Assembly: GCA_003640385.1 (NCBI GenBank)
Contig: RCAB01000096.1
Span: forward strand, 1 to 64,000
DNA length: 64,000 nt
Source of the DNA: Setaria digitata
Lineage: Eukaryota > Nematoda > Chromadorea > Rhabditida > Setariidae
Reading direction: 5' to 3'
Below are positions 1 to 64,000 of this stretch, piece after piece; position 1 is the stretch's first letter; each line of letters starts with the position of its first letter. A program made the position numbers and the translations under genes. The notes below the pieces were generated by a model, which made no database searches, was not told where the DNA came from, and saw only the letters and a list, made by a program, of their open reading frames with translations.

Positions 1-2852
1 AGAAGTTCGGAAGACTTCGAAAATTAACTTTGTCAAGTAAATCAGATGAATTTGCATTTCTTTCTTGCCGTATAGTGTTATCAACTGTTGTCTCTCTTTT
101 TTCTTTTTTCTTTGCTCCCAGCTGAATTTTCTTTAGCAAGGTATATTGTACCAAAGAAATATTTGAAGTTAATCAGAATCTTTGATAAACTAATTATTTG
201 GAAAAAATTTTGACTTTATGCTTACTTTTTAGACAAATAAGTGAGTTTTTGGTTCTTCCGGCAGAAAAAAAAATTTATTGTCCAAAACAAGACAAGCATA
301 CCTGAAAAATATTATGTGCTACAAGCAATTATGAAAATATCACGAAAACTTCACCCGTTGCAGCCAAAAATTAATTTATGTCTTAAACTTAATTTAGGCT
401 AACTGCAATAAAATGAACGATAATGAATTATATTTCGTATGTTAGACTCATTAATAGATTCATATCCTAAGACAATTCCAGCTTTACAATAACTTCCATG
501 ACTACCAGGGAAAAATGAACCTAAATCAGGCTTGTTTAGGGACGGGATCGATACACAACGAAATAGATTTATTTATCATTTCTAGAATGAGATGAAGGAA
601 GTTCAGTTGTGGAAAAATTTAGATGAAGCCAAGTTGTTTGTCTAAACTCCACTGAATTCATGATGAAAGAGTGAATTAGAAATTTCGCAGTCCTTTGAAA
701 TGTTATGTTTTGCATCTAACATAACGTAAAATACTTTCCCACTGAACGGCGGAACACTGACTGAGTGTTATTGCTTTTGAGTATTACTTTTTAGTCCGCT
801 CCTTTTCTAGGTATTCGTTGTAGGAGTACTAATAAACGCTTCTCCCAGATGGATAAAAACAATTGCAACATTTTCAGATTGGAGGATTGAATAGTAATTC
901 TGATTTGTATTTTATAAGGAATTTTCTTGTATATTATAATTAAATGATACTTAATTTTTGGTTTAGATTCGGATTTTTTTTTACTACCAGCAATTTGCGC
1001 GCTAATTCGAAATCTGCGAGATTTTTTCAAAATTTGATAAAAATTAAGGTTGCCAATCAATTTTCGTTTGTTTGCAATAACTGGTGGTACAAGCTTAACC
1101 ATACAATGGCTAATACATGCAGGAGGATGATGTAAATTTTTAGCAAGAGAGGCTTATGAGTTCATTCACAAGTTTTTTTATTTTTTGTTGATTTCAATCT
1201 CAACTGTATTCAAAAAATGAGCTTTTGGGCGTGTATGAACTACGTCCTGATAGACCACTCATTTACCGTAATCCGAATACTTTGAAATTAACTCCAGTAG
1301 CTTGTTTGCGCTAGTAGATCCTTTGGCCTTCTTATATTACCATATAATATGGAAACATCTAAAAGACGGCTTCATCTGATAGAGGTAGGAATTCCTCTAT
1401 TGGCTTTACATTTTAAAAGCAAGAAAAAAAGCAATTGCGAAAAAATAAATTTGTCATGTTTTCAAACTTTTTAAAAGTGGTATATTAGCGGAAATATAAA
1501 ATAGTGATTATAAGTACTGTTGGACATGAAAAATCTGATGCCCTAGCACTTCTGATTAATATATTGATATTTTTAGGAGTGTAATCAAACTAGCTTAGAT
1601 AATCTGTTTCTTTGATGCCTTAAAGATGAAATATTCATCCGCAAGTTTAAAGCATGATTAAAACTTGTTTGGTGAAATTCTTGCAAGGATACGAAAGTAC
1701 GATAATGAAGTGACCTTTTCACAGTTGCGATTCGAATCTTGTGCTTCTCAAAAAACTTTGAAATTAACTTGATTCTTTACTTAAGAAAAACGATGGCCAG
1801 TAATTCATTAGAAGATTTTCCCGAAGGCCACAAAAACGAAATTTAATTGGAAATTAAAATTAATAAATAAGACTAACTTGCATGAAAATTATACTCACAG
1901 TTAATAAACAGAACCTTTGGAAACATTTGTTCAGATCTGCTATGAACTCAAAAAGTGACATTTACAGTTACGAAAATATAGTAGAAATGGCACCTAACAT
2001 AACATGTCTCGAAGTGGCATAGACAAGTGGAACTATCCCGGAAGGGCGCAAACATGTGAGCCAAGTGAGATGCATAATAGAACAGTAAACGCATGAAGGT
2101 AAAAAAAATAACAGAAGTAAGCGTATCGGAAGTGGACGTCCATCTATTACGTTTATTTAGACTAAGGTCTATTTAGACGTATGTCCATTTATTTAGATTA
2201 AAAATCTATAATTCGTGTTGACTGGTAGCTGAAACTGGTCAGGCAGTCGTAAGTCTCTTTGTTCAGTTCGAACTACTCTCGAAAAGTTTCTAATAATATG
2301 ACTAGTCATATCTTATTATCACTTGTCGACCTCGAAGAACAATCCTTTGTTTTTAATTTACCAGTGAATAATCATTTTAATATGGTTATTCGATATAGAC
2401 CAGAGCTGCAGCTCGAGGTTTCTAGTAAATCCTGTTCCGTTAATTCCTTGCAAAGGATTCAAAAGACATGATGACGACAAGAATACAACTGAATGACCTG
2501 TTTTCCTGAGCTTATCTGTAAATGCTTTTGCATACGTGCTTAGTTTTTTCTCCATCACAAATCAAACTTCAAAATAAATAAGAAATCAACAAGGTAATAT
2601 TCGTTGAAATAAATTTATTTTGCTTTGAAGAGAATAAATGAATCAAAATGTGTGAATCCTTTAGCAGTTCAGAACAAAATTATGTTAATTAAATGATTTC
2701 TTAATTATACTGTAATTCGTGGAGAATAAATAAGGAACTATAAGATGAGCTGAAAATAAAAACAAAAAGTATGCCACTCACATTATTTGATTGCACCACT
2801 GAAAGAATATAATTCAAAAACGTCCTCATATCTATCCAAAAAAATTTTCCAC

Positions 2853-2887
<35 letters not shown>

Positions 2888-2997
2888 AATGTTGTGACGA
2901 AATACATAGTATATGGGAATAAGTACAGCGCAGTCGCTCCCATTAAATTTTGAAAACCACAAAAGAAATGGAAAATTGAAACGATTAAAAAATTCGA
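1..2997. other. Non-coding AT-rich DNA downstream of the first gene
   Basis: No exon could be supported here on either strand. Short open frames exist but have no recognisable protein sequence or consistent splice sites. The stretch holds a run of 32 T at 2855-2886. The part nearest 2998 is expected to contain the 3' UTR of the minus-strand gene that ends there, but no clear polyadenylation signal was assigned. Confidence 0.6.
2855..2886. repeat. 32-base T tract
   Basis: An uninterrupted run of T lies just downstream of the stop of the large minus-strand gene. It is probably non-coding low-complexity DNA. Confidence 0.85.
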
Positions 2998-5900
2998 TTA
3001 AATCTGTCCCTTATTCTCTTCATCGCAAATTGATCCCCAAGAATCTTGTCGATGAAGATTCTCCAATGCTTCGTCCTTTTTGATCCCCCATTTTGTATTC
3101 ATTGGCATCAATGCTTTACGCAACTTTGAATGACTAAAATTAAAATATTTTAATTTGATTTTGAAAAAAAAAATTGGCAATTTCGTATAAAACAATAAGC
3201 AAAAAATATCGTGAGCTTGAGTACAATCATAAATAGATTGGAAATTAACTATAATTACAGCTTTTCAATAATAAAAAATAAATCTTGATCACTATTTTAT
3301 TGCGTTTTTTTTTCGTATAAGATGACTTTTGAGTAGACTAATAGACAGTCTGAATTCTACGTGTACGGATGAACAGAAGAAATTCAAATGAATTACTTTG
3401 ATGTCCGCGGGCAGAACTTTTTAGTATGATCGATGCATCCACAAATGTTGCACGCTGGACCACTTTCGAAAAATTTATGAAGTAACGGGAAGACGTTAAA
3501 GTCTTTTTGATGCTGAAAGTATGAGATTTAGCAGTGGTTAGAATGTACGTGAATGCTTCTGCACGCACGTGAAAAGTGATGTTATCTTACTGAAGAAAAT
3601 GAGAGAGGTGTGTGAGTGTAAAAGAGAGAAAGTTAATGGGCATACCGAAGTGGAAGGCCTAGTCGAATAACTAGGTCCAGACTCTTCCGTCAGATCAGTA
3701 GTTTCTCTCCTCATGTTTCCTTTTCTGGCTGTTTGTTGTATTTTCGCAAAAGCCTTTTTCTGAGCGACGCATTCTGACACTAATCCTGAACTAACAAACT
3801 ATTTCTGCAAATTTTCACACTATATGTTGAGCAGAAAATAAATAGATTAGATAGTTTCTGCCTAGGCGATTCGACTTAATGAAATAGAAAAAAGGCTCGA
3901 AAATGTAAAAATAAAGATTGTGTTTTCCTTGAAGCATAAATTAAATGATAGAGGAGCCTTCTTGAAATAATACCCTGTCCATCTTGTCGTTGATGCATCA
4001 TTACAGTGGCACTCAGAATGCCTGCACTCGGTAAATTCAAATTAGATAAATCGCTTGGCAGTGAATAACTGCGCTGCATATCGACGCTTTCTCTAATATT
4101 AGCTAAAAGAAAAAGTGGTAGATGCACCGAAGAGCCAAAATTTAGAGAAAATAAATGTCATTTAAATTCTTAACTGAAATATTTGAGAAATGAAATCAAT
4201 GAGTCATCAAATGGGATCAGTTTAAACAAGAAGTCATTTCTGAAAAGTTAATAGTTGATAGATGCTTTCAACATATGCACAAAGATCCCTCTTTTATTAA
4301 TTTGCACAAATTATAGAAGAAAAGAATTTAAAAAATAACTATAAATTAATGAACAGTTTACCTGCGCTGGCGCCAAAGCTCACTTCATCATCAAAAGGAT
4401 CCACTGGCCTCCTAACTTGTGGATCATACGGTATTTCCATCCGGAATATTTCTGAATTCCGAAATATGCACTCTTATAGAAATTCTTATCGAAAGTTTTT
4501 TAAGCAAAAATTTCTGAGGTGTAAACAATTGGAATTGCATTTTCCTTTCTCACAATAGAAACGAAAATTTCAAATGTAAATATATTTATGAAGATCTTAC
4601 CATTATGAGTTATTGGAAGATTAACTGATTGAATTGACTTAGGCCTTTCTAGGCTCGGTCGAGAATGAAAATTGGGTCGTCGCAACGGATTAGCTTCCCA
4701 AACACTACCAACTTCGACCTCCAAATCAAATGGTATCTTTTTCTTCTTGTTTAATTCTGATAAATCTGATGGCTGCAATATATATTTTTAATTTTTTTGA
4801 TAATTTGAAATTTACACAGTGGAAAAGAAGGCTCTGTTTCTAGGAAATCGACCGAAAACTGATACAAGCTTACCACATTTTCATATTTATTCTTCATTGA
4901 GGAAAATGGCATCAGTTTTCCACCATCAACACTCCATATATACATCGGCCGTGCATAATCATACATGCCTGATCCGGAATTTGGGCCATTCTTCATTGCG
5001 CTAGCCCTTCCGATCCGATAGAATTCAGCTACTTCGTTTAAAAATTTGTCCATTTGCGGACGCATCGCCGGTTTCACTGCTTCATTAAGAATCTGAAATA
5101 TAAAAATACGATTTCGGCAGGAGTCAATGATAATCCATCTCCATAAGACTTTAATGCATATTCGTAAGCTAAGCCGCCAATCATGAATTCAATGTATTAA
5201 TTACCTAACTTTGCAAAATTTTGCTGAAAAAAAGACATTACCGGATTTCGTAGCAACAATCGGGTAGGCTTATATATTTTTACTGCTGAGGATGGTGGAG
5301 TATGTTCCACAATATATTGTTTTAATTCACTTGTATCTTTTCCATAGCGGGTCCATAAATCCATCAACTTTAAGCGATTATTTCAATAAGTAAAATTTTT
5401 AAAAAATGATTTCATGCCCTCTGCATCGTCAAAATTTTTATTATGAACTAATTTGAAAAAATATTTGGAACTATCCAAAAAAAAAAATTTCTTGAAGATG
5501 AATATTTCATTAACTAAATGAAACTAACATCAAGAATTGGATCCCGTTGCCGCAACAGCGACTTTAGATGAATTCCATAATTTATACGCTTTATGCTGCG
5601 TTCTAGTTCATGATCCTGAAATTACCCGGAATCTAAATTTTTTTATGCAATTATTCTTATTAATAGTAAAGGAGACACGGCTAGAACAATGTAAATGGAT
5701 TAAGATTAGCAAACCCTTTCTAATTTGAAAAATTAGACATTCATTTTCTATTCCTCTTCAAAAAACTTGATAACACTGGTAGAGAAACCTAAACAATATA
5801 CTTGAATTGATAAAGTTGGAATCCCACTGATAACCTTAAAAGTAAAAAAAAAAAAAACTGAATTATTGTAGAAAAAAGATTTGTTTACTCTTTGAAGTCA

Positions 5901-8900
5901 TACAATGTTTCAAAGCTGTAGAAGGCCTCTTGAATTGCAAACATCCATGAGACCTTTTCTTTCCAGCATTTCAGTTCAAACAGTATAATATGGAAGAGGG
6001 AAACTGATTTATAAATTAGATGGTTTTAATAAAACGAAACTGAAATACAATGTTGCTTGGGAGACACTTAACACTTTTAAAATGAAATGAAATTTGACAA
6101 ACCACTAAGCCAGGTCGGGTGCCCCACTTTGATAACGATAAAAATATCTTCGCGTCATCGGTGGACAGCATCTTAGAATCTTCTACGTAAGCTTCCGCCC
6201 AGTGTAAAACTCGATGCTTCGCGTCAAGTATTACTCTCTCTCCCACGTAGTTTGTTTTCTGAACTCGATTTACGAGGGAAAATATCCATTTAATCATCTC
6301 CTGCAGGTTTCTATCAGCTGCAAAAAGAATTACTTTTTGTCGCTACTTCAAATGATGATATTCTTAATTTGAAATTTTTTAATTCTTGACTTTCGAAGTT
6401 GAATTTGTTAAATAATATCTAATATAAGCTACTTTTTCTCCCATATCTTCCAGGACAATGCTTGCGTAAACTCGTAAATCGACTACGCCTGTGAGAACGC
6501 AAGAAAAGTTTAAAAAGAACCAAAAATTCAACAAAGATAAATTCCGGGATGTGGTTGAGATGCTGAACGAAAGCGCATTCTAGATCCAAATTAGTGCAAA
6601 AGCCTGAAAAAAAGAAGAAATGAAATTTTTGTATAAACTCTTTTAACATTTACCGGCTAGGGAAGAAAACTGTCGTTTTGAATTTAAAATTGCATTGTTC
6701 ATAAATTTCATTTTTCATTTATTAGTAACGCATTCATCGAAACTAATTTGAATAAAAAATGTCCTAAAAGCTTACCGTCAATTAGTAAAGCTAAGGAGAA
6801 GAATGTTTTGGATTTGACCCCAGCATAAGTAATGGGTAGCAACTGTCTAGCCCATTCGATTCGTTCCTCTTGATGAAATGAATTTACTGGCTTTTCTGGC
6901 ACCTGAAATAAGTTTCAGAAATCATCCATAAATAATTGCTTTGAACCTAAAATTAGTCGTCCTGAATTCACAATTTCTACTGCTTCTTCATGACAGAAAA
7001 AATATATCGCAAGATATTTAAAAAAGAATAACAGTCATCATTACTCATTATAAAAACAATGTAATTTAGGAAGGACTGATGTCTTTAAATCTCAATGAGT
7101 ACCAACTGATTCGTAAAAAATGCAAATTTCTACAAAAATTCTATGAAACGTTATAAAGGCTCACATTAACTCCTCTCGAAGCAAGTAATTTACGGAGCAA
7201 TGTCTTCGTTAAATAGTAATCAGCATACCAAGGAAATTCCTTTCTTGCAACTAACTCATCCAAATAAGTGAGCGCATTTTCAGTAAAAGAATTTTCCTTG
7301 AGTAAAGGAGAGAGACGTCTTTCCAACTTGGAAAGAATTAAATCTACAAAGAAAGAATTTCCACCATAAAACTTCAGTTTTACTAAATCCAAGACCAAAA
7401 ACAGATAGTACTATAACCAAACCTATATAGAAGTAACGTGAACCATGAACTGTATTGGGAAGTGGAAAAGTATACTGTGAATAGAAGGCTCCAATTAATC
7501 GTACCACCTCCACTTCTGTAAAACTTAATGAAAAGTAATCTGAAGGAAACGGTTGATTTGTTGATTTTTTTTTTATTCTCGTTATCTTTCATTATTTCAC
7601 ACTTAATGAAAAATCAATTAATAACTTACTTTCTTCTGCCTCAGCTCGTATGTTTTGTCCAGTTTCATCCGCTTGTTCGGCAATATGGTCAAATGACCAA
7701 GCTATTTCCGAACTGCAAACATCTAGCAACTTTCCAATTGTGACGGCGGCACAGACCTCAAATTCTTCACAATTATTCAATCGCTCTGGTGGGAGACTGA
7801 AGTTAAAATTTCTAAGAAAAATGATTGACGAGTGCAATGAGGTATTTTTAACTCACCTTACGTATAGGCTGTTCCATGTTTGGGATAAGTATCTTGTTGA
7901 TAAGAGTTGTTGGATTTAGTATTGTACGCCATCCCTGATCCATGCAAAGACCTGAAAAATATGTCTTATCAGCAACTGAAAATCAAAAGTCGATGAAAAA
8001 AGAAAATGGTGTAATTTATTAATGGTGACAAAGTCAATGCTCTGTTAATTTGGTTTATTTCAAATTCCGATGGTTTAAAAAAAGACCATTCTTTTTATGT
8101 AATTAATTTTACTGCAAAATAGGCATTGGAAAGGATGGCAACCTCAATCTTGTACTTGATATCTGAATTCCACGAATTTCCGCCGATAAGGAATGATTTC
8201 AGGAAAAGGATAACTTTAATAGATTTTCAAGTAATACTTCTTCCTTGGGAATTCAAACTTAAAATAGTCCCTTTAATAGATTACCATTTATTATTTCTGT
8301 TTTTATTTAAAACATTTCCATTGCTAATATTCGTATGATACTGATGGATTAAGGAAAACGCAAATTAGGAAAATATGACAAAATATCTTACTAGCAATGA
8401 ATGAACCATAGTTCCGACTTATGAATTCTCTATGTGGAACAGCCATCAAGATTTCATCTATGAGGTAAAGTAAGTTTAACGGAGTTTTGTTTCGTGGTTC
8501 TTTCCGTCCCATTAAATATTCTGTTACTGTCGGAAGTGACCGAAAAGCCTAAAAGAAATAAATTCCAAATTTATCACGTTCTTCATATTTTTCAATTACT
8601 TTCATAAAACAGATCTGTAAGGAACAGTGGGCAAAATAATGATTCGACACGACGATTTTCAAATTAATTGCTTAGATTTTCTACTGACAAAAATTAAGGG
8701 CATGCGAGCGTTTTTAAATTCTCGACCTTTTAACGAATGTTTTGACGAAAGCTTTAGATAGATATATTGAATGATTAGCAAAATCTGAAAAGGTTAGATG
8801 AGACTAAATTCTGTTTCTTGAGAGTAGTCATGCTTGTTCTTACTAAAACAGCAACCGAGAAATTTCGCTCTCTCGTGTGAAGTAACCAAAACTATGTGTC

Positions 8901-11900
8901 ACGGGACTGGAAATTAGCCTTAGTGGCTGTTTCTCACTATTAATTTTCTTTCTTTTTTCTTGAAATTTCAATGTCCTAAAAGCCCNCAACCAAAACTATG
9001 TGTCACGGGACTGGAAATTAGCCTTAGTGGCTGTCTCTCACTATTAATTTTCTTTCTTTTTTCTTGAAATTTCAATGTCCTAAAAGCCCTATTTCTCAAA
9101 CAGAAAATATGTAGCGCTGAAATAGTTGGCCTTTTATAGTTCATAGGAAAAGTAATAGGTATTTAAACACTTTTACCTTTAGCAATGGATGTAAAAGCTC
9201 AGTATTCGGACTTATTATTGCTAGGATTTCGCTCCAGAACCATTCGCTATCACAATAAAAAATTAACTGACAACAGAGGTTTTTCACAAGCTAAAAATAA
9301 TAAACTTTTGTTCAATACTAATTGTTAGTTCTTCATTTTTGAAATGAGTTGCTTCACTTTTCACTAAACTGCGACAATTGGTTGAAGAAAATACTCCCAT
9401 CCATTGTTTTACAAAGAACAGTAAATTTGGAGTTAGCAGAAACTGAACTTAATTGTTCAGCTGTCCATAACATTATGGACAAAACCATGTAGAAGTTTTG
9501 AAAATCTTAAGAAGTGACTTCAGAAATTTAGGATTATTTTCAAGGTAACCGAAGTACTTACAGTGTAAGCATAAGACAGTAAGGGATTTCTGAAATTTAG
9601 TTCATGGAAGAAATTACCTGCTTGTTATCCTTCCTTATAGAATATTCATTCCTAATCATTTCTTGAGCCTGAAGCGCATTATAGGAGGATGGATCCTTTT
9701 GATTTTCTTCGAACTGCAGCTTGAAATCAGTTAATTTGTCGAGATTCTCAGTGTTGAGTGTTTTGATGTATTGCATAAGTAGCTGTAATGATCGTCAATT
9801 TGGCATTTCTATAAGAGTAAAAATTTAGAATTAAATGGCTCTTTGATGGATCCATTCTAAAGTGTTACCTTGAAATAGGCTAACTGCATGTGAGTGTTAG
9901 CGTAACTCACAATCAACGATTTTGCTTTTACAGTCCTGAAATATATTACCAAATATAGTCTACCGTGTATTTTACTTGTGTATTGCTCTTCCCTAATAAA
10001 ATTTAAAAATTATATCTTATAAGATTTTATTATTTTTTACTTTTTTCCGGAAAATTTTCTTGAAATTTTCATAAACATTTGAGTTTTATCTTTTAGCATG
10101 AAAAACTTGCTGTTGAGCTGTCATTAAAGATGGCATGAAGAAACGTTCATCGATCAGCAAATCCAAGTGAGGAGCAATACCTATGTCCTTTAAAAAATAA
10201 AAATTTGTGACAAATTAAAATTTTATTTAAATGTGTTGAAAAACTCTGCATTACTGCATATTATTTTTTGTTTTTTGACATCCAACAAGTCATTTAAATC
10301 AAAATTTGTCACAGCGGAAATAATTAAAGGACACACCATCTCATACAACTTCTGGACATCTTCTATCGTAACCAAAAGAAGGTTCGGGTCGAAGAAATTA
10401 CTTGGTCTCATTGTTCGAACAACTCCTTTCTGAAATAGTACAACTAGGAAACAGCAACAAAGAATCAGAATTACTCGAGGACCTAATCAAAAGCAAAACG
10501 ATGAACAATCCGAGAGGATCAAGATTTAGCAATAAACATAAATGTACGATATTCCTAAACTATCTACTGACCGCAAGAAGGTTGTACGTTTCGCCGTTTT
10601 TTATGAATTGAACGATTTCGAAAAGAACACCACAAGAGATGAATTCTGCTTGATATCTTCGTTTTCTTAGACATAAGAATCTTCCTACATCACTATAAAC
10701 CGATTCCAGGAAGTTTAATTCACGTGCGAGATCGGTCTTCTGAAATCAACAGTGTCACAGGATCGAATGTGGAAATGCGAAAACCAATGAAATGAGACCA
10801 GAACTGACCTCATATATGGTGAAATCAAATAAGGGACAATCAATTATGCATCGGAGAAGTAGGAAACCATTGGCTCGAGCGAACAGAACAACGGCATGAA
10901 CAATATTTTTGTATAGCATCTTAAAATTTTACAGAATTGAAAGTACGTAAGAGGAAAAGCAACTCATTTCGAACAAATGACATCATTTAAAAGTTTCTCA
11001 TAAGTGATTCAAGAACGATAATTTTGACTTAGTGGTAAAGATACTGTAGGAAAAGCTTGCTTTTACGAAGGCCATCTCCATTACTGCCATTGTATCACTA
11101 TTTAATCGGATATTAAAAATATCGGCAATTCTGAAGTAAGGAGCGATTCCAAATTGATAAGCAACGTACTGGTTCATATCACCAACTGTTTCAAATATAA
11201 TTCCATAATAGTTTCTGAAAAAGTTGGAAAGATTTAAGCATAGAAATAAATGAATCAAAAATGAACGTTTGGAACAACTATCGAATGAGATATGAAACAG
11301 ATCAGTGATCGGTGATAATTTTTCCTGCTGATAGTAACATGAATAAGATCTAAATCAGTTTATAAAATAGTGAGTGAAGGTTTGGTATTGTGATGAAGAA
11401 ATCTGGAGGTGATCGATTGCTCGAGTTAAAAGGAACTTCTTCTTTATACCTAAATTTTTTTCAATTACTCGCAAAATTATGTCAAATACTGCTGAAACAC
11501 AAATTTACCTGTACTGGAAATCCAGAACTTCAGTAAGCACACCAATTATTCTCACATTTTCAAGAATCGAATGGCTTATTTTTCTGTGTTCTTCAACTTT
11601 TTCGGCGACTTTTACCAAAAGATCCAAAGATTTATTTCTATCCAACTGCTCACCTTCTCCTTCAACTTTCGCAACATTTGTTTCTTCACATTCTTGTGGA
11701 TTTACATTTACTTCTGTCGTCCTTTTTTCAGTGTTTCCTTCACCTTCCTGTTCTTCAATTTCTCTATTCAAAAATACAAAATCGCCCTCACTGTTAGTAC
11801 TGCCTGATTCACTCCCTGAATCCATTTCCAGAATTCTCCGTGTGATATGTTTCTCTTTTGTTCTAACTTGAAGCTCACCGCTAATTAAAGTAATCGATAT

Positions 11901-13523
11901 CTTCACCACAACAGTACTGCTTGTGGGTTTTTCAACTGAAATTATTATAATTATGAAACATGCTACTCTAATAATGAAATATCTTATCTTAGTCTGTTCG
12001 TTACTGAAAAAAAAAGGCAGCAATAATTGGAAATAACTAAGTAAAAAAATAAAAAAAAAAAAAAGAAAGAGAGAGAGAGAGAAAGTGAAGTCGCAAGTGC
12101 AACGATACAAAACAAGCAGTAAAGAGTGAAAGGTCAGTTAGTACAAGATGACCTCGTGTGTAAAATCGATTGACCTCACCAATTTAATCAATCCTCCAAT
12201 TCTTCTGCTACAACACCATTAAATCGGCTTGCAGCGTGCAATTAATTATATTTGATTTTATTGAATTATGCAACTTAAATCATAAGTCTTAAAAAACGGA
12301 ACATTTCCGAAAACTGTGAATCTATGAGTTCAACTACTGGAAGTTCAGTGAGGTCAAACAACATTGCACTGTTTTCATCATTTTTTTATAGTTAAAAAGT
12401 ACCTTGTCTTTTGCGAATCTATCTTAATAAACCTACCGTTTCTATAATTTGATATGTTAGGGTGTATCGCTGTGGCATTCGACTCCACAGATGTAGCAGC
12501 TTCAATTACGCCTAGTTTTTTACTACAAAAAGATCCAGGGCTTTTTGAAAAAATTGCTTCCTGGTCAGCAATTATCAATGATTCTTGGATATCATTTTTC
12601 GTCCCACTGGTATCACCCATATCTCCTAATACGATCGCCCGCTCAACTGTTCCCAGAGATTGTTTCTGAATAATTTTCTCAATTATTTCCGACTTGCCGA
12701 TGTCACTGGCAGCATCATCCTCTAAACTAACCTCTTATTTCCTAATTAATTCTCAGTGATTGAATAACATTGTTTTTACCATTAATTCGCTTACAACACC
12801 TGTCGGATGCCGTTCAATAATTCCTCGTCGACTAGCTTCCTCAAATTTAGTTGTCTCGGCTGCCGCATCTTGTTCTGCTAATTCCTTTCCGAATGTAGCA
12901 CTGTCTTCTTTTACCGATTCCGGAGCTAAATACAAGAACTTTTCAAACCTTATGAACAAGTCATATGACCATTTCCGTTCTAAAATTTCCTTTTTACTGA
13001 GAAAGTCATTTTTAAATACAGTTTGAATTATGAATTGATCTGGAAAAATAGTGATTTTTAAAGTAGTCATTCCATCTTTAAAAGCGTAAGGATTCAAGAA
13101 TTTATATTTAAGACAGTAAAAATCACCTTTGATTCTGGAAAAAACAGGCTTTTTTTTTGGGCCATGCCACTGTCTGCTCCTACTCCAAATCCACTTAGTT
13201 TGTACCGTAAATCTTTTTTCTGAACGTAATCAGTAGAGGTCAGATTTCCTCCTTTCGAAATGCTTTTCGTAGTTAAATCTTTCTTCAGTGCAATGAGTTT
13301 CCAAGAAAAAAAAAATTCTTAAGACAATTTTGACTTTTATATATATTTGTAAAATCTAAATTAAATTCGATGACATTGACTCTCCACTTCAATGTCATCA
13401 GATCTTAATACCCATTTTCTCTATTTCTCATTTGCTATTGACTTTGTTCCAATAATAATATTAGAAAAAATTACCTGAGGAGAAAATATGCTTATCTTTG
13501 GAGGATTTAGATTTTCTTAACAT
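2998..13523 (-). CDS. Large multi-exon protein, ARM/HEAT-like, with C-terminal CCHC zinc knuckle; family not recognised
   Basis: I do not recognise this gene. About 31 exons read on the minus strand give a protein of roughly 1,450-1,500 residues. It begins with a basic MLRKSKSSKDKH segment at 13523. A charged Glu/Ser-rich region follows (SGSESGSTNSEGDF, near 11850-11760), then a long run of predicted helices without obvious catalytic motifs, suggestive of an ARM/HEAT solenoid (about 11230-5500). Next is a conserved-looking block with FYRIGRASAMKNG (about 5090-4870) and a polar tail with RRPVDPFDDEVSFG (about 4440-4360). A zinc knuckle, C-x2-C-x4-H-x4-C, lies at 3452-3411. The last exons are 3785-3646, 3512-3397 and 3133-2998, whose phases match. 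Each exon named is bounded by AG and GT. The junction of exons 2 and 3 (about 13126-13060) is unresolved. Candidates include scaffold or RNA-associated roles, but that is only inference from the knuckle and the helical build. Confidence 0.8.
3411..3452 (-). other. CCHC zinc knuckle coding segment
   Basis: Within exon 3512-3397 the reading is CNICGCIDHTKKFC, an exact C-x2-C-x4-H-x4-C spacing. This motif typically binds single-stranded nucleic acid or mediates protein contacts in CCHC proteins. The exon is in phase with the one before it (ends 3646, phase 0) and the one after it (starts 3133), which supports it as real coding sequence of the large gene. Confidence 0.75.
8884..9089. repeat. 102-base near-identical copies around a single N (assembly join)
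   Basis: Bases 8884-8985 and 8988-9089 are the same 102-base sequence apart from one T/C difference. They are separated by N (8986) and one C. The pair lies in an intron of the large minus-strand gene, between its exons near 9250-9180 and 8550-8395. A contig overlap joined with one N explains this better than a biological tandem duplication. Confidence 0.9.
9976..9992 (-). other. Candidate 17-nt micro-exon of the large minus-strand gene
   Basis: The exon that encodes GIAPHLDLLIDERFF ends in phase 0 (donor just below 10110). The exon that encodes VKAKSLIVSYANTH starts in phase 2 (acceptor near 9937), so they cannot be joined directly. Between them, the 17 bases at 9992-9976 have AG on one side and GT on the other. 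They encode GRAIHK across the junction and restore the frame exactly. Confidence 0.55.
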
Positions 13524-14957
13524 TTTGCGTCCTAGAAATATTCATAGTTTTCAGCAGCTGCATTTTTTTGGCAATGAATAGCCAGTTGAATTTGAATAGT
13601 TGAGAATTTTCACAATCAGTTACTTCCATTTTGATATTATTTATTAGTAGCTATTTGGTAAACAAACTAATTCGTCCCATCCGTACAGGAACCGTTTGTT
13701 CCAGTGAAATGTTTAATTTTATTTAACACTTCATGCTAAATTAATCTTTTCTTTACTTGTAACTCACACTTGATAAAATTAAATTATTTGATTAAGTTAG
13801 CTGACACATACAAATCCGATAAAAGAAATTGCTAAATACAATTCGAATCCCTAAGAAGTTCTAGTCCGTCGGAAACAGAAGAACCTCTTTCATCTACTTT
13901 TTGAACTATTTCGCTCAGTTGATTGGCAAGAGAGCAAGAAATTTTTGTAAGCTAAATTTATTGGCATAGTTATCCTCTGAGATTTTATGAAAGGAAAATG
14001 TTCCAGAAAAAGGAAAATTCCGTAACTTTTGAACTTCATGTAATTCAAGGTACTTGTCACCATTAAATATTAAATTACAATGACGTTCACACACATACAC
14101 TCTCAAAGTTAATTCTGTAGATCTCTGAATAACTTCTTTCAAAAATTCCCAACACTTGTTAACTCACTCGTCATGAAAGACATTCACAAGTGGAAAGCGA
14201 ATACGAATACAATGAAGAAAACTGATAAAAGGATAGAAGTTTATTAAGCCCACATGTTCGCTTTAAAAACGTTTCCAGCCTGTGTTGGCGATTGAAGAAT
14301 TCGAGCTGAAGAAATTGTAGCTCTTTCTGTTTAGAACATCAAATAAAACTCTCAATAACCTAAAAGAGAGTCAATTTTTCAATAGTCTCCAGAATTATCA
14401 CCAACTACATTAGCACAATGCCAAATCCAACAAAAGCAAAGGAAGATATAACGTCAAACTAAACTATTTGTAATGCAACTTATACTTTCACTGGAGTAGT
14501 ATTCGTGCAAAGGTAGAACAAAAAGCAAGACAGAAATGCATTTGCAATACAATCCTTTTCATTCGAACTTTCTGATACAACTGCTAACGAATAACAGCGT
14601 TAAACGTCTAGCCTATTTCTATGCTACAGATGCCTCACTGAATCAGCGAGACAGAAGTTCTTACTTCAGGTAGCTCTTGGAACAATTATTTAACTTGAAC
14701 GTTACCAAAAACACGACCAGAATTCGAAGTTTGGCCAGTTGTTCCTAGGACAGGATATGAGTGGGATGTTTGGGCTCCGATGAAAAGAGGGGAGTATTGA
14801 GGCACTGAAAGACTGACAGAAACAGAGAATGGTTTGGAATTTCAATCTACAAAAGCTTCTCTCCAACCATTTCAGGTTCAGAATTTGCAAAGAATGGCAC
14901 TTTTACAATGTTTTAATTGGCATTAGGCAAGAAAGCATTCAGATAAGGTGCACAGCA
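13524..14957. other. Intergenic spacer between myosin VI and the large gene
   Basis: Both flanking genes run on the minus strand, so this 1.4 kb holds the 3' UTR of myosin VI and the upstream region of the large gene. A 75-codon open frame at 14142-13915 (minus) has no recognisable similarity and no clear splice partners. Nothing else was supported. Confidence 0.5.
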
Positions 14958-17900
14958 CTATATGTCACTCGGCTTTCCACCATTTCCAGTCCATATTCGA
15001 TTGAAGTTTATAGCGCTAATTTCAGTACCTTTACGTTTGTTTAAATTTGTCTCTTCTAATGACAGTTGGCACATATTTTTGTTATTTTGCTCTAAAATTA
15101 TCCCTTAAAAGTTGAAAATTTTAAATCAAAAAATTTTAAATTAAAAATTGGAAGAAAATTGTGGAACAGTGGAGACATTTCCGGAAAATCTTTTTAGCTC
15201 TCCTGGAAAGGCGAAAATGAGAAATAATTAATAGATTGTGATTGTCAATTTTAATTTGGAAAATTAAAGAAGCAAATAGATTTTAAATTTAACTTACCAG
15301 CTATTTTTAAAATGGGAGACCTATTGGGCGAAATTTCCATTTGACGATAGATGGATCCGTTTCTAAAATGGCCATACCAAACTGTAAAGTGATTCCTTCC
15401 TATGATTCCTGGAATATCATTAACTATCACAAGATTATGATAAGGCTCTACTACTATTAAAATATGGATGTTGTGAGCTAAACAGACAGGGAACTGAAAT
15501 ACAATCGTTATTAAGAAGTCAGAACAGCAATTTTATCCTGTAAAATCAGAAAGGTTCAGCAGCACTGTATGTAACATTAAATTTTTATCTTTTTCAAAAT
15601 CACGAAAATTGACGAGAAGCTCACTTAACCATTTCGTGTTTGGATAAACGAAGAAAGATTGTTAAATGTATAAAATGCAGTAATTTTCGGACTGAAGAAT
15701 TGAAACATTTGTATAACTAATAAGAATTATTTAATTGTAAGAAATTCAACAGAAGGTTTTAGACAAATTTCTAAATTTCAAATATTCCAATGAATCCGAC
15801 AACTTTTTGGTTTTAACAAGAAATAAATGAGCATGAATTCAAGATATCAGGGGAATGCTTTACCGAATAAATGCTTCTCACGATTTGTTAGGGTAGAAGC
15901 GACAATGCGAAAATATCGGTGTGAAGCGGCCTTGTGATCATCACTTTCTAAACAGTAAGCAGTCTCTTATTAAGAGGGAAATGGGAAACAATGTCTCCAT
16001 TAAGACTGCAAAAAATATTAAAAACGATAATTCAAATTAATAAGCAGACATATGCAGTGACATCGCTACTAATATATTGTTGAAGTCAGAATATGAATAC
16101 TGAAATACTTGAATTATTGAGGAAATCGGAATAGAATTAATAGAAAACAACTAATATCAAGTTGAAAGAGTTACTTCCACATTCATTTCGTTGTGCTGCA
16201 CGATCCAACAACTTTTTGGATGCCATATTTCGCTCCTTCCATTCATTGTACGCCCTCATCCGACGATAATATTCGCTTTTGCAAGCCGATGACAGTGTCG
16301 GATCTGAGTGAGAATCGAAAACTAATCATTTACGAACTCTTTTTCTAAGAGATAAGTCATTTGCACTCCATCTCTCAGCTCAACTGAGCTTTTAAAGTGA
16401 CGGAGAATGGCCAACTTACCACTGGAATTGATGCCATTCCTGATATCGCTATACCGCCATTTCGATAAGTCACACGTTTTAGCTTTATTTTCCCTAAATA
16501 CCTTTTGTTTTGAATAGATATGGAAAGTTTCATTTGAAAAGCTACTGAAATAGCGCCGCAGAAAAATAACTTAATCTTACAACAGTTGCTTTTTTTGTTG
16601 TTTCGTAACTTCCGGATGCTCCATCAATTCTCCCAAACACTCCGTCACTTGTCGAGTTTCTTTTTCCTGTTCATGACTATGAAAAAACTCATTATGTCAC
16701 CTTGTGTGACGTTTTAAAAGAAATTGTAAGGAAAGATTCCTCCCATCACCTTTTGAGGTGGCCTTTATGGCGACACCAATGATTTAATTAACTTTGAATT
16801 TTCATCCTGCAAAAAAGTTACTTTATCAGTCTTTTGAGTTCACTTCGTTCCACATACTTATCACTCTGTTCCTGTTGCTGACTCGAACGATTCCACCGTG
16901 CCTCTTCTCTGTAACTTATCATCACATGTAATTTTAACAGTAAATTTATCCCGGAAATGGCGCTCAAGACCAATCATCAAAATCTACGTGCTTGGTTACC
17001 TCATACATTGCAATTTCTCTTTTGCATTATTCACCAAAGCAACACATCGCTGTAGCGTTTCCGCGTCAGTTAGCTGTGGCATGTGCTAAAATTTAGGCCA
17101 AATGTGTACATATTCAGTTTTCCTGAACTATCGAACGGAATGATAACAGTTTAACACAAAATGAACAATTCCAGTCAGATAATTTTGCCTTAATTTCATA
17201 TTTTGCTCTTTCAAGATTGTCCTTCAACGCCTCAATAATGACTGTCCATTTCCGGAAATTTGCTTTGTTCGTCTGTTCAATCATAGATGACATATCGCTC
17301 ATATCCTTTGATAATGTTGTCACCGCTAATAAAACATTTATCCTGAAGTAGACAACTTACGTCATGTCATCAAAACGAGTACTCGTTGAGAAAAATTCAT
17401 CTTGTAAATGAATTGTGGATACCTTGGTCGATATAATTTGTAGGTTAAGTAGCTGCGAACAGCGTTCTGAATTATAATGCGACACTTTGCTCTGTAAGCC
17501 AATAATCTTTCCACTGAAATAGCTAGATTTCTTCGAAACAGATGAAAAGACTCGATGATGATGATTATAAAAAGTTTTCTCGCTAATGAGTCGCATTTGC
17601 ATCACCTTTGACTAAGCTTATAACGGCAAATTGTACTTTCCGGAATCGAAAACGAGACAACCAAGATGACATGCATTCAACTAAGTGTTCGATGTTTTCG
17701 TTGTCCTGATGTAATATCTGCAATAGGGAATTAATAGAAGTTCTATGAACAGAATTTATTTCAGATTTTGATGAAATTTTTTTCCAACCATTGGGTGCGA
17801 AGGATTTCTTAGCTTATTCTTGGAACCATCAAGAACTTCTATCTCTCTCAAAACCAGTCTTAAAATACAGCCGGTTTTTAAAAATGTTTTAAACCTTATC

Positions 17901-20900
17901 GAATTCAGCGAACTTTCCATGTCGGAAAAATGCCTTCGTTAAGCCAAATTTATAATCTTTTTCTTCCAAGCCAACAACTCGAAATAAGCACTGAAGTTGT
18001 TTCAGAAATGAAAAGAAAGCTTTTCAGAACTGACTGGCTGATGTATACGACAACACTAACTTTGCAAAGTAACTGAGCGTCGAGAGTTGCAAGTCTGCTT
18101 GGCAAATGCTTCTGATACATATTGTATAGTGAGAGGTATGATATTCTGGAGTGCAGATACATTTCTTTTTATTTCGAGAAGCGTGCACAGTTGACCTTTG
18201 ACACTTCATTCATTCATTCAGTAAATGAACAAGATTCATGATGATCTCTATTTCAGATACTACGTCTTGTTTGTGACAAAAAATTAGTAAAATGAAAAGT
18301 AAGAATCCCAGATGCATTTTGACATCCAATGTTATTTGCAGTTCCAGCAAAATTTGCAAAACATTTTTTGGCTTGTATTTTACTTCATGAAAAGAGACAT
18401 AAGTAAACGTCAACTAATTAACCTTGATGGAAATCCCCGTTGCATAACTTTCAGTGCGCTGGACATTCCAGCACATTTCAGTTGTGTCAGAATTTGAGCA
18501 CCATCAAACTGATTTGATTTCATTTCCGCATTAGGTTTAATACAGCGTACAAAATGGGTTCCCTAAAACAAATTGAGTCCTCTCAGTGCATTGTATTCGG
18601 TGACATCTCGAGACTGCAAGAGTGATGGGCAGTTGTTTTGCGATGCACTTAATGCGAAACATTTCCTAGAGAACAATGAAATATTTTCCTTTAATTCGAA
18701 GACGCACCGTTTTACGCAGTTTTTGGAGGAGAATATCAAGCTGTGATCGAAATTTGTTCCCGACCGACGCATTCACCAATTTACCCAACGATGCATTTCG
18801 CTCCTCAGCTTGTGAAAATTCGTTGCCATCAAATAATTCACAAATTAACCTTTTCCTTACATGAAAGTATCGACTACTGTAAGGTGTGTCTCGAGACACT
18901 GATTTCTAATTAATGTCACTCTGTCGAAAAAATATTTTCAAAAAGTAAACCTGCTTTGCTGCATAAGACATTGCAATGAAGTATGCAGCGTATCGCTATT
19001 CTTGTCAAGAAACTGAGCAGTATCGTAACAAACATCAGCTGCATAATGACAAATTATAAAGCCTTCATCGTCACGCATTGTGCGGTGATGACGTGATGAC
19101 CGTGGTACCTATATTAATTGTTAATTAACTCCAAGATATTTGCTGCTGTTGTAGCTAGAAAGATAATGTCTACCTGTATTACTGTGAATACATTGCTTAA
19201 TTATCCAATATTAAGCATTCGGTTCTTGTTCAAGTACAGAATTTCTAGAATAAATTCCCATACCATGTATTTGCTACTGATCCGAATTTTCAATTATCAG
19301 TTGAGCTAATTTAGTTTCTCAACGATCAGTATTCTATTCAAATTCGATTCTGATAAGGCTAGCACTTTATGGCTAGGTTGGGAGTGTTTTGATTCGCAAT
19401 CTATATTCAAAAGTTTGTGTCATTGTGAAATAAGCACATAGAGAGTTAAATATGATATTTGAACTTAAAATGAATTTTTGAAGAGATAAAAAGTTTTAAT
19501 ATTTTATGCGATGGGATTAATATTTCTTATTAATTGAATCTTTTTTGAATGCGACTTATTGGATTCATTGAAGAAAAGCGGAGAAGCCCTTAGTTGTGGA
19601 ACGAACCATCAGGCAAGGATGGCAGGCGTGTATTTGATGCAATGTCGTTGTGAAATGTTGCGTGGAGGATTGAGGCAAACGTGATTCGTTATCCAGTAGC
19701 TCGAAGATCCCGTAAAGCTTCTGTTCAAATAATTCTACAAAAGTGTGCAGCACGTTGTATGTTATCCCGTCACCTTTCCAAATTTGGAAAATTAAACGAA
19801 AGATGTGTATAGGAGGGAACAGTAGTCTTCTGTTAATAAATTCATCCACAGTGACAAATGCGCTGTAGCGCTATAGGAAGTTTATATTTTAGCTAGCGAA
19901 TTCGATCAAGAAATAAACTTAACCGATGCAATTCTTGTTATCATTGAATTCAATTGTATCATAATGCAATTGTTCTTTACAGTACAAATTTTGTTCATCC
20001 ATCAAAATTCGTTCATTGAAAAAATTTTGCAATTTTTCGTTGCAATAATTTATGCAAAACTGTTCATAAGAATTTACATCCAAAGCTTCTGAAATAATTC
20101 AGAAAGTGAGAGACTGTTGTGTGAATCGATCGTTTCCTGGTCTTCTAAAAAATATTGCATTTTTGGAGACATTGACGAAGTACGAGCTGTCAATTAGGTG
20201 AACGTGAAGAAGCGTGTACAGAGAGAGCACTCCAAGTGGAGCTTTCACAAGATGAATCTACTGATGGAGAAGAAGTACCGAAGCCAGCAGTATCCAATAC
20301 ACCGATAGAAAAAGTATTTTCATTGATGGGCATGCATTCTGTAATTTTGTCAACGATCGCAGCAAACAACCGGCTGTAGATTGCTTTGGCGAGAGCATCA
20401 CGTGCTGCACTTGCTTCACCGGCACGCAGTGGCACGCTAAAATTCGGAATGCGTTGCGGGAGATTTGACAGACTTCGAAAAGGAAAGGCACTTGCCGTCA
20501 ACAGATGAAAGATACTGTATCTCCACTAAAATCAGAATCAAATATGAAATTGTACTAACAAAATGTCTGATGGGACTGGAAATTAAGCTGATCGAAAGTT
20601 GTAAAAACTTCATAAACCGAGGCTCTTGTGGAAACACAACGTGCTGTTGCAATATTATTTAAGAATTGTTTTTTTTTTTTTTTCTGTCCAAGAAACTTTA
20701 AGAATCAGCTCGAAAAAATAAATAAAGAAAGAAAGAAGCAGAATTTGTCGAAGCGTTATTCTACTTTTGGCTAGCAAAGTTCTATGAGATTCGTAATAAG
20801 TAGCTTAAAAAGAACCAATTCCAAATGACAAACGTGTAAAGTGTTCCCTTAATTCCACCTCTTGTCGGTTGCATCAGCCGAGTTACAAGATGATTTCTCA

Positions 20901-23900
20901 AATCAGCTGCTTCAATGCCAAGTAATTCAGCAGCGTTAGCCAAATACGGATCACTTTCTTGCTTAAGCATACAACCAGCTACAATTCATTCATCATTCAT
21001 TTATTCATTATTCAGACTTTTCCATTCTAATCTTATGAAGCATCCAGCAATAGCCATTTTTCCGGATTTATCTTTACATTTATAATTACAACTGAATAAA
21101 CTCAATAAGGTCAAGATTTCTGTACTTTATGACAAGCACTTTCACTAGAATAAGCTAGTGAAATGAAGAGATGGCTGCTCTTCTAGAAATAGAAATTCAA
21201 TTGTCAGTTGATAAATTTTAGAATTAGTGGTTACTTCTGAAACTGGTTGTTTCATCCATAAATTCGACATTTCCAAGATGTAAAATTGCAGCGATTATTT
21301 CAAGTACTCCATCTCGATTTTCTGCTGAGACATTGATGCGATCGAAGGCATCCATTAGTTTTGCAAAATCATTGTAATCATCAATCAGATCATCTTGCAG
21401 ATAATCCCAAAAATAAAAAAAATCAAAATTTATCTTTTTTTTTTTTACTAAACTATGTGTTGAAAGAACAAGTTTGTTCCAGAAGGTGACTTTCAAAAAT
21501 CTATTCCTCTATTCAATTATCTGAATTAATAGGTACAACAGAACAAACTTTTATTCTTACCAAGTCACATTTTCTTCTTTCCAGCACTTTATTTGATGTG
21601 TCGTTTTTCAAAAAGAATTGTAAGCAGCCTTTGCGAAGATACTAAACAAAAGTAAAAACAAAAATAAAAGGAGGAATTTGAAACTTGAACCAATCAATTT
21701 TGACGTGACAGCAAACGATGAATGTGGTGACATTTAAAGTTGGATTTAAAGTGACAGCAAATGACAACATTGAAATTTTCCGGTTTATTCAGCTTTAGCT
21801 TGCTTGCCAGTTGGTCATCTGCACCAGCAATTAGCTGATAAAAGATGTGATAATTCCTTTCGCGTGCATTTTGCCTACAAAGACGTGAACGTTCAAGTAA
21901 ATAATGCGATACGAAACCACCTGCAATAGCTCCCTGAAAGGAAAAACCATTAAATTATTGAATGAATTTAATATTTAAAAAAAAAAAACCCCCTCACATC
22001 AAAGGGGTGAGATTTAGAGGCAACAGGATAGGTTCAGTGCATAGGTTGTCGAAAAGTCACATGCCACAATTTTTTTTCGGTTTAAATCGAAATACGAAAA
22101 TGTAACTTATTTCATAAAAAGAGAGGAAACATGAAGGATAATTTTTTGAAAACCTCAATTTAGAAGTTCTAGATTTTGATTCTATAAACCCAGCTCAAAG
22201 AGTAACAGCTATAACATTTTGGATAACGGGAAAATGCATTTCTTATTAGTTTATTAACTTTAATTTCTCGATTTTACCTCAAGTTCAAATCGTTTAGAAA
22301 TGTGCCCTGGTAGTACAGGTCAACTTCAGTTACTGACTAGAGGACAGTTAAACTACCAAAAATAATTTTTTTTTAAGCGCTAGTCAACTTTTGAGTTGTT
22401 TTAACCTTGTCGTTGAAATGAATTTCAATAAATTTGCCAAATCGACTGCTGTTATTGTTGCATGCTGTTTTCGCATTTCCAAATGATTCCAAAATTGTAC
22501 TTACTAAATTTCAAACCGTTCAATTTATGCTAATTCCCTTGCACAATTTCACATGTAGCAAGTGTAAGGAAAATTGAAACTTTTATATATGTTATGCGAT
22601 AGATGTCTCTCCGTTTCTGAGTCTGAGCTTGAAAAGTTGATAGTTAAGTCATTATAATCAGATCATGTGAACTGCTACTCTATCTTTTGACTGGAACTCC
22701 AATAAATATTTGATCAGTCCGAAATCACTGAGTAACAAAACATGATGAAAAATTAAAAATACTTTAAGATTATNCTGCTACTCTATCTTTTGACTGGAAC
22801 TCCAATAAATATTTGCTGATCAGTTCGAAATCACTGAGTAACAAAACATGATGAAAAATTAAAAATACTTTAAGATTATCATTTTCGTGAAATTACTCCA
22901 GTTGAAACTAAATTGCTTTACTTTCCAAAATGCGCTCTTCAACTTTCCCCACAAGATTGTCCCAGGATTCACACAAGAATCGAATTATGTGCTTTTGCGA
23001 TTCGGTTTTGCCAGCTCCAGATTCTCCGGATATTATGATCGATTGAGATTCATGATTGCGCATCATGTCGCGATAAGCTTTATCAGCTTTAAACAAATAT
23101 CATCTTCATGCGACCAGACTTATGAATAGCAGCTTATGGTTGTCTTGTACAAGTCGTTTTGGAAGAAAAAGTAGTCATCGCTGCTCTGCTTCCGATAATG
23201 ATAAGAAATAGGTACTACTAATCAGTAATTACCAATGGCAAAGATGTGTGGAGGTAGTGTTCCCAATGACCGTCCTTTATATTTTCGCACCATATCGATA
23301 TCGTATAATCCAGAAATTTGTTCGTATGGATTGATAACTATCAGTATGTTTGCCACATAAGTCTGCCAAAGCTTTGCGTCATTTGCAAAATGTTAGAAAC
23401 ACCGTGAAGGACTAAGCGATGCATTTATTTACGCGATTATTTAAATTAGAGCTTCAACGAACGACACTCTCTTCTTCATTCAGATTAAAAGTTACGTGTG
23501 CAGTACGTAACTCAAGTATTTGGACTGTCTTCCCATTCTCGCAAAGTAATTTAAGTGGACAAGGACTCAAAATTCAATGCTTAGGCTCTTGCCATTTCAG
23601 TAAAATAAGAATTTTAAAAGGATTTTGAAGATATGAACTTTTAGAAGGCCATGAACTTACGTAAAATTTTTTGCGATTATAGCGCAAACGGCAGTTGTTC
23701 AGGAGAGAACCATCATTTAGATGAATCAATGAGCCTGAATATAGCCTTGCAATTGGTTATTATTTCATTAATTTCCTGATAAGTTGAATTTCGCACCTTT
23801 TGAATTCATTCTGTCTCAAATAACGTGCTGAGCTTGCATTTCAGTGAAAAACTCTGCAGCAAACAAATATTGTGAGATGTCATGTTGATTAATTACTGAT

Positions 23901-24246
23901 AAAATGCTAACAGTTATCATCAACATCTCGACTGGGATCCTCCTCAGCCGGAAAAATGTTGTCGTAAAAAGCTTGGAGCTGAAATAGCTTAGTCTCATTA
24001 AAATGATCATGATTTCAAAAAACTATAAATTATTAACTTCAATGGTTTTTTTTCCAGTCTTTCCCAAATCCAAACAATAAATCCACAGGTAACAAATCAA
24101 TTAATTTAATAGAATGGTACCGTTTCATTGGTGTGCAATGGTTGTAGTGTCATACATTCACAACCGATATCAATAATTTTACACAGAATGAATCCATCTT
24201 TTTCATCAGGTATCCAAACATGCGTACTTAGCTCTTCTGCTTTCAT
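14958..24246 (-). CDS. MYO6: Myosin VI (unconventional, minus-end-directed class VI myosin)
   Basis: Actin motor of about 1,200 residues in about 28 exons, start at 24246 and stop at 14958. Family knowledge: class VI myosins walk toward actin minus ends and carry endocytic or organelle cargo; C. elegans members include SPE-15. Seen here in order: N-terminal [15 protein letters not shown]-loop GESGAGKT at 23027-23004; switch [11 protein letters not shown] (about 22470); switch II DTAGFE followed by [15 protein letters not shown] (split exon, 20285/20090); TEDS-site Thr in [22 protein letters not shown]; the FVRCIKPN block; converter [19 protein letters not shown], followed by the class VI insert and an IQ-like segment ([13 protein letters not shown]); coiled tail; and a cargo domain with [14 protein letters not shown] and [14 protein letters not shown]. 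Exons follow the human protein closely and none of the motor is missing. The C-terminus is shorter than in vertebrates. One intron holds an assembly duplication at 22672-22879. Confidence 0.97.
22672..22879. repeat. Near-identical 102/105-base copies around a single N (assembly join)
   Basis: Bases 22672-22773 recur at 22775-22879 with a 3-base insertion (CTG) and one substitution. They are separated only by N at 22774. The location is the myosin VI intron between the P-loop exon and the switch I exon, so coding is unaffected. The small differences suggest that the two contig ends came from different alleles or from error-prone read ends. Confidence 0.9.
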
Positions 24247-27020
24247 TATAATAATAATGCTAGTACTGAAAAGTTTTGATTTGGAATTTGACAAAATTTA
24301 ATTTCAGGCTACATAGATGACTGTAACACCTAGTTCAAGTCATTAACTCATCCAGATTAATTTCATAATTTTAACGAGTTTAATGATTGTTTAGAAATAG
24401 CCTTTTATTGAGCACTAAAGCACATTGAATGGAAAGATTTTGCATTGCAATGAATCAGTAAATCACTATCATGCTCATAAAACTGTAATAGTTTCATCGA
24501 AGTATGACGCATAACGGAAGAGTTTCACGTGTAGAAGGACAAAGTTGACGTACAAGTAGCGCACATCACTTATAAATTATTTCACTTCCCGAAGTTCCTT
24601 TTGTTTTTCAAAAGCAGATTGCTTATTTTCAAAAAAAAATTTTTTTTTTTGATTATTTGCAAGTAAGGATAAGCGAAAAAACACGTAATAAATATAGTAA
24701 TAGACACAATTTCAAGTGAAGCTACCGGACACCACTACAATGACGCTAGCAAATGATGTTCTTCGGCAAAAAGATTAATTTATTTCACGTAGCCTGATAT
24801 CTAAAATTTAAATTTATGGATTGTGCAAAACTTTTTATCTGTTTCCACTTTTTTTTCAAATTTATACTAGTAGGTAACTCATTTAGAAAAGATCAAGAAT
24901 GAATGCAGATAAATAAGATGATAAAATATATTCAGCAGATTTTAGGTATAACTTCAAAGAAACTTTGGGTAATAATAAAAAAAGCGTGACTTAAACCTAA
25001 ACTTGAATTATCAGCAATCTATTCATGTGGGTTCCTTTAATAAAGGTGAATATAACTCATTTGATTTTGGCAGTACCATCTCAGAATTTAGGGTTACAGA
25101 CAGTGTTCTCGACAATTTCACAATCTCTCTTTTTCAGCTTTTCCATCTTTATCTCAGATAAAAAAACGTTCGATTTGATTTAATTTACACCGCTTGTTGT
25201 ACGAGCAAAAGCTTGAACCACTCGTGATGTTCAGCCTAATTAGTACAGATTTTTTTAATTAGTACACCATTTTTCCCATTCTCTAGTCATAAGGTCAAAC
25301 TGACCTATACAACAAACGAGACGATTGGCCATCTTGGATACAGATGAAGGCCATGTCGAGGAGGTACAGCACGCCTCACTGATCCTACTTAGTGCTACTG
25401 TAACCATATTAATTGTTATGCTGATTACTGTCAAGATAACGATTGTTTCGAGAAAAGTATCAGCCAGTAATGGTGCCTAATTAATCAGTCATTTGGTCAA
25501 TCGAAATTAAAGCCATATCTATCGCTTCAGAAATATTTTTCTAGGAACTCATTGATTTCTAGAAATTGAACCGTTTGAGTAACTCACTTGTTTTAATGAT
25601 TCTTTTTACCACAAAATGGGAACGAATATTAAATATTCGAAAAACTTAGTTTTTATATATCGAAAAACTTTATTTTTTATTTACATGGGAACTATCTGTC
25701 AAAGTCTAGCAAGTTGAAGTCTGTTGCAGTTTCTGCTCCATTTGATAGTAAGTACCATTATTATTAATACTTATCAACATCAGAAATCAAAAACTTGCAA
25801 ATTTTTGGTTCTGTTCTTTCAAGTTCATTTTCTGGTGCAATAGAACAAACAGATGATATGATCTGCAATGAAAAGGTATTAAAAATCTGACACAGATTAT
25901 TGGTGATTAGATGTCCGAAGAGAGATGAAACAAGGATAAGTATCCAGTGTAATGAATAATGAAATCAGTTGCGAAATTGACATTTGCATTTGAGAGTGGT
26001 TACAAGTACGAACTTCGAAATCCGAATCATCAATTTCGATTGCAGCTATGGTATGATGCTATAATGACCTCAACATAAGTAAAGAAGACAATAAAGAATT
26101 TCAGTATGTCCAGTTAATTATTAAGATTGAAGCCATTAGATGCGATAACTTCTGCTTTCAAAAACTGATTGTTCACGTCTGTTTGAATCCTTGTCTTCCG
26201 ATGAAAATTCAAGTCCGAACTTCATGAAACTATTGGAGAATAACATTTGGTCCCATGCAGAATGTTCATCGAGAGGACTCATCGGTACATCTTTTAACAA
26301 CCTCTGATGAATATTTTCTCTTCAGCATAGTTACCGAGAATAAATACAATCTTCCAAGTTATCTACTTAATGATAAATATAAATTTTAAATTAAAATATT
26401 CTGAAGTACGCCCGTATTTATTTCCGACACATCCAGTTGTCTTTCTCAACTTGTCATGTAGACCCGAAGTTACCAGAAAATTTTTCTACATCTTTATTGT
26501 ATATAGTAGTACGATAACTAGCAAACATAAAGTTCAAAGGATGAAAATAACAAACTTTACACCCTTCCCTCTCTTCTTTTGTGGAAAACTTTTAATCAAC
26601 AATGATAGCATCACCGAAAACTGACCAGACTTCCACTGAATTAGCCACAACACAATGGATAATTAATTTGAATCAATTCTTAACTAACTTAAGAATTCCT
26701 GAAGTAAACACGCTTCTGATCAAACATAATGACGAAATATACATTTCAATATTCAAAATTGCTAACAAAATCCGTACTAAGAAATCTAAAAACTATAACT
26801 TTGGAAGCGACCATGTCGGATTTATTCCACATAGTCGTTTGTTGATTTGTAACACAGAAAATATGGACAGAAATATTTATAATGCAGAAACCATTCAAGT
26901 GTTACCTCATGTATACATTAATACGCACTATAAATATTTATAAAATGCGGTTATCATTAAATCCCTAACGACTAATACAAATAGGAGCAGTAGTTTCAAA
27001 TCATAAACTATGGCAGAAGT
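24247..27020. other. Intergenic region upstream of myosin VI
   Basis: The region lies between the start of myosin VI and the stop of the NDUFA11-like gene. It is AT-rich with short homopolymers. An open frame of 113 codons at 26602-26943 (plus) starts with ATG but has no recognisable domain, signal or splice context, and an open frame of this length can arise by chance. No other feature was supported. Confidence 0.5.
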
Positions 27021-29845
27021 TCACCATCTCTTAGTGGGTATTTCCTCTTCACCACCTTTCCACTTTAATTTCCATACCATTGGTCCACCAAAGTAGCTCC
27101 CAGATTTACGATGAATAGCTTTGTTTTGCAGACTCCACTCCGACACCCTCATGTACTGCCAGCAAAGTCCAGTAATGTATACAATAAAGCCCAATGAAAA
27201 GCCGGCAAGAACGTTATCTCCTGGAAAAGCATAAATTTTAATGGAAATCATTAAACAGTCAAACTAAATAAAACCAAGTTTAAAAAAAAAAAAAACAGAA
27301 AAAATAGTGTTTAAAATCATCGTGCAGCAGAGAGAGGAGCAAAGTTGTGGATAGATTCCATCAAAACAATGATTGTTGAAAAAAAAAAAAATGGAAACAG
27401 ATCACGCTCAAATCCAATTCATTCAGGGACATATATCTTTTCAGAGTGTTTATTCCACAAAAGAATTTCAAATTTGCGAAAAATAGAGGTCTCTGAACTA
27501 CTTTGTTTAAGCAGTCTGTTTATCAAGCAAATGGCATAAATCACTGAACTTTTCTCTTAGAAAGTTTTAAACTCAGAATTGGTCTAGGGAAGAGCAGCAG
27601 TTGCTCGCAGAGGAGGTTGGGTAATTTGAGCTTTTCTTCTTGAGAATAAAACCAAAAACAGGAGAATTCCAATCACTTACTCATTGTTGCAAAAACGATC
27701 CCTGTTGCAGTAGATGCATATAGGTGGTTTGTGAAATCATCTTTGTATCTTACCATTGCCGCACCGCTCAGTGCTACACCCCATGTAAAGGCCAATGTCG
27801 CTGAAGCACAACAATTTATGACAAAAATCAACAAAACGCTGGTCACTTTACAAGGATGCAGTGTTTCCAGCAGATGAAGGAAATGCTGATGAATGGTTTA
27901 GATAATCTAAAAAAAAGTCATGGTGTGGGTTAATTGTTGAAAAAAAAAAAAAAAAAAAAAAAAACTTTCGCATCTGCATCACAAAAGCATGAGTCGCATC
28001 TGGATTATAAAGCCTTTTCGGTGCTTTTAATCAAGAGCTTCTTTTCATTTCGTTAAAACACAAATAAATGCAGCAAAAGGAGATTTTGAATAATACTCAT
28101 AACTTCCATTAATTCGGTCCTTCAAAAATTGAACAAACTATTTAATATTTGTACATAGTTTCCAAAAAATAACCTGGCGTTGGCAGAAGCTTAAAATATG
28201 TCTTCATTATTGATAAGGGTGTTACTGGCATAGGAAGTACATTGTGGCCTCGAATATGTAAACCAGTATATGGGATCACTGAAAAGGTTACGCTCATTTC
28301 CTGAATAACAATTTTTTAACACTAAAGAACAATTTTATTCCAGATAATGTCTAACCAGTTTCCGCACGCTTTCTAAGTCATGTTATTTACTCATTTTTTA
28401 GCCACATTTTGGCTTTCATTCAAGATGAAGGTAATAGTTGAAATTCACAAAAAATAAAAATATGACTACAGATGTGAGAAACTGTTCAAAATTTGTTCAG
28501 AGATGCTTACAAAGAAAAGCTGTATACTGTACGCAAGCTAATCCTTTTATAATCGGATCTTCGTTGAGTGGAGAATTGAAAAATCGAAATGGTTTCGGCA
28601 CCCACCACGGACTGTTATGCCTGGCCTGCAATTATATTTAAAAAAAATGATTTTCCTTATACACGAAAATAGAAAACATCATCAATCATCGAAGATAATC
28701 TTTAGGAAACTATCCCAGAGTGACATAAACTATGTCATTCAAAAGTCATATCAACTATGTAAAATATGTGGTTCAAGAAGATCACGTAGCATATTTATTA
28801 CGACATATCTGAAAGGAAATTTTTCAAAAAAAAAAAAAGAACGAAAATTTTCTATTTCCATTAAATAACTTGCCAGATATTCATGGTAGTTATTGTTGGC
28901 GCGCATTACTTTTAGGCCTTGGTGATGAAACCATGGACCCTCCGTTAACTCATATTTTGCAGCGATATCTTTGTACTGTGTGGAATTTTTGTAGAGCTGA
29001 AACGACGAGAAATGAAGCAGAGATAAAGTTCTGCAAATTTAAATGGATGCAAGCAATTCTGAAGCTTAATGCTTCTAGAAATAAGACCCAACAATTATTG
29101 CTCTCCTTTTTGTGACATAGATAAACTCTAAAATCAAAGCGGCTAATACGACATTTGTTCGTATCAAAGTACCAGTATGCTGTGAATGCTTTGCTTTTAA
29201 TAATGAAGAGCTTAATCCGAGCACATTTTACAATGTGCTTTTTCTTTTTAAAATTCAACACATCATTATTTCTGATGATTCCCAATAACCCCACCTTATT
29301 CATAAATTCTTCATAATTCCCTGGCTGATCGCCTTTCCTTGTTAAATTGGGATATCTCGTCGAATCAAGACCCATCGGACCAGCAAGCGAAGTTCCATCA
29401 GGTACTTTAGCATCATAGCTGGAAAATATTGATCCGTGCACATACACGAATGAACAGGAATACTTTTTAATTTTTGAATCTGCCACATAAATAAAACAGT
29501 GTAGCAAAATTTGAACTTGAAACTAACTATTCCGGATCTTGTTCCCTCAGTTGTGGCCTTGCAAGACTCATCTTGCCGTGTTCTGTTGCTGCATCTGTCC
29601 ATCCCAATTCGGTCCACCACACTTTGCGCGACTTATTTCTGAATAAAAAATATTAAGAAACAAGAGCTGAAAAAAGTTTCACGTAGTTACAACGTAATCA
29701 TATTCAGTCCAAAGGACGAAGATGAAAAATGATAAACAAACTGGTCACGTTGTTCCCAACGTCTGTTCCAGCAACTGATCCACGGTGGTCTCGATGGCGT
29801 ATAGGTAGCTCGTAAAGGCTCATCGTCTGTTTTGTGTTCGGCCAT
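27021..29845 (-). CDS. NDUFA11-like (complex I B14.7 / Tim17-family) membrane protein with N-terminal extension
   Basis: Eight exons with matching phases encode 321 residues: 29845-29742, 29638-29528, 29418-29295, 28996-28910, 28625-28511, 28278-28174, 27800-27681 and 27220-27021. The start is MAEHKTDDEPLR. The C-terminal half has hydrophobic, glycine/alanine-rich segments (LAFTWGVALSGAAMV, YASTATGIVFATM, VLAGFSLGFIVYITGLCW) around a short RYKDDFTNHLY loop. The order and spacing resemble NDUFA11, an accessory subunit of mitochondrial complex I in the inner membrane. Human NDUFA11 has 141 residues; here about 150 extra residues precede the membrane part, rich in Trp, Pro and charged residues. 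The exon structure is well supported. The family call is from recalled resemblance and is moderate; another Tim17/22/23-type protein is the alternative. Confidence 0.65.
27940..27964. repeat. 25-base A tract in an intron
   Basis: An uninterrupted run of A at 27940-27964 sits in the intron between the exons 28278-28174 and 27800-27681 of the NDUFA11-like gene. On the coding strand it is poly-T. Length in the assembly may be inaccurate. Confidence 0.8.
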
Positions 29846-31811
29846 GGCGAGCCTAAAATGGAAGACATTGTAACGGTTATGCATAGCTGACAGCAACACC
29901 ACCTAAACTTCCCCCAGTACTACAACGATGCAGAAGTCTCAAGCCGCCGAGTTCAAACTGCAGCTTCAACGTCTCCGATCACTCCTCCTCCTGTTCGATG
30001 AAATGTGAACGTCCTATGAAAACATTAAATCTCGCCGAATTGTTGACCATGGGATGATTATAATAAAGCTTTGCGACTGGATCCTTTATAACAATATACT
30101 AAATCTCATCATAAGTATTATTCCGTAAATGACATACTTAATAATGACATGTTTTATCGCAACTTATTTATGACTGTTTTTCTTGGGAAATGAATTTCTA
30201 AGAAGAAGATCGGAGGGGAAAAATCTCTTTCAGTTTATAGAAAATTCAAAATAAAGAAATTGAAAAAAGATCGAACAATGCTCATAGCAAATAATTCAGC
30301 GACCTAAGGATCTCTTAGGATACTTAGTGTTCTAGATATATCACTATATATTGAGATGTCATATAAAGCTCAGTATTCCAAACTTATTCCCCTATGAATG
30401 CTAGTTAGCACTGGCAATAAACAGTAGACTTGACTACTAAAAGGCGTAAATTGTTGTTTTTCGCTTTGTCCAAAAGTAGACGTTTTAAGCGAACAAAAGG
30501 AACCGGGACTCTTTCGAGATTTAAGTTCCCTTGGTCAGAATCTGTCCTGAATTATGGTGCACGTTGTTGCCAGGTGAATCTGAATCCGTTGCGGTGAAGG
30601 AATCAGATTGACGCGTGAAAAACCGCTTGACAGCGATTGATCGAGTGGATGATCTATTGTTAATTTGCTTTACTCATTAAAAGCAGCAATGTGTGTGGTC
30701 TTGGACACTTCCTTCCTCCTCCTTCCTCCTTAGCATCAGTGTTCATCTCGAGTGTTACTTATATCTGTGTCTCTCTGTTCATTCTCCCGCGAGCATATCA
30801 CCACGTATTTAAAGGAGGTCAAAGGTTATCATGGAAATGGTTTATTCTCACAGTAACTGACAAGACGATGTGTAGGACGCGGCGGAGTCCTGGAAATTTC
30901 CAAATTGAATTGCTAAATTTGTTCAAGAATAGGAAGAGACGGAAAGACGGTTGGTTGCGCAGAGTGGTGGATGGCTGGCTCGGAAAGTGATTTTCTTGAG
31001 ATCGATTATGGTCGTATCTGGATAAGAAACATTTTTAAAAAAGAATCCTAGAAAGAGATGAAGGACAGGAAATGGAACAGAATGGTAGGATGTCGAGAAC
31101 AGTACCAAAACAATGGAGACAGCAGTTCAAGCAAGGCAGTGAAATATCGAAAATAAGTCTGAAGCAGTCACTCTAGTTCCTCACTTGTATCATATTCAAG
31201 CAGATATCTTTGGCTTTATTTCGAGATTCAGAAAGGAATGAAACGAGGATTAGATCGATCTCGAGTTAGGTAGTTTAAGGGTAATTTGCATTAAGACGTG
31301 ATCCGGCATTTAACTTTCAGCATTTCGAGGTTTTAAATACTTCATGCCCTTTCAGAGTCACATTAACTGAGAGCGGATTTTAAATGTTGAACTCTAGTAA
31401 TATAGAAGGTAGACTAGGTTGAGAGATCAGCATGCNCTTAACTTCCAGCATTTCGAGGTTTTAAATACTTCATGCCCTTTCAGAGTCACATTAACTGAGA
31501 GCGGATTTTAAATGTTGAACTCTAGTAATATAGAAGGTAGACTAGGTTGAGAGATCAGCATGCGTCTATAATAAATTCTTCGAATGTATTCCGTAACTTT
31601 TCAAGTAAAATCCAACTATTTTCTACTTAAAGTTCCAGAATGTGAAAGTAAGCCTACTGATGCATTATGCGAGCGTCTCTGATAAGACTCAATTTTAGGA
31701 CTAATAGAATCAATCAGCTTGTCTAACTTTAAAGACTATCGCCAGTCGCCGAGATTTTTGGTAGAAAAGTTTCAGTGCGTTCACAAAGTACTTAATAATT
31801 CTCTTCATTTG
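29846..31811. other. Divergent intergenic region
   Basis: This segment separates the minus-strand NDUFA11-like gene from the plus-strand cysteine-rich gene, so it should hold both promoters. A 99-codon plus-strand frame at 30691-30990 is compositionally odd and without recognisable domains; I do not call it. The only clear structure is the duplicated segment at 31310-31563. Confidence 0.5.
31310..31563. repeat. 126-base near-identical copies around a single N (assembly join)
   Basis: Bases 31310-31435 and 31438-31563 match over 126 bases with one T/C difference. They are separated by N (31436) and one C. The pair lies in intergenic DNA about 250 bases before the cysteine-rich gene. It has the same pattern as the three other N positions in the window. 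Confidence 0.9.
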
Positions 31812-32745
31812 ATGTGCTGTTTTGTTATGGCACTATTCACATTTCTAGCGTTATCTGTTCATACTCTAACGATTTTCTTATTTGGAATCAGACATGATGT
31901 GTATGCTTCATTTCCAACTACCAATGAAGGTAAGCTTTTCAACCTTCTATGCACATAACTTTCAGGAGTAACAACAGTGGTATTTTGGATTACTTCTGAA
32001 TTTCCTCCGATATTCCAGAACTTTTCTAAATCCAATACTGGCTTCGAGCCTGTCTGACCAGGTGGATTCAAGGGTGAATTTTCGTATTCTTACTGTCCTG
32101 TATCTGACAGAAACAGAAACAGTTAATCGAAGCTTCCTGAGTTCAAGCGATGCGGCCCACAGCACTCAGAGGATATGTTCTGCCAGAAGGATTTTACTTG
32201 AACTTTTTAATGAGCACCGGACTTATTTCCTTTTTCTCTTAGTGGCTTCCCGGTGTTGTTCGAAGGAATATGTGGAATGCTGTGAAGAATCAATCGATTT
32301 TGTGAAACCACTTCGTTGCTATGGCATGGAATTGGGGACGAGAATTAACGTGACCTTGTGCATCCAGAAGGCAATGTATGGAGAAGACCAGTCGATGCTT
32401 AATCTTACAGGTCAGTTCTAAATAAAGTGTTCTAGCCTTTGATCTAGACGAATTGCAGACTTCTGTTGGAATTGCAATCTAAATAAATTAGCAAAAAATG
32501 GATTTTGGAGAAATTTCAAGGTGAAAATCATAATCTTCGTTCCAGATACGGTATGTTGTGATGTGTTTGCCGATGATGATAATGATGAGAAGCGGCACTG
32601 TCTTACAGAATGTATTACAGCAATGCAAATACCTACTTTGAAGAATGACCAAAAATTGAAAAGAATCAAAGAATGCCGAAGGAAGAATCTGCTATACAAA
32701 GTAATTTTAAGGAATTTTCTGAATCCAGAGATAAATGTTAAGTAA
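31812..32745 (+). CDS. Small secreted cysteine-rich protein
   Basis: Three exons, 31812-31929, 32243-32410 and 32546-32745, have matching phases and clean GT/AG borders and encode 161 residues. The start ATG at 31812 gives a hydrophobic N-terminus (MALFTFLALSVHTLTIFLF) typical of a signal peptide or anchor; an in-frame ATG further upstream at 31719 would bury it. The mature part has paired cysteines: RCCSKEYVECC, LRC, VTLC, DTVCCDVF, HCLTEC and KEC. One NVT and one NLT sequon are present. The CC...HCLTEC half is reminiscent of the nematode DB module, but I cannot confirm it. The open frame could also splice at 32701 (GTAATT) into an unseen exon. Extracellular location is inferred; function is unknown. 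Confidence 0.65.
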
Positions 32746-34320
32746 GGCGCACATGGCTGCAGAATTCAGGATAGACTTTAAGATTGTTAAAGGATTTTGT
32801 TAAAATCCTTTTGACAAAAAAAAAAAAAGATTTAGCTTCTGAGGAATAGTTGAGATATGAGAGTGTTGAGAAATTGGAAAAATCAGAAGAATATCGTTGA
32901 GTTACTAAATTAACTTTATTTCAATATAATAAAATGACCATTACAATGGCGATGCATTCGAGAACTTCAACAGGCAAGAGAAAAACTTACATTTGTTTTC
33001 AAATACAGCGTGATTTTTCTAAGACTTCTGTTATGGTTTTGATGAAAATTCAACAAATCAAAAAATCTTAATAAAATGAAAGCCGCGTAAAGCCGAAAAG
33101 GATGGCCTTAGTGTTGGGCTTTTCTTTCTTCAGATGACTTTGTACTTGTTTGTGGCAAAAATACTTATTAAGTATGGTTTCATTCAGACAAACAATAATT
33201 ACAGTGTTTCAATCGATGTCTACGATGGCTGCACAATAACACTGAAGATGAAGCATTGATTTTCGACAGAGATTGTTCTATAAAATTGAAAATGTTGCCG
33301 GGAAAAGTGTACATTGGCCCCGAAATTAAATAACTTCTACTCCGAATGTCTTTACATTTCGACTGAACTGTTTGTGAATATCAATGCTATTTTTCAGAAT
33401 CGTATTTTAAGTGAAATATTTAGTGCAAATTGATGGAATGTTGGAAAGAGTTACTGAGAGCAGTAAATGATTTCGCTGAAGTTGCATTTCGGGTCTCATA
33501 AATTATTTAAGTGAATCACATTCCTGTCCATTTTTGTTCCGCTGCGTAGGGCCAGTTAACCATCGCCTCTCTTCCAAGCGGTTCAGCGAGGAGCCGGACG
33601 AGTTCATTTCCAGAAAGTCTGAATTATTTTAGAAGTGAATTCTGCACTTCGAATCGCCGTCACGCAAACGCTGCTCACCTGGAATTTACGTGGAATCAGA
33701 GGTCGTCTAACCACTTGCTACACTCAAATAGCACTAGAAATGCGAAATAGGTGTAGGATGAAAGTTAAGACATTGTAAACCAAATCTGACGTACAAGTCA
33801 GCATAGACAGTCACTGAACACACAACGACGTGTGTCGATGTTTTTGCCATGCACCCTAGTGTTCCCTGTTATCTCGACGCCTTTCTCACTCCGTTGCGTA
33901 CTATTTTCGCGCTGTCCGCAGGGTGACATTCTCGTCCACTCGTTCCACCAGCCGTGAAGTGATCGTTACTCATCTGTCATGCCAGTGGCGGCAGGTTGTT
34001 GGGGCGGAAGTGTCGAGGAGAAGTGAACCCAGGAAGAACGTGGACTGGACGAATCTTTGGTCACTGAACTGTACTCTCTGACCGTTAATCTCTCTATAGA
34101 TTTCTCTGCTGGGAGTACTTTGATCGGTTGCTTGCCTTGTCCTGAATAGCAGTGCAGTCGTTGTTGTGCAGTGCCTTCCGGCAGTGCCGGATAAACTGTG
34201 AGTTCAGAATGAAGTTATTAGAGATGACTCATTTCATCTCATTCCCTCACCTCCGTACTTCATGACTGCGTTTGTTGTCATTGTCGTTGTCGAGAAACGG
34301 ACAGTTGTTTTTGGGACTAA
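32746..34320. other. Intergenic region and probable GCLM promoter
   Basis: No open frame was supported. From about 33530 to 34320 the base composition becomes noticeably richer in G and C than the flanks, as expected for a promoter and 5' UTR of the gene starting at 34321. No specific transcription factor site is claimed. Confidence 0.4.
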
Positions 34321-36162
34321 ATGATTTGTAGCATGTCGATGAAAGTCAGGCTATCAGCGGCGGAGGTCATGTCACAGATTCGGAGATCTCCAGCAGTGCG
34401 TCTTAACACCGGGAATATTCAACGCCATTCAGAATTGTTCCGGCAGATGTTCAAAAATTCAGCGGAAGAACTTTTGGCTGCTCTCGAACATCAGATTAAT
34501 GGGCCAGATGGACCGAATCTGGAGATTAGGTATGGTCAGTTATATCTGGATTTGTAAACATTTAAAGAAAATTAGCAGTTCGACATTCTTTCGTCAATTA
34601 CATTTCCTTCAGAAACATTGCTTCCGAACTTCCAACGAAAAGGGACTTCTTTTAAAAAGGTATCAATTTTGTAGACATAAAAAAAGAAAGAATCTTTCAG
34701 ACCTGACGGTACAGTGATGCTTGCTCGTGATTCCGAAAACTGCCGTCTGAACACCATTGAAAAAGCTGATATGAAAATAACTTTAAAGGTTCATTTATAC
34801 TAATAACAAATTCCCTGGATATTTTTGTAATTTTAAAAATACGAAGATTCGGGATGGTGTTTATATGTGTAAATATATGACCCTGCAAGCAGAATTGCTG
34901 TCTTTCCAAAAATGAATTAATGGAATTGTAGGTATTCATGTCTTCATTAGACATAAAACAAGTAGAAGAAAGCATTGATACGGCTTTACGCGAAACGAAT
35001 ACTAAAACTGTGTCACAGCTGATCATAGCTTTTCCTCCAGACGATAGCCTGGTAATCTTTTCCCTCTTATTAGTGATGTTGGCTCCTCAGTTGAATTTTG
35101 ATGCACTTTTAGCTGTTGTCCTCTTTTTTAATCCCGTTTTAAGTACAACTACATTCTTTATAACAGTGCTGTTTGAAGTATTACTGAATTTTAGTGTTGA
35201 ATATATGGAGAATTGAAGCCATTTGATTTATAAATGGTCCTCAGAATTATCACCAATTTTCCTAATCCACTCAGTATTTCTAATAGCTTTCTAACAGCTG
35301 AGATTTCACAGGATATAGATCCGTCGGTGCCCTCACAAGTTCATCAATGGCTGTCGCGAATTCTTCCGTTTTGGAGACAGCTAGAAACTTTGGTGAATAA
35401 TCATAAAGTACACACATTGGGTGTAGCAGATCTTGAATATGAGCAGTTAAAAGCGCTCTATGAATCCACTAGTGATCACCAGCCAATGATTAACCATTAT
35501 AATACAGAACACTGTTGCACGGTTTGCTTTTTTTCTTCTTTTTTTTCGGATACTTGTAATCCAATTTAAATCTGAACAAAAGTAAGTTCAATTTTAAGGA
35601 GCTGTTACTTTCTTTTTGCTCGTGGTTCATAGTTCGTCGATAACAGGTTCCTCCTGAACTACGTGAATACGCAAAACAGAAGGACATTCAACTACTGACT
35701 CACAATGATTCAAGTTTATGCAGTATTAAGGAACACTTAGGGAAAACGATCAAGAAACTGTTGGGAGATGAAAATTTCGAACTTCTTTTCATTGCAAGGT
35801 TATTAATTCCACACACGAAACACCTAGGAATTCTATTTTTTTTTTATATGGCAGTAGCTAGGTTACTGAGCCGAAAGGCTTGTATGCTTTAAGTAAATTG
35901 TGCAAATTGGCGATTATTAGCAGCAGATAAAAAATTCTGGCCTTTTTGGCCGGTTAGGTTCCAAGATTTTAGAGAACCTGAATCGTGCTTTTCATTTTTC
36001 CGACATTGATTTTTCTTCTTATTGTCAGGGTGTTCATTTTAATTGAAAACAGTGATTTCTAGGTTTCACAAAAATAATTACAGGCTCACTGTTTGGTTGC
36101 GAAGTCGTTCAATAATTGTTGGGAAAGGTTACATCCTCAAGTTCCTCAAAAACATTTCTTGA
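34321..36162 (+). CDS. GCLM: Glutamate-cysteine ligase regulatory (modifier) subunit
   Basis: Six exons with exact phase agreement (34321-34529, 34701-34788, 34932-35051, 35312-35521, 35647-35798, 36084-36162) encode 285 residues; human GCLM has 274. The modifier subunit binds the catalytic subunit GCLC, lowers its Km for glutamate and relieves glutathione feedback in the first step of glutathione synthesis, in the cytosol. Its fold is of aldo-keto reductase type. Matches to the family include RLNTGNIQRHSELF near the start, LPFWRQLETLVNNHKVHTLG, VADLEYEQLKALYE, VPPELREYAKQKDIQLLTHND and the C-terminal SRSIIVGKGYILKF. The ATG at 34321 was taken as start; in-frame ATGs at 34333 and 34339 are alternatives. 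No broken or missing part is seen. Confidence 0.95.
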
Positions 36163-39135
36163 GTTGGAAATACTTCACTTTTACTTACAATTTTTTGCTA
36201 TCTTTAAATTTTGGTAGAAGAAACAAACTTAATGGTGGAGGTATTATGAGCGTCTTAACTTTTCCATAATATTGGTGCGTGATTTCTTGCCGCTGTTGCA
36301 GCATGCTCTTAAAATATTGTCTGGAAACTGAAGCTGTTCCTGATTTCCAGAATCTTAAAACATACATACAACTGCTCAAAATTAAAAATAAGTTGACTAA
36401 GGGGATTGAAAATTTGGTTTATGATTCTAAAACAAACCATTTCGCGAGGTCCATCTGTGTTCGGTGTATGATCTGTAGTAATATTGTTTTCTAATGGAAA
36501 TTATACCAAATCGCCGAATTATTTTTTGAGGATGCGTCCAAATCTTTTGTTGAAAAGTTCATTTACTTGATTATCTTTTTATTCTTTTGATGGAGTAACA
36601 GTTTTTGTTTTATACACTAAAGAAGGAAATATTTTTATTTGGTTCGAAGGTATGATTAATAAGTGGGGTTTATGTTTTTTTGGCTGTACACTTAATTTTT
36701 TTTTTTATCTAGTTCTATATATCAAGTCCTGTACATTTCGGGAACTGGAAAGTATTTTGTTTGGAACGCTAAAACTTGTTTATTTTGAGTTATTTTTAAG
36801 GTATATAAAATGCTATTATCAATTATTCATTCAAGCAGACATTTTCTACATGCTCTTACTATAACATGAAAACACACTGTTTACCGCAAGCATTAACAAT
36901 AAAACTCCAGTACTTATGAAAGGGTTACTTAGTCTAAATTTCCAGTGTTTTGTTTGCTAGCAACAAAAAACCTTTTTAGCTTCAAACAAAGTTCCACTGT
37001 AAAATGCGGACCTAAATATAAAAAACAGATGGCTGTCAAGTTTGATCTAACATGTGAAGTACACTAAATGGATATCGACAAGACAGAGGTAGTTTAAGTA
37101 ACCTAAAAGCCACTAAAATAAGGTGATTCTGCCCAGCAGTAGTGACAGGAAGCGGACCGGTGCTGAAGTCTGATTGTGATGTATTAGGAATTTGAAAGTA
37201 ACTAACGATGCAATAGTGGAAGGATGCAATAAGGAATACCTAAAACCAGTACTTTCAACGAGATTTCGGACGTACTTTATCGCATGAAGCTTCAAATTAT
37301 TAATATATTTTAGGCGGCTTTTTGTCTGGCTAAAAGTATAGGGTTCAACATTTTAATTTGTCAAAACAAATTAGATGAGAAGAGTTTAGTAATAAGATAC
37401 TTTCACGGATCATGATTTAAAACTGCCATTGATATACATAATATAAAAGTGATTATTCAATACCAGTTTTTATTAAGGATGCACCAATGAGGTTTTATAG
37501 GTTTCTCGTGCAAGCCAGAGTAAAGTCAAGTCATAATGAATACTGCAGCTTCAGGTGATCAAGTCCGTTTTAATAGTAATTCGAACCTGAAGAGCTGAAA
37601 ATATTAAAAGACATGGGAAAGTTTCGATAAATCATCGAAGATATTTCAATTCCTCAACATCCCAACGAATACAAAAAAAATACGAGCCCAATGAACAGGA
37701 AATTAATTCATTGTCAAGTAGTAATATCGCCACCTAGGCTGATAAATGGTTTGCAACGAAACAGTGTTTCGGTAGACGACAATGACTGGTTTTTATGTCC
37801 AAGTGGGACAAATATCTCAACTGAAAAATAGGAAAGTACACGGGGTGTTCGAGTTGAAAAGGTGTTCCCGATATGCTGTGGTTTATGGCTTCCTCACAGC
37901 GATGTTAGGAATGAGTGGAGTGAGGTTGAAATCACTCTGAATAACTCATATTTGCTAATAATGAAACCTTGATACTTAAGAATAGTAAAAATGAATCGCT
38001 GTAAGAAATCAAAAGGGCAGAGGATCTTTGTTTTTCCGTGCTAAAGTTAGATGCCTTATCTTTATCATTCTACCGCTAAGAATTATCGCAGCACAAAAAA
38101 GACAAGTCTAAAAGATTGTCTAAGCCGATCACTGTTGTGATTTCTTCATACTCGTGTATTGCTGGATAAAGCAGGCTTGCATTAAACTTCAGTATTTCAA
38201 CAAAAATCGGAATAAGTTGAGGACGTTTTCTGATTCATAGGTTTTCAAAATGCTTTGCACCTTATTCTCTAGAGTAATTTTATGTGGTGGTGCTTATAAC
38301 TTTAACATTCGTTGTTTCCTCTCTAGTTAATTTGAGAAAAAACCAATTCAGGTTTGAAATTTTCTGTATTCCCAAAAGTTCTGCATCATCTGATCCTCTT
38401 GGCAAGGTGTTAGGAAGAATTGGTATTTGCAAAACTTTCAGCTGCTAAAATTTTCTGTTTCATTTGTTGCGTGGAAACAATAACTCTTTAGATGTCCTAA
38501 GCTCTATTACTTTGACACTGGACTTTACTGTCTTCGATTATATCGATAAGTAAAAATGCGCAATCGTGGGAAGGCAAAAGAAAAGGGAAGACAAAAAACT
38601 TGAAGTGCTGAAATTCCTCTTCACTTCTTCATGTATATATGTATATTTGCAAATGAGATTCTGAAAAGTCTTGAGATGGCGATTTTTCATCTTCATCTTA
38701 TCAGTTCAGCTACCAGTTACTTCTCATTTATCACTGGATCTGTGGTGGTATCAGTGTTGTAGTTGTGGGTACCGAGTGAAGGTAAACAACACGTGAATTA
38801 TTTCATTTTCAGTCGTAATAAACAAGGTAAGGAGTTGTAAAAGAGTGGCATATGTTAGTTACCACTAGCTTACTTGTTAAAGCCAATCTTTGTATTGCCT
38901 CAGGTCCTCTGCTATAGATTAATAGATACAGAACAGTTGTGTTCATTTATAAAGTAGTGCAACGCTCTGTTGCCATTCAGATCCAATCTGTCCCCAGCCT
39001 TCCTCTTTCCTCGCTCTTCCCGCGATTTCCGTCACACATTTTATTCGAGAATTCCTTGACCACATCCTCTCTGTCAAAGCAATAACTTTTAGCCTTTATG
39101 GTTATGGACCTTCCTGAACTGATGATCAGATAGAT
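36163..39135. other. Intergenic region between GCLM and the selenoprotein P-like gene
   Basis: Both neighbours are on the plus strand. The first part should hold the GCLM 3' UTR. No exon with credible protein content was found on either strand over about 3 kb. Several short AT-rich frames are regarded as chance. Confidence 0.5.
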
Positions 39136-40928
39136 ATGCAGAAAATGTCTTACTGCAGTGTCATCTGTTTTGATACTTTACTGTTGTTGCTATCTATCGC
39201 AATGTTCGCGAAACCTGTTGTGAAGGTAAAGATTACCGTTTTTATAAATTTGTTCTAATAAATTGTCTGATTGGATCAGTAATACATGAGCTAATTAATC
39301 ATTGTATATATGATTAGATGGAAATCAATGAAGGACTCTCAGTATTTCTGTTCTCTACAGAAGCCTCAACAGCTTCCGCTTTTGAGAGGCTTTGTTAAAT
39401 TTTCCTTGTTGTGTTTATACTGAGCGTAAAAAGGGCTAAGAAATCTCCACCTAGTAGAAATTCTTCAAACAAGCCAGCCCTTTCAAACTTTCACAAGCAT
39501 ATTTCATCACCCAACCAGCAACACCACTGCTTTCGATGAACTTTTTGCCCTTCCTCCAACTCTGCGTACACTCATGTATTGTTTTCAATAAGGTTCTATT
39601 CTTTCTTTCTCACATTTCATGCGTTGGTGACAAGTTCTGAAAAAACAATGCATTTTATTATGTTGAAATTATTAGCAAATTTTAAAGCTCCCACTCGCCT
39701 CAGCTTCACTTTTCTCCTAAAAAGCTCAGTTTGCAAGGAAGATCCCTAGTTCTTATTTGATTTTTGATATGCTTCTTTTCAGCTCCTTCAACACTTCTTT
39801 CACATGAAATGTAAGAGTCTGAGTTCTATCCAAGGAATTAGAGTTGTTTCTTCTGAGGAGTCGGAAAGTTCTCTTTTAAAGATAAAGCAAGTCCACAAAA
39901 TGAAATATTGCTGCTTTAATACTCCGTCTAGATTTAAATGCAAGAAATCAAAAAAAAAAAAAAAATGCTAGGAAAAGCACAAGATAGCATTAATAAATTC
40001 AGAATAATTTCGTAATAATTATTTCAAATTTGACAATATTCATTTACTTTAATTAATGACAGCATTTCGTGTAGAGTGCGCCACTGCTGTGCAATCAGAC
40101 GAAATCATGGAAACTGGGTGGTCGAGATATTGTGGCAGATTCGAAGGGATTCGTTTTACTTGTAGTACTAATGCCTATGCAGTGTGAACATTGTCACCAA
40201 CAACTGATGAAGTAATTTATTTCTGCTCTCACTTCTTTGCTTTCAAGCCTTAAATAGTTCTAGTCGTGAGCAATCCTTGTTTCTAAGCTGAATGCTCTCC
40301 AGAATCTATCAAATTATAGATTTCAAACAATAATGGAAACACTGTCGGAAATAAGGATCGTTGTTGTAGCACCACACGATGAGAATCCTCGTCTGATTGA
40401 ACACTATCGAAGAGAATTTCCTCGTGTTGCGATAGGTGTGGAATCGGTTGCTGAGCCAGTCTGGAACACACTTTCAGGCTCTGCCCACGATCACTTTATT
40501 TACGATCGGTAAGAAATCACTTTTATATTCCATCTTCTCTTGTCTGAATTTGAAGGAAGTGTTGATGTTACGGTGATGCCACGTGAATATTTCTGGGGTT
40601 TCCGTATTCCGTATTTTAGATGTGGTCGTCTGGCTCGCGTTATTCGACATCCAAAAAGTGACACCACTAAATTTGAACACACTCTCCTGGCACTGAAATT
40701 GGCTGTTAGCTATGCTCAGTGTGGTTGGTGTCAGTACGATCCACCCGACCTGCCAGCACCTCAGAAACCAGTGATGACGACCGTCCGTAATGGCAAAATG
40801 AAAAAGACTGTAAGAATTTTCTGAAATTTGAAATTACATCTTACTTTTATTAAATGAATTATAATGTTTCACCCATCCCCCCTCTGTTTGGGAAGTAGTC
40901 GTTGAAGCGGAGAGTATGGCGGAGTTGA
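39136..40928 (+). CDS. Selenoprotein P N-domain-like secreted thioredoxin-fold protein, cysteine form
   Basis: Five exons (39136-39225, 40075-40211, 40320-40508, 40620-40809, tentative 40899-40928) join in phase and give about 211 residues. Exon 1 encodes a signal-peptide-like start (MQKMSYCSVICFDTLLLLLS). Exons 2-4 line up with the N-terminal domain of vertebrate selenoprotein P. The pieces are LLCNQTKSW; GFVLLVVLMPMQCEHCHQQL, where CEHC occupies the place of the Sec-x-x-Cys redox motif; IRIVVVAPHDENPRLIEHY; VWNTLSGSAHDHFIYDR followed across the splice by CGRLARVIRHP; and LAVSYAQCGWC. The selenocysteine-rich C-terminal half of selenoprotein P is absent. The tail is short and basic. The acceptor at 40618-40619 was chosen because it joins IYDR directly to CGRL. 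A secreted or lumenal redox role is inferred. The alternative is a generic thioredoxin-like protein. Confidence 0.8.
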
Positions 40929-43551
40929 CTTCGAAGGAAGTATCGAGTTATGAAGGTAGAGGCAGCATGTGACAGCACAGTACTTTTCCTGGTATCTGAA
41001 ACAGATGCGGTATTGAACTTTGAAACTCTTCTCCGGTCAAGGCACTGAGTGAGTATCTAAGATAAATGTTCCAAATATTCTTATATCTCATTTCGATCTT
41101 TGTATTTCAACCTAGTCTCTGATAGCTCTCTAACTGTGAGTAGTAAGATAAGATGGAGGGTTAATTACCATTAGCGGAAGAATTATATTACGACTTGCTT
41201 GTTGAAAACGTTTGAGATTTGGAGAGATGTTAAGGAGGAGTCTGTAAAATTTGACATTTCGAATCATTCCTTCTAGTCTCCCTGTCAGGAATCAGTGTTA
41301 TTATTCTCGAAGAGTGTAACTAGAATGATCTGTGCATTCACGGCTGTTAGCAATAAATGACTGAAAGAGCCTGTTACTGACCAGTGAGACTGGGACTTGG
41401 AAAGTCAGTATTAGCAAAACAAGTCTATGCTGCCATTACAACGAAAATAGCAGAAGAAGCATTTGAAAAACAAACACATCAAATTAGTTAGAAATGGGAA
41501 AGGTGAAAGTTTTGCTGCCCACACGGGTGATAATATTGCTGACAGTCTAACTAGCAAGAAAAAAGTGAGGACTTGGTATGGAATTCTATAGACTGAAGCA
41601 GACTAGTGAAAAAAGACATCGAGCGAGCAGATTTTAATTAACATAAACGTATGATGCAAATCCTTTACCTCCACTGTCTTTATTATTGAAGAATTCAACT
41701 TATCTACTTCAGCTATCAAGATGAAAACTAATAAACACCGACTGTGTGCTCGAAAGTGTGGTGGGTGGGAAATCTAAATTTTTCACTTCACGTTTGCACT
41801 AATTTACTAAAGGTTTAATGTGACGATGCGTACGTCGGATAAAATGGACAATATTAGAGGTAAATATTACGGAAATATGAACAAGAAGCAGTGAGAAAAG
41901 CAGAAAATGTTTTTCTCTCGAATAAGTTTCGAAATAAAGGAATCTGTAACTTTATAATAAAAAAGCGTATGGAACGGAAAAGAAATCACGAAATGAAGGA
42001 ATATGAACAATTGTTGGCGGATGGAAATGGTAGGTAACAGAATACTTCGCATCCTGCATTATTTAGAAATAAAGAAAGAGAGACTTTAACTAGTTTTGAT
42101 TAGTAAGAAAAATAAGTATTCAGTTAATGGATCTGTTGCGGTGAAAGAACTTATCACCATAAATATCAGAAAATATCATTCCACCAGAAAGATAATAACG
42201 CAATCCATCATTCACTTCATCCAATTTTTTTAACGGTCCAGAGAATATCATTTTTCTTTTTCCACTCATCGACGATGAAAATTTTATTATTCGCAGATGA
42301 CGTAAAAGACAAGTTTCAGCTTAGCAAATGTAAAAAATTTCTGCTAAGAACTAACTCTTCAAGTAGGAAAAGACTGATGCTTCAGGGGACAAATGAGACT
42401 TGAATGGATTTGTATTATGAACTTCTGACTGCCAAAAATTTTATCAAAGTAGGGTTCATCTCTGAAACTGAATTTTACTTTTAAATAAACCTTTCATATT
42501 ATAGCTTCCCAGTCACAGGATATTCAAGTTAGTAAAATATATTTATTCATGAGGAAAAAATTGAATTTCTGAAACATCCGTTTGTAGATTTGTTTTTGAC
42601 CACAGGTGGATGTCACTTCTGGAGAAAGAAAACTTCTCTTTGCCGAAAAATTTTAGTTCAAAAGCGATTAAAATTGATAGAGTGAAATTAAGTTCTGGCG
42701 GTGATGAGTAGTTTATCCCAGTAACGTCTGAAGCAATTTTCAAGTCGAACTTTCACCCAATGAGAATATTATCTCCACAAAAATTGTTGCGGAAACTACT
42801 CACTTATTCACACGTTAATCAACAGACAATGGAAAATTAATTGGTCCAGTTGGTAGCGAACAGCTGAAGATGCATTGTAATAGATATTCATAAAGCTATT
42901 ATTGGATATCTATTATGCAAACCGGCATTAGCATCAACTACTGAGCAATGAATCTAGTGTCTTATATACCTGCTGGAAGTTGAAATTTTGATACATTCTG
43001 GAATACCAAGCCAAACTAATTACTAAATAAATTTAGAAGCGATAATTTGGCGTGTGCCTGATAAGGTTTCTAAATGAACTAATCAAGTAGTTTTAGCATG
43101 AAGAGAACTTCGAAGAACTTCAGGCAAGATATTTTCCTACCTTGTCTTTCTCATTTCACAATTGCTCTCCATCCCTGATAATTCCTGAATTTGCATTTGA
43201 TTTCACTTATACCACCTTTTCCATTACCATCCTTTGCACTTCTAAATCTATTTTTTTATGTAAGTAATCAATCTCGCTGACATAAGCCAAAGTATTCTTT
43301 TTTTTTTGCATGAACATTCAGCACAATCTACACATTTGTCCTAATGGGAAAAATCAAGTTTGGAGTTTTGAAATGATGCTGAGGAGAAAGTTACGAAATC
43401 AGCTGTTCGGGGATAGCGAAAATTGCTCGGGGCACAATTTGAAACAATTATTTCTTGCTCATTTTCACTGACGAGCTCCAAAACAATCGAAAAATTATTT
43501 TTACACATTTTTCTGGAAAACTTTTTTGCCGTGCTTCAACTAACTGTTGCA
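40929..43551. other. Region upstream of the Gln-rich gene; 5' exons not located
   Basis: The downstream plus-strand gene lacks a start codon in its first recognised exon, so one or more 5' exons should lie here. Possible pieces include an ATG near 41827 followed by a GT and a GTAAGT donor at about 43259, but neither could be joined with confidence. The rest shows no coding signal. Confidence 0.4.
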
Positions 43552-46500
43552 GTTCACATGATAACCTCTCACTTGTAACTCTCAACAATAAATGCTTCAA
43601 AGAATTCCAGCGTATCAAAGCGGTAGTACATCCACTAATTGGGCGAACACCTGCAATGGGCTGGAGCTACCGATCTAATACAGTAGCCCCAGTACTGGAA
43701 GTTCAGTCCAGGAGTCCCGGGACACATTTGCCTTCTCTGGCCAGTGCTGCTCCTTCATCAACGGCTATTGAAACAATGGTTAATAGCAATGAACCACAAC
43801 AACCATTATCAGTGCAAGAGAATGATCAAATATCGCAAATGCGATCAAAGTAAATGGTTTTTCGAGAAAGTTAGAATGGTTTGAATTTTATGTGCTCCAT
43901 CGTTTGTTATTCAAGAAAACGTCGTTAAGAATGCGTTTGACTTGAATAAAGACAGGAAAATGAGGCTCGCAAGAGTTCGGATGTGACAAGATTTTGGCCG
44001 ATCTCGAGAAAAAGTTAAAATAGAGTTGAGGTTTTTACAGTTATGTTTGTCAGTCTTCTTAATTCATTTCCATGCAGCTTTTGATGTCTATAAGTCCTGA
44101 TTTTTCTCCTTCATTTCAGTAAACTCAACATTTTTCCTTCATCTCTGTTGCATAAAATGTTGCAAGTCTTTTCTTTGAGGTTTTAAGGTTTGGAAGTGAT
44201 CAGCGACGAATTGGAAATCGACCGGATAAGGATGTATCAAGAGCAAATGATTGGCGAGTTTCGGATGGCTTGACTTCATCGCGAATATTCCTTAGTGGAA
44301 TTCGGCACGATAGAGTCCAGCAACGTGAACAACATCAGCAGCAGAGAGAAAAGCAGAAGGATCGGCAACATCATAGGGGAAGAAAACAGCAAGAACAAGA
44401 GTATATACAGAATCTGGAACAATTACGCATAAATCAGGAGCAGGAAAAAAGGATTCGGGAGCAACAAGAGGAAGAAAGAAGAATCCGGAAACAGCAGGAA
44501 GAGGAGAGGAGGATTTGGGAACAGCGGCGTTTACAGGAAATGCAGCAGCAGCAACATCAAGAACGAGAACAGCAAAGACTTCAGCAACAAGTAATTCATT
44601 AAAATTTTCTGAATACTGTCTAGCAATTCAAAACGGAAGTCATTGCGGAAGTAAAATTTTCAGTATATCCTTAATCTTCAATAACTTCTGAGAAAAGTTT
44701 TGCAAGTATCGAGTAAGAGACATAAGGGATTTTTCCATTATTAAAAGAATTCCTCTTAACATTCCTGCAAAGTAAATAAATAATTGACAGGAGCTTCAAA
44801 GAAGAATCGAGGAACAACGAAGGTTACAAGAACAAATAGAAAGTGAACTTTATGCAGGTGTAAGTGGTGAACAAGATGAAGGTGAGTCCGCTCAAGAGAA
44901 TGAAAACAACTGGGGACAACTCAGGGCTCCGTTGCATCACCGAGGTTAGTCTTAAAATTCTTAGATCATTTCGACTAGTAAGTTTCAATACTATAACACA
45001 TCGTATTGTATTAAATAAAATTGCTTATATTTTAGAATACTTACATGAATAATGGCAGTTCTTTTAAGCAGCCAAAGATGAAGGGCGATAATTAATGTTA
45101 ACCTATTAGCTGGGTGGGATCTGACGACCATTATTACTAGTTTCTAAAGACATGCATACTTTTCTTGCACTTCTTGCATTCCTTGTTTATAATGTGTCTG
45201 TAAATTCCTTAAAGATTACACTTCAACAATGAAAACATCTTTTGCTCCAATTACTCGATCTACAAAAACACCATCTCTCTACGACTCAGGTGATGAGGAT
45301 GATTATGATTACTCGCAGATGGCAAGTGAAACAACTGTTGCTCCAACTGAAAGGGTTAGAATTACTACATTAATTTCAACGGCGGAATGGAATTTCAAGA
45401 GCTGTTTCTTTTCCTAGGGCAGTTTAGAAAGATTCTTATTTCCTAGAAACTTTAGTGGAAATGTCAAACGATATCATTTGCTATAATGTGATGTCCCATG
45501 ATTTATGTGNTTTCTTTTCCTAGGGCAGTTTAGAAAGATTCTTATTTCCTAGAAACTTTAATGGAAATGTCAAACGATATCATTTGCTATAATGTGATGT
45601 CCCATGATTTATGTGATGCCGGAAAGAATCTTTTTTGAAATATTAATGAAAATGAGATAGGAAAAATAAAGACTATATTTGTTTTAAGAATTGATTCAAT
45701 CCACCACAAACTTTTAAAAATAGGCGTGGTAAATAAGAAATTTATAAATTTTGGAGTTTCTTTTGAAGAATTTTCAGACACAGATTTCGGGCACGATGCC
45801 ATCGGGACATTGGCCGACGCCATTTGTATTTGAAGAACAAGTGCCATGCGCCGCCTTTACAGATGAAGTTTGCATTGAACAGGTAGGCACTGCTCACTGT
45901 TTTAGCATATTTCTGGAGTTTTAGATTCTCTAAAGGAACTTTGCTGTGTGTTTCTGTTTTAATTATCCAGAAAAGACGAATGGGTTCTGATAAGATGAGC
46001 AAATGTTGTGATAAAGGCATTTATTTGACGGATTTGTGCATGCCTGGACGCTGTACAAATGCTACCACTGAACTGTGCTGCATGCAGAAATTTCTCCAGG
46101 TTGTTTCATTTTATATCCTATTATTAAATGAGTCTCGATTTCGTTCATGGAGGTCGCTGTAGTGAAGACAGGACGTATTTTTGGCATGATAGTTGTTTGT
46201 CGGTCCTAGGTTGACGTGTTAATATCAATAGATCACTGATTGTTCATCGAGGAGATTTTGCTGTAGAATTTTCTGGAATAATTTTATGGAAAGAATTTTT
46301 TGCTATTCCTCAGTCCTATTCAAATGTTAATATTTATACTTGCAGTCTAAATACAGTTGCTGTAGGAATGATAGCGAAGCAATTAATTCTCCCGGTGATG
46401 CATTCAGCCGCTGTTGCTTCCACAAATTTGTACAGGATGATGTGAGTTCTTTTTGAATTGTTGAGGCTCTCGGGATGTGATTACCTGGTTTTGAATAAAT

Positions 46501-46978
46501 GAGCCTTTCCATTAAGAGATTTGCACTTTCAAGCAAAGTTATAGAATAAATATACTCAGCATAGTTTAAAAAAAAAGCAAGGTAAATGGATGATAACAAA
46601 ATTTTCCTTGGCCAACAAAAAACAAAAATAAAAAAGGAAGCCCAGTTTTATTTCAATAAATTTCTGTATTTTTAGGATAGGTGCTGCCCCGCTCACCGCG
46701 CCAAATTTCATTGGCTATCAGCTCATGAAATATGCTTACCTAATGTTCGGGTTGATTTGAGTGGTTTGCGATTCGTGGTACACGTTGATGGTAAAGGTCA
46801 GCACCTGGACGGAAGGAACAGTAACCAGGCATTTAATGAGGCAATAACAATAGATCTAAATGTGGATAAATCCTGGGACCACAGTTGTGAGCAGGGTGCT
46901 AAGGTGTTGCAATTTCCTTATTTACCGAGTAATCGTGAGGAGCAGGAAGGAGATGAGAATAGTGAAGAAAGCAGATAA
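43552..46978 (+). CDS. Gln/Glu/Arg-rich protein with C-terminal cysteine-rich domain; 5' end not found
   Basis: Eight exons were read: about 43552-43849, 44188-44590, 44791-44944, 45215-45354, 45778-45882, 45971-46099, 46346-46441 and 46676-46978. All phases agree. The first part is Ser/Pro-rich. Exons 44188-44944 encode a long charged helix with near-repeats of the type QEEERRIRKQQEEERRI, likely a coiled coil or single alpha helix. A short acidic Tyr/Asp segment follows (DSGDEDDYDYSQM). The C-terminal part has many cysteines in pairs: KCCDKG, LCMPGRC, LCCMQK, YSCCRND, RCCFHKF and DRCCPAH. It then has a cysteine-poor end finishing EENSEESR-like in acidic residues. Paired cysteines and the NAT sequon suggest an extracellular protein, but no signal peptide was found because the start is missing. 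I do not recognise the family. Confidence 0.75.
45405..45615. repeat. 105-base near-identical copies around a single N (assembly join)
   Basis: Bases 45405-45509 and 45511-45615 match over 105 bases with one G/A difference and are separated by N at 45510. The pair lies inside the intron between exons 45215-45354 and 45778-45882 of the Gln-rich gene, so the protein is not affected but the intron length is inflated. Confidence 0.9.
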
Positions 46979-49756
46979 GGCTTTCTCAAGACATTGCAAT
47001 CACTTCTCTTCCAATGTACTTCAAACTTCTCAAGTGCCGAACCTCTAAATATATTTCGTGCCTATCTTATTACCAGTACGAGAGATAGTCCAGTTCTAAT
47101 TATGAATTAGTCAGTTCTCCGTTATTTGTCCTCAACCTATGCAAATGATTGATAACCTCTAAGAAATTGTGTGTTGTATATATAGTTAGTAAGAGAGTGA
47201 CATTGTTAATAACTGATACCATAATTTGCCTTGGAATTTGTTGATTCATCCCTTCTTGCTGTTTTTTTTTCTTTCTACCTGTCCTTCGTTCATTGCATTT
47301 TGATATATATCATTACCACCATTTATGGCTCACACATATGTTCCTGAAATGTTCTTTTTTGTAGTCAGTTGTTTAATTTATTTGAAAACTCGTCAGAGCT
47401 TGTCAGGTAAAATCAAAACAATGTGTTAAATATTTCCTAAATTTAGATTGAAATAACAACTCACCTTTGAAAAAAGATTATTACGTGTTATGTTCAACAC
47501 GAATCAGATTCCAGTTTAAGAAAAAAAAAATTTGAGAAATTCACAAATTATAGAATATTTTTTACAATTTCAGCGCTTGCATTATTAGTATCATACCTGG
47601 TATCTCGAGTGATATTACCAATGATATTGATGGTCGAATGAGGCAGAGGAATAAGCAATTGACGTTGTAGAGTAGGAGATTGGATACCCGAGAAATGGCC
47701 TAATGTGGCACGGCTGAAACCTCTACAAATTGATTAGGCTCTGAATTACAAGCCAATCATCATCACGTTCAGCTATGCCAACATCTTGCCTTGTCCCGTG
47801 TCCCATGTTTCTGTTTCGTGATTTACACTGCTAGGAAACAAAGCCTTATAACATCTCTATAGTACGGGAGCTGGGAGTTTCAGGATGCGCTGGACCAGTG
47901 TAACTGGTTGATTAACAAGCCGGCTGACTGACTGTTGTGGTGGTGCTAATGCTTTGCATAAATAGATCGAGATGGATCTCCTTCGTTGACAGAATCCGTT
48001 TTGAAAGGTGAGGTGTGGTGAGGGGAAGAAGCTGGATGCTGAACTTCTCAAATAACTGTCACCATTGCTGCAGCCTCAGCTCGAGTACCTTGGAGAGATG
48101 AGTTATGTGAGACAGGAAGAAGCAGTATGATCATCGCCATCTATATTTAACGGACTTTTTCAGCATGCTATACAGCCACTTTTATCGTTACCATTGTCCT
48201 CTATCCTTTATTTACTCAGTTTTTCATCACATCAACGTCATCAGCGAGATGAACAAGGTGACTGAGGGACGACAGGTAGACTACATCTCTCACCTAAATC
48301 AAACTTAACATAACTGATTCCCTCTCAAATGTTTACTGAACGAATCGACAACGGCGATGGCGACGGTTGTTAATTTACTCCTACCTGTACCTGCTCCACC
48401 TTCTTGTGTACCTTCGTTATGCTCGGTACCACCCTTTCTTTCTCTCTACCTCCGGAACTATCGGTATAGCTTAGTGCCAACCCATCATCCTCCTTCCTAC
48501 CAGAATGCTTCAACTGCTTCACTTAGCTACTCTCTTTTTTTATTCACTGAAAAACGAATAAGCAAATGTTGCTTAAATTTTGCTCACCAACAAAATCTAT
48601 GAAAGTCCAACAATTTGTTCGCTTTCCGAAGCACATCCTTGTCCCATTCTACAGTGATTCCAACAGTGCAATAAACTTCTGCTAATGTGTTCCAGTTGAA
48701 TTCAACTGCGATCTTTCCTCCTTCTATTCCTTCCATTCATTGCAACCTCTCTCAACACAACCTATTCATTGCTTATTCTCGAGCTAATAAACAAGCTTAC
48801 ACTTCCTTTTTAAAAAAGCTTGAATAGAGCAAGTTGTTAAGACATTAATTGTTCAGAGTACCATCAAAACTTTTAATGAATTTGATGAGTGAATACTGCT
48901 GCATTTTAAGTGCTGCCTAATATTATTTGAAATTCATTTCATCTGAATCACTTTTCCTCAAAAATATTCAAAAGTATTCAAGTGAGCAGTGGATAGATGG
49001 CTTTAATTCAAGAAAAAAAAAGTGAAGCAAAAGGCGTAATATCCCATGTAACTATTTGATAAGTTCTTTGAAAAGGAGCTGTTCATCACCGGTGCAATTA
49101 CTTGAATTCCATTATTAAGAACTATTTTTGTTCTCATGCTATAGAAATGGTGAAGTTATAAGTTTCTGTTAAAGGTGGCTTTTACCATACAAATTTTCAT
49201 CTCATGAACAGTCACATTTCCATGAGATTTGTTAAGAAATAAATGTGCAACATTATTCAAGCTCGCAAGATTGAAGAAAAAAACAATTAAATATAAAATT
49301 CTTTGATATTTCATCAAAAATATTTTTCTAGAATTCAGAGTATCGCCACTTTATTTTAATCTTTACAAATGTTTATTTACAGTATCTGCTGAAATTACTG
49401 GACATATAAACTAAGTGAGTAAATAAATAGCTATTCATTTTCACAAATCCATGCGCAGAATTACGGAAGAACAAAATAAAACGAAAGTCTGGAATTATCG
49501 GGATAATTTCATTATCTGAGTGGGATAGTTGACATCATTTCTATTGAACCGTTGAGGCAGTGAATGAATTTAATATTTGATTCAAGAACTCGTGAAAGTT
49601 TTGCTAAATTTATCTGAACTAACTCAAAGATTAAACAGTTTTATTGCATATACTATATGAAAGAAGTTATCGTTTACCAACAGCTTATTGAAACTGAGGC
49701 TGAATTTCATTAGTTGATGAACTAATGATACACGAAACATGAATCTGAACGAGATT
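46979..49756. other. Convergent intergenic region
   Basis: The region lies between the stop of the plus-strand Gln-rich gene and the stop of the minus-strand KANK gene, so it should contain two 3' UTRs. Pyrimidine-rich stretches near 48350-48560 give a long low-complexity open frame that I do not regard as coding. No other feature was supported. Confidence 0.5.
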
Positions 49757-51180
49757 TTATGATTCAGTCTTTTGCTGATTTTGCTTGCAAGAATGATTTA
49801 AATGAGCATAGATCAGCACACCAATATCACGGTGACCATTTTCCACGGCAATTGACAAAGCTGTTGAACTGTCCTGAAGTGTTATCAAACTACTAGCTTA
49901 TCACATCAGTTGTAAAAATTTTGCCACAAGATGTTAATTCACATGGTCTTTCAATATTTCATAAATTATCTGTTTCTATCTTATAGGTGATAACACAGGG
50001 TCATGAAAAGCAAATCAAAATGAATCACATTTTCTGTGATATGTTCTATTTCAAAAAATATCCATTCTAACTGACTATCATTTGAGGCAAAATTCCAGTT
50101 TGAATTTGTCGAGTTTTGAGAGAAGAAATTATGAACGAGACATGGAAATCATAATATCATGAAAAAATTATAAAATGTTTACATTTCATTAAAATTATAA
50201 GATTTTTCGGGTGATATTTTTATCATTTTATTAAAGTTTTATGAAATGAAAATATTAATAAAATCGAAATTCTTCAAATCTGTTTTCATAATAGACAAAT
50301 TTGAAAAATATTTCTGCAAGGAAAAACATACGCAGTCAGAAAGTGAAGCATCAATATCCCGTTGTACAAGCAGTAGCTTTACGATTTCTTTGTGGCCATG
50401 TTCGGCAGCACACATCAGTGCAGTAGATCCTTCCTCATCCTGAACTGAATTCTACATTCCTCTTCAATTTAGTACCATCACAGAGTAGATTGATAAATTG
50501 AAAAGAAGCCAAGCAAAATCAAACAGCGAACAAGCAACAACCTGTATATTGAGATCGGCCTGACAATCGATTAATAATTTTGTAGTATTTATTTTACCAT
50601 GTGAAACAGCCAGCATTAGAGCTGTTTGTCCGTGCTAAAATGTTCAAAAAGAAATCTTCCTTATTTTGAAAAAAGAAAAAGGAGCTATTAAAATTGGAAC
50701 TATGACACAAATTCCGGGAGCTACCTCCGAGAGCTAGTTTAGCTTATTTCTTCTCAGTGACTAAATCTCCCGGAAATGATAGCTGTCAACGAAGTTGACA
50801 GATTAAAGTTTTTGCTTAGTAGTATATAAACCTGAACAGCTTGTGCATTGACATCACCCAATTGAAATAATCGGTGAATAACGGCAGCTTCAACTTCGTC
50901 CGATGCATCACAAAGTGATGCCAACATCACTGCTGTGTATCCGGCCTGAATTTTCTGTTTCAGAAACTGTTAAATAATTCAAATTCAAACTTTAAACTGA
51001 GTAAGTAATCTATGAATTATTTGCGATCCGACGAATTCTCATTTAGGTTTTTTATAAGCATTAATGTACCTTATTTGCACGATCCAAATTGCATACTCGA
51101 GAATCTAACAAGACACTAACAACATCGAAATTACCATGAGATATCGCGTAATGAAGAGCTGTATTTTCCTGAAAATGATT
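49757..51180 (-). other. Ankyrin-repeat block of the KANK/VAB-19 protein
   Basis: Exons at about 51175-51070, 50946-50832, 50637-50540, 50440-50327 and 49855-49757 each carry roughly one ankyrin unit, with the TALM/TALH and GH signatures in place. One unit per exon is the usual layout for this part of KANK genes. The last exon has the terminal unit and a short Gln/Lys tail. It is separated from the previous one by a long intron of about 470 bases and is easily missed. Confidence 0.9.
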
Positions 51181-54100
51181 TCGGATTTTTAAACTTTTGA
51201 AATTTTAGTGTGACTAGTCGATGGGAAATTTACGAAACAGTTTTAAAAAAACGAAGAATAATAATATAAATATTTTCTAAATCCTGACATAGTTTTTCAT
51301 AATTCCCTCCTGACACTTCTTTCACTCCTTAAATATGCAAGAAAAAAATGATTTAACATTAGGGTCCGCTAAATTGACAACGAATTTGAGGACGTCATCC
51401 GATGCTGTCTCGAGAAAGTCAATGAAACTTTCCACTTGGATTGCTGATGCTGTCTTCCGTGCTGCCGTTTTCAACCATTCGTGTTTAGCGTGCTTCGTTG
51501 CCCAATCCTTGAATGGGCTCAAAATTAAAACTTGCAACAAAGCACTGATAAGGAAAAAAGGAAGAAGGAGTGAAAGGAAAATTCATTATTATCAATTTTA
51601 ATTGCTTACCAGCAAAGCAGGTTTAACTGAATCCGACTTTTCAAAGTGTTTCTTGAGAATTTCGATCGCTTCACTCAGTTGTGGTGTTAATTCAAACTGC
51701 GTAGTGGTACTTGCCTCATTCGTGTCGTATGAACCTTCTGAATCCGAAGATGAACTGCTGCTACAAATAATAATCTTTACTATCTTATGCATACGGTATC
51801 AATGACTAAGAATCTAATTTTCAAATATCCTTTTTTAGTTTCAATATTTTTTAAATTACATAAATACTGTTCAATGTTACGGTCCATATTACCTCTCTTC
51901 AAAAATGATTGGCTTGCTAGTGTCATAGGTCGGAGGTGACATCCTTGGTAGCGAGTTTTGCATAGATTGCGTTGTTCGAGAAAGTGGGGCTGCTCGTCCG
52001 TTTGAATACGTTCGTAAAGCTCGCATTTCCGAACGTAAGGGTGTCAGGCGATCAGCTATTTCAGCTTCCTAAAAGCTTTTATTGTTTATGTGAGTGGGCT
52101 TTCTTATTTTTGCATAATTAACTTGAAAACAGTTGGAACGACCAATCATCCTTAGAATGCTAATTTATTTATTTAAAACTGAAGTCTTGATTTCATCAAG
52201 TTTCAAATGAGCGAACTTCATCAGGTGACTGCGGCACAGTCTCTCCGGGAATGTATTTGCTAATCTTAGGTCGCGGTATTCGAGCTGGAACTGGTTCCGG
52301 GACCTTCGATAATGGAATTTGTGACGGTATGATATCCTTTTTGAGGTTAACCTTTTCTTTCAAGGCACCTTTTGTTGTTTGAGGCGTTGAGGGTGTTGAA
52401 CTACCCTGAAACGATACATTTTGAACGAGAACGAAAGTAAAATAGTAAACAGTAAGTTGTGCTTATTATTATTCTCACTAAATTATCCAAACATTTTCCG
52501 TCGCTGCATACCAAACAATAAAGAATCCAAATATTACTAGTTCTCATACTTGGCTGTCTATTCTATTCAGTTCTAAGGTATATCTTGATTCATTGTAAAC
52601 AGCTACTCAACTTTTCTCAATAGTGACTCAAAAGTTGACAGCTTAAATTATGTGTAAGAAATATAAACAATTTAATCTGAAGTTATTGAGCAGCATTGAT
52701 TGAGTTTCAAAAATTTCCCCTTAATGATTAGAAGAAACTTTCTGATTCAGCTAGACATTCAATATATCTAGATTTTGCTTTGAGGTAAGAATTGAACTAC
52801 CTGTGTTTTATGCTGGTCCAAGATGTATTGTAGAGAGTCGCCTTTTTGAGTGGTTGCTCGACAGGATTTGGTTATTGCAGCACCACGAATGAAACTGATT
52901 GGTTGAGATTTCTCAGTTAACATTTTCTTAACTACGACCGCACGTGCGTGACCCAGTAGACGAGATGCTTTCGGCTCAATGACCTCTTCATTTGTATTTT
53001 TAATGTCTAAATTGTCTGTAACACGTTGTTCTAGGGACAACTGCTCCGCAGACTTGGAACTCTCGAAATCAATATCTTCAGGATCCGTTAGTGTTTCTTC
53101 TACCACACAAATCTTTAACAATCGAATAAATTAATCTGTTGAAAATTTTTAAAATCCAATTCAAGAAATCAGAAAGAAAGTTTTCTGAAACAGTTCATTA
53201 CCATAATAAAAGATTCAAATCTGAAATAATCCTGTAAAAAAATCTTACTGTATCTTCATCGTCACTATCAGATCGCAATTCTTCCCGTAAATTTTTCTTG
53301 TTGTCATGAGATTCTGAAGTTATATCAAGTACTTCGATTATGTCATCCTCGTTACCAACAGCTGCATCCTTTCTATCTCTCGACGGAATTAGCCATAATG
53401 ATTCTGCTATTTCCGTATCATTAATTATTCGCGGCTCGCTTTGCTCAAGTTCTGCAATTTTCCAGATTACTCATTAATTAACTAACATGCTGAAATTATT
53501 TTTTGGACCATCTGGCGCTACTGTCTTTTGGTGTAACTTTTGGTTCTATGCATCTCTCATAGCTGCTTATTAGTACTCTCCTTCAACTTCTTTATTAGAC
53601 AGGTAGAATGAATTGAAATAAATGGCGCTTAACAGAACAGCAAAAGCTAACAATGTATTGCTCTTTATTATTATTATTAACTGAAATTTTTTTGCGATTT
53701 GTTCAGCAATTTTGAATAAATCGATTAGCAGAAATTCTCATCTCATTTCAAATTTCACGTTATCAAGGCGTGAGAGCAGAGGAAATAAACTAAGACAAAC
53801 CGAACTCTGTCTGCAGTGCAACAGTACTACAACAGAGTTTTTCCTTTGTATCACTTAATTCGAAATCCATTTCCGTGGAAGCATCAACAACTTTACGCAC
53901 CATCAAATCATCGCAAACTGTGCAAAAATCTCTTCGAATAGTCTGTGGAGCATCATCACCTCGATTCATCATGTGTATCGGTGATGTCGATACACATATC
54001 GTCCTGTAACTTACTGTACCATACATTCCGTCTAGAAAACTCATCTAGTGTTAGATTAAGACAGTTGAAACGTTACTTTCAGGGCACAATATATAACTTT

Positions 54101-57100
54101 GTTAGTAGGTTATAGGGATCAGGAAACAGGTCGAGACTCAACAAAATCAAGCAGCAAAAATCTTTCAACCTGCCGGTATAGGGAAAAAAGTGAACTACCT
54201 GGTCCCGATATGTTCAGTTTGAATGGGACGTGAATGGGAAGTGACTGGAGCAGTCATCGAGGAGGAATCTCTGAGCAGAGGAATCGTTTGTTTGCTTCCG
54301 GTTCCCGAGTCAACCAATTCGACACCGTCCGTCATACTTGAAAAATCACACATCACAGAAGGCGCATCACTCCCACAACCGTAATCTGTTTGTATAGAAC
54401 TTCAAAAATATCTATTTTGCAAAGGAGAACAGAATTTTTTGACTTATCAGTGGAATAATAATTTTATGCAACTACCGAATTCTGAATTCCGAATTCTCTT
54501 CCGGCATTCCTGTTCTTCCTGTTCCTTTTCCCACCTTCTTTTTGGCTATTCACTTTTTCCCAAGTGTCTTACAGTAGCTAAACGCAATACCAAACGAAAT
54601 GATTGTTAGACACCAAGCAAAAACTTTTAAGAATTTGATTAGTTAGTCAAATAGATTTAAATATTTGTAAGTGCCTTTTCAACTTACTGTCAGTAATTGA
54701 TGATCCATTATAGCATTCAGAATGAGATGATCCAAGAGCTAGAAGCTCTTGACTCGATGAATTAGTCGCATCATTTCGATACGAAGTTGGGAACTCATCG
54801 GTGGCAATTCCAATTGAGTAGAGCTGTGGTTGAGGAACAGGTGAAATGGCAATATCGTTATACCAGTGCATTTGGACTTGATCAGATAGCGAAACACTTG
54901 TCCTCTAGAAATTTCTCTCCTCTTAGTTTTTTGAAAACAATCAAATAAGAAAGAAAAAGAGATGTATGTAATGTGAAGTGTCAACGATTGCTTTGTGAGA
55001 GTGAAATAACGACATTTTTTTGGCTATAGCTTTACAAATTTTGCATTAAATAGGTAGAGAAAGAGATAAATTTGACACAAATTAATAATTTATTTAAATT
55101 AATTAAATTTAAATTATCATTATGTAAGTATACGGTCACGAAGAAAGAAAAAACTTATTTTCCGATGATATGTGAAATACAAAGCAGCAGAATAATTAAT
55201 GAGGGATAATTAGACGAAATAAGGAATCGAAATTCGAATGTTCAAAATAGCAACCTTATTGTCAACTCTGACAAGCAATGGGTCACTAGCAGTTTCTTTC
55301 CTTTCTACCTTTGTCGTTTCGGTTGTGGCATCCGCAAGTATTTTAAACGAACTTCCAACAGCTTTGTCCACAAGAACTGACTCTTTTCTCTTCTTCCTTA
55401 GCTCCTCTATTGCTTTACTTTTCATTTCATCGGTTACTTCTTGTAATCTGAATTATAACCTGTGATGACAATATCAGAATTAAATTTAATCATTCATATC
55501 AGTATACTGATTAAGCGAACTATACAGGATTATTACACCTGTTCCTTCTTGAAAGATTTGGCAATATCGAATTAGAATTATTACGTATTAGAGTTAATTA
55601 AAAGTATCTAGTAAGAGTCACACATATTTTGAGATAATTTATCAAGTTATCAGCACTGCAAACGAAAACTGATACACGAAAGGAAAGAACCTGCGTGATA
55701 AATTATAAAGTTGCTTTTGAAGGTTGTTGCACTTCAAGCAAACTCTATTGGCATTGATATCTTTATCGATAACGTTTGAATTAACTGCTAATGCATCGCC
55801 ATTCATTGATTGTTCGAAGTTATTCTCTATAGAGCTGCAAAAAAAAAAGACTTTTTAGACTTTTTGTTGTTTTAGATCGCCAGAAAATACTGTGAAGTGA
55901 CATGGTAAAGTATAAAAATTTAAGAAAAAAAAAGATCAAGTCGAATCGAAGACAATTTAATTTCAAACTATTGCTTCATCTTAATTAAATATAACGATAT
56001 TTAAGAGGGTCGATGAAATTGTTGATGACGTAAAACACAATATTTATAATCTGTAACAGCTTAATCCTAATCTGTGCACTTAATTAATTGCAAGAAAATT
56101 CCTACTCATTTGTAGTATTTCTTATGTTTGTTCTTTTATCGCTGAAATTCCATGGATTTGAATTTTCAGTTTTCGGTAGAAAATTTAACGGTAAATGCGG
56201 CGGTGAGCTTCGTTCACGTCTTAATCTTTCCTACAATTTCCAACAGATTTTATTTGTGAACAGATGGCATCAACTAAATGCAAGTAATGCAAGAATTAAT
56301 GATGTTGACATAACCGTGGATTAATTTAGTAAGCAAATATTTAATAATATATTATCAAAATTAGTCATTTTTAAATAGTTCTCTTTAACCGCATTTTATT
56401 TGAAATTTTAGGACTAATTTCGAATATATATTCAAAAAGAAAAACAAGGTGATTATTAGACTAACTGAAAAAAGTGAACAATTTCTTGGATAAGGTATGG
56501 GTGGAATGGTTTTCGGTTTAGGATCAGGTCTGAAGGTATTAGCATCAGCTTTTCGACGTTTCATACTAGCGAACCCGTCAGCATCTACAGCACTGGATGA
56601 TCGCTCTACATTTGAACGTATCCTCCACTGCGGTTGGTGTACTGATTCAGTATCACTTGGGTACTGATTGTAGGATGAAGCAAGAGTGAATGAACGTCGA
56701 GGCATGTCAGGTGTTCGACTACCCAAATAATGAGCTTTACCTTGTTCGTACAAAGAACGACTATATTCCGACTGGAAAAAGAATGATGAGACGTTTAAAA
56801 CTGTCCTAATTTTTTACAGTTAGAAATACTGCACCGATTTCGAAAGTAAATTAAAAAGAATAAATTCTCGATATGACCCTGTTACTCTTTTGCTAGATTC
56901 AAACAAGAACTTTAAATGGAATATTTTAGAAAGCATTTCTTTTTAGTTTTATTTTCTTATTCAAATCTGTCAAGAGGAACAAACGAACTTCGTGGGATGA
57001 ATTGAAATCAAAACTTCGATTTCCAGCATTCTTAATGTCCTCAATTCGATAGCCATTCGCTGTGAATAAAGTTTTCTTCAAACTATCGTTAATTTCATCA

Positions 57101-60100
57101 TTCTGGTGTTTTGACTTAATTTCCGACATCGTTCTTCCCAAAGCAGTATGATAACCTACAAAAAGGTTTTCTTTCTCTTGTCTTCCACAATGTCATGGGA
57201 AATGTTTTGGAGAAAATGTAAAAGATACGGTTTTCACAGCTTGAGAATGCATTCACATGGACTTCTTATTTTCTCGAGAAAAAAAAAATTGAAATGTAAA
57301 GTTTTGCTTTTTAGTCTAAATTATCATGTATTAGCAAACAGTAGAAGCAAAAATTTAAATTAACTGTTTATTTTTGAAGCATTTTTAATCGTTTATGGTA
57401 ATCATAACTGAAGGTAAGAAATAAAGTAATTCGAGAATGAGGAAAAGACACATATAAAGCGATAGTCTGCTACTGTGTGAACCGTTAGTTCGACAGTTGA
57501 GGTGCGGTATGAATAAAGACGAATAAATTCAATTTGTAAGGCAGTATGGGAAATTAAAATGAAATGGGTGAGTATGAGGCCGAATTATTGTTGTTGGAAT
57601 GATATCGACCTTGCATTTTGCTTTACATTTTGGCAAGGCAATAAAATCAATTCATTTAAAAAAAAATCAGAAATGCATCCTTTTGAATTATTATTTCTTT
57701 TAGCAATATGCATATAAGTGCCATGTGGTTCAACTTTAGATTGCTAGATTGTTCAATTTTAGGATTCGTTTAATAAACTTAAAAAGAAAGAAAAAAGTCC
57801 TCAATTTCCTATCTATCAGGACATATTGAATATACGGTGACAGTTAATTAATCAAATTCATTAAATTATACTGAAACACAAAGAATGCTTCATGGTTGTG
57901 ATGTATCAGTTAGAGGTAAAATTAAAAATAGTATAAGTTACCATATTGTTGTGTTTCAGGCACAAATAGGGATTTTCTGGATGGCGATCTCGAATCTGGA
58001 ATGCAACTTCTTAAAGATTTTGGGGAATAACCAAATGCAACTATTAAACTTAAATTGCTTTACATATAATTTTGTAGCTGATGAATAAGTGATAGAGAGA
58101 AATCATTTTGTAAGACGCATAAATTAATCTAAAATTCAATTCTAATTTACTTCAGTTTGATCAAGAACAGACCATTATGAGAACTGATCATTACTTCTGG
58201 TCGGTTGATATGTTTTCGCTTCATTGCCTCACCTGATGTTTCTGCTGGAAATTTTAGCATTTTTTAAAACTGCGAATAATGAACTTTTGATTCAAAAATT
58301 TCAAACCATTCCTGCCATGTTGACCATCAAATAATATATTTGATTATCTATTCGTCACGATAAGATTTGAAGATTCAATGATAATAAATTTAAAAAAATT
58401 TTTCATAAACGATGCAAGCATCTGATAGATTGTTTAGGTCGAAAGTTTATGAATGAATCACGGATATTACTCATTCTACTAGCTTATGTTATTTTCCCAA
58501 ATGATTCTTTATTTTACTTGATTTTCTGCTGAATTACTTTTTAGTTAAGAAAAGGTTAGTTAGTAGTTAGAGTTTCCAATTAAATTCATTTCATTTTTTC
58601 CAGGTTCAATTTTGTCCTGTCCATATACTGTTGTTAAAAAGACCTATTTTGAGCTGCTGCTCACAATTCAGATTTATTTTTGCAAGATTTATGGATAGGA
58701 AGCCAATTCTAATCTGTTCATTTTAATTCTAGCTGGCCGGAAAAATTTTCATTTAAACAAATCAAGAATCCTTCAATGTTTCTTGAGCTTTCATTTTTGC
58801 CTTTAAACCTTTTAATTTTTGGAAAACTTGGAACATAATAGAAAAATCAAAATCAATTTTCGAAGAGACGTTACTTATTTTCCTTAATTCCTTCAACAAA
58901 ATATTGTAAGACTCTTGCCTGTATTATATTTTGCAGTACATATATAAGAAACGAATGCATCAAGTATCTCTTAAAGTTTTCCCATAAATTTTTCAATGAA
59001 AAAGTTACAGTATGAAATACTTTCGGTTCTTAACATTTTAATTGAAAAACCAAACTTGAAATTGACTTATTGGCAAAGGGTGTACTAATTATACACGAAA
59101 TTGTTATAGATTAAACAGAAATAAAGATGTGACATTATTAGAATTTACAATATTTTCTATTTATGCCACTGGGAAATTCAAGTTCGAAATAGAAGTGCCA
59201 ATAGATGGTATAATTAATTATAGTAGAAAAGAAAGGAAAGGAAAGGTATCATACGAACACTTTTGCTTAACAAAATGAAGGATCTCAAGATCGAACAATC
59301 TATGAATCAATTAAAAGTTTCAGAGGGTAGCAGAATTTTTTCTTCAACATCAGCTAACAGAGCTAGAATCTTGCTTTACTATTTCTTAAATAAACGATTT
59401 CAATTGTGAGCCCAATCAGTCTTAGAAACCTTTCAATTGGAATTGAAGGATTCAGAAAACTAACACATTCTTGGTGGTAACGATTGGCTATAAATTTGGG
59501 CTGTATCATAATCTGATAAGTAACCGTTGTTTCGTTTATTTTTCTGAGCACTGCTCAGCTGATTTCTCGATGTTGATTCTGAATTACCTTTCCGCAAATT
59601 TAACGCTTCCTCAAAATCACTTACTACGTTTTCCAGAGAGTCACTGAAAAATTTAGATGGTATAGCAAAATAATTGAATCCCTCTATACAGAATTAGATC
59701 TAAATAGCCTTAAGATTCTAGCTATGTTTTTTGTTCTTTGATTGTTCAACTAGTGGATATCTATTTCGCCAAGAAGATATGTCGCTGATCAATTCTTCTG
59801 ACATGATAAGACAGGTGATCTGACGACAAGCTCTGTCTAGCAGCTATCAATCTGAATTATTAAAACTAACAATATCTATGTTAAGGCTGCAACTACTCTT
59901 TTCGTTACATAGACTGATATATTGAACTGATTTTTAATTTTCAGCATACTGCTGCAGTGATGGTCTCAAAAAGTTTTCCACTGCACTCATTATCAGAGAT
60001 TTTGGAAAAAGAAAACTCTTGTAATCCAATGAGAAATAATTTGTTTCACCAGAACTTACCAGGTTCTCCTAGTAATCCTATTTTGTCTGAAAAAAACTAA

Positions 60101-60713
60101 CCTGAAAATAGAGTCTAACGGACTGAATGGAACTCTTTTAATTGTTTGACTCGTCGTTGAACATTCATTTACAGTAGTGCTATCTTCAGCACTAATCTTG
60201 TTGAAGGAATTTCTTTCTGAGCCATTTCTATCATGCTACAAGAATTAAATACATATTTATGAAGATAGTGACTAACTAAATCTTACCCTTAACTTATCCT
60301 AGTTACTTTCAACAGCATTATTTAGATTGAACATGAATCAAGCTCCTTCTTTCTCTCCACTTTCTTAATTTGTACAAAAATTTACTTTTCAGTTTTTCTT
60401 TTTTCGAAATTATATATTACACATGCATAAAAAAGTTTAACATATATAGCATAGGAGGAAAACATAGCACTTAAAAAACACATATATGCTTCAGGTGTTT
60501 GTCTACCGACTCCAACACGACAAGCAGCAGAAGCTTCTGTATCTATCAACTTGTAAGTAAAATATGTACCAGAATTGTCGCAGTGTTAGTTTCATTGGCA
60601 ACATTTTCCACGAAATCAACGAATCCAAGATCGATGTGAAATCCATACGGACAGCAACTACATTTCGAGACTCTCGTCTGTTCAGTATGTCCATTTACGC
60701 TTGTACTAGTCAT
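49757..60713 (-). CDS. vab-19: KANK / VAB-19 family: KN motif and ankyrin-repeat protein
   Basis: More than 20 exons read on the minus strand, roughly 1,200 residues. KANK proteins act at cell-matrix adhesions, binding talin through the N-terminal KN motif and restraining actin dynamics; C. elegans VAB-19 works at epidermal attachments. Seen here: start ATG at 60713; KN motif [18 protein letters not shown] about 20 residues in; a long low-complexity middle part; a charged predicted coiled coil with [10 protein letters not shown] (about 55400); a Ser/Asp stretch [10 protein letters not shown] (51760); and the helical segment before the repeats. Five ankyrin units follow: [66 protein letters not shown] and [26 protein letters not shown]. 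The last exon ends at the stop at 49757. Some middle exons (59400-56770) have unverified junctions. An exon near 61500-61430 could be a non-coding or alternative 5' exon. Confidence 0.95.
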
Positions 60714-63700
60714 TTCCACTCTTCCAAATATTTGATTTCGTTCTAGCAGTAGCTTGATAACCACTTGAAATCCATTAAATCATTAATATCCACCTGAATC
60801 TTCTCTAGATTATTGTGTTGATCGAAAGAAACTCAGCAGAAATCAATGAAACCAAGATCCATATTATATTTTTAAGGCAATTTTGACGTAATTAAACTGA
60901 TCAAATAAAATATTAACAAGTACCAGAAGGAAAATTGGATTCGATGAACTGATATTATTATTCAACACGATTAGATAGTGAAGTAAGCAGTTGTAAATAT
61001 ATTTCTGCAAATGAATGAATCAGTATTTTTAAAGGGTTTTAAAATTAAAATCTAATTTTATTCAATTTTTGCGAATTTTAATTTTTGCACACGAAATGTA
61101 TAAGAGGCAAAGACTTGGAAATAAATTGAGCAAAACTAGTCAGCATGACAGTGAGTTGAATACTGTTCTCCTTCCGTTGATGCGACAATTTTTCTTTTCT
61201 TTTTTTTTGCGGTGACAAAGGAATAGTTTATTTGTTTTTCATGGAAGTCTAATATTTATTCCAACAGTGCAATTATTGCATTTTTTTTTAATTTCTTAAC
61301 CACTACAGAACGTTGAAAGACGCATTTAAAACTCAACAAAGTGTCACCTCTATCATGCTGATATTCAGAATAGCGAATTAGAGATTAGTTGGTAAAAAGT
61401 AGAGGAAAAGATTGAGAAGTAATTGTTGCTTACCACTTTTCGTCTTCGATCATTCTTTGATGTACAGATGGAACCAGGCGTCTTGTAACACAAATAAAGC
61501 AGAAACTTTTTCAGTAAAGTCACACTGAAAGACTGAAACAGGAATTTCAAAAAGTTCTATGGTTTGTTCAGATAATAATTATCGATCTTTAATTTGATAC
61601 ACAGTACGTACATTATTCGATTATCAACAAATGATATGTGATACACGAATCGATGCTTGACGAGGTTGAAAAGAAAAATCCGGAAGATGAAAAGTATCAA
61701 TGGAAGTTTCTTTGTGATACTGAAGTCAAAATAGTGAAATTAGAAATATTGTAAAACAATAAACCGACTGGACAGTAACTTGTGAGAATTTCGTCATTTC
61801 AATCTAAAATAATACTGATTGAAAGTATTTTCAGTATTAATAAGCACAATAAGTAGTGAAAGAATGGTCACATCAGTATATATTCATTATAATGTTGTTT
61901 ATGTTATGCGTAGCCACAACTGTTTCTTTGCTGTCACACAGTGTAAAGTCGGACCGAGTGGATGATACGGGGATGATAATGATAATGATAGCTGTGGTGC
62001 TGCTGCTACGATGATTGACTTGTCCGATAGAAATCGGCCACAATAGACAGGAAACTTATGCATCAGCCTAGTAGTGCCATTGTCAGTGGTTATGGCTAGG
62101 CCATATTCACTTCGATCTTTGAAATTTGCTTATCACTATTACAGGTTTCATTTTTTTTTTTTTTATATATATTGCGCCACCAAACACATTTAAAAAATAC
62201 GAATTTAACTTTAAACTTAAAATTAGTTTAAAAAAGACTAAGAAAATGATCAAACTCCTCTTCCAGTAATTAAAATTCTCTTAAAAAATATTAGATATGA
62301 AATTTTAGAATTCTGAAATTTTCAAACAATCTTCCGAAAAGCTGCTTTCTCATATTGCGAAAATGCAGAAGGAACAGTGATTGTTGATTAATCTCTTTTC
62401 AGATAACAAATTAAACGAACAGTAAATAATTTTTTTCTTGGTTGAGTTCCTCTGACATGTAAGTCAATCAGTGATTAATGATAAAATTATTGCAAGTATT
62501 TCTGATAAAAGTTAACAATTTTTAAAAGTGAAAATGTCAGAGAGTGGAGGAGAATTGTTTTTAAGAGAAGTGCAACACTACGGCTTAGTTTTTTAGATAT
62601 TTTTGAAAAATAGTGCACTGACAGTAGCAAAACGATATACAATAGAAGTCATCCTATGAAATGCCATCATTCGCTTCAGCGCATGTTATTGTTATAGGTA
62701 TTTTTTGGCATGATGCTTGGAAGATTCACATGGTATGAAAATGAATGCAAAAGAATCCGTTTTAAAATTTAATTTTTTTTGTAAGCAATAAACTTGCCAA
62801 TCTTACTTATTTGCAGTATCTAATTGTCTTTACGGAATGATATTTAGATCATTTAAAATGAAAAAAAAAAAAAGCCAAGAAATGCTACCCTTGAATTTTT
62901 CTCATTCATTCTGGTAGGTTTTTTCCATTATATCGGCCATATAGTGACAGTTAAATTCCAATAAATTTAGCAAATGGACTTCCTTTACACACTCCATTTA
63001 ACAACTAAAAGAGTATTAAAATAACAGACATTTCCGAAGAATTTTTCAATTTAGCAGGTTATATGAAATAGAAATGGGAAATTTTGCATCACATGAAAAG
63101 ACAGCTAGAAACGAGTTTCCTTTTTTTTTAAAGAGCTTAGTTCCTTTTGCATGAGCACTTACTTCACCGCACGAATAAATCAAGATGAAATTCTGCTGAG
63201 GAAGAAAAACCGAGTATTTCTCACTGAAATATCAGCTTGCGCTGAAGTTTTCCTGCAAATTGTTAGCAGTTAATTGTTTTGTTCAATCCATAAAGGGATC
63301 GGATGGAACGGTTCTGCTACTAAATTAGGTTTTAAAAGCTGAAAAGCATAACTGTAAAATTTTGTTTTATGGATATAAATAAAAAATGAATAAATTTCAG
63401 CCACGAAAAATTATATAGAAGATATTTCATTCTTTCCTAAAATTTTACATTGGCGGTCGCTTAGCAGATGGATTAATAACAGTGTATTAAGATTTCGAAA
63501 ATTTTTTGTTCAACTAAACCAAACAAATGGAAGGAAATAATTATTTCTGAAAATTATTACCTTAGAAATCTGAGTTAAGCACAAAAGTGTGGACAAGATT
63601 GCAAGGACACTTGAAATATGCAATTGACATTACTGCGTGCTAATTTGAAGAAAATTTAAATAATTATGGAAAAAAGGAAAATAAAAACTACATAATTAGT

Positions 63701-64000
63701 ACGGACTTTAATCTACGAGAAGTAACGAATGCGTTATTAAGCTTGGAGATAAACAAATATGAAAGAGTGTATAGAATAAACACCTCCTGGGAAATCTCTA
63801 AATAATGGCAGCTAAAAGTCTGACAGTTCTCAAACTGGACAGGAAAAAAATTTTTAGAAAAAGTTCTTAAGCTGAGTACCTGTGAATTAGAGAAACACTG
63901 ATTTTTCTTCTGTGAAAATAACTTTTAACATTGAAGATCTTCTTTTCTATACTTCTGAACGAGCTTAACACATCTAGCAAATCATTTGCGCTTTCATACT
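60714..64000. other. Upstream region of KANK/VAB-19; no further gene supported
   Basis: AT-rich DNA with homopolymers. A minus-strand open segment near 61500-61430 ends in a good donor (GTAAGC) and may be an upstream exon of the KANK gene, but no ATG in the right frame links it. No other coding or RNA feature was supported to the end of the window. Confidence 0.45.

What the first reader, a model, noticed from the sequence alone, without database searches (positions are those of the whole stretch)
39136..40928. Cysteine-form selenoprotein P-like gene in a nematode
Four short exons join in phase to give a secreted protein whose blocks (QCEHC redox site, VWNTLSG...FIYDR-CGRL, QCGWC) match the selenoprotein P N-terminal domain. 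Sec is replaced by Cys and the Sec-rich tail is absent. Selenoprotein P is best known from vertebrates as a selenium carrier. A Cys-only worm form would have only the thioredoxin-like activity and could show what the domain did before selenium transport.
Basis: partly seen in the sequence, partly recalled or inferred. Interest (0 to 1): 0.75.

Follow-up and report, generated by a model that had tools for sequence, protein, structure and literature searches.

The report
Cysteine-form selenoprotein P domain gene
A parasitic-type nematode carries a gene for a small, probably secreted thioredoxin-like protein related to the front domain of selenoprotein P, with cysteine where human selenoprotein P has selenocysteine; it is a real gene, of a family already described in worms.

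Summary
Four exons at 39136-40824 (+ strand) join in phase at GT-AG borders and give a protein that passes Pfam SelP_N (PF04592) with 56 bits against a cut-off of 23.2. Brugia malayi, Thelazia callipaeda and Dracunculus medinensis have relatives at 73, 69 and 48% identity. The Brugia protein found only this one place in the window's own 75.6 Mb assembly. A model of the Brugia protein is a thioredoxin fold close to ResA/DsbE-type oxidoreductases, with CEHC at the start of a helix. C67 lies exactly one residue behind the end of an Ixodes scapularis frame, as expected if the tick has UGA there. The assembly keeps tRNA-Sec, SepSecS and a GC-UGA-G thioredoxin reductase end, so Sec is absent from this gene, not from the worm. 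Novelty is low: Lobanov et al. 2008 (PMC2397514) reported SelP homologues 'from nematodes to mammals', a Cys-containing one in C. elegans, similarity to TlpA/ResA, and a Trx-based function. That it shows the state before selenium transport is not supported.

The parts
39136..39225 (+). exon 1, start codon and hydrophobic leader (possible signal peptide)
   Evidence: in phase with exon 2; mean hydropathy up to 2.82 over 11 residues; no close match in relatives, so the least certain coding exon
40075..40211 (+). exon 2, first part of the SelP_N thioredoxin-fold domain with the CEHC site (C67 at 40183-40185 TGT, C70 at 40192-40194 TGT)
   Evidence: 81% identity to Brugia, E 6.6e-22; codons
40320..40508 (+). 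exon 3, middle of the domain up to FIYD and most of the next codon (R)
   Evidence: 73% identity to Brugia, E 2.6e-27
40620..40824 (+). exon 4, CGRL...QCGWC (C140, C173, C176) and a short end; coding up to the donor-like site after 40809, or on to the TGA at 40822-40824
   Evidence: 78% identity to Brugia, E 2.3e-26; end ...KKTVRIF resembles Thelazia ...KTVVRVF
   Evidence: in phase, but no counterpart in the Brugia, Thelazia or Dracunculus ends

Best explanation
It is the spirurine-nematode member of the SelP_N family, the N-terminal domain of selenoprotein P: a small, probably secreted thioredoxin-fold thiol oxidoreductase, found at one place in the assembly. Shown: family, in-phase exon structure, thioredoxin fold of the Brugia relative, Cys at the Sec position, six domain cysteines kept in 4 of 4 nematode sequences. 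Inferred: C67 is the attacking thiol and C70 the resolving thiol; the pair cycles between dithiol and disulfide in the secretory path or outside the cell, reducing disulfides or hydroperoxides. As read here it has neither Sec nor a Sec-rich tail, so it cannot carry selenium as Sec. The Cys is most simply a replacement of an older Sec.
Against: No transcript or protein data. The fold was predicted for the Brugia protein, not for the spliced window protein, and the other four of five models had mean pLDDT of 66-68 against 77 for the one kept. Where 3hdc has LPDTF, the worm and its relatives have no proline; I recall this place as the cis-proline of thioredoxins, so ordinary thioredoxin substrate binding may not apply. 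Secretion rests on hydropathy. A UGA in ticks was inferred from frames that end there; the codon was not seen, and the Ixodes ricinus record has R at the site.
Confidence: 0.78

Rival explanations
1. It still is a selenoprotein: the terminal UGA (40822-40824 or 40926-40928) is read as Sec and a short Sec tail follows.
For: Both candidate stops are TGA; the assembly keeps Sec machinery; 39 open codons follow the second TGA; a crude SECIS-like scan of 40800-44000 gave 5 hits against a mean of 0.97 in 100 two-base-block shuffles.
Against: Rfam finds no SECIS in 36000-45000 at E <= 1; but RF00031 found none anywhere in the assembly either, so this is weak. The scan was not specific: it also gave 3 hits against 0.52 behind the thioredoxin reductase end. 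The Brugia tail finds nothing behind 40815 near this gene at E <= 50. The redox site itself is TGT.
Confidence: 0.04
2. The Cys form is ancestral, and Sec entered the family later in other animals.
For: TlpA and ResA have CxxC; Cys forms are also reported in C. elegans and Nematostella (PMC2397514). The nematodes' place in the tree is unsure.
Against: Sec at this site in vertebrates and amphioxus and probably in a tick; PMC2397514 infers Sec-to-Cys replacement for Xenopus SelPb.
Confidence: 0.12
3. It is a decayed or contaminating copy.
For: Exon 1 and the 3' end are uncertain.
Against: Open in-phase exons; 46-72% identity over the alignment with six cysteines kept in the 3 named worms; the closest relatives are worms and the assembly carries other nematode-type genes, e.g. 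a HER-1 homologue in this window.
Confidence: 0.02

Closest known systems
SelP_N domain proteins of Brugia malayi (P0001), Thelazia callipaeda (P0002), Dracunculus medinensis (P0003)
   Same: Closest relatives found; CxxC, DRCGRL and CGWC all kept; UniRef names them as SelP_N domain proteins
   Different: Brugia model has a longer C-terminal tail; Dracunculus has CNFC in place of CEHC and its record lacks the start
Cys-containing SelP homologue of C. elegans, NP_494277.2 (PMC2397514 section 8)
   Same: Nematode, SelP-related, no Sec, function assigned to the Trx fold
   Different: Described as distant, with 23 Cys and annotated as Q/N-rich; its sequence was not fetched here, so orthology is untested
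Vertebrate selenoprotein P (SELENOP), N-terminal domain
   Same: Family (PF04592), position of the redox site; Trx fold proposed in PMC2397514
   Different: U-x-x-C instead of C-x-x-C; His-rich and Sec-rich parts behind the domain. No vertebrate sequence was aligned here
Bacterial ResA / TlpA / DsbE thiol-disulfide oxidoreductases
   Same: Fold, and CxxC at a helix start
   Different: About 10-18% identity; in the one alignment seen (3hdc) DRKG stands where the worm has DRCG

Membership tests
SelP_N (Pfam PF04592) | score over the curated cut-off | tested here: met
   56 bits against 23.2, residues 35-188
SelP_N (Pfam PF04592) | thioredoxin fold with the redox motif at a helix start | tested here: met
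Selenoprotein P as a selenium carrier | Sec in the UxxC site | tested here: not met
   codon TGT at 40183-40185
Selenoprotein P as a selenium carrier | Sec-rich, His-rich C-terminal part | tested here: not met
   read to the TGA at 40822 the protein ends 30 residues behind CGWC, with no His there; the exon-5 version adds only SLKRRVWRS. A further unrecognised exon is not excluded
Selenoprotein P as a selenium carrier | two SECIS elements in the 3' UTR | tested here: inconclusive
   no Rfam SECIS, but Rfam found none anywhere in the assembly, TrxR included; own scan not specific
Secreted proteins | cleavable signal peptide | tested here: inconclusive
   hydrophobic stretch in exon 1; no signal-peptide predictor available
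ResA/TlpA thiol-disulfide oxidoreductases | disulfide reductase activity | not testable with these tools
   needs an assay

The most novel reading that the evidence does not exclude
Spirurine parasites kept a secreted, selenium-free SelP domain, while free-living worms may have lost or remodelled theirs, as an extracellular thiol peroxidase or reductase used against host oxidants; it would be a natural Sec-to-Cys replacement of the SelP redox site in an animal that can still make Sec.
Probability: 0.15. Interest if true: 0.5.

Novelty: new member of a known kind. Interest (0 to 1): 0.22.

Why it matters
What the SelP N-terminal domain does apart from selenium delivery is poorly known. A short Cys-only form, which should be easy to express in bacteria, would let that domain be assayed without Sec or the tail. 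It also points to Sec being given up in one gene while Sec machinery and a Sec thioredoxin reductase are kept. None of this overturns current views.

Tried and rejected
The RF00031 SECIS search of the assembly found nothing at E <= 1, not even at the TrxR gene with GC-UGA-G, so its silence at the SelP gene says little. My own SECIS-like scan gave more hits than shuffles at both places and was not specific; I draw nothing from it. The family search of the assembly with PF04592 found no match and rang in none of 14 controls; the Brugia protein as query did find the exons, with one candidate contig scored, so a strongly diverged second copy is not excluded. SPS (TIGR00476) gave four pieces on one contig, all below the cut-off, one with stops inside, and the same search rings in 14 of 14 controls: weak evidence, not counted in the argument. 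TIGR01438 likewise rings in 14 of 14 controls; the TrxR call rests on the in-frame end read and on my recall of TrxR ends. NCBIfam gave only matches far below cut-offs (e.g. SelL-related 17 of 120 bits; TUGYCR-motif redoxin 21.4 of 100 bits for Dracunculus). The tree (the window and 20 of the 36 proteins returned, 147 of 510 columns) put the nematodes beside Ixodes, but on a branch of 5.79 with 90/20 support, so I do not use it for origin or transfer. No protein named as vertebrate came back from the three protein searches (the last scored only the 7996 candidates sharing most words and did not list Dracunculus); the vertebrate comparison is from papers. The guess that exons at 34.3-35.9 kb are the glutamate-cysteine ligase modifier subunit came from recalled motifs and was not confirmed. 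Paper PMC4114682, named in a reference list, is not held.

Full report
What is there. The + strand from 39136 to 40824 carries four exons (90, 137, 189 and 205 bases if exon 4 is read to its stop) whose borders are GT-AG and whose phases match. That product is 206 residues.

Independent support. A search of about 5.8 billion proteins gave three relatives at E <= 0.001, all spirurine nematodes: Brugia malayi 73%, Thelazia callipaeda 69%, Dracunculus medinensis 48% identity over 88, 82 and 69% of the query. A profile search listed 11 proteins: these three, two short pieces at 72 and 58% identity that look like exons of further worms (P0004, P0005), three named Ixodes proteins and three unnamed ones. 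A third search listed 35, among them P0022 (a piece 83% identical to Brugia) and named spider, amphioxus, mollusc and coral proteins. The four nematode sequences share C36, C67, C70, C140, C173 and C176. In the assembly of 75,555,924 bases the Brugia protein finds three matches, the three domain exons of this gene.

The Sec site. P0036 (Ixodes scapularis) and the near-identical unnamed P0035 end after LLKAT, directly before the column of the worm's C67; a frame that stops there is what a UGA at this place would give, but the codon was not seen. Two oyster models begin just behind the site. Of the other non-nematode rows that fill the column, Ixodes ricinus has R, P0017 W, P0023 S and Mactra V (in a stretch that aligns badly); none has Cys, and the remaining rows lack the region. 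The worm codon is TGT. PMC8230778 (passages) places Sec40 of human SELENOP in a U-x-x-C motif; PMC3473315 (passages) reports Sec in the N-terminal Trx-like domains of an amphioxus SelP.

Sec elsewhere in this assembly. A tRNA-Sec scores 71.9 bits (gathering score 47), with anticodon TCA. SepSecS matches score 348.1 and 50.2 bits. A thioredoxin reductase end reads ...FTTLTLLKEDGQTLKATGC-TGA-G-stop; that this is the usual GCUG end of TrxR is recalled. SPS-like pieces are below the family cut-off and are weak evidence. So the worm very probably makes Sec but does not use it at this site. PMC8914392 (start of abstract in a listing; a term search found no SelP passage) describes TrxR selenoproteins of Brugia and Onchocerca.

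Fold. AlphaFold2 on the Brugia protein with 31 sequences gave mean pLDDT 77.1 for the model kept (66.4-68.1 for the other four), with block means of 87-96 for residues 31-150. Its solved neighbours are thioredoxin-like, CcmG, ResA, DsbE and PrxQ/BCP proteins; one is, by coincidence, a CEHC variant of ResA. The 3hdc alignment puts a proline of LPDTF opposite the HDHF of the worms; the relatives have no proline there either, so the usual cis-proline, a recalled feature, seems to be missing.

The ends. Exon 1 supplies a hydrophobic leader but has no good counterpart in relatives. After exon 4 there is a donor-like GTAAGA; Thelazia, P0004 and Brugia all show VR at this place, which may be coding or a conserved donor read as protein. 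The Brugia tail finds no counterpart behind 40815 near this gene.

What was known. Lobanov and colleagues 2008 (PMC2397514; sections 6 and 8 read whole, other passages by term search) reported SelP homologues from nematodes to mammals, Sec content from zero to 28, a distant Cys-containing homologue in C. elegans, Cys forms in Xenopus SelPb and Nematostella, structural similarity of the domain to TlpA and ResA, and the inference that the C. elegans protein works through its Trx fold. Zarowiecki and Berriman 2014 (PMC4413821; [quoted passage not shown] PMC3473315 (passages) says SelP is rare in invertebrates; PMC2375036 (passages) and PMC6155587 (passages) give thioredoxin reductase as the only selenoprotein of C. 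elegans. Searches for 'selenoprotein P' with nematode (25 of 65 papers listed), with Brugia (6 papers) and with filaria (5 papers), and for SelP with helminth and thioredoxin (4 papers), listed no paper whose title or start of abstract treats the filarial protein; the library is open-access only.

Verdict. Interest is modest because the family, a Cys form in a nematode and the likely function were already described.

Noticed in passing
window 31972-32418 (+): Open frame matching Pfam Caenor_Her-1 (46.2 bits, cut-off 20): a homologue of the C. elegans sex-determination protein HER-1 in a filarial-type worm.
   Followed up: no
window 47692-47794 (-): mir-72 family microRNA precursor just over its Rfam gathering score (61 against 60 bits).
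   Followed up: no
window 21227-21508 (-): Part of a myosin motor (Myosin_head 36.2 bits, cut-off 33.3).
   Followed up: no
window 8884-9089, 22672-22880, 31310-31563, 45403-45615: Four two-copy tandem duplications with periods of 104-128 bases, three at 98-99% matches and one at 95%: young duplications or assembly artefacts.
   Followed up: no
window 34321-35889 (+): Open frames upstream on the same strand look like glutamate-cysteine ligase modifier subunit by recalled motifs; not confirmed by Pfam or PDB sequences.
   Followed up: partly
P0006 (Ixodes ricinus), residue two before FC in KATRPFC: Arginine at the expected Sec position, while the Ixodes scapularis frame ends there; a base change or editing of the record is possible.
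   Followed up: no
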